In this document: positions 1 through 64,000 of the stretch, in pieces
How the letters are laid out: each line of letters begins with the position of its first letter
Position numbering within the stretch: the stretch's first letter is position 1
DNA from: Vanrija pseudolonga
Lineage: Eukaryota; Basidiomycota; Tremellomycetes; Trichosporonales; Trichosporonaceae
DNA length: 64,000 bases
Direction: 5' to 3'
Assembly (NCBI RefSeq): GCF_020906515.1
Contig: NC_085849.1
Coordinates: 4,402,001 to 4,466,000 of the forward strand
Translations under genes and position numbers: made by a program
Notes under the pieces: model-generated
Told to the model about the DNA's origin: nothing
What the model saw: only the letters and a program-made list of their open reading frames with translations
Databases searched by the model: none

Positions 1-151
1 GACACGAGCTCACCCACGGCGCAGCTTCGGCGTCCGCTTGGAAGACTACCCCGTCGCACATGGCGTGTTCACTCGCGTCTCTGCACTGCCGGAGTTTGTG
101 AGCGCCGACTGGCGACACCAGCCCGACACGCCAGACGAGTTCAAGGCGTAG
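1..151 (+). CDS. maleylacetoacetate isomerase (zeta-class GST), 3' end only
   Basis: Only the last 49 codons are inside the window (frame starting at base 2, TAG at 149-151). The peptide contains FGVRLEDYPV, then LPEFVSADWRHQPDTPDEF. The RQPDTP-like tail after a short helix is typical of the C-terminus of zeta-class glutathione transferases, the maleylacetoacetate isomerases of phenylalanine/tyrosine catabolism, which convert 4-maleylacetoacetate to 4-fumarylacetoacetate with glutathione as cofactor. The N-terminal thioredoxin fold and the SSCX(W/R) active site lie upstream of the window, so activity cannot be judged. The family call rests on this tail only; another zeta-like GST is the main alternative. 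Confidence 0.72.
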   Translation, partial: TRAHPRRSFGVRLEDYPVAHGVFTRVSALPEFVSADWRHQPDTPDEFKA

Positions 152-1293
152 CGTGCGCCGCGGAGTGTGGTGGGGAGGTGACTTGTCGAGGTCGTCTGTG
201 TGGGGACCCCAAGCTGTCGCGACATTCCGGATTGTATTGCATGCCACGCCATGCTCGGGGCTCGCCGATGCATGCACAATCAATGGCTCACGCTCGCGCT
301 CGCTCAATCACATGCCTCGTGCGACTCGTGGCGCGTCCGAGGCGGCGGCATGGCGCGGGGCTCAATTCAAAGTGTGGTTTGTTGTGCTCCCCATTGGCTG
401 AGGCCGAGGGGGGCGGAAAATGCGCAGCGGAGCGCGGCGGCGTTGGGACGGGGATATGGCTGTCGTTGTCGTTGGGAACGCTGAGAGTGAGAGCATGTGA
501 GTGAGTGTCGACGGCAACGAGGAACAATAACAGTGTACAGTACGACCATGTCCGCTGCATCTCCGCTGTGGGTGTTGTGATCATGAGGTGTGTCAGGGAC
601 GAGGGACGGACGTCATGCCGCCGATGCCGATGCTGGTGAGTATCGAGGCGGGCAGGCCTGGGGGGGGGCGGGGGGACGAGGGCAGTAGGGCAGAAGGAGA
701 CAGGGCAGGAGAGCGGTGATTGACCGTCCGTGGAGCGGGGCTGAAGTGTGTCAGTTGTTAGTTGGTTAGTGGCTGGGTCGAAGCATTCATTAGCTTGGCT
801 CGCTTGTCAGTCGCCGCCGAGAGAGAAGGAAGGAGACAAAAAAAAACAGAGTTTGAGATGCGACAAGAGATCGACAGGGAGCAGCAGCAAGAGAGGATCA
901 CGAGGGAGGTAGGTGGTGGCTGGGGTTGCGTGGTGCTGGTCATCCATCCTTCGGCCCCACTTTAAACAACAACACACACACCATCATCATCATCATCATC
1001 ATCTTTGCATCCCAAGTGGCCATCTCCTCCTCCTCCTCCTCGTCCTCCTCCTCCTCGTCCGCTTTGTGCACCATGCTGCGTGCTTGACGCGCCACTGGAG
1101 ATTTCTTGTGACAAGTCTTACGAGTACGACGTCATTTTCAACTGCTCCTCCTCCCCGCGGCAGCAGCACCCACCCACCACCCACCACCTCCCTCCCTCCC
1201 CTCCCGCCCCCCCCCGCCGCGGCGACCCCGACACTCCTCCGACCCGTCAACAGACTTGCAACATTACATCTTTGCCACCACACACTCACCACC
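152..1293. promoter_or_regulatory. intergenic and 5' region of the histidine kinase gene
   Basis: About 1.1 kb between the isomerase stop and the kinase start. The open frames here are low complexity and overlap in several frames, so none is called. The last 330 bases are strongly pyrimidine-biased (1020-1210), with a CAT trinucleotide run at 981-1003 and runs of CTC/CTT. Such tracts are common in fungal core promoters and 5' leaders. No clear TATA box was found close to the ATG. Confidence 0.4.
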
Positions 1294-4200
1294 ATGCTGC
1301 CCTCAGCAGACGACTACAAGGCCCACGGCCTGTACAACGTCGAGCTGGACCCAGACACGGGGCTGTGCGACCCGCCGACGGGCGCCTGGCTGTCGGGCTT
1401 TGCACGCCTCGTCCCCACCCCGGCTTACCCGCTCATCGAAGACAAGGACAAGGACCACGACAAGCACTCGACGACAGCAGGCGACAAGCACTCGAGCGTC
1501 GGCTCGCTCGCCGTCGCCGTCAGCCCGTACCCGCCCTGCTCGGCAGAAATGGCCACGGTCCACTCTGCGTCCATGTCGTCGATTGACGACTCGAGCTCGG
1601 CTGGTCCAAGTAAGAAGTCGGCGTTTCGGAGGACATCAATCTCGGCCCAGGCGGGGTCGCGTGTCCGCTTCCAGTGCGTACAGAGCCAAGTCTGTTGCTG
1701 GTCAGTGCTAACATTGCTTCAGCTTTTGCCCCCATGGAGACTCGCAATGTAAGCAGCACAAGCCGGCAGGCAGGCAGTCACCACCTCGCATCGGTCGCTT
1801 ACTAACTCTTCCTTAGCCGCAGCATACTTTCGCCGCACATGCCAGGTCAAGGCGCTCGATACCGTCAGCGATATTGGCGAGCGGCCATGGGCGGCCATGA
1901 GCGTCGACAACAGCCAGGCCGACGACGACGTGCCAATACCAGAGTCGTCGCCGCCCCTCTCCGAGACGGCGACGACGACGACATACCGCCGCTACCAGGT
2001 CCACCTGCGCTTCCTCGCCTGGTGGGAGGACGACCTGGGCCTCTGGGTCATTCTCCAAGCGGAGGAAGTGCACACCCTCGAGATGCTGAGCGGCGCGTGG
2101 GGCGACGTCGTTGGTCACTCTTGGCCGCAGCCTTACGAGACAAGGGTGAACGGCGGCAGCGTCGGCGGCGGCAGCGGCTCTTCGGCGCCGGATATCGACA
2201 CGCCGCGCGCGACAGTCACGACAAACCCATTGGCGTTCGTGCCTCTCGACCACCCCGTCGGCTATGGGGGCAGCGTCGGCGGCTCTGTGACGAATGGAGG
2301 AGGAGCACCGTTCGAGTCGCCCAAACTTGGGCCAATCTGCTGGGCAGACGCCTGTGACCTCCTTTATCAATGTGTTGCGTGCCTCCAGGCGCTGCACGAC
2401 CGGCACATCTCGCTCAACTGGTGCCATCCAAAGTGTTTCGCCGTCATCAACGGCCGCGTGGTCGTCAACCGCTTCTGGCACATTACAGCCATGCCGGGCT
2501 TCTCGCTGCCGCACTATCTTTCGCCGGCGCTGGCAGCGTCGACGCTGTTCACGCGCGAGCCGCTCGACCACAGCTCGTCCAACCTGACCGAAGAGTTTGT
2601 CTTCCGCCACCTCCGCTACCTCGCCCCCGAGGCCGCCATCTCCAGGCGCGTGTCCCACAGCAACGACATTTACGGCTGGGGCGTGCTGGCCTACGAGCTG
2701 CTGACGGGAGATACGATTGACGGCGGGCCTGATACGCCTGATCTCCATGAGGTCGATCTGCTCGCCGACGTGCACAGACACGTCACGAACGAGGTCACCC
2801 CGCCCGCAGAGTACCTCGAGCGCATGGTCGGCATGGGCGGCCGCGACACGGCGCTTGATATGCCGCCAAAGCAGCTGTCCGACATCATTATGCGCGCATT
2901 GGCAAAGGACCCAGAGGACCGGTATCACCGCCTCGACGGGCTCGCGTACGATCTGCGCAAGTTGTCCCAAATCGTCCGCGCGAACGGCGACCTGTCAAAG
3001 TTTACCGTCGGCGAGGTAGACAGAATGTCGCGCTTCAGCCTGCCCCGGACCACGATTGAGCGTCAGCCGCACCGCGACGCGCTGGACGCGGCATTCGACG
3101 TCCTCCAGCAAGACTCGTCGCAGAGCAGCATTGTGTGCGTATGGGGACAAAGCGGTACCGGCAAGACGCGCCTCGTCGAGGACTGGGCCAGCGTGCTCGA
3201 GGAGGCCAACCGCGGCCGCAAGTGTCTCGTCGGCCGCGCGAGACCAGACGAGCACGTGAAGAAGCCGCTCGCGAGCTTTGTCCAGATCTTCCAGTCCCTC
3301 CTCGACAGAGTGCTCACAGACCCGCGCGAGGACGCAAAGGAGTGGCTGCGCAAGATGAAGGCGGCGCTTGGGTCCCAGTGGATGTTCTTTGCCGGGCTCT
3401 TGTCGCAGGATGCGCGCCGGCTGATTGGCGACGATACCCAAGCAAGGGCACGGAGCATAGACGTGAGTGAGCAGCAATTTGGGCAGCGCTGACGATGGCA
3501 AAGTGGGAAAACTTCCTCGTCGCGTTTCGGTCTTGGTCCCGGAGACTGCTCCAGCTCTTCGCCACCCGAGAGCGGCCCCTCATCCTCGTCATCGACGACT
3601 CACAGTGGCTCGCGGCGGACGAGGTGGAGATGTGAGTGGTGGCCGTGCCAGAGCCTGGCGCTGACAACCAAGCTGGCGCCACATCATCGACGGATCCCAG
3701 CCTCTCAACCACGTCCTCGTAATCTCACTATTGCGCACGAATGAACCCCCCGCCCCCTCAAACCTCCTCTCCATCAGCTCAACCACCATCGAGGTCAAGA
3801 GACTATCCGAAGACGGCGTGGCCCAGTTCATCGGCACATGTCTCAACGGCCGCGTCTCGACCTCAAGCGAGGCCATTGTCAGCTTCCTGTACGGCGAAAC
3901 GGGTGGCAGCCCGCTCTTCCTCCGCACCCTCATGACTACGCTCGTAAAGGAGGGCGTGGTGGCGTTCGACTATGACAGCCTGCAGTGGCGTTTTGACCTT
4001 GTCTCCCTGCAGTCACACCTCTCGGATACTGGCTTCGACGCCTACCTCGAGGGTGTAATGCGGCGACTGCCAGCCGATGTACAGCAGCTCCTCATTGTAA
4101 GTCACTCAAAGGTGTGCGTCCGCTGACAACCAGTTGCTCTCTCGCCTCCCCTCTGCTGGCTTCCCACTCCGCCTGCTTGCTATGGCTCTGGACAAGACAC

Positions 4201-7200
4201 CAGCAGAGACCGACAACATTGCCCAGCTCGCCGTGTCCGCCGGTGCACTCACAGTGCGCAACGGCACTGTAAGATTCACGCACGATAGACAGAAGGTGGG
4301 TTGTGAGCTTTTGACATCCGTGCTGACACGACCAGATGGCCGCGTACCGCCTCATCCCCCTGGCCGAGGCTGGTACGATGCACCAGCGCTTGTTCAAGTT
4401 CCTGTCGCTGCCCGACCTGCTCGGCGACTATGTCTTTGACGCTGTCGAGCACGCCTTGACCGCCAGAGATCTCGGGACGGCCGTCGCCGAAACGCACGTC
4501 ATCCTGCGCTTGCTCCTCGACGCCGCGCAGAGAGCCGCTTCGTCGGCCAGCTTCACGTCGGCAAAGCACTACGTCGACCATGCCACACGCATCGTCGAGG
4601 AGACTGGCGGTATCGACGGGTGGATCAACTCGCACCGCACAATGTACTTTCGCTACGTGCGCCTGGAAACCGAGATTTCCAGCGTCTTTCACGAGCACGC
4701 TGTTGCGTTCGACCTGGTGGGTACTATGGGGAATGACAGGTGCTGACAAAGCTAGCTGGAACAAATCAAGCCCTATTGCGAGACGTCGTTGGAGAAGATC
4801 AGCACTGCGACGCTGCTGGTGAGGCAACTCATCGCTGCGAACAAGCATCATGTTGCGGTGGAACGCCTGCTTGAAACTCTCGACGAGTTCGGCTACAATC
4901 CCGAGAACCCTACTTCTGTCAAGCTGTGGAGGCCGATGACGGCAGCAGATGTTGAACAGCTCAGCGACGAGCTTGTCGACGAACCTGACGGCGAGGAGAC
5001 TGAGCTCACGCTCATCATGTCGCTGATTGCGTACGCCGGTCCCACAATCTACATAACCTTGCCCGAGCGCAGGCACAACCTGTTCATCCTCGGCCTGTCG
5101 GTCATCAAGGCACATGGAAAGATCCACGAGGGCTCAGGCTACATTCTGTCGGTGCACTCGATCACCAACCACGACGCCCCGGTCCAGTATGCGCTCATGA
5201 TCTTGAGCAAGCGTGTCGCTCGCCTTCGCCCCAACAGATTCCTCACCAGCGCCGCGCTCATCGCGAACGCGTCTCAGTCGCATCGCTTCATGCCCCTGGC
5301 CCAGGTCGGTGAAGCGATGGAGCAGGCGTTCGAGTCGTCATTCACGCTCGGCGACTACGAGATTGCCTGCTATGTTGGAGCACTCGACCTCGCCGCGAGG
5401 CTGTTTGACGTCACTCCTGTCGCCTGGGACATTGTGTCGAGACGATACGAACTCGTCAAGGCCTACTCGACCCTGTCGCACCGTGGCCTCGTCAACATCC
5501 CGCTGCAGTACGGCGAATGCTTGTCGCGCATCAACAAGTTTGGCCAGCCATGGGACCTCGAGGGGTCCTTCTTTGGTGTCAGCGAGCTCGAGGCCATCAG
5601 CGGCCTCGCACTTCACCAGGGCGTGTTCCACACCTTTACGTTGCGCCTCAAGCTCATGTACAACGCACCCGAGGCTGAAATCAGAGCCAGCTTCAAGTTG
5701 CTCGAACAGACGGTCGAGTCGATGGAGGGACTCATCTTTGGCCACGAAGGTCTGTTCCTCCTCGCGGTCGCCGAGATCCGCCTCGATCTCCCCGATCACT
5801 GGGTCTCCAAGGTGACAGAGTTCTTCAACCGCTACGCGCAATACACCGAGGATGTTCAAGATCGCATCTCGTTCCTCAAGGCCTTGCCGCTACTCAAGGC
5901 CGAGACGATGCACCAAGTGCTGGAGCCCTTCGAGGCGACTGTGCAGGCGTTCGACGCCCGCGGTAACAACATGCTCTCCGGGTGGCTCAACTATTGGATG
6001 TCGGACGAGATTGTACGTCGATTCCAATCGCCCAAGCTCGCCGAAGGGTTTATCCGTGCTTCCTTTGAAGCATACCACAAGCACGAGGCGTGGGGTCTGT
6101 GCCAGATGATCCAGGACAGGTGGCCCAGCAACACTCCCGACATGACCCTGCCGCGCCGCGGGCCGGCCGAGGCGTTCTCCACCGACAACATCATGCCTCC
6201 GCTCCATAGACCGTCGCTCTCCGGGGTGAGCGAGGCACACCAGTCGTCCAAGCCGACAGAGGATACGAGAGCCTCGGAGACGGTCATGTCCAACGACAAC
6301 CTGGACACGCTTACGTGAGTACTCTCTGATTTGTGACATTACTGACAGGTAGTCTTATGCGCTCGTCCCTCGCCCTTGCGCAGGAGAAGGACAGTCTGGT
6401 GCTGCTCGGTACGCTGCTCCGAATCCTGTGCCAGTTTGCGCGCTGCGACTATGCTGCGATTGGCCTCTGCGACGAGGAGGACAGGTCCATCCTCCGACTC
6501 AAGGCTGCTGGTCCGTTCCAGCGAATCGTGGCGTACGACCTCGACATCAGCGACGACGCCTCACAGGCTGTGTGTCCGGCTACCATTATGCTGCACGTTG
6601 CACGCACGGGTATTGTGAGTAGCGCGTCAGTGGTGCTTGTTGCTCACCCCCGCAGCCAATCACCAAACCCGCAAAGGTGTCACGTCTTAGAAGCGATCCG
6701 TTCTACAATGAACGCCAGCCACGCGCGCTGTTATGCCTGCCCATCATCAACCAGGGCGTGCAATCCGGTGTCATTCTCTTGCTGTCTATGACGTCGGCTA
6801 GTGCTGCACTCCAGTCGGAGCAGGCACGCGAGGTTGTCAGCACCCTGGCGACCTTTGCGTACATCATCCACCTGCACCACGCGTTCGCCCGCAGACTCAA
6901 GGCTGAAGTGACGCAGCGAACGAGAGAGCTGACAGCTGCACTGCAAGCCAAGACGCACTTCTTGTCGCAGTGCAGTCACGAGCTCCGCAGCCCGCTCGCG
7001 GCCATCATGGGCTTGACGTCTGTGCTCGAAGCCAGCCCGGGCTTGTCGACAATCCAGCGCGAGCACCTTCAGACGATCCTTGCTAGTGGCCAGGACCTCT
7101 TGTCGCTCATCAGCAACATTCTCGACCACTCCAAGCTCGAGTCCAACTCGGTTCTCCTCGAGCATATTGCGTTCAACGTCCGTGACGTTGTCGAGTCGGC

Positions 7201-8826
7201 GCTGGACACGATTGCGCCCGTCGCCCAGTCCAAGACGGTCGAGCTCACCCCGCTTAGCATGTTCAAGAATGATCCTCCGGGCCTCATCGGCGACCCCTTC
7301 AGAGTCAAGCAGGTACTCCTCAACTTGCTGTCCAATGCCGTCAAGTTTACACCCCCTGGTGGCAAGAACAGGAAGACTGCCCGTGTCACTGTGGAGCGGT
7401 CCTGGGCCCCACTCGACAAGGCCCGCATCAAGATCAGACTGACGATTACGGACACTGTGAGTGCAGTGTCAAGCGTACGACTCTAACCCCACCAGGGCGT
7501 CGGCATCCCCCCATCCAAGTTGCACAAGCTATTCAAGAGCTTTTCGCAAGTTGACGAATCGATCACGAGGTCGTACGGCGGCAGCGGCTTGGGCCTGGTC
7601 ATCTCACGCGATCTCGCCAGGTTGTTGGGCGGCGACTGTACCGTCGAGTCCGAGTTTGGCAAGGGCTCCACCTTTACGTTCACCTTCATCGCCATGCGGG
7701 ACCCCGCCTGGAAGCCGATGCCGCTGAGAAAATTCCCCACAGAGCAAAGGTGCTGGATCCTCTCGGCGAAAGATATGGTCTGGGGCGTGCTGCTCGAGGA
7801 AGACTTGAAGGAGTTCAACTGCGACCCAACGCGCTTTACCGACGATGTGCAGCTCGCGCTGCAGAAAGGCACGGCCAACGGACTCAATTCCGGCCAGTTT
7901 TACGACCTCCTGCTGCTTGACACGACGGTGCTCGATCGCGATATTCTGGCCCAGATGCACAAGCTCCAGCCGAATGCCCAGGTACGCCTCGCCGTGACGA
8001 TCTATGACGGCATGGTCGCGACCGTCGCGACTTCCGTGACCTTGACCATTGCGGCTGACCACCACCCCCCAGTTCTTCTATGTGTCCCGTGCGACTCAAA
8101 TATCGTCTGACATGGAGAAGCTGCAGATTCCGGTAAGTACACCATGCCCCACCATGCCAAAGGCCACAGTTGACGTCTTCAAGCGCGACCACATCCTTGC
8201 CAGACCCCTCAAGTTTAAGTCGATCTACGAGACGATCCTGCCCGCGCCAGCTGACGGTCGTACCAAGGCCGCCAAGTTGACGCGCAAGAAGTTTAACAAG
8301 AACCTGGGCAAGGAAAAGCCACTCGAGGTGCTGGTGGTGGACGACTCGGCGACCAACATTGCCGTCTGCTGCCGCATCCTCGAGCTGTGGGGCTACAACA
8401 ATGTCGACTCTGCCGCCGACGGCCTGCAGGCTGTTGAGGCTGCCGAGAGGAAGCGCTACGACCTGATCCTGCTGGATCTGCAAATGCCCGTGCTCGATGG
8501 CTTTGGGGCGCTTCAGCGAATCCAAACAAGTCCGCTGGCCGGCGAGCCCTGTTGCGTGTCATTGTCTGCGAATGTTGACAAGGTGGGTGGGAGCGGAGTG
8601 CGCGGCGCCGTCACTGACACGAGTGTAGGCCACCCAATCGCGTTGCATCGACGCTGGCTTTTTTGGCGTGCTCACCAAGCCTGTCGACATCCCGCGTCTG
8701 GGTGAGATCTTAGCTCAAGTCTACGAGGTCCGACGCGGGTCTCAGGCGACGTCGGCATCCATCACGCGTATCGGCACGCCTGCCGAACAGCAATTGCTGT
8801 CGGCCACGCCTCAGCCAACGCCATGA
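1294..8826 (+). CDS. hybrid histidine kinase with N-terminal pseudokinase and P-loop ATPase (group X-like)
   Basis: A phosphorelay sensor of about 2,300 aa. Exons read: 1294-1674, 1723-1748, 1817-3462, 3504-3631, 3673-4096, 4134-4295, 4336-4716, 4756-6314, 6353-6614, 6656-7456, 7496-7981, 8073-8132, 8184-8582, 8629-8826. Domain order: protein-kinase-like region (about aa 300-515) with APE-like LAPEA, but NWCHPKCF where HRDLKPxN should be and no DFG, hence probably a pseudokinase; P-loop GQSGTGKT (about 580) with Walker B LILVIDD; a long helical region; GAF (about 1575-1725); HisKA H box SHELRSP (His near 1765); HATPase with N box [11 protein letters not shown] and GGSGLGL; receiver with VVDD, phospho-Asp in LLDLQMP and TKP. 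This matches the Mak2/Mak3/Chk1 type of fungal kinases (peroxide or stress sensing), here without an obvious PAS domain. All exon phases agree except the first two small exons, which are one base out, so the N-terminus is uncertain. Confidence 0.88.
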
Positions 8827-9006
8827 CGACGGGCCGGGCGTGTAACAAACCCCCCTACATTGTAAAAAGACTCCTCCTTTCCATTTGTATTGGCGGCACA
8901 GAGCCGATCGCAACTCATCACCACCCTGCATAGTCATAACCAAACACACACATCACTGCGCACCGACCGACAGGTGCTGCCCATCATGCATACTAGATTA
9001 GTGTAA

Positions 9007-9031
9007 GGGGTCGGGGGTCGGGGGTCGGGGG
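9007..9031 (+). repeat. four-run G tract, G-quadruplex motif
   Basis: Four consecutive runs of four to five G separated each time by the dinucleotide TC. The spacing satisfies the simple G4 rule (G3+ N1-7, four times) on the plus strand. It sits about 180 bp after the stop of the histidine kinase and could lie in its 3' end or terminator region. Folding is predicted from the pattern only. Confidence 0.6.
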
Positions 9032-10334
9032 TGACGAGGGAGAGGGAGGGGAAGTGGGATAGGGGAGGAGGGAGAGTCGGTCGGCGAGTTACGGCCTGCG
9101 CGGCGAGGACCTCGTTGCTGAGGAGCGGGGGCAGCGGACCGTCGTCGTATGTGCGTGTGTGCGTGCTCCACTCGACAGCCTTCGCTTGCAACACGAGGTG
9201 CGCGAGGTGCGTTGCGTGCGCATGGCGCGCTCGGCGCCGGCCGGCCAGACCAGACCGAGGGACGACCGGGCACAACCCGACCGCAGCAGCGGAGGAGGTG
9301 TTAGTTGGGTCGAGATAATCTATCGCCGAGGGTAGTAGGAGCTGCAGGCGAGCTAGAGCAGGGGGCAGGCTTTATCGAGCAACAGCAACCACCGAGGCAG
9401 ACGTCATCGGGTACTCCGATCCCCCGCCCGGCGCCTGGCCTGCGTCGCCTCGCCCCAGCGTCCACTCGCAAGTGGTTGCGTTAATTCGCGCGGCCGTGCT
9501 CGCATCGTTGCCGAGTGGAGCAGGGCTGCTGTCAGGTTAGGTTGCCTAGGTTAGGATTGTAGGGCCAGCAGCGGCAGGCAAGGGTTAGTAGAGTGGACCG
9601 GGTCAAATGGGGTCGGCTGACAATAACAACAACAACTGCACTGAAAAAAAGTTGGGCGGGTGGCGAATCGGCCCTCGTTGACCTCGTTTGCCTTGAACGG
9701 CTGCCTGGTCGTGTTTGTTGCAAGCTTGGTGCTCCTTCATGCATGTAACGCACTCGAGCGTCGAGCGTAGCTGAAACAAGCACTACAATAAGTACTTACT
9801 TGTATGCAGCTGCACCACCCCAGCAGCAGCACCAAAGCCCCAGCCAGCATACCTCGCAGCCCGCACGCCCGACGGCACACGGAATGATGACGTTAACCCA
9901 CGTCGCCTTTGGGCTTAGGGCGAGCAAGTCGACGGCACCAGCGCAGAGACGAGCGTTATCAGCCTTCCTTGAGCAGCGACGTAGCCCCCGCCCTCGGCAT
10001 TCTATTCAGTGCTTTGTTGCTGCTTGTGGTGGTGTGCCGCGCGGGCGGCCGCGCAGGTGGTGCAGGGGGTGCAGGTGACTGACTACTGGCTTTGTGCTGC
10101 TTGCTGGGCTTGGTGCTCGCCCTCACGCCCCCGCCCACCGCGTCGGCCGGCCGCGGGTGGTGAGCACCCGCCTGACTACAGCCCACTACCACCCCCCTCT
10201 GAGCCGCCTACAGCCTGCCTGCCTGCTGCTTGCTGACTGATGACGCAGGCTGACCTCAGCGAGTTAGACCGTCGCGATGCCAGCAGCAGTAAAAACTGAC
10301 CTCTGGCCCCCGCTGCACCACTCACTAGCCTACG

Positions 10335-10340
10335 TATAAA
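10335..10340 (+). promoter_or_regulatory. TATA box of the MARVEL-like gene
   Basis: TATAAA about 105 bp upstream of the ATG at 10443, in the context tacgTATAAAgctcg. The distance fits a transcript start with a leader of 40-70 nt. A canonical TATA box suggests strong or regulated expression of this small membrane protein gene. Confidence 0.5.
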
Positions 10341-10442
10341 GCTCGCTGGTGTTGTGCGCATCGTTCTCACCCACCAAGCATCAATCCCGCATCACCCGCA
10401 TCCACCGCATTTTCACGCATCGAGTAAAGCATCTTTAATACA

Positions 10443-11118
10443 ATGGTCGCCAAGAACCACGGACAGCAGGAGGGTGAGTGTGGCGAGGGGCCAGAGTGCC
10501 TCGAGCTCGACCCCAGCTCGCCTTGGTTCGGCTCGCTGACCCTTCTTCCCAGTCGAGGCACCCACCTCGCAGCTCCAGGCCATCTTCTGGACGGGCCGCC
10601 AGCGCTTCATCTTCTCCTACTACGTCTTCTACGGCATCCTCGACGTCGCGCTCCTCGGCCTCGTGTCGTGGAACCTGCACAAGCACGGCAACACGTGGAC
10701 AAACTACCCCGACGGCATGTACTACCACGCTCTCGGCCTCGGACTGTTCACGACCATCTTCACGCTGCTGTTCACCATCTTCCACTGGGCGCTCGGCCAC
10801 CTCCTCCTCACGCTCACCTTCTTCGCGTCGGGCGTCTTCTTCGGCACCGTGGCCGGTATCCTCACCTCGACACCCTTTGGCCACGGCCTCCAGTGCAAGA
10901 ACCCCGTTGAGTCGTTCCCTCCCAAGTACCAGCCCTTCTACCACGACTGCCGCAAGGTGACCGCCACCGTCGGCCTCGCGTGGGCCCTCTTCGCCCTCTC
11001 CGTCCTCGGCTTCTTCTTCATGCTCCAGGACAAGTACTCGTGTGTCTCGAAGCGCAACCACGTCTACATCGAGTACGTCGCCCCCGAGCCCAAGAAGCAC
11101 GACGAGGAGGAGGCGTAA
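10443..11118 (+). CDS. MARVEL-like four-transmembrane protein
   Basis: A 198-aa integral membrane protein. Exon 1 is 10443-10473 (M-V-A-K-N-H-G...), the intron is 10474-10552 with a CTGAC branch site, and exon 2 is 10553-11118, with phase agreeing. Four hydrophobic segments are visible: around FIFSYYVFYGILDVALLGLV, two consecutive ones in the middle (LGLFTTIFTLLFTIFHWALG and LLLTLTFFASGVFFGTVAGI) and one near VGLAWALFALSVLGFFF. The tail is charged and cytoplasmic in style (PKKHDEEEA). Layout and length fit fungal MARVEL or Nce102-like proteins of the plasma membrane, but no family-specific motif proves this. It could equally be an uncharacterised tetraspan protein. Confidence 0.75.
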
Positions 11119-11987
11119 GGTGTGGGCGTAGGTAGGCGTGAGGAGCGATTGGCGTGGAGCAGCCGCCAGCGCCGAGGTGAACTAGTCTGAGCGATCAGCA
11201 ATGGCCCGCCTTCAGGACAGCACGATTTATCACTTTTTGTGAACCACATCTTATAATTTAATCATGCATACTTGAGTTTCATTACCTGGGGGTGCAGTGC
11301 ACGCGGGGTTGAGATGGCATTGGGCCGAGGCGAGGTGATGGCGGGGGAGTCACCGGCGAGGACATGATGGCGGCGGGCACGAACATTCGCCACACGCACC
11401 TCACCACGCTTGTACATCTCCCCCTGAAGGCGGTGTGATAAGATGCAGATAGAGATCAAGCATGCACACTCCAGCGCCTAGACTGCGGAATGCCATGTCT
11501 GACATGCACTGCATGTCGGGTCTGGCGAGTGTTATCTTCTGGCCTGGGTCTGGCGAGGCCTCGCTGTCCAGCGGCCAGACCTGCGTGGGAGGGAGGAGTC
11601 GTAGAGTTGTAGACGAGGAGGCGTCGCCCGCCCGCCCGCCCCGATCAGATCAGATCCAGTGTATCCCCCGGCCCCCTTCTGCGCGCCGGCCCCCCTGCCG
11701 ACTCCGCACTTCTCTGCGGCCACCAAGCTCTACACGCCGCGCGTTGACGAGTACATCGGTGCATTGCGGCCAAGTCGCCGCCGACTAGCATTGACCGAGG
11801 TGGTCGACGTCGACGGTGAAGAGGCTGACGTTTGGGCACTTATGTCAGCCACGTGGCTCGGCCTCGGCAATGACAGTCCCGGCCAGGCGGGGACTTGTTT
11901 GCCGGCGACATCTCGACCTCGACATCTCCATCACACCTCTTATACCTCTTGTCATACTCACCACATCACCCCCCAACACCCGCAGCC
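11119..11987. other. intergenic region
   Basis: About 870 bp between two plus-strand genes. It contains the 3' end of the membrane protein gene and, close to the next ATG, a CT-rich leader with short C-rich stretches. No additional gene is supported. The open frames are Arg/Pro-rich and lack splice-consistent extensions. Confidence 0.35.
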
Positions 11988-12735
11988 ATGTCCCTCCTAG
12001 CCCCAGGCCCCATTCCGGCCGGCATGCGCCCCTTCACGGAGGAAGAGGCCGGCAGAGCGACCTACTTCTTCGGCTCGGCGCCCTGGGGCGGGCCAGACTT
12101 CCGCGACAACATCAAGCCAGAGTACTGCGACCCGGAGCCTCCGATCAACGCCAAGGGCGGGGTGGATTATGAGGGCTGGCGGTGTGTTTTCTCGGCTGTG
12201 ATCAATGAGGGTAGGTCGGGATGTGGGCGGGCGAGAGCTTGGGAGCGGAGCGGAGTGCTCGCGCTCGAGCTAGCGGCAGGAGCAAGCAGCGCTAACCCCG
12301 CGCCCAGGCATGTGCAACCCCCTGCAGAACATGCACGGCGGCTGCTCGGCCACCATTGTGGACATCATGACGTCCGCCGCGATCGCAGTGCACTCGACCC
12401 CGACGTTCTGGGGCATCCCGATGCTGTCAGGCGTGTCGGTCACGCTCGACATGCAGTACTTCCACCCGGGCTTGCTGTGAGTGGGACGGGCTTGCTAGCC
12501 TGGGTGGCCTCGAGCTGACACCACACCTAGCGGGAAGAAGATCAAGATCGTGTGCGAGATCGACAGGATAAGCCCCACGCTGAGCAACTCGCACGCAGAT
12601 GTGAGTGGGGGAGGAGGAGGGAGGACAATTGTGCCGAGACAACAGACACTGACCGTCCAGATCGTCGAGTGGGACACAGGCAAGCGTATCGCGTCCGGCA
12701 CGCATGTCAAGGCGTGGCGTCCGGCCAAGCTGTAG
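11988..12735 (+). CDS. PaaI/YdiI-type hotdog-fold acyl-CoA thioesterase
   Basis: A 178-aa protein from four exons (11988-12210, 12308-12476, 12531-12600, 12661-12735) whose phases all agree. The start is the first ATG after a C-rich leader. The core reads GMCNPLQNMHGGCSATIVD at about aa 75-93. The NMHGG turn and following Asp are the catalytic helix signature of PaaI-like thioesterases, which hydrolyse acyl-CoA or aryl-CoA thioesters as homotetramers. Further strand segments include GVSVTLDMQYFHPG and the C-terminal G-T-H-V-K-A-W. There is no recognisable targeting peptide. Substrate is unknown. The family is fairly secure. Confidence 0.85.
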
Positions 12736-15700
12736 GCGGGCGGACCAGGCCTCGGACTCGGACGCGTCCGCCGGGCGGGCGGGAGGAAGTACAAGGTGGA
12801 AGAAGGCTAGAAGGTAGAGAAGGCAAGGAACGCAATGCATGGTTGCGATATCGTGCGCCACGGGCCAAGGCCCTTCAAAGGCTGCGGAGGGGGGGGGGGG
12901 GGGGGCAGCGGTGTCCCGCCTGCCCGGGGACGGCCCGGGACGACATGACCCAAGGCGAGACGAGATGAGAGGAGAGGAGAGGAGACGGTCAAGCGAGCAA
13001 GACCGCCAGGCATACGTTGGAGGGAGGATACACCACCCCGGCAGCAGTAGCGGCGGTGGCAGCAGTGATAGCGTCGGCACTGCACCAGATGATGACGGAT
13101 GACAGGCAGACCAGGCAACAAAGAGGCACCCTGCCTGCGAAGCAGCCATGTAGAGCGGCCACTCGCGGGCTCCATGGGCCACCGCGGGGTCGGCACGCGC
13201 ACGCGCACGCTGCTGGGCGTAGCGTCCCGGGGCCACGGGTTGCCCTCCTGTCCTCAGAGGCAAGCGCTGCCGTGTCCCTCAGACAAACTCGACATGCCCT
13301 GTGTCGGACGTGCTCACAACACTGGGCTGCCCCCTATATATCCAAGATGCAACTGTGGCAGCTCGACTCGACTCGTACGCGTGAAATCGCAGGACACATC
13401 ACGCCGATGGCCACGGCTCCCGCCTGTGTATTCTAGCATGAGCGCCACGGCGGGGAACCGCAGGCAGACACGCCCGAGGTGGTCGTTGTTGACTTGACGA
13501 GGACCCGTGGGCGGTGGGAGTGGACTGAGACACACCCCTCTGCCGCATCTCAGCACCTCGACCTCCATGGACGCTATCAGCCTCCTCTTTACTCATATCA
13601 GTGATCTCAGTGCACAAGACTGTGTACTACCACAAGGACGAGGATGCCGCGCATTCGCAAGGCATCAACGTCAGTGAGTGCTCATGTCAGACGTGTGACA
13701 CAACACCCGACCTCGGCGACGAGCCTATCTCGACCGACCCACGCGTGGGGCTCCCATCGCCCTGCGGCGTCTTCCGTGTAGATCGCCTGTGCCTAATCGC
13801 TCTCAGGAGGCGTGGAGGACACCGCATATTTATGCATCTTGGGGCTCCTATGTAGATTGTGAAGGTGCTCGGCGTGCGTGCCGTGGACGGCGTCGGAGGG
13901 GGTGAGTATCAGAGATAGATAGGACTTGGGGGCTTTCTCATTGCTGCTGTGGGTGTGGATGCCTCGCTGCGAGGCTTTGGCTGTGCCCAACTCTGAGAGA
14001 GGGGGTGGGGATACGTCCCAGGTGGCCTGCCAACGATGCCACACCCACCTCAAGCCAGGCAACTGTCGACACCCACCCATCGAGTCGAGACGACACTCGC
14101 CACCCACCCCTACCGCTTTACCTTCACCCCCAAGTCACGACGTCAGATCCCAGCAACGAACAGACCCGCATCCGTCTCCGATCAACCCGTCGGACCTCAA
14201 GCTCGCCTCCCCACAGATTCGGCGATGGGTGAATGCCGAGGGGGTAGAGGTGGGCATCGCCGACTGTGACGTGAGTGCTGCTGATAGGTACCGACGGAAA
14301 GAGGTGACTTCCTCGGATCATGGATCCCGCCGTCGCGTGGGCATCGCAACACAGCGCGCGCACGCACACTCGCTTGGGAGTGCTCTTCCCCTCACAGCCG
14401 CCGATTCACGTCGCTTCGCCATCAGAGGCAGCCACTGTACCATGCGGTGTTACTGCACTCCGTTGGCACGGGGCGGGCGGGTCCACCGGCAGGCCGGGCG
14501 GGTCACAGAAGGGGCAAGGCCACAACGAGCAGCCACAGGCCAAGCACGGCAGGCAGCAAGGACCATGGTGATGCCTGCCAGCTGGCCACACCCACCCGCA
14601 CACCAGAACAAGTCGCCGCCTGCTGCGGTCCTCACGTCAACTGACCTCGCTATCATCTTGTTTCAGGTCGTTTGGCGGCCTCCATTCAGTAGTGTTTCAG
14701 CCCGCGGGAGGGAGGTGGATGCACAGCTGTCACTGGCGTTGCCGTTGCCATTTGCTGTTGTTGTTATTGTTGTTGTTGTTCGAGATGCCTTGCCGCCGGC
14801 GAAACCTAGTCCTCCCCGTCGTGGCCCCGCACCAGCCATCGCATTGATGTCTCAGTCGCACTCTCTGTCGTTCGCCAGCCAGCCACGTTCCAGCCGCGGC
14901 CACCACCCACAGGGACGCGAGTAAAGGAACGAACCGAACGGCACGGAGATCCCCAGGTCCCGGTTGCGCGGGAACACTGTCAGTACGTACACTGACGAGG
15001 GGGCACGGGCATGCGAGGAACACGGAATCGGCCCCGGCTGTTCCTGCGAGCCTAATGCTTCTGGGGTTGCGTTGTTGTTGTTGCTGTTGTTGCAATCAGC
15101 AAGTCACAACTGCCACTGTCGGCATTGCTGCATGCAGGTGTGGTTGCCATGCGTGCACAAACATGGCGTCGTGAGTGATCAGAGCCGGGGCCGTGAGTGA
15201 CGTTGAGACAAGCCGAAACGGGCCCCCTCCTTCTGTTGTTCGGGGGCCTGCCAGCCAGGTTCGGGCACGCGCACGCAGCTCTCGTGTCGATGTCACGAGG
15301 CAAGCTGCTCCACCCACCCCTCCACCCACCCACCCACCGACCCACCCACCCAGCAACCCACCCACCTCCCGAGATATCTCCTTTGGGCAGGCAAGCTTTT
15401 GGCTCCGACCACAGTTGGCGTCCAGAATCTTGGGGCGGGGCGGTGCTTACGAGTCAGAGACAGGTGACGCAAGATGGATATTGCTGGAGATGTCGGGACG
15501 ATGTCTTGCTCGGGGATGGGTCGACCAACTCACGGGGCGGGCCTAGGTGGGTCGAGGCAACAAGACAACACGTACAGGTCCTGGAGTTCCTCGAATTTTT
15601 GATGACGGCGTGCATGAAAACTCTGTGCCGAGCGAGCAGATCGACATGTACCGCGGCAAGGTTTGGGCCTGGACGCAGTGGGTGGCAGGAAGAAAACTCG

Positions 15701-18104
15701 GGAGGGAAGGGGACGGCGGCGGCGAGCAAAGCAAGGTTGGGGGGATTGTCTGTCCCTGCAGATGTTGGGAAATTGGCCGCGACGACATGGCCACCGCATT
15801 GCCTGCCACAATTGGAGCGCTGTGTGATTGGCACAGTGCTGCGCAGCACTTTACGAATGGCCCAACCCTGCAGAAGCGTCGTGTAGACGTCCGTGGGCGA
15901 GCGTAGGGTTGTGGCAGGCAGCGTGGGAGGGTGGCAGCGTGGAGGGTGGGTGGTGCCGCGTGGTAGCTGTGTGATCTGCTGCTGGTGGACAATGCCGGCT
16001 GCGTGGCACTTTCCGCAGGTGCAAGGTCGTTCGTTCGAGCGACATCACCCAAGTAATTACGAGCCGCCTCAGCGCGGCATGGCGGCGCACACGAGCTCCT
16101 TGGTCACGCACGCAGATCTGTGGCGCAGAGCGACGCGAGCGCGAGGACGAGTTGAATTGATTGACTCGAGCCCAAGCCCTCCAGCGGAGCACTAGCGGTT
16201 TGGCCCGACTGATTCAGAGTGAATGCGCGCAATCCTCCGCGCGGGACGCGTGGAATGGGGAGGAGAGGCAGCGGCGTTCCAGCACGCACCTGATGAGGCA
16301 GATGCCGCATGCTGGCCTAGCGCGGGGTGCTGGAATACGCTTGCGGCGGTCGGGATTGGAGGCATCGTCGTTTGTGGCGGCTTGCTCTCTCGAGCTGGTT
16401 CGAGCTGGGTGGTGATGGGTGAACCTGCTGCATGTGCCGAATAGTTGGCTCATTTCGTCAGCATGCTTGCGAGGGGGGAGGGGGTGAATCGAATTATGGG
16501 AGGACGAGGTGGCATTGCTGCGTGGCGTCAGTCGCGGACCGTTGTTGGTTGGTTGGCGGGGTGGCATCCTCCTCGACGACTTCGAAGCAGTGTCCAGCTG
16601 TCCCCAGCAACGTCGCCACTCGAAATGACGAGAAGATTGTAGAGCAGGGCTCTGGGCAGGGGAAGATGATATTTTGTGCAAGGGAGGACGAGTCTCCGAG
16701 GTTGGGCGGCGAGGGACACCACTCCAACTCACGGCCGTCTGCCACCGCTCGCCACCACCCACACCCTCCTGGCTCCCAGTCCACACTCACCAAACACCCA
16801 TCTGCACGAACCACCAGAATCAAAATACGCCATTCTCACCCAGATGCAAGAGTGCATTAAGTACTACAACCCGTACACTCCCACACAGACAACCACGTAC
16901 GCCACCGCCGACGTCAGTCAGTGTGGAGCACCGCTGTCCGGCCCCGAGCAATGTCGCGCCATCGCACCACCGCCGACACGAGTTAGGCCCGACGTGTTCG
17001 ATGGCGACGGGGACGCGCTAGAGGGTGTCGTTGTCGGTGAGCGTGCGATGTGTGTCGTGTTTCAGCAGATCTGGGCGTCGGCCGGGGCACGGTCGCCGGT
17101 GAGAGGGGGAGGGGGAACGTGCGTGTCGGTCGTGGGAGTCGCGCAGTCAGTAGCAGGTCAGATAGTCAGTCTTCACTCAGTATCTGTCAAGCTCTTCGGC
17201 AAGCGAACAAACCTCCTCGCATATCGTACCCCGTATTCTGTACCAAGGATGGCCCAGATGAGATCCAGCTGCAGATCTCGCTTGCGAGGGAGCACCACCA
17301 CCACCACCACCCGAGTACTCTCCTCGGCCCCCGACTTGTCGCCCACCACCACAACCCCCACCCCGACCGACGTCTCGTGACACCTCGCCCATCTCGGTCG
17401 ATACTTGCTGCTTTAGTTAGCAGGTTTTAGGTGCTCAGACTAGGCGCTGATCGTCGTCGAGAGGTGAGTCGCGCTGTCGGCAGCGAGTAGCGCCCAAGCC
17501 TAGTCAGAGTCAAAGAGTCAGTCACCTCACTTGCGCTACGTTATCGCCCGGACTGCTGGTGCTCGCTCGCGTCGCGACCATGTCCTGGTGTTATCTAGGC
17601 GCTTTTTAGTAGCTGATAGAAGATATGAGGCTTGGTGTGGTTGATAATTTTTTAAGAGGTGGACCAAGTGTGAAGCAACTTGTTTGGACACTTTCCCCTG
17701 TCCGCTCCGCATGCCTCTCGACTCATTCCTTCTGCTCATCCATCCCATCCCAATCTCAAGCGTCCATCCGCTACTACACTTCTGCATTCTATGCACACCA
17801 CTGCACCATAGTTGTTCTTAAGAACTGCATACACTTCTTTGTTACTTCCTTCTGCCTTCCTAATATAACTGCTTCCCCCTCTCCTCCACTACCGATACAA
17901 CCCAAAAAATATATCCTCTCCTGCGCCAGGTAGAGGCCAGTAAAAATACACAACGCTGCGGGGGAGCGTGCGTCGCCTGCCCCGAGGTTGCTGCCGTGTC
18001 GAGTGCTCGTCAAGCAGGTCGTTGGATACAAATTGTGTCCGTGTGTTTGTTTGTTGGGTGTTTTTTTTTGCGTTTTTTACAGTTCAGTTTCGCAGTTGCC
18101 TTGA
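12736..18104. other. 5.4 kb region without a convincing gene
   Basis: Many overlapping frames are present, but they are low-complexity and none shows a recognisable domain. A poly-G run lies at 12889-12906, CCCA/CCA repeats at 15303-15366 and GTT-type runs at 14755-14780 and 15067-15090. A few short splice-bounded segments look faintly coding: 13603-13670, 13856-13900 and 14215-14270. For example, VHKTVYYHKDEDAAHSQGI ends near a GTGAGT donor. They could not be joined into one gene. The region lies downstream of the thioesterase and next to the 3' end of the minus-strand Zn2Cys6 gene. Confidence 0.35.
15303..15366. repeat. CCCA-type simple repeat
   Basis: An imperfect tandem run of CCCA and CCCACC units over about 64 bp, interrupted by CTCC, CGA and GCAA. 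It is a simple sequence repeat without coding content. Confidence 0.7.
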
Positions 18105-21100
18105 CTACGCGGTCGGGAAGACAAAGTCGGCACCGTTGAACGTGGCGTTGGGGTCCGTGAGCGACACATAGTTGGCCATGGCCTCGACGTCGAAAGCGTA
18201 CGAGTGGATGTCAAAGGCGTCAAAGCCCTTCATCCAAGAGGGCATCTGCACCTGGACGTCGCTTACGGCAGCCACACCAAAGTGTGCCATCGAGCTCAGG
18301 GCCTCCTGGTTGACCTGCTGCAGGGTGGGAATAGCAGGAGCAGGAGCAGTCGGCGGGGCGGCGGCGGAGTTCGCTCCCGTTGTCGTGTTCATGGACTGCG
18401 GAGCCATGGTGTTGGTTGGAGAGAGGCCCATTCCGGACAGACCGAGTTGTCCGGGTACGGGTCCTCCAGGGCCAGGCCCTGCGACGGTCGGAAGAGCAGG
18501 CACGGCCGAGTTGTTGTTGCCCGGCGAAGAGAACGTGCCTGGCACGGTCGTGTTGGACGGCATCAAAGGGGTCGCCAAGCCCGTGTTGGTGGTCGCCGTC
18601 GTCGCAGTCGGCGTCAGGCCCGACGTGTACGATGATGGCGAAGCATACGAGCTGGCCGTGGCAGTCTTGCGGGGCTTCTCGTTGGAGAACTCGGTGTCAA
18701 ACACCTGGTCCTTGGTGCACGACAGGCTCGCGACCAGGCCAGTCATCTGCTGCATGGCCGTCTCCTTGATGATGTCGAGGAGCTTGAGATGCCTCAGGCC
18801 GACAGGGTGGCGCTCGCCAAACGTCTTGAGCGCAAAGACGAACACCTGGACCTCGGCCTCGAAGACCTGAGCAGAAACGGGATCGTTCGAGAGACGGGCA
18901 GCGGCGATAAAGCGCAACAGGCATCGTGCGGCGAGGCACCAGTGGTACGAGTTGCTTGCCGGCAGCAGGGTCACTGCGGGGCATTAGTTTGAATGGTCAT
19001 CCCACCCTCCCGTATTACTCACAGTCGTAGGTGGTCGCATTGACGTCGTAGATGAGCGACAGCATGGCGCGCACCGCCGACAGGGTCATCTTGGCAGCAT
19101 CATCTGACCAGGTCTGGTACGTGATGAGGGGCTCGCCAAGGTTGATGACCGCGGAATGCGTCAATGTCAACGAGGTGAAGAGCTCGCCGTCAATGACTTC
19201 TCCGCCATCGGGAAGCTGGCGGATCGGTCGGCGCATCGACTCGGGGTAGCTGAGCCTGAACGTGTTGATGTCCGAGAGGCACTTGCGCAGTCCCGGGTCC
19301 GCGAGGTACCTCGCGTAGGTGTGCTCGCCTCGCGAATAGCGACGGATAAAGGTGTTTGTCTCCGTGAATAGCTTGATCGCCTTGATCAGGAAGGAGAAGC
19401 TCTGTGCATCACGTTAGCGGGCCAGTTCAGCCACTACTGGGCTGCAGCATGCAGTGCCAAACGCCGCGCAGCTGCATGCTCAGCTGATGCTTACCTCCAT
19501 GTGCTGCGGCAGGTGATTTGAATAGAGGTCAGGGGCACTGGAGAATTGACGTCAGTCCTGGGCTGGGCGCTAGGAGGCGAGGAGGCGAGGAGGAGTGGGG
19601 TTGCAGGGGAAGAGGCAGGGGGGAGGGAGCTGCCGGGCGCCGCGCCGGGGGAGGGGTAGGGGGGTTGAGGCGGTTGAGGCACACCATTCCCAAAATCCTC
19701 CCCGTTGTTTGTCGGAACCAGGTTTTGGGGCGTTTCACTCACTGGAGGTTCTGCACTCCCGTCAGGCTGCCCATGCCATCGCCGCCAGCGTCAAAGATGT
19801 GCTGCATGGTGGGCAGCTCGACCGTAATCTCGCTGTCGTCAATGGCGGACGGCCATGCAGTGCCACTGATAGAGACACGCTCCGTCATGTAAATCATCCT
19901 GGAAGACGCCGCGAGTCAGTCGGATGTGGCTCTCAGGCACTAGTCCCCGTGACTCTGAACTCACCACCAGGTGCGGTCCCGTTCCGCCTGCTCGATCGCG
20001 CTCTGCGCCGGGCCCGCGAGGTCCATGGGATTACGTAGCAACGAGTTGCAGTGGATGTCTAGGAGGTGGCGACTTGTCAGCCCCGCCCTGCAATTCCAAC
20101 AGACTGGCCAGTGGCCACCCTGTTTCACGGTAAGACTTACTGGACGACACGTTCAGGTTCATAGGAACCGCGATGCGCACAGCCTGGCCAGACTCCATCC
20201 AGAGGTCTGTCCACCAAGCATTCATGACATCCACCCAGAGGACAAGGGTGAAAGCTTCGGAGAGTTAGTCATTTTTGGCTCAAACAAAACAACCGGGTGG
20301 TGCAAAGGGTCTGCTTGTGGTGGCTTACCTTGGATACCCTGGAGCACCTTCTGACCCGTCTTGACATGCTGGCACATGGCCTCAAACGACTTGCGACGGT
20401 GCCACATCTGGAAGCGGTTGAGCGGCGACTCGTCAGAGGCGTTTGTGTTGGAGCTAAACGAAAAGGCTGGGTGGAGACCAGATGTGCCAGGCGTAAAGTC
20501 AAAGTTGGGGTGGTGAATGTCGGTTGCGCTGGCGCCGACAGGGAAGTAGGCACGCGAGGCAATGGCGTCGGGGGAGAGGTAGGAGGCCGTGACGGCGAGG
20601 ATGGCATGGAGCAGTGATGTCGCCGGGAACTTGGGGTGGCTTGGCGGCAGCTGGAGGTTGCTGAAGAGGGTTGCGCGGTGGAACATCTTGGGGAGGGTGG
20701 GAACACGGTCCCAGAAGACGTGCATGACATGCTCGACAACATCCTGCGAGGGGAGGTCGACGGGCCAGTCGGGCCACACGAGCTCGAGGCCAGTGACGCT
20801 GCTGATGCTGTTGCGGTGCTGGTGGCCATGGCCGGCCTGGGCGGTCGCCTCGGGGACCGGCGCATCTCGTGGGGGCTGCGCGAGGAGGGTGGGAACGCTC
20901 GACACCCACTTGTTGACGAGGTTGGGGGCCGTTGAGAACCAAGCCTCGGGGAGGGCGGCGTCGCCAGTCGGCTGGTACAAGTCGTTGGCGTTGGCGCTGG
21001 ACCCGCTGTGCATGCTAAGCTGCTCAGGGTTGATGTGGACTGAGTGGGCAAGAGGTATCAGTGTCAGGTCGCACGGCGGTTTCAGTCTCGGAGCGCGGCT

Positions 21101-21781
21101 GGCCTAGCCCAAGGCCAGGCCGACTTTGCCCCAACAAAGCGGTTGTTGAGGTCGACTACTCACATGGGAGCTCTCCGTTCTCGTTGTCGACGCGGGCTCG
21201 CTTGATGGCGACACCGTTCTCCATCAGAGTGGGCGAAGTGAGGGGTGCTCCAGAGGGCAGTCCCGAGGTAACGAGGCCAGCCTCGGCCTGCTGCCTGCGC
21301 TGCATGGCAGCCTTGTTTTCGCGCTTGCGGAGAGTACGGGCGCTGGGGTCGCGGACCTCGTCCCAGGTGCATGGCTCGGGGGGCTCATACTTGATGGGTC
21401 CACGCTGGCGGGGCTTCTGGCAGTTGCCGCAGGTTGGTCGGAGCGCGTCACATTTCTGTGGAGCCACGGGTGGCAAGCGTCAGCGACGGTGTTCTCGGTA
21501 TTGAGGGGGCACATGCATGTGTTGGGGAGGGGTAGGGGACGCCGTTAAGCGTTTGATGGTGGGTGGTATAGGGGAGGCTTGGGCTGCAGTGGGCGGCGTG
21601 TAGGAGTGTCGGTACAGCCAGCTAGCACCAGTAGTGTGCTCTGGGCGTACCACTGGGCGGGGAGGATGGCGAAGGGTAAAAGTCGCGCTCTTCTTGCACT
21701 CACCAGCTTCCTCTTCCTGCACTGGTGGCAGGCTGCGTTACGTGCGAGGACGCGGTGCGGGTCGGTAGATTCCTCGCCCAT
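18105..21781 (-). CDS. Zn2Cys6 transcription factor with fungal-specific regulatory domain
   Basis: A 911-aa nuclear regulator in nine exons, given in transcription order: 21781-21704, 21455-21164, 21039-20329, 20254-20141, 20058-19965, 19898-19743, 19537-19495, 19401-19023, 18973-18105. All phases agree. The binuclear zinc cluster has Cys 18, 21, 28, 35, 38 and 55 and is split by the first intron after CHQCRKRKL. The last loop (16 residues) is longer than the usual 6-8. Basic residues follow (RKRENKAAMQRR). A middle-homology segment starts around WPDWPVDLPSQDVVEHVMHV and HAILAVTASYLSPDA, as in the fungal_trans domain. The C-terminus is rich in Pro, Gly, Asn and Thr, suiting an activation region. 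Intron 1 (248 nt) is long for this genome. Target genes are unknown. Confidence 0.88.
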
Positions 21782-24700
21782 GGTTGGAGGAGTCGTCGAG
21801 TGGACACGGGGGGGTGAAGAAAACAGCTTGACGATGTGGGGGATTGGGTAAGACCAAAGGTGATCAAGGTCCAAGGATGCACCAAGGATGACGGGCAGAC
21901 GGCGGCGTTGGCGGCGTCGAGGTAGGTAGGCAGGCAGGTAGGCAGGCAGGTAGGCAGGCGGAGGCAGATCCTGGCGGGGGCCGGGGGCAGTGAGGGTTCG
22001 TGGCGTGCGCAGGGGAGGGAGGCACGATCGGCGGGATGGTTGTTTGGTTCAAAGGACCAGGGTGTGTGTGTCGACAAGATGTTGACGGTATGGACAAGCA
22101 CTGGGGTAGCGAGCAACTGTACTACTACTACTACTCGAGGCAGTTGGGTGGTGGTGCAAGATGAGATAGGAGTGGGAGGGGGCGCGGGAAATGTGTGTGG
22201 ACCAATGGTGGCCGCAAGATAATATAACAAGAGATCAGGGGGCGGCGCCGTTGCCGGCGTCGTGCAGGGTCGCTAGGACACAATGCGGCCGAGGGCGAAG
22301 TGGTCGACAATCTGGGAATGTAGGGTGTCACAAGGCGGGGGGGGCGGGGGCTCGAGCACTACAGGTGCGGGGCAGCAGCAAGGCAGGCAGCAAGGTCCAC
22401 TGAGAGCTGAGACAAGAGCGACAAGAGAGGAAATCCGAGCACGAGAGCCAAACTCGGCCAAGTCGGTCGTCGTCGTCGACGACTCGAGGGTGTGTCATGC
22501 ACAGGACCCTTAGAAGCCCGATACTCTTGGTGCAGGTGCTGCGTGCGTTAAACGACTTGGACCCGACAGGATCACGGATGAGTGTTTTTTTTTTTCTTCT
22601 TGCTCACTTTGTTGCGCTCGAGATAGATTGGCTCTTGCCTTGTGCCTGTGCATCGGCGCGAGAGGGCGCGCGACCGGTCCGCCGTCGTCACACCAACGGC
22701 GGCAGCCGCGGCGACCCGCTGTAGTGCATCTTTTGCGAGGTCGCTCGGCTGTCTCGTTCCTTGGGATTTTTGCAGACTAGTACTACTTTGGTAGTATTCC
22801 AGAAAATCCCCGCAGAACGCGAGAACACGAGACACGAGAGACAAGGTCGTCTGTACGAGCCGCAGAGGAAAAATAGCCAAATGGCGCTAACGGCAACCCA
22901 CAGGAGTGCACGGCCAGCGCCAGGAGCACGACCACGACGACGTGTTTTGGCCCTCCTCTTACGACCCACCCGGCTGATTCAACATTGGACCCATGACATA
23001 TGCGGCGGCGGCGGCGGCGGCGCTGCCCACCTGAGACGTCCCCCGAAAGCCGTTTTTCCTTGCCCGTCTTGCGGGTCCCCTGCCGCGACCGCCCGGGATC
23101 CCGAACGAAGAGGTGGGACATTGCTAGTCGAGGCATGAGGGATGGCACAGATGAGACACTAGCAGGCCCACATATGCATACGACTGTGATCAGTCTGGCG
23201 ACGAGCGCAAGCAGGCAGACATACGACCTGCTCTTCTGTCAGTTTGTCGGTGCTGCTACCAGTCTCCATGAGGTGACAGAGACGCAGATGAGGCATGCGG
23301 CTACCTGATTGACCAAACACATTCCCCGTCATGTGGTGGCTGCTACATTGTCACCTTTGTGCGGTGCAATGATTGATTTTGATTGAACTGATCAACCTCA
23401 TCGTCGTTGCGACGGTGACGATGGTGTCACAGAATGTGGGGTCAAGTGGGCATGAGACCCGCGTGGGGCCCTGCCTCTCCCTGCCTTGGCTGGCTTGGAC
23501 GCATCCGCCCCGCCTTTTGTCCTGCTGTTTCGCTGCCCTTGCCCTGCCCCGCGGCGACACTTTCTCGGCTGCTAAATTGAATTGCCTTCCCAAGTGTGGT
23601 GCAGCGTGCCGCCCTTGTGCCTGTCCTCAACCCCCATTATCAAGGTTCGCGTCGAGCGAGTGCACGCACGCACGCACGCAGCAACGCAACCGTCGTACAC
23701 CTCCATGCCTCATCCATGCGTGCTCGGCAGGTCCGATACATGTGGCGCACCAGCCCACTCTCTCGCATATGCAACTGATGACGGCAGCCACGGCGCGGCG
23801 CGAGGAGCACTGCAGAATGCGTCAGTCAACATTGCGGCCCGGAAAAAAGGGAAAGGGGCTCTCATGGCGCTCGCTCGCTCTCTCTCGCGGCAGAGGGAAC
23901 GCAGCGAGTGAGCATTCCTGAGGGCGACTCCTGAAGAGGATGCAAAAGGAAGCCCATCTCGAAACAAGATGACCCAATGCCAAATGATACGGGACGAGAC
24001 AGTGCTAGCAGGGCACTTGTGTTGGGTCGCGTGCGTGCCTGCAGGCGCAGGCGCTGGTCGCGGCAACGTTGGTGTCCACCATGCCGCAGCCGCATCTTTG
24101 GCGGTGCCGCTAGCGTTGGCCCCCGCGCTCGGCCGTCTCGAGCCCCGCACCACCATCTCACTATTCGGCGACTGGATTTGTGGGGATGCTGATGGAGATG
24201 GACGGCCAGTAGTGTATTGGGATCAACGGCTTCACCGGAAAGTATCCTAAACCCAGGTTAGACCAAGCAGCAGGTGACAGCTTGGAGTAGCTTGGATCTA
24301 CGCCAAAATGAGGGGCCCTCCCTCCACAGAGATCACAAAGATGCATAGCAAGCAGCAGCAAGGCCCAAACGCGCAACAGGTCCTACTCGGCGACGGGTCA
24401 CGACATCTGACAGGTCCAGTTCGGACTGGGACACCTCGCGTCGCTTGCTTCTCGGGATAGTGTCACGAGTCCTATCTTGGACCAACGACGTAGCGTGCGG
24501 CTTGTGCGGCACATTGCGGCAGAGCCCCCATGGCACCCCACATACCACGCCTTAATCTCGTCTTGGGCCCCCATCATCCACGCCACTTCCATGACAAGCA
24601 ACTGCAGCAGGGACCAACGGCCCAGTTACACAGGTCCCATTTGCTGTTGCTGCTGCGACTGCTGCTGTAACAGACATGCTTTTTTGCATGTGAAACGAAT

Positions 24701-26104
24701 GCAGACACCCGAACGCGGTCGCGAGGTCCAACAACATCATCCCGTTGGGAGTGCCTCCCCCGCCCGGGCTTTTCGTCCTCGTCCCTCCCAGCCATCAAAC
24801 AATCTCGCCCCGTAAACGATGGCACGGGGAGGTGTGTCGCTGCAAAGAATAGCAGCCATCTTAGTGCTGGAGAATGCTGCGGGGCCCTGCCGACGGTAGT
24901 GGCCATAGCGTCTGCCGCGGCGGTCAATATTCCGTCGACGCCGCCGGCCCATGCGGCGAGGTTGTACCAAGAGCCGCAGCCGCCACAGTTAGTTTCATCA
25001 ACCAATGTTGATTGTTGTTGGTGATCGTTCCGGCGGAAGCGCAGAGGCCCAACTTCAGACCATGTTCGGGCATGGGCTCTTGGGTGATGGGATGACGACA
25101 AGCGGGTGCCCGCGTAGGAGATATCGACAGCTCACGTGTTGTTGTCGCTCAAACGCGCAGACGCCAGACGCGCAGACACCTGTCGGTTTCCTTTCCTGGC
25201 CTATTATCGGTTAGGTTGGGCATTATATACACATCAAGGAGCAGTGACGATGACTAGGGTTTCGGCGTCTCCACTCGTTGCCCCCCCCCCCTCTCCCCCC
25301 GGCCTCGGGGTCCTCGGGTGCAAAGAGGATAGGATTCCTCTCCTACAGCAGGGGGAGGCGGTGTCTCTCTCTCTCTGTTTGCCATTCGTGATGCCGAGGC
25401 GACCAGGACAGTGGTGAGCAAGAAAGAGGGCCACTCCCGAGGCCAGGCCGAGGCCATTGGACGGGTCAGTGGTTCACGTTGGGAGTCTGGCGGGCCGAAC
25501 GAGGTCGCCGCCGGCCCCCGCTGCGTGCTGGCGTGCCGCTTGGCGAGCACTCCCTTGTCTCGGAGAGCGAAACCCCATGATGAGATGAACTTAATGGAGG
25601 GGCACGGCGGCGCGGCTCATGCCACCCACCCACTATAGAGGGGGGGGGGGGGTTGGTCCATGGCCGAGTTCGGGCATGCGCTAGGAAAACCACCGTGGGA
25701 GAGTGCCCCCTGCCATGTGTCATTCGCGTGTCTCCCACGCGACTATACTCCCGTCATTGTTCCGCCCCGATGACGCGCGTGCCGCGGGCTGTCGTGTCGT
25801 GTTCGCTCGACAACAACCACCACCACATTGACATCTTTGCATCAATCAACTCCCCTCCTCATCCTCATCCTCCTCTTGCTCACTACATCTAGCGCATACA
25901 CATAGACGACGACGACGACAACGACAGCGACGAGACGGTAGCTTGACCCCGACGCGTACTCCCCAACTTCCGCCCCAGTGACGACACACTGCGCACGGCT
26001 CCGCTTCCCTCACGCAGACGCAAGCGCGCAGCACCGCACCGCCCCGACGCGACATAACAGCAAGTCATTGTCCACACATCCTTGCCACCATCACCCACAT
26101 TACG
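21782..26104. other. 4.3 kb region between divergent genes
   Basis: This stretch lies between the start of the Zn2Cys6 gene (minus) and the start of the carrier-like gene (plus), so it holds two promoters. No exon set passes both the splice and phase tests. Simple sequence includes a GTAG/GCAG tandem run at 21919-21961, a T run at 22583-22595, a GCG repeat at 23000-23021 and a G run at 25639-25653. A TATATA-like word lies near 25223. The length is large for this compact genome and may hold a non-coding transcript or a long regulatory region. Confidence 0.35.
21919..21961. repeat. GTAG/GCAG tandem tetranucleotide tract
   Basis: About 43 bp of alternating GGTA and GGCA units in the 5' region of the Zn2Cys6 gene. 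It is a simple repeat, and may be length-polymorphic between strains. Confidence 0.7.
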
Positions 26105-27433
26105 ATGCTCTTTGCGCGCGCACCAGAAAAGGATCCCCTCGGCGACCTCGACAAGATGGGCTTCTTCTCAAAGTTCTTCATCTCGGTCCTGGCCATCATC
26201 ATCATGTCGATGAGCGCGGCGGTTTCGATTGCGGCGTTTATGCCCTTCCTAGGAGCGCTAGTAAGGCTGCGAGCAAATTACAACCCCAAGGCGGTTGGCT
26301 TTGCGGGTACAGAGAACACGTAAGTCGCGGTGAGCGGTGGGGGGAGGTGGAGCGGTGGAGGGGTGGGTGGTGGCAAACATCTCTCGCGCGCAGCGCGTAG
26401 GGGTGGGTGGGCGGGCAAAGTATCGCTCGCGCCAGCAGGGTGGGTGGGTGGGCGAGATGAGTAGCGAGAGCCTGCTCGAGGGCGGATGGGAGGGGTGGAG
26501 GCATGTGGACAAGCCGGAGATCTGGAGGCGACGCCCGCCTGGTGGAGGCCGATAACAACAACAACAACAACAACAACAACACCCGCTAACACCTCAGTGT
26601 CGGCCCGCGCCTTACCGGCCTGTGGGGCACGCTGAAGCGCACAAAACGTCTTGAGGGCTGGTATGGCCTGTACAAGGGTGGGTAACTGCTTGTTCTACGT
26701 CACCTCTGACACTCCAGGCGCATTCGCGTCCTTTGCCCACGTCGTGCTCATCTCGGCGTTCACAATCATCTTCATCGGCGCGGCGGGCTACAAGAATGTG
26801 GCTGAGCGCAAGGCCTCGTTCGGTCTGTTCCTCTTGCCATTCGTCACGGCGGCAATCGCCCTCCCCATGGCCATCCTTGAGAACCGTGCCATCATCACGC
26901 CGTACCGCCTGCCCAACGACCTGCGCGGCTCGCTCGACATCCTGCTCTCCAACCACGAGCGTGCGCGCCCGCTCAGCCTGTACGCTACGCCCGGCCTCCT
27001 CCCTGCCGTGTTCATTCGCGGCCTGCTGCACCTCCTCGTGGTGCGCGGGCTGCACGCTGCCATTCTCGGCGGCCAGAAGATTGGCCAGGCGGCAGCTTGG
27101 CGTACGATTCTGTACGTCTTGTTCCTCGCCATCTCGACGCTTTGGATCACGCCGCTCGACGTCATCATCACCAAACTTTCGGTTCAACCAAACCTTGGCG
27201 GTGAAGTGGCTGTTTCATCAGCCGAAGAGATTGATGAGGCCACTCCCGAGGGTTTGCGGTTTGCCGGCACGGATGAGGATGTGATCGGCTTACGGCCGAC
27301 AACGGAGGCCTACACGTCGCTTGTGGACGCTGCCCACAAGATCAACGACGAAGAGGGCTGGCAGACGTTCTACCGCGGTTGGTGGTGGACGGCCCTTGCG
27401 GCCGTAGTGCCCTTCCTGGCCACTGGCCACTAG
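26105..27433 (+). CDS. mitochondrial-carrier-like membrane protein
   Basis: A 336-aa protein from exons 26105-26319, 26598-26677 and 26718-27433, phases agreeing. Carrier-like features: an early hydrophobic segment (FFISVLAIIIMSMSAAVSIA); GLWGTLKRTKRLEGWYGLYKG, resembling the GxxxGxxxxxx(K/R)xEGxxxLYKG pattern that follows odd helices; PLDVIITKLSVQ, close to the PX[DE]XX[KR] signature; and EEGWQTFYRGWWW near the end. Only one clear signature repeat is present, so this is a divergent SLC25-like or Ugo1-like protein of a mitochondrial membrane and not a standard solute carrier. The first intron (278 nt) is unusually long and full of GGGTGG and AAC repeats. Substrate is unknown. Confidence 0.72.
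26553..26581 (+). repeat. AAC trinucleotide microsatellite inside an intron
   Basis: About nine AAC units just upstream of the branch site and acceptor of intron 1 of the carrier-like gene. They follow a run of GGGTGG-type units in the same intron (26337-26460). Confidence 0.75.
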
Positions 27434-28269
27434 TAGAGACGGTGACGAGACGAGCTAGATCTGATCTGGACAGAGAGCCAGACAGACAGGTGTTGAGTTA
27501 GTTGGTGGGCACATATCCACGCAGCCACAGCCACAGCCTGGCCCACATTGTTTATCACTCGCCATGCTGCGTAGATGCATCCGAAACAAGTATACAACCC
27601 CTTTGTCGTGGCCAACGAAGACAGCCTGTGTCGGCGTAGTGGGCACGCAGGTCGAGGTGGGCGAGGAGTTTAAGCGGAGGTGGGCGCGGCAGAGCGGAGC
27701 GGCAGCGGCGGCATGACGCTAGCAGTGTGAGATTTCGGGAGTGGCGCGTCTCGAAAGACACTCGTTGCGAGAATTTCTGACACTTCAATTCTGGCTGTCT
27801 CACTCGAGTCGAGTTTTCTGGGGCAACTGGAACCATGCACCCATGCTGCATGCTCCGCGCGGAGATCGCGGAGCTTGAAGCGAAGAGGTGTCCGCGGGAT
27901 GCCGGGCGGGGCGGTAGTCGACGGCTTCGCTGTGTGCGAGGGATATGATATCCTTGTTGCAAGCAATGCTCGCTGACAGGGGTCTGTGAGACGACGGCGC
28001 CGCACATCCGTCTTCCCCTCGACTCTGTCGGAACATTCATCACACAAGGTATGGAGCATGCGCGATGGTGTGCTCGCCCGTAGCGAGGTCGGCGAGTCGG
28101 TCGGCGGGCGGGCCGCGAACGGCGTGGCGGCGACGCGGGATCGCGGCGGTCGGACGTCGCCGGCGTGGTGGTCTGGATATCCATCAACCGCGAGCGACGA
28201 CAGCACATATATCATGATGCACGCAATACTCGACGACACGCACGCACGCAGCAAGCACACACACGCACA
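27434..28269. other. intergenic region with TATA-like word
   Basis: About 840 bp containing the 3' end of the carrier-like gene and the promoter of the PhzF-family gene. A TATA-like word (catatatcat) lies around 28203-28212, about 60 bp before the ATG. No gene is supported: the frames on both strands are Arg-rich and without domain content. Confidence 0.35.
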
Positions 28270-29257
28270 ATGCCCGCCCCTTCCCTCCCGTACCACCTAG
28301 TCAACGCCTTCGTCTCCCCCACCACGCCGCACAGCGGTAACCAAGCCGCCGTAGTCATCTATCCCAACGACACGGACGAGAGGATAAACGACACCTTCTT
28401 CCGGCTGACGGCGCACGACTTCCACTTCAGCGAGACTGCCTTCCTCGTCCCCATTGCAGGCGAGCCAACGGAGCCGCGGTATCGTATTCGCTTCTGGACG
28501 CCGGCGGTCGAGGTGCCGCTGTGCGGGCACGCGACGCTCGCTTCCGCCTACACTACCTTGTACGCAGTGCACCCGGACGCGGAGGCGATCGTATTCGATA
28601 CCCACCACGGCCTGGTGCGCTGTGTGCGCTCTGACACGGGAGGCGTGGTGCTCGATATGCCGGCGCACGTTGCCGCCCAGCCCGACGAAGGTACAGACAA
28701 GGCGCTACGCGCGACCATGCTCGCTGCTGCGCCTTCTTTGTCGCCGGGAGATCTCCTGCGCGTCGGCCGCCTCACCGACTTTGGAGACGGCGATCGCGTC
28801 GTGTACGAGCTCGCCGCCTCGGTCGACTTGGAGAAGCTGCCCGTCAACCTCGAGCAGTTCAACTCGGCGGCGACCGGCCAAGCTATCGTCACGCAGCTCG
28901 TTGGCGCCGACAGCGCGGGGCTCAAGATCAACTCGCGCATCTTTTGCCCGTACTGGGGTGTGCCCGAGGACCCGGTGGTGCGTAGTGCTCCTATTCGAGC
29001 TGAGCCGAGCCGAGCTGACTGCATGTACATAGACGGGCGCAGCGCACACAGTCCTCGGGCCATACTACCTCGCTGGCCTGGGCGCGCGCCACGCGTCAAC
29101 CTTGTTAGCGGGCGACTTGCCATCCGCGACCATCACCGCGCGGCAGGTATCCCAGCGCGGCGGGGGGATGCGGGTCAGCCTGAGCGCCGACGGGACGCGC
29201 GTGCTGCTCAATGGCCAAGCGGCGCGTTGGGGCGACGGGTTGCTCCACGCCGTCTGA
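28270..29257 (+). CDS. PhzF-family isomerase/epimerase-like enzyme
   Basis: A 310-aa protein. Exon 1 is 28270-28977 and exon 2 29033-29257; the 55-nt intron falls inside the conserved EDPV-TG motif and phases agree. N-terminal half: YHLVNAF, SGNQAAVV and SETAF, with Glu55 at the position of the catalytic Glu of PhzF, then the LCGHATLA loop (aa 84-91). Second half: EDPVTGAAHTVLGPYY, the mirror signature of the other pseudo-symmetric domain. PhzF proteins share the diaminopimelate epimerase fold and isomerise small substrates; most fungal members have unknown substrates and are not phenazine enzymes. No operon-like partner is evident. Confidence 0.93.
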
Positions 29258-32019
29258 GCGTGCCGACCACCGACCGCGGACCGCACATCGACCGACCGAA
29301 GTTATCTACGGTGCACTTCGCTGCATTCATAGTTATCTTGGACCGTGAATGGAGTAGCAGCACGCCACTACGTTCGGTCAGAGTGTATCAGCTCGGTCGG
29401 TGATTGCTAGCCTGGTCGTGTCGACAGTGCCACAATCACGGCGAGGTCGGAGGCTCGCGATAGGAGAAAACTGGGTCATGCATGTCGCTGAATAAGGTCC
29501 TGGGTCTGTTGTTCTGCTCGATCTCGTTCCTCCCGTCGTACTTGCTCGATCAGCGCGCTGCTCTGCTCTTGCTCTCCGCGCAGACGTCGAAGGACACCGA
29601 TGCTGACATCGGCATGAGTGTGCCACGAATTTTCATCACCCAGAATTTTTGTGCCGACCGATCGAGCAGCGTCGTCGTCGACATCGACGACCAGCCACCG
29701 CGTGCGTGCAGTGCGCGGCGCGGAGCAACGGCATGCTGCGCGTGCACGCGTGTGTGTGCACGCTCGCGAACAACCATCTTGCGTACCTTTTGGGGACGGT
29801 CACCAGGAGCACACCGCACCCAGTACGAACAGCAGCGCAGTGCCTGTCGGCAACCACATAATCAGTGTCGGCTATGTATACGGGATTGGTGCCAGGCACC
29901 GCACACGACCGATTGCACCCAACGTGGGGGCCCTGGGTTCGTCATGAGGGTGTCACCGTCAGCGTCGTTATACATAGGAAGGTTGGTGGGCAGTGCAGCG
30001 TGAGTAGTGAGCATGCGGTGCATCGCGGAGTGGTGGCTACGGGGTGGTTCGAGCAGAGTGAACAGAAGAGGGACGGGAGGGGAAAGAGACACACGAGTGA
30101 GACACGTCGAGAGACCCCCTCACGAGTCCGACTCACTCCTCCGCACCCCGCACCCCGCACCTCGACCCATCCCCGACCTTCCTTCGCTGCTACCCCACTG
30201 CACCTCCCCGATCAATAGATAGGCCATGGGCCAATAGTCCGCGCAGTGTTCCCACACGCCGCGGCACAACCAACGCCTCGAAGGTGTACGGCATCGACCC
30301 AAGATTCGATTCATAGCGTGTCGCTTTCAACGGCACGCTCGTCTACGAGTGGGCAAGCTGGGCGAGCAAGCAGGCACAAGTCACCTGCCTGCCTGCTTTG
30401 GCTGCTTTCTCTCGCATGGAACGTTGATCGGGGATGGGCAGTGAGCCGAACTGAACTCACTAAGACACCTGGAAACTCATGACGTCGCATTCCGCCCCGC
30501 GCGCTAGTGCCACGCTGGTTGGCCAAACCCCACTGGGCCCCGGATGAAGCGGAGGCTCGCGAGCTAGCAAGCAAGTATTAGCGCCTCGACAGACCACATG
30601 ACTGCTGCCTGCTCCTTTCTTGACTGTGTCAACGAACGCCGCATGTAACGCTCCTCGGCTGTCGTCGTCGTCGTTGCCCGACGCCCGACGCCTCACGCAC
30701 CCTACAGAACGCCGCAAACCATACCACCCCAGTTTTTTTTTTTTGGTATCGAGCCGCACGCGCGCGTGCACAGCACACAGTGATCGATCCACAGCGAGTC
30801 CACGAGCCTCTCTGCTTGCTGATCGCGATCACCCCGCGTGCCGGACACACCTGCTCCGGCATCGGCGTGACGTGCGCCACTTGGAGCGTTCCGCACACCT
30901 TGAGCTTAAGCGAGCGTGCACATATGTTGTCGTTTGGAATGCGGGGTAGTACGGGGTGCGGCTTTTAATAGTGGCTCGTAGATGTCAGTGCAAGGTCTAT
31001 CACTTCCCCCCCCGTTGTCGCTCGCTCGTTATCACTTCCCCCCTCTCAGCGGTGTCACACCGGGGCTCCGGGAGCAGAGCTACGTCGCCGCCGACCTGGT
31101 CGGGTGGTGCTGTAGGCGCAGCTGACTTTGTGGGTGGCGGTAGTTCGGCTCCCACCTCGGCGCAGCATAGGAGAGCAAGTGCGCCGTCGGCCGCCGACAA
31201 GAGCGGTTCAAGCACCGTAGAGGAGGCTGGTCGTCCGCTCCGGCCGAAAGTAACTGCGGCTACAGCCAGCTCGGCGCACACCGGGGCACTCGTCGCCTCG
31301 CTCTATGGTCGGAGAATGGATGGAGCGAGTGCCGAGACCACCGAGCCAGCGTGCGGTATGCCGCTGCGTCGGTGAGCCTTACATCCAGCCCATCGCGCAG
31401 AGGATAGTCATCCTCCCCTGGCACGGCGAGCAAACGGACCAATGTCAGCTGCCTGCTGGGGGTCACTTGTCGAGTAATCCGCCACTCACTCGACGCTCCA
31501 CCACACCGTGGCCTCTGGCTCCGGTGACTGAATGTGCCAGTCAGCTGCGCGTGGATCTGTCCACGAGCACGAGCGCACGAGCGAGCGACCCCAGCAGCGA
31601 GCGGCGTACCTCCGAGGCAGACGTGGTCTGGCTGGCTGGCTTGGCTTGGCATGGCGCTCTGGTCCGCTCGTGGATAGTATCTTCTTACTCAGCAGATCCA
31701 TGGCGTCCATGGCGAGGACTGACCACTCTGACGGTGTGACGATGCTGGAGCTGCTCTTGGGCTCTGGCAACCTCCCGTGCTCCGACTAGAGCCTTGGAGC
31801 CCTTGTCTTGTCACCGGTTCGGAGCAACCGGAAGGAGGGGGACTGACGTCTGTCTGTCGCGGTAGTGTGTCGATGGGGAGTGGCGACAGTCCATGAGATG
31901 ACCGGTATAAGACGTCCCCCGTCCCACTGATAGATCCATGACAACGCCCAGCAGCGCTGACCTGGCAACGAACGACACGCACTGAACTAAGCCTGCCTGC
32001 CCAGACACGCACACACGCC
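29258..32019. other. 2.8 kb region without a supported gene
   Basis: This stretch lies between the PhzF-like and opsin-related genes. Open frames overlap on both strands and show no domain or splice-supported structure. The best of the poor candidates is around 30956-31375 (Ala/Ser-rich). A T run lies at 30733-30744. A TATA-like TATAAG near 31905 lies about 115 bp upstream of the opsin-related start. Confidence 0.3.
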
Positions 32020-33259
32020 ATGTCCCCAGTCTTCAGCTACCTCGCCGCGCGCGGCAACGACGCGCTCCAGTCCAACCCTTCTACGGGGGCCGACATCCGC
32101 CTCACGACCAACGGGAGCAGCTTCCTCTGGGCCATTTTTGCCCTCGTGGCTGTGTTCCTCTTGGGTATCATGTTCTGGACTACCCGCGTGGCGCGCGGCG
32201 CGAGGGTGTGGCACCATCTCGTTGTGGTGAGTGTCGTCTTCTCCCTCGCTGCCGGCCCTTCATGCCGCGCGCGATCGCACTCGCTACCGGTCGTGCTCGC
32301 TGACCCTTGCCCAGATCAACCTCACTATCATGACCGTCGCATACTTCTCCATGGCGTCAAACCTCGGCTGGACGATCGTGCGCTCCGAGTTCGGCCACTA
32401 CCAGGGCAAGGGTCTTGAGCGCCAGGTGTTCTGGGTCCGAGTAAGTGTGCCGCGAAAGCCGTCCTATGGACGGTCCCTTATGTACAGTACTCTCCCAACA
32501 CACAATCACCTCGCCCGCGCCGCATCTGCTAACACACACACCCAGTACGTCGACTGGATCCTCTCGGTCATCTTCCTGATCCTCCCCGCCACCCTCGCCT
32601 CGCCGCTCAACCTGTCCGACACGCTCGCGACCCTCTTCTGGGCGGTGCTGACCTTCACCCTGCGCCTGGTCGGCGCGCTCACGCCCAGCACGTACAAGTG
32701 GGGCTTCTTCACCATGAGCCTGTTCTCTAGCTGGGCTCTCCTGGCGTACCTCTTCGTCCCGATCCGTCGCGGTGCCGCGAGCCTCGGCGGCGACTTTGCC
32801 CGCCTGGCGACCACTTTCGCCGGCGTCGCGGCCTTCTTCCTCGGCATCCTGTACCCTATCGCCTGGGCGCTCGCGGAGGGCGGCAACGTCATCTCCGTCA
32901 CCTCCGAGATGGTGTTCTACGCCGTCCTCGACATCCTCTATCGCCCCGTGTTCCTCTTGCTCTTCCTCTACCAGATCGCCGACATCGACACCCACGTCCT
33001 CAAGCTCAACGCCGGCAAGTACACCCTCGACGGCGGCGAGGCTGCGTTCCCGTCCTCCACCGTGCACGAGCACAACGAGAAGGCACTCCGCATGCCCCAC
33101 TTCAAGAAGGTCCTCCCTCGCCGCGGCGCGCACGACGCGCCCATTTCTGAACCGGTGCCCGTAGCCGCGGCCCCGACGGCCACGACTGCCACGACTGCCA
33201 CGACTCCCAACCCGCCGCGCCTGTCCGAGGCGACGGTGCACGAGCAGGCGTCTGCTTAA
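32020..33259 (+). CDS. opsin-related seven-helix protein lacking the retinal lysine (Hsp30/Mrh1-like)
   Basis: A 348-aa seven-helix membrane protein in exons 32020-32226, 32315-32440 and 32546-33259, phases agreeing. Homology to microbial rhodopsins shows in helix C (RYVDWILSVIFLIL, Asp114 at the proton-acceptor position) and helix G (MVFYAVLDILYRPVF). In bacteriorhodopsin helix G carries the Schiff-base Lys in LDVSAKVGF; the aligned residue here is Arg244, so covalent retinal binding is not expected. The residue aligned with the proton donor Asp96 is Pro. This places it with the opsin-related proteins of fungi (Hsp30, Yro2, Mrh1), stress-associated plasma-membrane proteins without light-driven pumping. 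The tail is Ala/Thr/Pro-rich and charged. It converges with the next gene over 153 bp. Confidence 0.88.
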
Positions 33260-33412
33260 TCGCCGTGACAAATCCATGTCCTGCGCCACTTCAACCTTCT
33301 CAAGAAGCTCTTTAATCTAATCTGTTTTATCCCTTATAATGCGATGACATGGTTGCTTCTAATTCTACATGATCTATAATGCCTACAGTTGAACAGTTCC
33401 AGTCCTGCCTTT

Positions 33413-35080
33413 CTACCTTGTTGCCTTCTCCACTGCGGCCGCCGCTGGCTCGTCCCCGCACCCCGCCTCAATGTCGTCGGCGACACGCCGGCTCCACTCC
33501 TTGCGGGTGTACACGTCGGCGCCGGCGATCTCTGGCGCGTTGTAGATCGCGCCGGTGATCGTGATCCACAGCGTTGCGCCGCCGACATACAGGAAGTGGA
33601 GGATGACCTGGGCCGACAGGAACGCTGCGATGACTTTGAACGCAGGCGAGCGGAGCTCGGCAGCGAGCACGATCGTCGAGGTAGCGAACACGCCGATCGG
33701 GAAAGTGAGGGCCCAGAGGCCGACGGAAAACTTGCCAGGGCCGAGGAGGCGCCAGTCCTTGCGCCACTGGTCGAGGAAGAGCGCCACGGCGATAGTGTAC
33801 CACAGGAGCGCGAGGCCCCAGAGCACGAGGCCGGTGAGCACGCACCCGGCGTAGATGGCGTCGGCAATCCTCTGCGCGCCCTCGGCCTCAGTGAGTCCAG
33901 GGATGATGGGGAAGGAGTACTTGTACGCGAGCGTGCGGACGCCGACGCCCATGGAGATGATGCCGAACGCGCCCTGGCCGCAGGGCCCGAGGGGGAGGAA
34001 CACGGAGGCCAGAGCGGCGGGTGCAGGCGGGCCCTGCATCGCCGCGCGGTAGATCCACAGCGTGATGATCATGAGTGCGGGCGGGACACCAGTGCCCCAG
34101 ATGACGAAGGAGCAGAGGATGGTGGAGCGCGCCAGGCCGGCGTTGTACGGCGCGAGGGACTGCGCCACGACTGCGCCTGACGCAGCCACGACGACTGTGC
34201 CGACGATGGGCAGTAGCCAGGTCGGAGCGAGGGATGCTGGTGTCTGGCTTTGGCGCGTGAAGCTGTTGGGGGAGGGCGGGTGTTAGCCGCTGCAATGTGC
34301 CAATAGTTGCCGAAACAGCCGCCTGCCATAATCTTCTTGGAAATCCTGCCTCGTCCATATTCGGAGTTGGCCGTCCACAGCAAAAACAACCACCACCAGA
34401 CACTCACAGAACAAAGATCATGCCAAAGTTGACGAGCACGGCGAGCAGGACGTTGACCCACCACAGGCCGAACGCGGCGTATGCCCATCGCTCGCCCCAT
34501 GCTTCGACGCAGACGAAACATACCATGTTCTGCGGTGGTCAGCGGGGTGGCTTGGAGACACTCCGAGTCGGAGTCGCCCGTGGGGCGGCGGCGCACTCAC
34601 AACAATCGTGCTGAAGCCCATCGGCATGCAGCCCCAGAACATGCTCGCGACGTTGTGCTTTGCGACGGTGCAGAACAGCCCGTGGTAGATGGTGTACCGG
34701 AGGATATTTGAGATGGTGAGGATCGAGAAGATGATGATGTTGAGCACGAAGACGATCACGCCGAGGTACTGCAGCCAGTGGCCCTGGTACGGGTAGTTGT
34801 GCAGCAGGATGGACGTGATACCTGTGCCCATCGTGATGGCATAGAAGCTAGGCGGGGTGTGAAGGACGGCGTGGAGGATGGCCTGGCGGAGGCCCCGGCG
34901 TGGGGAGGCTGGGGGCGCTTTGGGCGGCGGGGTGGTGGACGAGCCGTTCGACGAGCGCAGCGGCGCCGTGCTCGGGGCGATGGTCGAGTCCGAGGTCAGC
35001 GCGGCAGTTACTGGGCCGCTGATGACTGGTGTCGTCGGCAGGGGGATGGTCCGCTCCGAGGCGGGAGAGGGGGATGTCAT
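33413..35080 (-). CDS. TDT/SLAC1-family anion transporter (Ssu1 sulfite pump or malate permease type)
   Basis: A 483-aa multi-span protein in exons 35080-34601, 34529-34408 and 34262-33413 (transcription order), phases agreeing. A Ser/Thr/Pro-rich cytosolic N-terminus precedes FYAITMGTGITSILLHNYPY, a typical first helix of the tellurite-resistance/dicarboxylate transporter family. Other family marks are MFWGCMPMGFSTIV and the later FVIWGTGVPPALMII and GQGAFGIISMGVG. The fungal members are Ssu1 sulfite exporters and Mae1 malate permeases; sequence alone does not separate them here. The neighbourhood of taurine-dioxygenase-type genes, which release sulfite, makes a sulfite role attractive, as inference. 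The ATG at 35080 was chosen because upstream in-frame sequence is not membrane- or domain-like. Confidence 0.85.
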
Positions 35081-36959
35081 GGTGTCGTCGTCGTCGTGTT
35101 GTCGCACGCGCGTGTCGTATAGTCGTTCGTTAGAGACCGAGTGGTCTCGGTGTGCAGTGTGGGCTTTTATCACGCAGTGCAGGACATGACAAGCCGAGTT
35201 ATAACGCGCCGGGACGATGGAGAAATAATGCGCAAGACCAAGTCGAGTCACGCCGCGTGCCGCCCCGCCACTCCTAATGATGCGCGCAGCGCTTCGTAGT
35301 AGTGAGAGATCCCGAGATACGTGGGTGCGTGGGTGGCAAGTGGTGGTTCGGAATACAAAGACGTCAGTGGCATAACATCCTCCAGGGTGGGCAGAGCTCA
35401 TTCGGAGTGGTGGGGCTCTCGGGATCTCGGGTGTGTCGGTTACTACGGGGACTGTGGTCCAACTCGTGACCTGCATTTGCCACACGGTCGCGGGGTGGTC
35501 AAACAGTGCTTGGGCGCTTGTCCGGTTGGAAATCTATGCGCGGAGAAGGGAGTGAAGGTGCGCAGGACAGTATGCATGCCTAGGTTTGCGTGTCTCGCAG
35601 TGCCGTAGGCATGCTCACGCCGTCGCCCCGGACTTCGGTTTCTTCGTTGGCCTGGTCTGGCGCAAACCCAACTGGCGCACTAAGTCGCCGAATGGAAATG
35701 AACTAGCGCGCACCTTTGTTGTGGTGATGCCTTTCGAATGATTGCGACAGCCCTGACGCACACGACGTGGCGAAGGTGATTGTCGAACGGCCCGATGCAT
35801 TGGTACCGGGGTACACTCGGGGCGGATCAGTCTTGCCTGGTGGGCTGTGCAGCGAAGGGCAAAGGATGGGCACTATTACAGTACTTTGCCCACCCACCGC
35901 TGCGAGCAATATCGCAATATGTAAGCCGCGCTGACACTCCCTTCTGCGCGATCCACATGCACAAGAGCTTTTGACCACACGACCTCGAGCACCGGCATGC
36001 CGGCGCGCAGCACTCCACCCTGTGCGTGGCGTGCACGTGGCTCCAGCTTGGCGGCTGTCTCCGAAGGCAACCTCGCTGAGCACCGGCGCACCGGCTACCG
36101 GCAAGGATCAAAGGGCATCCACTGCCCTGAGATGGGGTACTCAGCATCCCAGATTCCACCCAGGCTCGTTTCGGAGCAGCCAGGCAGGCAGTGCAAGCAG
36201 TGGACGCGCCTCGGTGCACTCCTCGCCGCAACCGAGCCAGCCGCCGCCAAGCCGGCCGGTGTCGGATTGTCGCAATAGGGCCGCACGAAGCGTTCGTATA
36301 GGCGCCGGGTATGACGTGCGCTGGCTGCTCTGCTGCGGCTGCTTGTCCGCCTGGGTTCCGGCACGTGTCGCGTGTGGGGGGTTTGACTGAGCTAGCCGGC
36401 GCGAGGATTAGATACAGATACATCGTAACGGTGTCACTGTCGTCCATGTAGCTCGTGTCGCGGAGTCGCCGCTGCAGACTGCCTGCCTTCTACAGTATCC
36501 ATGCATGCGTCGTCGTCGTTTACTACGTATTGTGCACTTTAATATAACGATTTTGCTCGCCTTTGACGGCTATGAGTGGCTATGAAGGAAGGTGGCGGAA
36601 GCAAAATTCAACCTTCCTCGTCATGACCCTCGGCGATTAGCATTGAAGTCGTGATCACTTTTGTCGCTTTTTTTTGGCAAGTGGCGACGAGGACGAGGGC
36701 TGCCTCACTGCTGCTGCCTTGCTGACCACTGACACCTCACTCACGCACGCAGGCACGCCTCGACGCGGGCCGTCATGCTCTGGCTCGCCTCGCCTAGCCC
36801 CCCCTTGGGCCCCTTGGCCATTGTCAAAGCCGGCACGATGGCAGCAGCTCACGCCAAGATCCTGACTGATCACGACGACGACCAGTGTTACCTCTCTACA
36901 CCCGATAGCAGCCATACCTAGCAACACGCTCTTGACATGGTACTATCCACAACTACACG
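35081..36959. promoter_or_regulatory. 1.9 kb divergent promoter region
   Basis: This separates the anion transporter (minus) from the second Zn2Cys6 regulator (plus) and so contains both promoters. An AT-rich TTTATC word (GATAAA on the minus strand, near 35166-35171) lies about 85-90 bp upstream of the transporter ATG. A frame of about 200 codons on the minus strand (35827-36447) is Cys/Arg-rich with no recognisable domain and is not called. Confidence 0.35.
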
Positions 36960-39849
36960 ATGAGCAGCAGCGGCAGTAGCAGCACCACCACGACGACAAC
37001 AGATACAGCACGGGCCGCGCGCTCGCCAGCGTGGGCGACGGCCACGCCGACAGCGACAGCAACTACGGCAGACAGCCCGGCGGCGACTTCGGCTATGTGG
37101 CGTGTTGGCCCAAGCACGAAACCCAGCACGACAAACTACACTACTACGCCATCGCACTCGACGAGCACGTCGCCACTGCCTGCGCGGTCGCCGCCGCCAG
37201 CGCAGCAGCCGCCATATCCCACCCCTCCGCTCACCAGCGCCACCCAGAGCAACGGCGACAGCGAGCGCGGCGACGAGAAGCCAGCAACAACATCAGCAGC
37301 ACCCTCTGCGCCCTCTGCGCCGTCCGCTGCTGCCTCTTCCCATCACGACGAGGAGCACGACGAGGTGCTCGACGACAACGCCGCCCCGGCGTCAAACAGT
37401 GCCGGCTCGCCCTCCCGCCCGGGTACCACAGCGACTTCGCCCACGACCACCTCGCCCCCAGCCCTGAGCACTACTACTACAACCCCTACCGCCGCCGTGC
37501 CCATCGTCAAGCCCAAGCTACGCGCGTCCCGCGCCTGCAGCAGCTGCAACCGGCAAAAGCTCCGCTGCGACGGGCAGAACCCGTGCGGGCGGTGCATCGG
37601 CCTCGGGCAGGCAAAGGTGTGCGAGTACCTCCCCTCTCTGCGCGGCAAGACGCGGAAAAAGAAGGGCGCGGTGAGCGCGGTTGGCGGTGTCCCAGTTCCG
37701 GCGCCCGGCGCCGTGGGAACGACGGCGGCCACAAGCGCCAATGGCAGCAGCGGGGTCACGTCCCCCTCTGAGCCGCACCTGGCGGGCAGCAAGCGCCGGC
37801 GCTCGCTCGAGGGCTTTGCCCGCGAGTACGAGTACGAGTATGCGCGCTGGCATGCTTTGGCGCGCAACGGCGTCGGCGCGTGGGGCAGCAATGGCGCCAG
37901 CGGCAGCAACAGCGAGCGGGAGCGCGCCGAACGCGACCACCGCGACCGGGACCGCGAGCAGCGCGAGCGCGAGCAGGCATACTACGTCGCTGAGCGGGAA
38001 CGTGACGCGCGCGACCGCGCAGCCGAACACGACCGCGAGCACGAGCGCCGGCAGCGCTCGCGCGCAAACTCGGCCCACTCGGTCCACTCGGCGCACTCGG
38101 CGCACTCTCCGCGTTCCCGCCAGCCGCCGACCCTGACGCCGGTTCAGCGCCTCACACCCCTGCCACCCACCAGCGGGGGCGACGCGCTCAGCATCCTCGC
38201 CGAGGCGAGCGCCATCAGCCCCGTCGAGCGGGTGCGCGACGTGCGCAGCGGCGACCTCCGCGAGCGGGAGCGCGGCGAGCGCCGGCGCGAGTGGTCCCCC
38301 CGGCCCGAGGTCGCGCCGGTCTCCGACGCGTGTGAGGCCAAGCACCTCCTCGGCTTCGTCAACGCCCATGAGTGAGTCCAACCACATTTCTTTCTTCGGG
38401 CACGCAGCTAACCCCCGACGCAGGGCCGAAAACCTCTTCAACCTCTACGTGCGCTACTTGAACCCGCACCTGCCCGTGCTCGACACGAGTACCCCACAAG
38501 GCGGTGTCGCGATCCACGTCGCGCGGCGGTCTATCGCGCTCTTCAACGCCGTGTGCTGCGTGTCCGCGAGAGCGTTCAACGTGGTCCTTTGGGACCGGCT
38601 GAAGGCTTTCGCCGCGGGCGAGGCGTCGCGCCTCGTGCTCGACCGGTCGTTCGAGGCCGTGCAGGCGCAGATGGTGTACGCTACGTGGAACCTGCCGACG
38701 GAAGACGGCGCCGACGCGGCGTACGTGCGCTTCGGGCTCGCCAAGCGGCTCGCAGAGGACATTGACCTGCCTGCCGCGATTGCCAGCCCGCTGCCGTCCT
38801 GGGCGAAGCGGAGCATCGCGCGCACGTCGCTCCTGCTGTACGCTGCCGACGCGACGCTCGCGCTGGAGCTCGGCAAGCCCGTGCTCGTGCGCGACGTGTC
38901 GTCCTGGGCCGCGCAGCTCGACGGCGGCGGCGTCGACGACCTCCTCGTGTCCATCTTCTCCGAGTGGGCGCACGCGCTCACGCGCGCCGTCGACAGCCTG
39001 CGCGCGCAGGCAGCCACCTGGTCGACCAACACCTCGCCCGCGGCGGGCGTGTACGCCGCCGCGATGCCCGATATTGTCGCCACGCACCGCGTGCGCTTTG
39101 TGGCGTGGCGCGAGCGCGCGGAGCGCAGAGTCGAGGCACTACACGAGCAGTACCCCGATTCGGCGGAGCACGCGGGGCTGGTCATCGCCCTCGCGCGCCT
39201 GTACGAGGGCTACGCTTCTCTCGTGCTCGACGCGTACGTGCTCGAGAGGGCGCTCTTCCTCCGCCGCAGGGGCGAGGGCCTTGCCGAGTTCCAGGCGTCG
39301 GCGATTCGCCTGATCGAGCTGTTCGACATCGACCTCAGCAGCTCGCACCTCCGCGGCGCGCCAGACACGGTGTTCACGGTGCTGACTTATGCCGCCGTGT
39401 CGCTCGTGCACAGCGTCGCCTTGGGGGGACGGGACAGCGAGAACAAGGCGGCCGTGCTCGCGCTTGCTAGGCGCGCAAGCGACGTGCTCGCCCGCGCGGC
39501 CATGACGCCTGACCATCTCCCGGCCGCGCAGAGCGTCTTCCTCTCGCGCCTCATTGCGAAGGTTGGCGCCGACGCCGTGTCGGCCGAGGAGGCGAGCGAC
39601 ATTGCCACCCTGGCAGGCGGACAGCCGGACGAGGCGGCGCACGCGCGCGCACTCTTCGAGCCGACGACGTCCATCTGGCCACCGCGCCCCGCTGCCGACC
39701 CGAAGCGCGCGCGCGCGACACTCGCCGGTGCAGAGTACCCCGCACCTCCGCCTGCGCTGCCGCGCGCCGCGCTCGGCTTGGGCGTCGGGAGCTTCCGCCG
39801 GACCGGCCTCGCCGCGCGCTCTGGCCTGTCCGGCCTTGGCGGGTGGTAG
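36960..39849 (+). CDS. Zn2Cys6 transcription factor with long low-complexity N-terminus
   Basis: A 945-aa regulator in two exons, 36960-38371 and 38424-39849, phases agreeing (His-Glu at the junction). The first 190 residues are Ser/Thr/Ala/Pro-rich. The zinc cluster is ACSSCNRQKLRCDGQNPCGR plus CIGLGQAKVC, with the first Cys at aa 193, and is followed by a basic stretch (GKTRKKK). Next comes an Arg/Glu/Asp-rich, probably coiled segment (RERERAERDHRDRDREQ type). The second exon carries the regulatory region (NLYVRYLNPHLPVLD, then RFGLAKRLAEDIDLP), as in many yeast and basidiomycete C6 activators. It stands between the anion transporter and the first OPT gene and is the best candidate for a local regulator of the transporter/dioxygenase genes. 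That role is inference. Confidence 0.87.
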
Positions 39850-40837
39850 TGGATAGTATAGACTAGACTGGACCGCTGTGCGGTCGCGAGCGTTGTACCC
39901 TTATGATGCCAAGATGGCTTAGTGATGCCGTGTTGTGCGATGATGCAGCTGGGGTGACCCAGGGGTATCGGCTTGCCGGGAAGAGGATTGAGACGTCGGC
40001 TTGCCTGACTAGGGTCATACCAACAGGGTGCCCATTCCTGCCCTTTGCCCAGAGTGAGCGGGGGAGAAAGCCAAGTCCAAGCTGACACGGGTGTTGGAGA
40101 GGATGAGAACAGTGTCGAGAGTTGCGAGAGATCAGACCAGACACCATGTCGGTGCTGACGCAGCCGGCTCGGCGAGCAGCACCACCGGCAATGATCAAAC
40201 GTGCTCACGCACGGAAGTAGCCGCACGTACGACAGGTACGCATAATCACGACCAAGTGTTCGTCGCCCACTCACGCCGCCATGACAAGCAAGCACGCGGC
40301 GATGGCGACGCTGGGTGTATCCGGCCCGAGCCGTCGGGATGGTTGGGTTGTGATTGGTGAGCCTCGCCGGCTCCTCCACCCTACCTCGTCGAGCCTGGGT
40401 CAACGCCACCCCCGCACCAAGTGAAGGCTGGTGCTATTTGCTGCGAGTGGGCCCTGCCAAGACGACTGCGGCCGCCGGCAATGACAATTGCATGGGAGGT
40501 GTCGAGGCCGGCGCTGGCTGGACTTGGTCGGCGCTGCTCGTCGGCGATGGGCTGGTTGGCTGGGCTATGAGCTCCAGGCACATGACGACTCGTGTGGCAC
40601 CGATGACGCTCGTGTGGCGACGCGAGAGCGTGCGTTGTGAGCGTCTTCGTCGTGCTTTGGGCCGCTGGGTGCGTGTAGATGTCGACGGCAGGCGTGGTGT
40701 TGGCGTCGGTGTCGGCGTCGGCCTCTTGGCGTGGAGTCGAAGTTGGATTGACGACAGCTTGGTTGTGCCGTGAGGCAGGGTGAATCATTGATAAGGCTGA
40801 GGCTGTTGGTCGAGGATGCAACACACGCAGCAGCACC
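39850..40837. other. intergenic region
   Basis: About 990 bp between the C6 regulator stop and the OPT1 start, holding the OPT1 promoter. No gene is supported. A frame at 40354-40773 is Val/Gly/Arg-rich and overlaps an equally long minus-strand frame, so it was not called. Confidence 0.3.
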
Positions 40838-43423
40838 ATGTCCCCCCGGCGCGACATAGAAGAGGAGGCGTACGTCCCGACGCTGCTCTCGTCGGACGCC
40901 AACGGCGCGAGCGGCGTCCCCGCTCCAGGCTATTACGACGAGAAGGCCGTCGACAAGGCGTCTCTCTCGGACAAGAACGTAGACCTCGACGACGACATGG
41001 AGAAGAACGTCCCCGTCGCGAGCGACGACGGCGACGAAGCCAAGCCCCTCAACCCCGACGGCATCGACGAGCGTGTCGAGTTCTCCCCGCACGGCGCATA
41101 CAAGCTCGACTACTCTGGCCCCCAGTCCCCGTTCCCAGAGGTCGCGGCATGCGTGTCCCTCGAGGACGACGAGACGGACAGGGTGAACCACTTCCGCATG
41201 TGGTTCCTCCTGCACATCTTTGTGATTCTGTTCGGGTGCGCTAATACGTTCTTCGGGCAGCGATGGGTGCGTTGGCTTTGGGAGTGAGGTGGAAGAAAGG
41301 CTCGCTGACGCTCGCTTTGTAGCCGTCCCTCTCGCTCCATTACGAGGTCGCGCAGCTCCTCGTCTTCCCCATCGGTAAAGCGTGGGAGCGCTTCGTGCCG
41401 CACTGGCGCATCGGGTTCGGGCGGTTCAGCTTCGCGCTCAACCCGGGCAAGTTTAACAAGAAGGAGCATACCGTGATTCTTTGTGTGAGTGGCGCCACAC
41501 CGCCGTTTCCAACTCACACCCTCAGTGCGTCTCCGTCACGCTCAACATCTACCGCTCGACCCTCGTGACCCTCTGGTCGCCCAAGTTCTTCGGGCTCAAC
41601 TGGTCCCCCGCGTGGGGGTTCCTCTGGCTCCTGACGTCCACAATGCTGGGCTTCGGCCTGGCCGGCATGGCACGGCGCTGGCTAGTGTACCCGGGTAACA
41701 TGATCTGGCCGAAGACGCTTGCGTCGGCGGTGCTCATGCGCGCGCTGCACGAGGAGAACAACTTCAAGGGCAAGGTCCACGGGTGGGGGCTGAGCAGGTA
41801 CCGCTTCTTCCTCGTCTTCGTGCTCTTCTCCTTTGTGCTCTTCTGGTTCCCCGGCTATATCGCTACTTGCCTCAGCAGCTTTGCGTTCCTCACCTGGATC
41901 TTTCCCAACAACCAGAAGGTCAACACCATCTTCGGGACCAAGACTGGCCTGGGGCTCCTGCCCATCTCGCTCGACTGGACGATGTTCAACTATGTCGGCT
42001 CGCCCCTGTCCACCCCGTTCTACATCAACGCCAACTGGTTCTTCAACATCGCGCTCTTCTACCTCATCATCGCGCCCATCCTGTACTACAAGGACGTGTG
42101 GTTCTCCGGCCATCTCCCCATGTTGTCGTCGGGCCTCTTTGACAACACGGGTGCGCCGTACAACGTCTCGCGCGTCCTCGACCCCGTGACCAACCGGTTC
42201 AACGAGGCGGGCTACCGCGCCTACTCGCCCATCTACCTCTCCATGTCGTACACCCTGTCCTACGCCCTGTCCTTCGCGGCAGTGTCGTCCGTGCTCGTCT
42301 ACACCGTCCTGTACAATGGTAAGGAGATCATCTCGCGCCTCCGCAAGAGCGACAAGGAGACAGAGGATGTGCACAAGCGCATGATGAACAAGTACATCAA
42401 CGTCCCCGACTGGTGGTACCTCGTACTCGACATCATCATGCTGGGTGCTGGCATTTTCCTCACTCGCTTCTGGCCGTCCGACCTCCCAGTGTGGGGCTTC
42501 ATCGGGTGCTGGGTCGTCGGTATCATCCTCATCATCCCACAGGGCATGCTCGAGGGCATCTCCAACACACGCGTGTACTTTGAGATCTTGGCCGATCTGA
42601 TCGCAGGATACCTCTGGCCCGGCAAGCCGCTGGCCAATCTCTACGTTGACTGTTTCGGCAACCAACTCGTCAAGGTCGCCCTCGACTTCTCCACCGACAT
42701 GAAGCTCGGCCAGTACATGAAGGTCCCGCCCAGGACCCTCTTCTTCGCACAGGCCTACTCTGTATTCCTGGCTGCTGCTTCCCAGACTGGCGTTATTCGC
42801 TGGATGCTGGGTCACATTGACGACTTTTGCAGCGTGAGTGGCGGTTGTGGCACCTGCCTCCAACTAACCTCCTCCCCTCCCAGCCCAGCCAGAAAGGTCA
42901 CTTCATCTGCGCATCACCTCGCGTTCGGTACAATAGTACGATTATTTGGGGCACAGTGGGACCTCGTATTCTCTTCGGGCCCAACTCAGAGTACCGCCAT
43001 CTGTACTGGTTCTTCCTCATCGGGCCCGTGGTGACGGTCCTCGTGTGGCTGGCGTGGCGCCGCTGGCCCAACTCGTTCCTCGCCAAGGTCAACATCCCGC
43101 TGCTGTTCAACTCGGCCGGCTGGATCCCGCCAGCCACGACGACAATGTACAGCCTGACCTTCATCCTGGGGTTCCTGTTCAACTTTGTCATTCGGCGCCG
43201 CTACTTCGCCTGGTGGAAGCGGTACAACTACCTCCTCCAAGCGGCGATGGACACGGGCGTCGCCCTCGCCATCATCATCATCTTCTTCGGGCTGACGTAC
43301 CACGGCATCAAGATCAACTGGGCGCTCAACACCATCGGCACGACGAACATGGACGCGAAGGGCACGCCGGCGTACAAGGTCGCCAAGGGGTCGCACTTTG
43401 GCCGAGGGCCGGGCGAGTTCTAG
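40838..43423 (+). CDS. OPT-family oligopeptide/glutathione-type transporter (copy 1)
   Basis: An 812-aa plasma-membrane transporter in exons 40838-41266, 41323-41484, 41526-42833 and 42884-43423, all in phase. The acidic N-terminus (about 130 aa) is cytosolic. The hallmark OPT loop [10 protein letters not shown] starts at aa 183, followed by about 14 hydrophobic segments. Other family marks are [33 protein letters not shown] and a terminal HFGRGPGEF. Yeast and Schizosaccharomyces members (Hgt1/Opt1, Pgt1, Isp4) are proton symporters for glutathione and tetra- or pentapeptides. Substrate cannot be read from the sequence. It is followed on the same strand by a TauD-type dioxygenase, and a related OPT lies 8 kb downstream. 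Confidence 0.93.
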
Positions 43424-44343
43424 TCTGCGGTGTAGGGCACGTGGGCGCCGTGGTTCCAACACTGCGGCCTGTGGTTAGGGTGTGTGGGGTCGTTGTAGAG
43501 TTCCTCCTCTGCTTTGTTAAAAGGATATGCATATCGTTGTCCAGCCCTGAACAAGACCGAGAGGAGACCGAGAGACAACATCGGGGGATGCTATTCCTGT
43601 CCAGGCCTCCACAACGTCGCAGCCGCCGTTGTTATGCTATCCTACAGTGTGCAAGATGCAGCGTACCAAGGGTTCTCCAGAGCCCGATCTAACCCCCCAA
43701 GCGGTGGCCGTGCTGTTCGAAGGGACAATTTCATGATCACGATACATCGCGAACTGCCTGCCCATGACGCTGCCTTTCGGGGGGGAGCATCGGCAAGTCC
43801 GGTCCAAGGCGTGCATTTGAGCACTGCGCACCCAATCTATGCAAGCATTCGGAATAGTTTCCAGGAGATTAGATACCTGAGTGCTGTACTGCATGCACCT
43901 ACTGCAAGGCAAAGTGCAGGTGCCACGCCGCCAAGGGTCGGCCTTGCCCGAAGGTCAACCGCCTCGTGGCGTCATTCTTTGTGTTATCACAACATCGATG
44001 AGGTGACTGAACATGATGACTGAACAAAAGTCCACTGCCCGGCTCGATCCGTGGAACCAGCCGATACCGACAAGCCGGGATACCGCTGCTATCCAACTCA
44101 CATCACACAGCGACAAGCAAGCACTTGCCCGCAGGACCCCATGCTTGCACAAGGTTGTGGATACACCTTCCGTAGGCTCGGACCGTGTCCCGGCTCGGGA
44201 CGCGCTGCGGCTTGTCCTCCGCCATCTGCCAAGTATTGACCGACACCGCACGCCATCGATCATCTGGCCACCACGAGCTCAACGTACATATATGACGGGT
44301 TGCTGAGCTGTCCAAGTCCGACATCACACACAGCACACACACA
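43424..44343. other. intergenic region with TATA-like word
   Basis: About 920 bp between OPT1 and the first TauD gene. No coding exon is supported. A TATA-like word (acatatatga) lies around 44286-44295, about 50 bp before the dioxygenase ATG. Confidence 0.35.
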
Positions 44344-45645
44344 ATGGCCCCCATCGCGATCCCCGACGCCCAGCTCAACGCCGAGCTCGACGCCCTCGTC
44401 GAGCAGGTCAACAAGGCCAACCTCGGCAAGAAGTCGTCCATCGGCTTCGGCTTCGCCCCGCCCCCTCCCTCCACGCTGCGCAGGTACCACAAGGCCGGCG
44501 TCGACCTGTCCCAGGGCTACCCGTTCTACCTCGAGCCCGACACCCCCGAGTACGACGAGGCGCAGAAGCGCGGCGCCAACCCGCGCGACGGCAAGCCCTA
44601 CGCCGACCCGGGCCTCAAGGCCGACCCCGAGAAGAAGGCGCTGTTCGGCGCCGCCAAGAGCGTCAACCAGCTGACCAAGCACATTGGTGTAAGTTGGGTC
44701 TAGGATTAGGCAGTGTCCTCGTACTGACCCACCTCGCAGACCGAGCTCGTCGGCATCCAGCTCAAGGATCTCAACGAGCAGCAGCGTGACGAGCTCGCCC
44801 TCCTCGTCGCGGAGCGCGGCGTCGTCTTCTTCCGCGACCAGGACATCTCGCCGCAGGAGCAGCTCGAGCTCGGCGAGTACCTCGGCGACGGTGCCGTCGC
44901 CAACTCGTCCACGGTCGCCTCGGTGCCCGGCACGAACGGCGGCGTCAACATCATCTGGGAGACGGCGCGCACGTACAAGCGCTCGTTCCGCCTCCCGTGG
45001 CCCGAGTACGACGGGTACCGCGGCCACGGGTGGCATGTCGACGGCCTCGGCCGCTACATCCAGGCCGGGTACACCCACCTGCACCAGGACCACGTGCCCG
45101 ACGACTCGGGCGACACGCTCTGGGCGTCCGGCTACGCGGCGTACGACATCCTCTCGCCCGGCCTCAAGAAGGTCGTCGACGGCATCACGGGCATCTACAC
45201 CCTCGGCACGGAGAAGGACGAGAGCGGCCGCACGATCCCCAAGTTTGTCCATGCGCCGCTCGTCCGCACCCACCCCGTCACGGGCTGGAAGAGCCTGTAC
45301 CTCTCCGACCGCGGCCTGGTCGGCTTCGAGGACTGGGACAAGAACGAGAGCGACCACCTCCTCAAGTACCTCATCGACGTGCTCCAGGGCTCGCCAGAGA
45401 TCCAGGTCCGCTGGAAGTGGACCCCCGGAGCCAGCGCCATCTGGGACCAGCGCAACACTGTCCACGCCCCCGTCCGTGACTGGGAGGAGGAGCGCCACGG
45501 CACCCGTGTGCTCTCGCTCGCTGCCCCCGCGTACCACGACCCCAAGTCCAAGTCGCGCGGCGAGGCCCTCAACATTGAGGGATGGCTCTCGCCCGCCTGG
45601 ACCGGCGAGGCTTACATCAAGTCGGGCTACCAGCTGCCCCCGTAG
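44344..45645 (+). CDS. TauD/TfdA-family Fe(II)/2-oxoglutarate dioxygenase (copy 1)
   Basis: A 416-aa cytosolic enzyme; exon 1 is 44344-44688 and exon 2 44740-45645, in phase. Family marks: LTKHIG-TELVGIQL, RGVVFFRDQDI, then the iron motif HGWHVDG (His214-Val-Asp216), the distal iron ligand in WDQRNTVHAPV (His357) and the 2-oxoglutarate-binding Arg371 in GTRVLSL. The full facial triad is present, so activity is expected. Family members hydroxylate taurine, alkyl sulfonates or aryloxyalkanoates next to the hetero-atom; for sulfonates this yields an aldehyde and sulfite. It is longer than bacterial TauD (about 280 aa) because of an N-terminal extension (FYLEPDTPEYDEAQKR) common in fungal members. 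Substrate is undetermined. Confidence 0.92.
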
Positions 45646-45812
45646 TCGAGTCGTATTGTAGTATCATATGGATTTCTTGGGCTTGTGCGAGCACCGCCGT
45701 GGGTGGGGTCGCTGGGAACGCCGAGTCGACGCGACTGACTTGTCTCAGAATGTCTCACCTCACCCTTCATTACTGACTCCCGCCGCCCAGCCAGCACCTC
45801 GCTCCTTGGCTC

Positions 45813-45888
45813 AACCCGCTAGCTCAGTTGTTAAAACGCCTGTATTTCGCAATTACAGGCGGCTGGCGTTCGAGCCCCGGCACCGACC
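45813..45888 (+). tRNA. degenerate tRNA-like sequence, possible tRNA-Ala(CGC) relic
   Basis: An A-box-like TAGCTCAGTTGTTA (45820-45833) and a B-box-like GCGTTCGAGCCC (45867-45878) are at tRNA spacing. Between them a stem flanks a loop TTCGCAA, which would place anticodon CGC at 45848-45850 after a U33. However, the D stem lacks its GAGC partner, the T stem has two mismatches, and the 3' sequence caccgacc has no 5' complement for an acceptor stem. It is therefore more likely a decayed tRNA or tRNA-derived repeat than a working gene. Confidence 0.3.
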
Positions 45889-46111
45889 AAAACTCATCGA
45901 CCTAACCGCCAGACATGGTTGCACCCGCATGGCGCGGGTGGCCGCCCAGCAGGATAACCCTCTGGGCACTTGGCGGCCGAGTTGCGGTCGGGCCGGGCAG
46001 CCCCCCACACTCTAAGCAACAGAGAGGGGGCGAGGGAGCGAGGCCCACTCTTTTGCATACAGTGGGATGAGTATGCATGCACGTCAGCCAACATCAATCT
46101 TCAGGGCGACT

Positions 46112-47949
46112 CTAGAATGGCCGCTCTGCGACGCTGGTGATGCGACACAGGTGTCGCCGCTGATCTGACGGGAAGTTTGTCGTCGCAGTATGCTGGGTCG
46201 AGCGGTTGTCCCATACAATGACAGTGTTGGGCTCCCAGCGCACGCGACAGGCAATGTCCTGCGCGCGCGCAATGTGCCCAGTCAAGAACTGGATGAGGTT
46301 GTCGCTCTCCTCCTTGCGATACCCTATAATCTTGGTAGTGTTCACCTCGTTGACGAACAGGATCTTCTTCCGCGTGACGGGGTGCGTGCGCACCACCGGG
46401 TGGACGTTACGCGGGGGAGTGCGCCGGCTGGGCGAGTACTGGAGGAAGTGCTCCGCCTGCAGACCCTCAAGGCGCTTCTGGAACTCTGGCGAGAGGCGCT
46501 CGTACGCCTCGGTCGTGGAGGTGAACAGCGTGTCGCCGCCGCCGTTGCGCGGCGTCTCGAGCATGAACAGCAGAGTCAGGCCTGGCGGTTGTAGCTCGGA
46601 CGACCCATCCGTGTGCCAGGTCACCGAGCTCAGCTTGTTGTCGATGACGTTGACGGCGCGCTTGATCGACGAGTCGCTGGGTGTGGGTTAGCTACAGCAG
46701 ATATCCGATACCCACTGCGCGTCCTGGAAGATGGAGTAGTACTCTGGCAGGCCTTTAGGGTGGCGGTCGGCCGGGTGGAGGTAGTGCGGGCCGTGGTATC
46801 GCACAAACTCGAGCTGCTGCTCCGCCGAGAGGTCGGCAAAGTCCTGGTCGCGGAAGACGACGACCCCGCGCTGCGCGACGAACAGCGCGAGTTGGTCTGG
46901 TGTGAGCTGGTAGACCGAAATGGACAGCTCACCTCGCTGTGTAGAGTCGAGCTGGCTCAGCTGGATCCCGCTGATCTCGGTGCCGATGACCGGTGTCAGC
47001 TCGGTGCGCTTGACTCCCGGCTCGAGGAGGAACGGCAGCGCCGGGTCGGCTGAGAGTCCGCGGTCGACGTGCTCGAAGGGTACCGGCTCGGGGAAGACCT
47101 CGTTCGGGTCGAGTGGGTCGGGCAGGAAGCGGGGGCTGGTGGGTGAGCACGGTCAATGGTGTAGGTACCCACTACTTTGGCGCTGAGGACGACTGGCTCA
47201 GCACCGCGGCGTCAATCTTGGCCTTGAGCCGGTTGATGGAGTACCCCTCGTCCCAGGTTGACCGCCAGCTCTCCCTGTCGGTGATGGCATCAAGGTAGGT
47301 TCTGAAACGGCGAAACTCCGGGTCGTTGGCGATGGCGGCGACGGTGAGCCCGCCGGCCGGCGAAATCCCGTGCCGGCCATACGCGTCGAGACGGCCAATG
47401 AACGGCGCGACAAGGATGTCGGCGAGCGTAAACCTAGAGCCGAAGAAGTAAGGCCCCTCGGCAGGCAGCAGCGCCTGGATGGTGCGCACGGCGTCGAGCT
47501 GGCGGCGGAAGTGGAGCTGCCGTTCAGGAGCAGTCACGGCGCGAGACGTGATAGGGAGGAGGTCGGGGTCAAGGGCACGGAGAGTAGCCTGCACAAAGGC
47601 GGTCGAGCGTGCGCGTTCGAGCGCGCCGCGGGGTTGCAGCGCAGGCGCCAGCGTCGCGATGTACTCGACAATGTCGGCCGACTCGGAGATGTACACTGCC
47701 GGCGAGCCGACCGCGAGGACGGGCACCTGGCCGGCGGGGTTGGCCTGCAGCAGCCAGTCGGGCTTGTGGGCCAGGTCGACTTCCGTGACGGTGTACTCTA
47801 GCCCCGACTCGGCGAGGGCGATGAGCACGCGGTGGGCCCAGCGGCCGCCCTGCGAGTGAGTTAGGACGACCAGCTGGCCAACTCACCTTGTTCACGATGG
47901 CGGTGAGCTCGGGGGTGGACTTGGGAGTTGTGGCGGATCCGTCAGGCAT
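46112..47949 (-). CDS. glutathione S-transferase fused to TauD-family dioxygenase
   Basis: Read as a single gene of 561 aa: exons 47949-47887, 47849-47176, 47135-46933, 46896-46716 and 46676-46112 (transcription order), every phase agreeing. Residues 1-245 are a complete GST: WAHRVLIALAESGLEY, NPAGQVPVL, the ESADIVEYI helix, and a helical domain with GPYFFGSRFTLADILVAPFI. The usual CPW-type catalytic Cys is replaced by GGRW. From residue 246 follows a complete TauD domain: LPDPLDPNEVFPEP, IGTEISGIQLSQL, RGVVVFRDQDF, WHTDGS (His395, Asp397), distal His536 and Arg552. The joining intron (47136-47175) takes out the apparent GST stop, and no ATG precedes the TauD part, which argues for fusion. 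If the intron is retained, a GST alone would be made. It shares a divergent promoter with an MFS permease. Confidence 0.8.
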
Positions 47950-48631
47950 CGTGAGTGGGGTGGTGAAGAAAGTGAGCCCACGACGGTCGCCTTAAGCGGC
48001 GTGATGGCCTCGGGACACTGCACTCGCGCGACGGCGTTGATATCTGTCGCCACGCCCTCGGGAAGCAGCCGTGGACAGTCCCCGACAGCCTTGCTCTCGT
48101 GCTACGCGGAAGAGATCTGGCTGAGTAAGCTGCTTCCTCCCGAAGCGCTCGCCATCATGCTGCCATCAGTGCTGCTCGACGGCGGCGATTGCGACGAGGT
48201 GGTGAAAAGTGGAGGTGGTCCATCCCGAAGTTGGGCTTCGGGTCACCTTGAGCCTTGAGGAGACGCCAAAGGTGCTATTGCGTGAGGGTGAGCCATTGCC
48301 AGGCGACTCGGTACAGCCTCCGGCGTCCCGAATCCCTCTGCAGTCGTTAGATGTAGCGAGCGCGGCGTCTGCCCGACCGAGGTAAAGGATGGAGGGATGG
48401 AGCAGAGTCGAGTTGTTGATGTCGCCATTCAGGGCTTTTTTGTTTACTTTCGGGACGTTCAACTCAAATGTCACCATCTCTCAACTTTTTTGCTTGCTCG
48501 TCAACAACGATCCAGGCTGCTGCAGCGATGTCGAGCCTGCTCTTGCTCTTCTCCACTGACCCGAAGCCGAAGACTACATTAACCCCAGGATGACGAGGTG
48601 ACACCCCCGCACGCACGCACACCAACCCACC
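47950..48631. promoter_or_regulatory. divergent promoter, GST-TauD / MFS permease 1
   Basis: A 682-bp interval between two head-to-head genes, so both are probably driven from here. Two short words also occur in the second divergent TauD/MFS promoter (55526-56058): CATCCCGAA at 48221-48229 (there 55668-55676) and CGGGTCACC at 48239-48247 (there 55826-55834). Shared 9-mers can arise by chance in GC-rich DNA, so they are only candidate regulator sites. Confidence 0.4.
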
Positions 48632-50300
48632 ATGTCTGATTCGCTTGAAGAACGCCAGGCGCCCGTCGTGCTCGCGCAAGAGGATGAGCCCCTCGACCTC
48701 TCGCCCAAGCCGGACGACGCGGCGCGCGATCGCCGCCTGCGGTTCCGCCTCGACGCCATCCTCATGACGTACACTGCGCTGTCGTACACGCTCAAGTTCC
48801 TCGACCAGTCAAACTATACATATGCGTACTCGTGAGTACGGAACCCAGGGCGGCAGACTCGGCTTGAGGAGCCGGTGGTGCGAGACTTGGCCTGCCCTGG
48901 AGATATCATCTAGTACACACTGCTGACCTTTCCAGCTCGGGAATGCAAGAAGACCTCAAGCTCTACGGCAACGAGCTGACCTGGATGGGCACCATCTTCT
49001 CCATCGGCTATGTGAGTTTGCCCTCCTCCTTGCCCGTCCTAACGCTCCAGATCCTCGGCACGATCCCCACGCAGATCCTCCTGACGTACATCCGCCCCTC
49101 GTACTTCCTCGGCACGGTCGAGATGATCTGGGGCGTCTTCGTCCTGTGTATGGCGGCAGCAAAGCACGTGAACACGATCTACGCGATGCGCTTCCTCATC
49201 GGCCTCTTCGAGGCGTCCGCGTACCCGGGCCTCATCGCCGTCCTGGCATCGTGGTACACGCCGCGCGAGCTGGGCAAGCGCGTCGCCATCCTCCAGTCGG
49301 CTTCGGCCCTCGGCGCAATGTGGGCCGGATACCTCCAAGCTGCGGTCTTCGCGGGTCTGAACGGCGCGCACGGCCTCCCCGGCTGGAAGTGGGGCTTCAT
49401 CGTCAACGGTGCGATCACGATCCCGGTTGGCCTACTCGGATACTTCTGCCTGCCCGACTCGCCGGCCAACTCGCGTGCGCGCTGGTTGACACCCAAGGAC
49501 ATTGAGTACGCCACGATCCGGATGGCCCGCGTCGGGCGCGCTCCCGCCAAGGGGCTGAGTCGGGCGACCTTGCGCCGCGTGTTTGGCTCGTGGCACCTCT
49601 GGGCCTTTGCCCTCCCCTACGGCTTCTGGGTCATCAACGGCCAGGCTATCGGCTTCCTCATCCTGTGGCTCAAGTCCACCAAGCGCTACTCTATCGTCAA
49701 GATCAACCTCATCCCTACTGGAGGCTACGCGCTTGAGATCGTCACAGCGATTGGGTTCGCCGCCTTGTCCGACTACCTCGGCGTGCGATGGCCGGTCATT
49801 GTGTTGACGGGGTTGATTGGACTGTTCAGCGCCATTGTGCTGACCGTGTGGAACGTGTCGTTTGGGCTCCATTTCGCCGCTCATCTGCTCATCTTCTCCA
49901 CCATCGGCGGCTCGGCACTTATCCTAACCTGGGTGTCTGAGCTGGTCGGCGACGACGCCGAGGCGCGTATCCTCATCGTGGCCATCCTCAACACGCTGGC
50001 CTATGTGTTCAACGCCGCCTTGCCTTGTGGGTACTCCTCGTCGGATTGTCCACTGACCACACAGTCGCCATGTACCCCGCCAAGCAGGCCCCTCACTACA
50101 AGTGGGGCTACCAGATCAGCACCGCGTTCTGGATTGCGGGTGTGGTCATCATCACGGGCATTGGCATCTACGAGCGCAAGACGTGAGTTTGGCGGCAGCG
50201 TGGACACTGCTGATCCGACAGGCGGGGCAAGGCCAAGTCAAACACGGTCGAGGATGCCCTCGTCGAGTCGGCGTCGTTCGAGTCCGAGGACAAGAAATAA
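48632..50300 (+). CDS. MFS permease, Dal5/ACS (anion:cation symporter) type, copy 1
   Basis: A 482-aa twelve-helix permease in exons 48632-48831, 48936-49011, 49051-50026, 50065-50182 and 50222-50300, phases agreeing. Typical of the allantoate/nicotinate/sulfonate branch: FLDQSNYTYAYSSGMQEDL (helix 1 and following loop), LTWMGTIFSIGYILGTIPTQ, RFLIGLFEASAYPGL, then SWYTPRELGKRVAI. The small 39-nt intron at 49012-49050 also keeps the frame if retained. Known relatives carry allantoate, nicotinate, biotin, vitamins or sulfonates. It is transcribed divergently from the GST-TauD gene, so a substrate of that enzyme is a reasonable cargo (inference). Confidence 0.9.
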
Positions 50301-51500
50301 GGGTGCGGTGTTCGAGTGTAGATGTCTTTGGGGTTGGTTTCGTTCTTGGTCTAGCTAGATGCACACACATGGTTGCGGGAGTTATCGCTGCCGTCAAGTC
50401 CGCTCGGCACCGGATAACCGGGTGCGCGGGTCGTCAACGTCTCACGAGATTGTGCAATGGCCCGATGGTGCTGTTCTGAGCCATCCGTAGCCACATCTGA
50501 GCAAGGTCATGTGAGTATTTTGGGAAGCATGCAACAACCGTGAGCCGCGCAGCCCACACGGCAGCACCGACCGATTGGCAGGGGCACAGGCCGGCACAAC
50601 CCATGCGATGACTCCGGCGGGGCGTGCGTGGGGTATGTGCTACGATATCGCTACCACGCGGTTCCGAGGCGATTGGTCGAATGGGGGGTGTATGTGTGTG
50701 TGTGTGGGGGGGGGGGGGGGGGGGGGTGAGCGGCGAGAGTGATGGAGAGAAGCAGTAGACGTCGAAGCCTGGCAGCTGGCTGGGCGCCGCCACTTGCTCG
50801 TGATTGTGCTTCACCTTCGCAGCCCACCAGTGTCAACCTGACGCCGGCATACCGCGGCGACGGAGGATGAGACGCGCCGAAGACGACATATCACCGATGG
50901 AGGACCAAAACAACTCGGCGGGTCCAAGCGCCACATGTCGTGCTCCGTTCGTTCCAATGTCGATCCAGTGGAGACCATGCCGCCGCTGCACATGGTGCGC
51001 GGACATACTGCGCGCGGGAGTCAACGCCAACCACAGTGAACAAGCCGACGGGGTCTGCGGAACTCGAAAGGAGCGTGGAACAGCGATGCATCGAGCCACT
51101 CGTGCACGACTTGTCCGCCTTGCCGGAAATCGTAATCGCAAGGGCCATGTGCCCTCCAGTCTTGGCCACTACAAGCGTCGAGTGTAGCACTTCTCAAAGG
51201 GCCGGCCGGGGGAGATACCATGCCACACGAGAGGACAAGCTCCGTGGCAGCAGCGGGTCACGCGATGCACAGGCACGACTGCCCGCTGCTGCACCCACAG
51301 CCCGGCGGGAGGTCGCAAAAGAGGCCGAGATGGGCGACAGACAGCACGAGGGGCTTATCGGTCAGAGCGCGCGTCCGGGCGCGCGTTTGAGATTGGGCCG
51401 GTCGCGAGCGAGCAAGGGGCTATATATCGCGGTTCCGGCATGCCTTGTGGCCACCATTGCAACTGCGACTTGTCGCTTACCAGACACAGTCGTTATCATC
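50301..51500. other. intergenic region with poly-G run and TATA box
   Basis: 1.2 kb holding the 3' end of MFS 1 and the OPT2 promoter. A GT run followed by about 20 consecutive G lies at 50692-50727. A TATATAT word at 51421-51427 is about 75 bp upstream of the OPT2 ATG. No gene is supported. Confidence 0.4.
50706..50727. repeat. homopolymer G run
   Basis: An uninterrupted run of about 20 G directly after a short GT dinucleotide run. It may be length-variable or mis-sized in assembly. Confidence 0.7.
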
Positions 51501-54238
51501 ATGGGTACTGACAACTTTGAGAAGCGCGTGAGCGTGTTGTTGGTCGGGGGCAGGCTGACGGGGGCGCAGGTCGACGGCGACGTCGAGGTGCTCCCGCCTA
51601 CCGACAAGCTCGATGCCGAGGCCGTTGCCGACCTTGCTACGGGCGAGTAAGTGGCGCCGCTCACATTCCCTCCGGTCCACCACTTACCACCGCGCGCAGC
51701 ATCACGACCCGCGCCGACCTCCTCGCGGTCGAGGACAAGCTGCACCTCATGCCACCGGAGCGTGCGCGCAAGGTCATAAAGCAGGTGTACGACATGCACC
51801 GGTACGACCAGAACTTCAACGGCGAGCTGCTTTCGCGCATCGAGACGTTCCTGTTCGGCAGGGACGACCTCGAGGGCGAGAAGCACGACGAGCTCGTGCG
51901 CGAGATGCAGCTCGAGGCGCTGCTCGTCACTGAGAACTCGCCGTACGCCGAGGTCCGCGCCGTCGTGGATAACTGGGACGACACGACCCTGCCGAGCTTG
52001 ACCTTCCGCGTGTGGTTCATCGGACTCATCTTCGCCGGCGCCGGCGCTTTCATCAACCAGCTCTTCTCGATCCGCCAGCCGGCCGTCTACGTCTCGAGCA
52101 ACGTCGCGCAGCTGCTTGCGTGGCCTGCGGGCAAGTTTGTCGAGCGTATCACGCCCCGTGGCACATTCCTCAACCCCGGTCCTTTCAACAAGAAGGAGGT
52201 GGGTAGCGCCGGCACAGAGTTCCTCGCTGACGACACAGCACATGCTCATCACCATCATGGCCGCCGTCGCGTTCAACACCCCTTACACCAGCTACATTGT
52301 CTTTGCGCAAGCCATGCCGCAGTACTTCAACCAGTCGTACGCTAGGAAGTACGGCTACCAGATCCTCAACTCGCTCGGATCCAACTTTGTGGGGTACGGT
52401 CTTGCTGGCCTGACGCGCCGGTTCATCGTGTTCCCGTCCTTCTGTGTGTGGCCGAGTTCGCTCACCACCCTGGCCATCAACAAGGCCTTCCACTCGGACG
52501 ACGCGGGCAGCGTCCCTGGCCCGTTCAACCGCATCTACTCGATCTCGCGCATGAAGTTCTTCCTCATTGCATTCGTTTCAATGTTTGCATACTGGTGGTT
52601 CCGTGAGTGGCGAAAACTTGGTGGCGGACGGATGCTAATTTCACGGCAGCCGGCTTCATCTTCACCAACCTCTCCGTCTTCAACTGGATGTCCTGGATCG
52701 CACCGCACAACCAGGTGTACAACAACCTCGTGGGCTTCAACAACGGGCTCGGACTGTTCAACATCTGGCCCACGTTCGACTACAACATCCCCTCGTGGAA
52801 TGGCTGGACGCCACTCTCGATCCCCCTCTTCGCCGTCCTCAACCAGTTTGCCGGGCAGTGCCTCGGCGCTGTGATGATCCTGGGGATGTACTACGGGAAC
52901 GCCTTTGACACGGGCTACTTGCCCATCAACTCAAACAAGCTCTACGACAACAAGGGCAAGAGGTACAACGTCACGCGCATCATCGACGAGAACACTAACT
53001 TTGTCGAGGAAAAGTACCAAAAATACTCGGAGCCTTTCATGGCCGCGGGCAACCTCACCATTTACTTCTGGTTCTTCGCATGCTACTCAGCTACCGTTTC
53101 CTACACCTTCCTGTACCACAAACTCGAGGTCGTGAACGGCTTCAAGGGATTCTGGCGTATTGTCAAGAAGCAGTTCAACCGCAACAGCGAGGAGCAGGAC
53201 GAACAGGAGGAGGACCTCGGCCAGGACATCCACTTCCGACTCATGAAGGCTTACCCTGAGGTTCCTGAGTGGTGGTATTTCATTGTCCTGTGCACTGCGC
53301 TCGTTGTCGGCTGCCTCGGTGTCGCCGTCTACCCGACCCACACCACCCCCGCTGTTGTCATCTACGGTATCCTCATGGCTCTCATTTTCGTCGTCCCCGT
53401 GGGCCTCATCACCGCTGTTACTGGTGTTCAGATCACCATGAATGTGCTTGCTGAATTTATCGGTGGTGTCCTCGCCTCTGGCGACGCCCTGGCAGTCAAC
53501 TACTTCAAGATGTACGGCTACATCACCACTGCCCAGGCTGTGTTCTTCGCATCCGACCTCAAGCTGGCCCACTACACCAAGATCCCTCCCCGCCACACCT
53601 TCTACTGCCAGATGGTTGCCACTCTCGTGTCCACGTTCATTTGCACAGCCATCTTCAACTTCCAGATGAGCTTCCCCAACGTGTGTACCTCGGACGCCTC
53701 CTTCGGCATGACCTGCCCAGGAGAGAACACCTTCTTCTCTGCGGCGGTTTTCTGGGGCACGCTGGGTCCTACCAAGGTCTTTGGACCGAGGGGTAGATAC
53801 AAGTCTCTCCTCATTGGCTTCCCCGTCGGAGCAGTCCTGCCCTTCATCACCTTCTATGCTGCCAAGTGGTTCCCCAAGCAGAAGTGGATCCGCAACATCC
53901 ACCCCGTCATGTTCTGCGCCGGCGGTCTCCTCTGGTCGCCCTACAGCATGTCCTACATGTGGCCCATGGTTATGATCACTTGGTTCTCCTGGGGCTACAT
54001 CAAGCCCCGATACCTCGCCTTCTGGTCCAAGTACAACTACGTCCTTGCCGGTTCCTGGTCTGCGGCCATTGCCATCGCTGCCATTGTCATCTTCTTCGCC
54101 CTCGAGATCCCCAATGTCAACCTCGACTGGTGGGGAAACAACCCCCTGCCCGACGACGCTTGCGAGTCGGTCGCGTGCAGGTACCTCCCTATTCCTGACA
54201 AGGGCTACTTCGGCCGCGCTCCGGGCACGTATGCCTAG
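51501..54238 (+). CDS. OPT-family oligopeptide/glutathione-type transporter (copy 2)
   Basis: An 851-aa transporter in exons 51501-51527, 51570-51646, 51700-52198, 52239-52602 and 52650-54238, in phase throughout. The hallmark NPGPFNKKEH starts at aa 193. Further family marks are FGYGLAGL-like VGYGLAGLTRRFIVFPSFCV, SYTFLYHKLEVVNGFKG, WWYFIVLCTALVVGCLGVAV and the ending FGRAPGTYA. The N-terminus is much shorter in acidic residues than copy 1, and the two copies differ widely, so they are old paralogues and not a recent tandem copy. The first intron (42 nt) keeps the frame if retained. The gene converges on a TauD-type dioxygenase only 148 bp away. Confidence 0.93.
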
Positions 54239-54386
54239 GTAGCCCCGCTGCCACTTACGAATCATAATGGGGTCGGAGACCGACCATAATCGTCTATTTT
54301 GCTGAACTGTGGGATACGTGCATAGAAGCTATGGGTGGACGCCGACGTCCACAGTTGGAAATTTCTCCCCGATGAATACTCGATGT

Positions 54387-55525
54387 TTATGCCACTGGTT
54401 CGTCTCTGGCAAATGTTGGCTTGGCGCCGTAGGGAATAATACGGACCATGTGCCTCCGTGCCCCAGCTTCAAAGTCTGGAATGGCAGTGTGCGCCGCTGT
54501 GCGCTGCATGTCAGTTCGCGTCCCTCTCCCAACCCACCTGGTCCCACACGACAACTGTGCCCGGTGCCCATCGAAGACGGCAGCTAAAGTCGAGGCTCTT
54601 GATGTGGTTGTGGAGGAACCCGAGCAGGTGGTCGCTTTCTTCCGGCTTGAAGCCCTTGACTGTACGCCCCATGGCGGGGTTGACGAAGAGCGCGGGTTTT
54701 CGAGTCACAGGGTGCGCGATCACAAGCGGGTGGGTCGCATTCACGGCCTCCTTGAGTGCCCGCTCGGTACCGACTCGCGCAACCTCGCCCCGCGACGCCG
54801 AAGTATGCTCAACCTCGAGATTGGCAAGTGTGGCGCGGTACGCTGGCGACAGCGCCTCATACGCCGCAGTAAGCGACGTGAAGGCCGTATCTCCCCCTCC
54901 GTTTGCCGGACTCTCAAGCACCCAGAAGAACGTTGTCGACGGCACGTTCTGCGTAAACGTCTGGTCGATGTGCCAGAAGTCGTAGGTCGTGTGCGGGCCT
55001 AGCAGGTCGCGTAGTGTGCCCCTGGAGGAGTCGGATCAGATCAGATCCCGACCGCACCGGTCCTCACTCACACTTTCTCGTCGGCATACACGACGTGGAA
55101 CTCGGGTCCCGTGCCCTCGGGGTATCCCATAGTGGGATGCTTGTGCAGTGGGCCGAAGTGGGCCACCAGCTCCCGCTGCCTCTCGGGCCCAATGTCCGCA
55201 AAGTCCTGGTCGCGCTGGGTGTGAGTGACCGCGTCGCCATCCACGGACTTACGAAGACGACTACCGCCCGCTCGGCAGCAAGCAGCGCCACCTGGTCCAG
55301 CCCCTCGGATGTCAACTGGCTCAGCTGCACCCCCGACACCTGGGTCCCGATGCGCGGCGTGATGGCCTCGAACGTCGTCGAGCCGTTATCCAGCGCAGGC
55401 AGTGACGGGTCAGCGTGCCTCCCCCGCTCGTCGGCGTCGAACAGCGGCAGATCGATGGGCACGGTCGACCCCTCGGGCCGCACGGGCAGATACGCCGGGT
55501 ACAGCGGTTCGGTGCGGACTGGCAT
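54387..55525 (-). CDS. TauD/TfdA-family Fe(II)/2-oxoglutarate dioxygenase (copy 3)
   Basis: A 338-aa enzyme in exons 55525-55253, 55214-55072, 55021-54538 and 54503-54387 (transcription order), phases agreeing. Marks: N-terminal LYPAYLPVRPEG extension, PRIGTQVSGVQLSQL, VVVF-RDQDFADIG across intron 1, the iron motif FWHIDQT (His156, Asp158), NGGGDTAF, then WDQ-RTAAHTA with distal His305 and MVRIIPYGAKP with Arg321. The facial triad and the 2-oxoglutarate Arg are all present. The last intron is only 34 nt. The closest relative in this window is the dioxygenase part of the GST fusion gene (same NGGGDT and HPVTRK motifs), with copy 1 more distant. It is transcribed head-to-head with MFS permease 2. 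Substrate is unknown. Confidence 0.92.
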
Positions 55526-56058
55526 TGTGCAATGGTTGGGGGCAACATCTGCTCCTCGTCGCCTGATATGTTCGGCTCGAGTGGAGGTCGGCGAATGGCG
55601 GGGGATGGCACCATCACTTTGGCGGACTGGAGGAGTCCGAGGTTTCTTGGCACGCCGCCGTGTTTAGCATCCCGAAAGTCACGACTTGTGACAAAATCCT
55701 GCAGCACGGTGACACGGCGACTGCTGATTCGGTGGCGGCACTTACCCGCTGCACGGAAATCGCACCATCACAGCCCCAGACTTCCAAGCCGATGCGGGCA
55801 TCCTGCGGGCTGACGGACATGGCGACGGGTCACCCTCGGCCTAGTCCGCACCGGCCGCGAAAAGGTCGCACCAGACGCCGGGACATCATCATTTCGACTA
55901 ACGATGGCGATGTGGCGGGGATCCAGGCGTGATACCTCATTGCCCATTCATGTCTTGGCGTGCTCTACTCGAGCTCTAGAAGCGCTGCGGGTTCCCGATG
56001 GCGAGGTATATCAGCGATGAGGAGGGGCGGCAGGAGCTGGCCAACCAGCCACACAACA
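55526..56058. promoter_or_regulatory. divergent promoter, TauD copy 3 / MFS permease 2
   Basis: A 533-bp head-to-head interval. It repeats the arrangement found at 47950-48631 and contains the same two 9-base words, CATCCCGAA (55668-55676) and CGGGTCACC (55826-55834), there 9 bp apart and here 149 bp apart. No TATA box is obvious on either side. Confidence 0.4.
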
Positions 56059-57692
56059 ATGTCTGCCCAAGTTGAGGCACAGCGGCCAGGCCAGGAGCCT
56101 TCGGACTCATGGGTCGTTAGCCTCCTACCCAAGCGATATCGTACGCGCGAGCGTGCGTTACTCCTCAAGCTCGACTTGTTGCTCCTCTCGTGGGCATTCG
56201 TGGCGGGCTTGACCAAGGTGAGGCTTGACGCAGACCACGCTGACGACTCCAGGATATGGACCAGTCCGCCACGACGCAAGCCTACGTCTCGGGCATGAAA
56301 GAGGCTCTGCACCTGAAGTGAGTTGTGCCCGTCGTCCCCGCTCACACCACAGCGGCAACGAGCTGGTCGAGTTCACGACCTTCTTCAGCATCGGGTACGC
56401 GATCTGCATTATCCCCAGCCAGCTGGTGCAGACGCGGATCCGCAGCTCGCTCTTCCTGCCCATCTGCGAGATCATCTGGGGCGCGCTCACGCTCGCGACG
56501 TATGCGAGCAAGAATGCCAAGACGATTTACGCACTGCGTTTCTTTCTGGGCATGTTTGAGAGCACGTCGTGGCCCGGCCTCGTGGCCATCATCTTCAACT
56601 GGTGTACGTGGCAACGTCTTGATTGAAATCGGCGGCCTGGCTAACCCCCCAGACACACCGTCGGAGCTCGGCAAGCGACTGGCCATCTTCGGCGTCTCCG
56701 GCGTCGCAGGCAACATGTTCCTCGGCATTCTCCAAGCAGCACTGTACAAGAACCTGAACGGGCACGCGGGCCTCGCAGGCTGGCAGTGGCTCTTCATCGT
56801 GTCGGGCCTCATCACCATCGCGTGGGGCTTCCTCGGGCTGCTGATCGTGCCCGACTCGCCGTCCAACACGCGGGCGCTTTGGCTCACGCTCGATGAGCGC
56901 AAGCTCGCGTACGACCGCGTCGCAGCGCAGAACATTGCGCCGGCAGAGTTCGTGTCCAAGTCCCACCTGTGGACGCGGATCAAGGCCACCGTCCGTTCCC
57001 CCCTCAGCTGGCTCTTCACGGCCGCATACCTCCAGTTCGCGTGGAGCCAGCGCGCCAACTCATACTTCCTGCTGTATCTCAAGGGCCTGACGCGCGCCGA
57101 CGGGTCCAAGCTCTACTCGACTTACAAGGTCAACCTTCTCCCGCTGGGCGGATACGCCCTCTCCATCGTCTTCAACATCGGCCTGAACGCAATAAGCGAC
57201 CGCTTCCGCTGGCGCCTGCAGATCAGCGTGCTCGCCGCGACGATCCAGCTCGTCGCGTGTTCTGTACTGTCGGCGTGGCCCAACTCGACGCCGACGATCA
57301 TGACGTTCTACTACATCACCTTCACGACCGCTGCTTGGGGCTACGCGCTGATCGCTTGGCTCGCCGAGATCCTCCGCCGCGAGCCCGAGTCGCGCGCGCT
57401 GCTGATCGGCGTGGTCGTCACCCTCACATATGTCGGCCACGCGACGATCCCACTCCGGGCTTGGCGCGTGTCCGACGCACCCCGGTACCCCATTGGCTTC
57501 CCCCTCGCGACGGCTTTCGCGGCGGGCGGAATCGTCAACCTCTTCGCTATTTGGTGGTACGTGCGCCGTCACCCCGAGCTGGTGGAGCACGGCTTCGGCG
57601 GAGTGCCGGACGAGATCGAAGAGGGGGAGGTTGATGGCAAGGCTGCAGAGGCAGATGAGGAGTTTGGGCACGACAGCAAGGTTAGAGTGTAG
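56059..57692 (+). CDS. MFS permease, Dal5/ACS type, copy 2
   Basis: A 504-aa permease in exons 56059-56217, 56253-56317, 56353-56603 and 56653-57692, phases agreeing. Two of the introns are 35 nt. Features: LLKLDLLLLSWAFVAGLTKD (helix 1), YVSGMKEALHLNGNELVEF (loop), FTTFFSIGYAICIIPSQL, then RFFLGMFESTSWPGLVAII, which is the Dal5-branch motif after helix 4. The C-terminal tail is acidic. It is clearly related to MFS permease 1 but well diverged. Its position, divergent from TauD copy 3, mirrors that of permease 1. Likely cargo is an organic anion such as a sulfonate or allantoate-like molecule, by family and context only. Confidence 0.88.
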
Positions 57693-58564
57693 TGGGATGC
57701 ATTGCAGTTAGGGGCTTTGGAAGTTGCGTCATACACGGCTTGGATCGGGACTCCCGCGGAGGCGTGACCAGTCAGCATCTCTTTGTCCAACCTCACCTTG
57801 TTCCACATCTCGCATTTACCGAGCAGCAACCTTTCATCATTGGCCGCGGTACTTCGAGTCCGAAGCAAGATATCTCGGGGCTGCTGTCGGACGACGATGC
57901 GGCGGGCAACCCGACGGCGGGCAAGCAGCGCAGCGGGGGTACCGATGGAGGACCCTCCTCGGAGGTCGCCGGAGTAACTAACTGGTCTACACCTCCCTCG
58001 GCTTTCTTGGCAGTAGGCGCTCACTCAAACACCAACACCGGGACCCAGGAGGGCCAGGCCTCAAGTGCGAACAAGGGACACAGTGGCCGAGAATCCAGCG
58101 CATTGCATAGCGAGGTCGTGCCCGCCGCTACCGCCGTCGGTACCCCCTTCCTCCAGTGATATCTCGCCCACGGCTCCCCCATGGCAACCCACATGCCAAG
58201 CACATGTCCGTCCCTACGCCTCCGCTCCTGCACCGCTGGACGACCCCTCTAATCTCGGATCAACTTGGCGACCCTACCAGAGCGTACTTAACGAAGATAC
58301 CGAGCTCCTATTCGGCCGACCCATATCTGATTAGCACGGCAGCGGCTCACACCTGGAGTTGGTCGCTGAAGATGAGGTGCTCATCGAGGTGCCAAGACAG
58401 CGAGCGTCCACTGCACAATTTTCACTCACGAGCTCATACATGACTACATTCCACAGCAAAGCCGTTGTGCTCGCCATCCTCGTCAACTAGCTCGGCCGAT
58501 CATCACCATGCATGCGTTAGGTGCGCGGCCTACCGCCGCCATATAAGCACCATCGTCCGCAGGG
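57693..58564. other. intergenic region
   Basis: About 870 bp between MFS permease 2 and the siderophore-type transporter. No exon is supported. A TATAAG word near 58540 is only about 25 bp before the ATG at 58565, so either the leader is very short or the ATG at 58592 is used. Confidence 0.35.
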
Positions 58565-60573
58565 ATGGCCGACAGCACAACCCCCTTCGCCATGTCAGAA
58601 AAGCCCAAAACTCAGCTCCCAGCCGAGACCGACATCCCCCGCGTGTCGTTCGACCACTCGAGCAGCCTCGAGGATGGCCGTAGCTCCGACCACGGCTCCG
58701 TCGAGCCCAAGTCGAAGGGCGTCATCGAGATGGAGTCGCTGCAGGGACGGCTGACGCCTATCCTCCTCGGCGTGCTGTACGGCACCTTCATGCTGCTCGC
58801 GTACAGCCTGTCGCTGAGTGAGTCGCCACCGTCCGTCCGCAACTGACAACCACTCCAGACCAGTACACGTCCTCCGCGTTCCTCAACTACGGCGTCTCGT
58901 ACTCGTTCGGCAAGCACTCCCTCCAGGCCACGATCGGCGTCGTCACGGCAGTGTTCCAGGCCATGAGCCAGCCGCCTATCGCCAAGCTCGCCGACGTCTT
59001 TGGCCGTGTGCCCGCGTACATCGGCTGCGTGGTGCTCTATGTCATCGGCTACATCATCGTCGCGAGCTCGCAGTCCATCGTGACCTATGCGGTTGGCAAC
59101 TCGATCTACATCCTGGGAATCACGGGCCTGTTCTTGCTTCAGAACATTATCATTTCCGACATTTCGTCCCTCCGTAACCGATGTGAGTGGCCTGTGGCAT
59201 TCCCGAGGAGCCTCGCTGACCTTCCCGCAGACTGGTGGACTCTCTTCCCGTCCATTCCAGGCGCGATCAATGCGTTCGTCAGCGGTGACCTTGTCGCCTC
59301 TCTGATGTCGCGCGGAGACAAGACCAAGCAGTGGCGCTGGGGCTTCGGTAGGTTGATCACGAACGACGAGTGCTGACCAGCAGGCATCTTCATCATTCTC
59401 ACCCCGGCCCTGGCCTTCCCCATCATCCTCACGCTGTGGCGCGCGACCCGCCCCTCGCGTGAGGTGCGGGCCGAGCAGAAGGCCGCCCACGCCGCCCGCA
59501 TCGAGGGCCTGTCCTTCCCGCAGCGCTTCGCGCGCGGGTGCAAGGACTTTTTCTGGCAGCTCGACTTTATCGGCCTGTTCCTCTTCGTCGTCGGCTTCGG
59601 TCTCTTGTTTGTGACCGTCACCATCGCCAACTCGAAGACGGCCAAGTGGTCGGACGCGCACTCGATCGCGCAGATGGTCCTTGGTGGCGTGGTCATTATC
59701 GCGTTCGTGCTCTGGGAGCGCTTCTGGGCGCCGCACCCCCTCCTGCCCTTCGCGCTGCTCAAGCGCAAGACGGTCATCGGGTGTGTGCTAATCGCGCTCT
59801 GGTCGCCCATGGGCGGCCGCATCACCGCCGGGTACCTGTTCACGTTCCTCCAAGTCGCCGCCAACCAGAGCGTGCTCTCCACCCAGCGCATCACGTCCTT
59901 CCCCACCGTCGCGGGTACCGTGTCGGCCATCCTCGGCGCCATCGTCGCCCGCCAGTTCCGCGTCCTCAAGCCCATCATCGTGGCAGGATTCGTCATCCAG
60001 GTCCTCGGCTCGGGCCTCATGATCCGCTACAGGACCAGCACGAACTCTCAGGGCGAGCTCGCCGTCGTCCAGCTCATCCGCGGCTTCGCCAACGGCCTCA
60101 TCCCCTTCCCTACCCAGGCCCTCATCCAGGCTGCTGCCCCTCACGAGAACCTCGCTGCGATCACCGCCGGGTGGCTCGTTGTCTACTACCTCTCTGGTGG
60201 TATCGGCTCGGCCATCGGCGGCGCGATGTGGACCAACATCGTCCCCAACAAGCTCGACCAGTACCTTGGCCACAACCAGACCCTCGTCAACCTCGCCTTC
60301 AGCAACCCCTTTGGGTTCGCGGACAAGTTCCCTCCAGGAACGCCTGAGCGTGCGGCCATCGCCCGTGCCCAGGACGAGGCGCAGCGCACCATTGTCATTG
60401 TCGGAACGTGCATCTCGGCCGTTGCGCTGCTCACTTCCATCTTCCTTCTCGACAACCTCCGCCTGACTGACGACCAGTCACTCGAGGAGTCGGAGATCAA
60501 GGGCGGCGAGAAGAAGAAGCGGGGTGATGGGGCCGCAGTGAACACGGACGCTGCGGGGACTAACGTGCATTAG
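58565..60573 (+). CDS. siderophore-iron transporter-like MFS protein (SIT/ARN type)
   Basis: A 627-aa protein in exons 58565-58817, 58859-59182, 59231-59347 and 59384-60573, phases agreeing. The length fits the 14-helix SIT subfamily. Marks: LLGVLYGTFMLLAYSLSLN (helix 1), then NYGVSYSFGKHSLQATIGVV, SQPPIAKLADVFGRVPAY, VGYIIVASSQ-like IGYIIVASSQSI, and the long central loop with FFWQLDFIGLFLFVVGFGLL. Relatives (Arn1, Sit1, MirB) import ferric hydroxamates. A second possible acceptor 3 nt upstream would add one residue. Iron uptake next to three Fe(II)-dependent dioxygenases is noted, but a functional link is speculative. Confidence 0.87.
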
Positions 60574-60618
60574 GGCTGTAGACACTACAGAGAGGAATGA
60601 ACATGTTCTGAGGGTCCG

Positions 60619-62568
60619 TCACCCGTCCGCCCCGGGGTGCTCCTTCGTTGATTGCTGAGCGTCCCCGGAAGGGCTTGTCGGAATATCAGGTTGAAGTTCC
60701 GCGCCTTCCTCAGCCCGGATTGTAGGAAGGTCGGAGCGTCGAGCGAAAAGCCCTTGCTTCGTCAGCCGGGCGATCTCGTTTGTTTCCCATGCGCTTTCAC
60801 TGTCCACTAGGTGGATTGGAGTTGTTCCGCCAGACGATGGGCCGGTTGGAGAGCTGGGACCAGAGTCACCAGCTGCAGTAGAGATGGTGAGGCCACTGGT
60901 CGCCATCAAGTGTCTCGAAGACCCGTACTTCTGGTGGACTGGCGAGGTTGGTGACGAGGCGGGTGTGCCTGTCTGCGGTGACATGTTTGATGCTCCCCCG
61001 CTCCATTCTGACTGGTAGACTGGAGGCAATACAATGGGAGGCAGCCCGCCATCGACTTCGCGCACGATAGGTCGCTGTTGGCGCGGGGCCTGATCTTCAT
61101 CCGCCAGGGGGGCCTCTTGACGTGGAGCACGGTTCGACGCCTTGAGTTGATACGGAGTCAACCGTGGCACGTCTCCAGTGGTCGGACTGGTGACCTCTTC
61201 CTCTTCGACGGCAAGGTCCACCGGCCCTCCGCTCCGCACCACTCTCTGCAATCTCCGCACGTGCAGTCGCCAGCCAACGAACCCAAGGAGAGCGATGAGC
61301 ACCACCACTCCTGCGACCTGGGAGATACGTTCAGCACACCTCCCAACCACACATTGAACATACCGCCCCGCCTACGATTCCGCCCACTGGCTTGGCGGAT
61401 GTTGCCGCCGGTGTCGAGCTGTTGGCTGGAGGGGAGTCGACTGGAGCTGTGTTTCCAGAAGTTTGGTTTAACCGGGCATCATAGCGGATCTGCGGCCATT
61501 GTGTGGGGTTCCTGCCGTGGTTTATGAGCGACAACACAATGCCCGTCCACTTACAGGAGCCCGGTGCCAAACCAGAGTCTGGATATCACCAGGTTCGAGC
61601 CAGCAGTGGCCGGCTCGATTGTCATGTTGTACTGGATTTTTGGGTCAAGTGGTGTGTTGGATATCACCTCGTTGGTGTCGTTCATGTTCCACTGTGCACG
61701 ATACGTGCTCGTGCCAGTGGAGGCGGCAGGCGGTGTCGGAGTGAAGGTGACGATGCCATTGCCTCCGCTAAAGCCAGACGTGCCATAAACCAGCATCACA
61801 CTGGTGTTGTCGGGGACTGGGAACCACAGAGACCCATTTCCGCGAGCTATGCGATATGTCGGCCCGAAGAGCTTCAACTGGCCTGGATCGTGTTCAGGAA
61901 CGATGGCCGGCTCCCAGTCGCCCGACCACAGGATGTATGGGTTTCCGACCAGGCCAGTCGTGTTGTCGGGAATGTACACTGCGTCCACGACATAGAACGT
62001 GACTTGAGACTCAGTTTTTCTCTCATGTTCAGTCAGTGCCTCGAAGGCGGCAAGGAAGCCGGACGTACTGTTCACCAAGTAGCCCAGCCACATAAGATAT
62101 GTTCCAGACAGATGTCCCGTAATCCAGATAGCAAGTGAAGCGGTAGTAGTACAAGACTATATCCTGACTGTTGCCGACAGAAATAATTGTGGCGGCTGTG
62201 CTCTTGAGCGTAGTGTTGTACCAGACATCCCCAAAGGTACCCAGTGTCGTGCCAGGGCGGAATATTGATTGCAAGCAGGACACGTTTGTGTTTCCCGTCT
62301 CTGACGAGACGTTGATCGCAATTGCATTGGTGAGCGCCGTGTACTGGAACCAAGCTGGGGTGGTACTGTTGATGGCTGTGATGGAGTCTCCCTCAATCAC
62401 ACGCCACGACGAATCGGCGGGGCCAAGGTCCCAGCCTCCTCCCAACGGCGGGTGGACGACAACGGTGGTGTTGACATTGGCCACGAAGGGAGACTGGGCA
62501 TCCGTGCGGTGTGGTAAAAGGACCAGGAGGAGGAGGATGAGGGCGAATGTTGTTCCCCGGTAAGCCAT
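60619..62568 (-). CDS. single-pass secreted-domain glycoprotein, paralogue 1
   Basis: A type I membrane protein of about 570 aa. The start is at MAYRGTTFALILLLLVLLP, a signal peptide ending near TDAQ. The ectodomain has many N-glycosylation sequons (NTT, NST, NVS, NMT). Splicing was resolved at 61511-61553 and 61318-61363. A Ser/Pro/Thr-rich stalk leads to GGIVGGA-VAGVVVLIALLGF, a helix with glycine motifs, then RLHVRRLQ and a long cytosolic tail containing VDGGLPPIVLPPVYQSEW. Layout resembles fungal Mid2-like or axl2-like cell-surface sensors, without recognisable sequence identity. Near 62,080-62,095 the frame shifts between NISY and MWLGYLVNSTSG with no usable intron: either one base is missing (true mutation or assembly error) or an unusual splice exists. 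Confidence 0.68.
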
Positions 62569-63245
62569 GCTGACCGGCGCTTGTGATGGACTCGAGGGCC
62601 GAGGAAGGTGTTGGTCAAAGTGACAGGCAGCGGCGAAGGTCTGGCGTGTCATCATGTTGTTGTTCAATGGCCTTTTAAGCACGTAACCCAGCAGGAGAGT
62701 CAGACGCTCGAGCTTGGGGCGAATTGAAGGGCCTGTGCCCCAATCTCCGCATGATACCCTGCGCCTTTGAGCTTCAAGTTTGGGCAGTTGCCGAGTGGAT
62801 ACACGGTCAACGAGGTGTCAAGAGATTGTGTACAAGATAGCAGATGCGATAGTCACCGGCAGGAACCAAGCCTGAAACCCCAAGGCTGTGTAGTGTGCAT
62901 TCTAGATGTATATGCTGTGCAGAATGAATAATGGTCGAACAATGACCTTGCTGCGTATGAAAGGAATCAAAGGACAGGTGGTGCACCGGCCTTCAAGAAG
63001 GCACAAGTGCCCGAAGGGAACAAGGCGTTGCGCCTCCGTCTGCGCTGCCTTTTCCCACATGCGAGGCTCGTCACCCGACATGCACTGGTCGAGGTCCGAG
63101 CTGGTGTGGCACGTGTTGTGGTCACAGAGGCAACCTCAGTTCACATCTACAGTACTCTGGAAAATGCCTAGATCCAACCGAGTCCATAACACCACTATAA
63201 TATGTACATATTATCTACTGGATCGCCACCGAGTGTTCGTCCTGA
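62569..63245. other. intergenic region between tandem paralogues
   Basis: About 680 bp upstream of paralogue 1 and downstream of paralogue 2, both on the minus strand. An AT-rich stretch (63195-63215) lies just after the stop of paralogue 2 and may serve in 3' end formation. No gene is supported. Confidence 0.35.
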
Positions 63246-64000
63246 TCAGTGCCCATGTCCACCTGCCACGGATACGGGTGCCATGTCAGGGTCCTCCACA
63301 GTCGCAAGCTCTTCCATTGATGGGTCGGACCAAGATGGAATGCCAGTGTGGCCATGGGACGTGTACACAGGTGTCAGTAACTCGGTCGTTACAGTCGGTC
63401 CGGGCGACGCGGGGCTGGTGGTCGTGGGAGACGCAAGGTCCGTGGCGGTCGGCGAGGCGAGAGAGTGGGACGCGGTGAGACTCCCAGCTGTTGAGTGGTC
63501 ACTTCCCAGCGTGTTGGTCGTGGACAAGTTGCGCCATTCGTGGCGGTACATGGGCGGCAGAACGGTGGGGAACAGACCTCCATCAAGCTCGTGGACGACG
63601 GGAGAAACGGGCTCAAGGCTGCTGGGAATTCCTCTCCCGCCTTCGTCGCCCGCGACAGGTCCAACAAGGACAAGGCGCGAACCGGACTTTTCACGGTCCC
63701 GCGTCGCAAGAGGCATGTGCGAAGCGTTCATGTCGAGTGACCCTCCACTGGATATTAGCGCAAGCATGTGGCAGCGGGCATACCTCGATGCGGGGTGTGT
63801 GATTGGGGATGGGTGCAAGGACACTGCGGCAGGGGTCAGCGCGCTCCGGAGGATCGCTTCGCAGCCATGCACTGACGGTCGAATGGGCTCAGCTCTGGCG
63901 GGTTGTCGCCAATGTCGTGGTGGGCTGGGTCGTCAATGGCAAAAGATGTTGGCCGATTCCCCTTTAGCCGTTTGACGTGGTATCGCCAGAAGCCGATGAG
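63246..64000 (-). CDS. single-pass glycoprotein, paralogue 2 (C-terminal part only)
   Basis: The gene enters from beyond the right edge; only the end of a membrane helix and the cytosolic tail are present. LIGFWRYHVKRLKG at the edge corresponds to ALLGFVGWRLHVRRLQ of paralogue 1, and ELDGGLFPTVLPPMYRHEW to its VDGGLPPIVLPPVYQSEW. Two introns are likely: one with GCTAAT branch (63736-63771) and one further upstream with a non-standard GTCAGT donor. The exact junctions are therefore tentative. The tail ends in Ser/Thr/Pro-rich sequence. Tandem position and the shared motif show a local duplication that has since diverged strongly. Confidence 0.62.

Follow-up and report, generated by a model that had tools for sequence, protein, structure and literature searches.

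A GST-TauD fusion gene of Vanrija pseudolonga, conserved in other fungi and set among candidate genes of organic sulfur scavenging

The window, the whole 64-kb stretch of DNA analysed here, carries on its minus strand (47949-46112) a gene that joins a glutathione transferase (GST) domain to a TauD dioxygenase domain (Table 1; all coordinates are positions within the window). Its five exons, spliced, give 1689 nt and a protein of 562 aa plus stop, with zero internal stops and phase kept throughout, as an earlier note on this DNA had described, and Pfam finds both domains complete in this chain. The MPD motif at the start is common to all three homologs with a complete N-terminus.

Table 1. Positions of the fusion gene's exons and introns and of neighbouring genes in the window
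Feature	Position	Strand	Remarks
Exon 1	47887..47949	-	ATG at 47949; first GST strand (MPDGSATTPKSTPELTAIVNK)
Intron 1	47850..47886	-	37 nt, GTGAGT...CAG; homologs run continuous across it
Exon 2	47173..47849	-	bulk of GST: GST_N and GST_C; Gly23, Pro64, Glu77-Ser78
Intron 2	47136..47172	-	37 nt, GTGGGT...CAG; phase 2, at the domain boundary
Exon 3	46933..47135	-	TauD N-terminal arm
Intron 3	46897..46932	-	36 nt, GTGAGC...CAG; removal restores the homologs' RDQLAL
Exon 4	46716..46896	-	TauD
Intron 4	46677..46715	-	39 nt, GTGGGT...CAG
Exon 5	46112..46676	-	TauD; H396/D398/H537, R549, R553; stop codon 46114-46112
TauD gene (second)	44344..45645	+	start taken as ATG 44344; intron about 44689-44739; Pfam
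MFS transporter	48632..50358	+	start taken as ATG 48632; exons partly modelled; PF07690 6.3e-25
OPT oligopeptide transporter	41341..43288	+	extent of family match
Second OPT transporter	51998..54100	+	extent of family match
Third TauD gene	54514..55465	-	intron-split; extent of matches
SLAC1-family anion channel	33569..34861	-	about 11 kb from the fusion gene
Zn2Cys6 binuclear cluster frame	36936..38372	+	PF00172 2.4e-7

All four introns are of the GT...AG type (37, 37, 36 and 39 nt), and 35-39 nt is the commonest intron-pattern class in the window: 13 donor-branch-acceptor patterns of this length were counted on both strands, whereas 20 first-order Markov sequences averaged 0.7. The pattern required a GTRRGT donor, so that intron 3 (GTGAGC) fails it. 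The junctions left by introns 1, 3 and 4 agree with the homologs in alignment. Scanning the window for bacterial promoters and terminators gave nothing, as expected in fungal DNA, and ARAGORN with the bacterial code reported no tRNA there.

Intron 2 interrupts a Tyr codon as TA|C, and the unspliced sequence reads TAG after GST residue 246; the stop that seems to end the GST frame thus arises because the intron cuts this codon after TA and then contributes the G of its GT. The in-phase join of GST to TauD proposed in the earlier note stands, with changed limits: the 40-nt intron drawn there (47175-47136, donor GTAGTG) keeps phase as well, but the 37-nt form (47172-47136) appears more likely, because its donor GTGGGT is more usual and Tyr is kept in the junction motif PKYPRFLP. 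This motif is present in three of four fused homologs (P0001-P0003, described below), the fourth (P0004) reading LSHPRFLP.

The position of the stop could also mean that the gene has two products, a GST ending SSSAPK when intron 2 is retained and the fusion when it is spliced. The phase-2 intron in the Tyr codon does place TAG exactly after the GST domain, and the metagenome ORFs P0121 (91% to the window GST over 192 residues) and P0125 both stop at ...APK, the intron 2 position. However, wherever a GT intron splits a Tyr codon behind its TA, TAG results mechanically, and a bacterial-style gene caller would end metagenome ORFs at it; we regard a second product as distinctly unlikely. It is hardly credible that the GST and the TauD are two separate genes wrongly joined. 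The in-frame stop of the unspliced GST frame at the junction would fit such a pair, as would the standalone GST IAR50_007265 of Cryptococcus sp. DSM 104548, whose locus tag is one number from that of the fused gene, IAR50_007266. Against it, the fusion recurs in four public models from other species, intron 2 is usual for the window in length and splice sites, and the first Met of the TauD part is residue 413, past the HxD (HTD) iron motif. Because no Met precedes this residue, the TauD part lacks a usable start in its own frame, in agreement with the earlier observation.

Fungal proteomes had been proposed as a place to look for GST and TauD in one chain. Our search with the joined protein against 5.8 billion proteins (7999 candidates scored, 672 found, best 120 listed) yielded four matches spanning both domains among the best 120 of 672: P0001 from Cryptococcus sp. 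DSM 104548 (560 aa; 66% over 100%), P0002 from Cryptococcus sp. DSM 104549 (567 aa; 66% over 100%), P0003 from C. amylolentus CBS 6273 (528 aa; 62% over 100%) and P0004 from Kwoniella shandongensis (483 aa; 65% over 89%). As modelled, the GST C-domain of P0003 is short by about 32 residues, and P0004 is without about 62 N-terminal residues. Judged by genus, all four carriers are Tremellomycetes. The other 116 of the best 120 matched in the TauD domain only, with 53-64% of the query covered. When the GST part (residues 1-245) served as query, in a search that took in proteins of about 309-983 aa, P0001-P0003 were the sole returns from 7232 candidates. The window protein shares 74-75% identity with the four fused proteins in the TauD half and 55-57% with three of them in the GST half. 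The fusion is genuine and conserved across gene models of other species. Among the papers listed in our literature searches, no title or abstract opening described a GST-TauD fusion protein, those on glutathione sulfonate included, and no paper came up on a GST domain together with a taurine dioxygenase in Cryptococcus; within this scope the architecture is undescribed, in line with the earlier note, although the four other carriers mean that it is not unique to this genome.

The TauD half is strongly supported by Pfam (2.8e-60 over residues 291-555; 204.9 bits vs a cut-off of 27). We mapped its residues by alignment to E. coli TauD and compared the five fused proteins with the 116 standalone fungal TauDs from the best 120 of 672 matches, to which the window TauD half is 48-54% identical. 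H396, D398, H537, T424, R549, R553 and H355 are kept in every protein of both sets (5/5 and 116/116). Going by the roles in E. coli TauD, we take H396/D398/H537 as iron ligands, T424 and R549 as 2-oxoglutarate contacts, and R553, at the place of E. coli R270, as the sulfonate-binding Arg.

The pocket around this conserved core is altered. Y73, N95 and F206 presumably line the taurine end of the pocket in E. coli TauD, and a strict taurine dioxygenase pocket is absent here, since the three places hold D358, S392 and N487 in the window protein. At the Y73 place all five fused proteins have Asp, against Ser in 115/116 standalone enzymes; at the F104 place they have Ser (5/5), against Tyr or Phe (116/116); at the V102 place Gly (5/5), against Val or Ile; and positions 359-360 are Arg-His in fused proteins. 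The F206 place is Ile in three fused proteins, Asn in the window protein and a gap in P0004, with Phe in 115/116 standalone TauDs. The N95 place is mostly Ser in both sets (103/116 standalone). Because standalone TauDs also lack Y73, and mostly N95, what sets the fusion apart at the taurine end is only the F206 change and the Asp. In all, 37 positions, several of them round the substrate pocket, hold a residue that all five fused proteins share and that fewer than 5% of the 116 standalone TauDs have. The kept residues together with the altered pocket suggest chemistry of the sulfonate type, with a substrate that is different and more polar; in a comparison of folds alone, a herbicide dioxygenase is an equally good match for the TauD half.

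The GST half has an Omega-like fold and the N and C domains of the Omega type (Pfam GST_N_2 1.7e-17, GST_C_2 2.9e-9), but lacks the catalytic Cys/Ser of that type. At the start of helix 1, where Omega-type GSTs have a catalytic Cys or Ser (PMC5981210), Gly23 takes its place, and Gly is found there in 4/4 fused proteins having the region. All three nearest standalone kin have Ser at this place, and residues 19-23 of the window protein include no Ser, Cys or Tyr. P64, E77 and S78 are kept in 4/4 fused proteins with that region, and we take them to be the cis-Pro and the Glu-Ser pair of the glutathione site; Asn at residue 20 is likewise kept (4/4). Of the core motifs that the earlier note saw preserved in both domains, those of TauD (iron, 2-oxoglutarate and sulfonate Arg) were confirmed, and the catalytic residue of the GST was not. 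The bifunctional enzyme proposed there, in which a catalytic GST would conjugate or remove glutathione and hand the product to the TauD half, retains its single chain and its residues for TauD-type chemistry. Pro64, Glu77-Ser78 and Asn20 would speak for a working GST, and some GSTs catalyse through residues other than Ser or Cys. However, the Gly in all four fused proteins, the Ser in the closest standalone kin and the composition of residues 19-23 argue against a catalytic GST half, and because the catalytic residue is gone, we consider a two-step channelling enzyme unlikely.

How the two halves came together was approached with trees. In a quick TauD tree of the five fused proteins, 33 of the 116 standalone fungal TauDs and four same-genome paralogs, the fused TauD halves form a single clade (SH-aLRT 100), whose long branch calls for caution over long-branch effects. 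The paralogs L010 and L016 are intronless at the intron 2 position (YP...LP). For the GST half, the same genome holds two other matches, at 36% and 35%, and no close paralog. The standalone GST kin P0122 (C. floricola), P0123 (Cryptococcus sp. DSM 104548, IAR50_007265) and P0124 (C. amylolentus CBS 6039) nest within the fused GST clade with support of 86/91, but a single clade of fused GST halves separate from these kin is not rejected (p-AU 0.09). The trees therefore point to one fusion event as the likely if not proved course, after which Cryptococcus may have gained a copy of the GST alone.

All the neighbours in Table 1, and the MFS-type and bacteriorhodopsin-like frames named below, are found no farther than about 13 kb from the fusion gene. 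Two OPT genes (41341-54100) flank the second TauD gene, the fusion gene and the MFS transporter gene, which is divergent from the fusion gene. Three TauD genes lie within 10.3 kb, an arrangement with a chance of about 0.001 for 26 random loci. Genome-wide, OPT genes occur within 15 kb of 3/27 TauD clusters (null mean 0.64, P about 0.03), a weak result because contig sizes were guessed, 37 of 71 OPT matches were used and exon merging fused the GST-TauD gene with its TauD neighbour. Some fungal OPTs transport glutathione. The SLAC1-family gene is the single match of its family in the 24.9-Mb genome; its motifs, as we read them, resemble fungal Ssu1 sulfite exporters, and it may export sulfite as part of a sulfur-scavenging cluster. 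Taken together, the OPT, MFS, TauD and SLAC1 neighbours are consistent with sulfur scavenging. In Basidiomycota, JLP1 orthologues adjoin a transporter gene (PMC5303821).

Single exons of the OPT, MFS and SLAC1 genes matched no solved structure by sequence. The motif ATGRYRYCAT is absent near the fusion gene, its single occurrence in the window being at 55605; we take it to be a sulfur-regulator motif. CACGTG occurs 11 times in the window against 32.7 expected. A bacteriorhodopsin-like frame (32231-33256, plus strand; PF01036 6.2e-11) adjoins the SLAC1 gene and at its far end is about 14 kb away from the fusion gene; a PhzC-PhzF-like frame lies at 28084-29400 (plus strand; PF02567 3.4e-31), and more MFS-type frames at 56.3-60.6 kb. 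The genome has about 28 TauD loci (41 exon-level matches merged), a count that gives the impression of being high for a yeast-like fungus. OPT-like matches also occur very near contig starts (G000:C4:2613-4695 and G000:C5:3618-5324); the latter contains seven stops (4 TGA, 2 TAG, 1 TAA) and thus may be decayed or intron-rich.

From these sequence features we favour, as rather probable, a single chain in which a short linker connects an Omega-like GST fold with a Jlp1/TauD-type Fe(II)/2-oxoglutarate dioxygenase that releases sulfite, the GST serving in binding or dimerisation, without catalysis. The TauD half would hydroxylate the carbon next to the sulfonate and so free sulfite, as Jlp1 does, while the GST half, presumably no longer transferring glutathione, could bind a part of the substrate that resembles glutathione, or serve mainly for dimerisation and stability. 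Neighbouring transporters may import organic sulfur, and the SLAC1 channel may export excess sulfite. A narrower version is possible but tentative: the enzyme could be a dioxygenase dedicated to glutathione sulfonate or another gamma-glutamyl-peptide sulfonate, with the GST fold as an attached substrate-recognition domain. The GST would then present the glutathione part to the rebuilt, polar pocket of TauD, and sulfite would be freed from over-oxidised glutathione imported by the neighbouring oligopeptide transporters.

Two enzymes that are usually separate, a glutathione-binding protein and a member of a sulfonate-cutting family, are here made as one protein. The fusion hints at the substrate, unlike most fungal TauD paralogs. 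A conserved second type, in which a glutathione-binding fold is part of the chain, would indicate a new class of sulfur source. It would also be a case of a GST put to new use as the binding module of a different enzyme.

Among known systems, E. coli TauD (1gqw, 1gy9, 1os7) is without a GST domain; its Y73, N95, F104 and F206 differ in the window protein, and its S158 and F159 fall in an alignment gap. Saccharomyces cerevisiae Jlp1 splits sulfonates into sulfite and an aldehyde (PMC5857272). With Jlp1 and the fungal sulfonate dioxygenases (PF02668) the window protein shares the iron triad, the 2-oxoglutarate Thr and Arg and the sulfonate Arg, a comparison made through the 116 standalone fungal TauDs; to the Jlp1-type plan it adds the N-terminal GST domain. 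The GST Omega enzymes of Trametes versicolor (1C, 2C, 2S, 3S) have a catalytic Cys or Ser where Gly stands here, and the GST of the window protein is, unlike theirs, joined to a TauD. The four fused proteins of Cryptococcus and Kwoniella, annotated as hypothetical only, have the same two-domain chain as the protein of the window.
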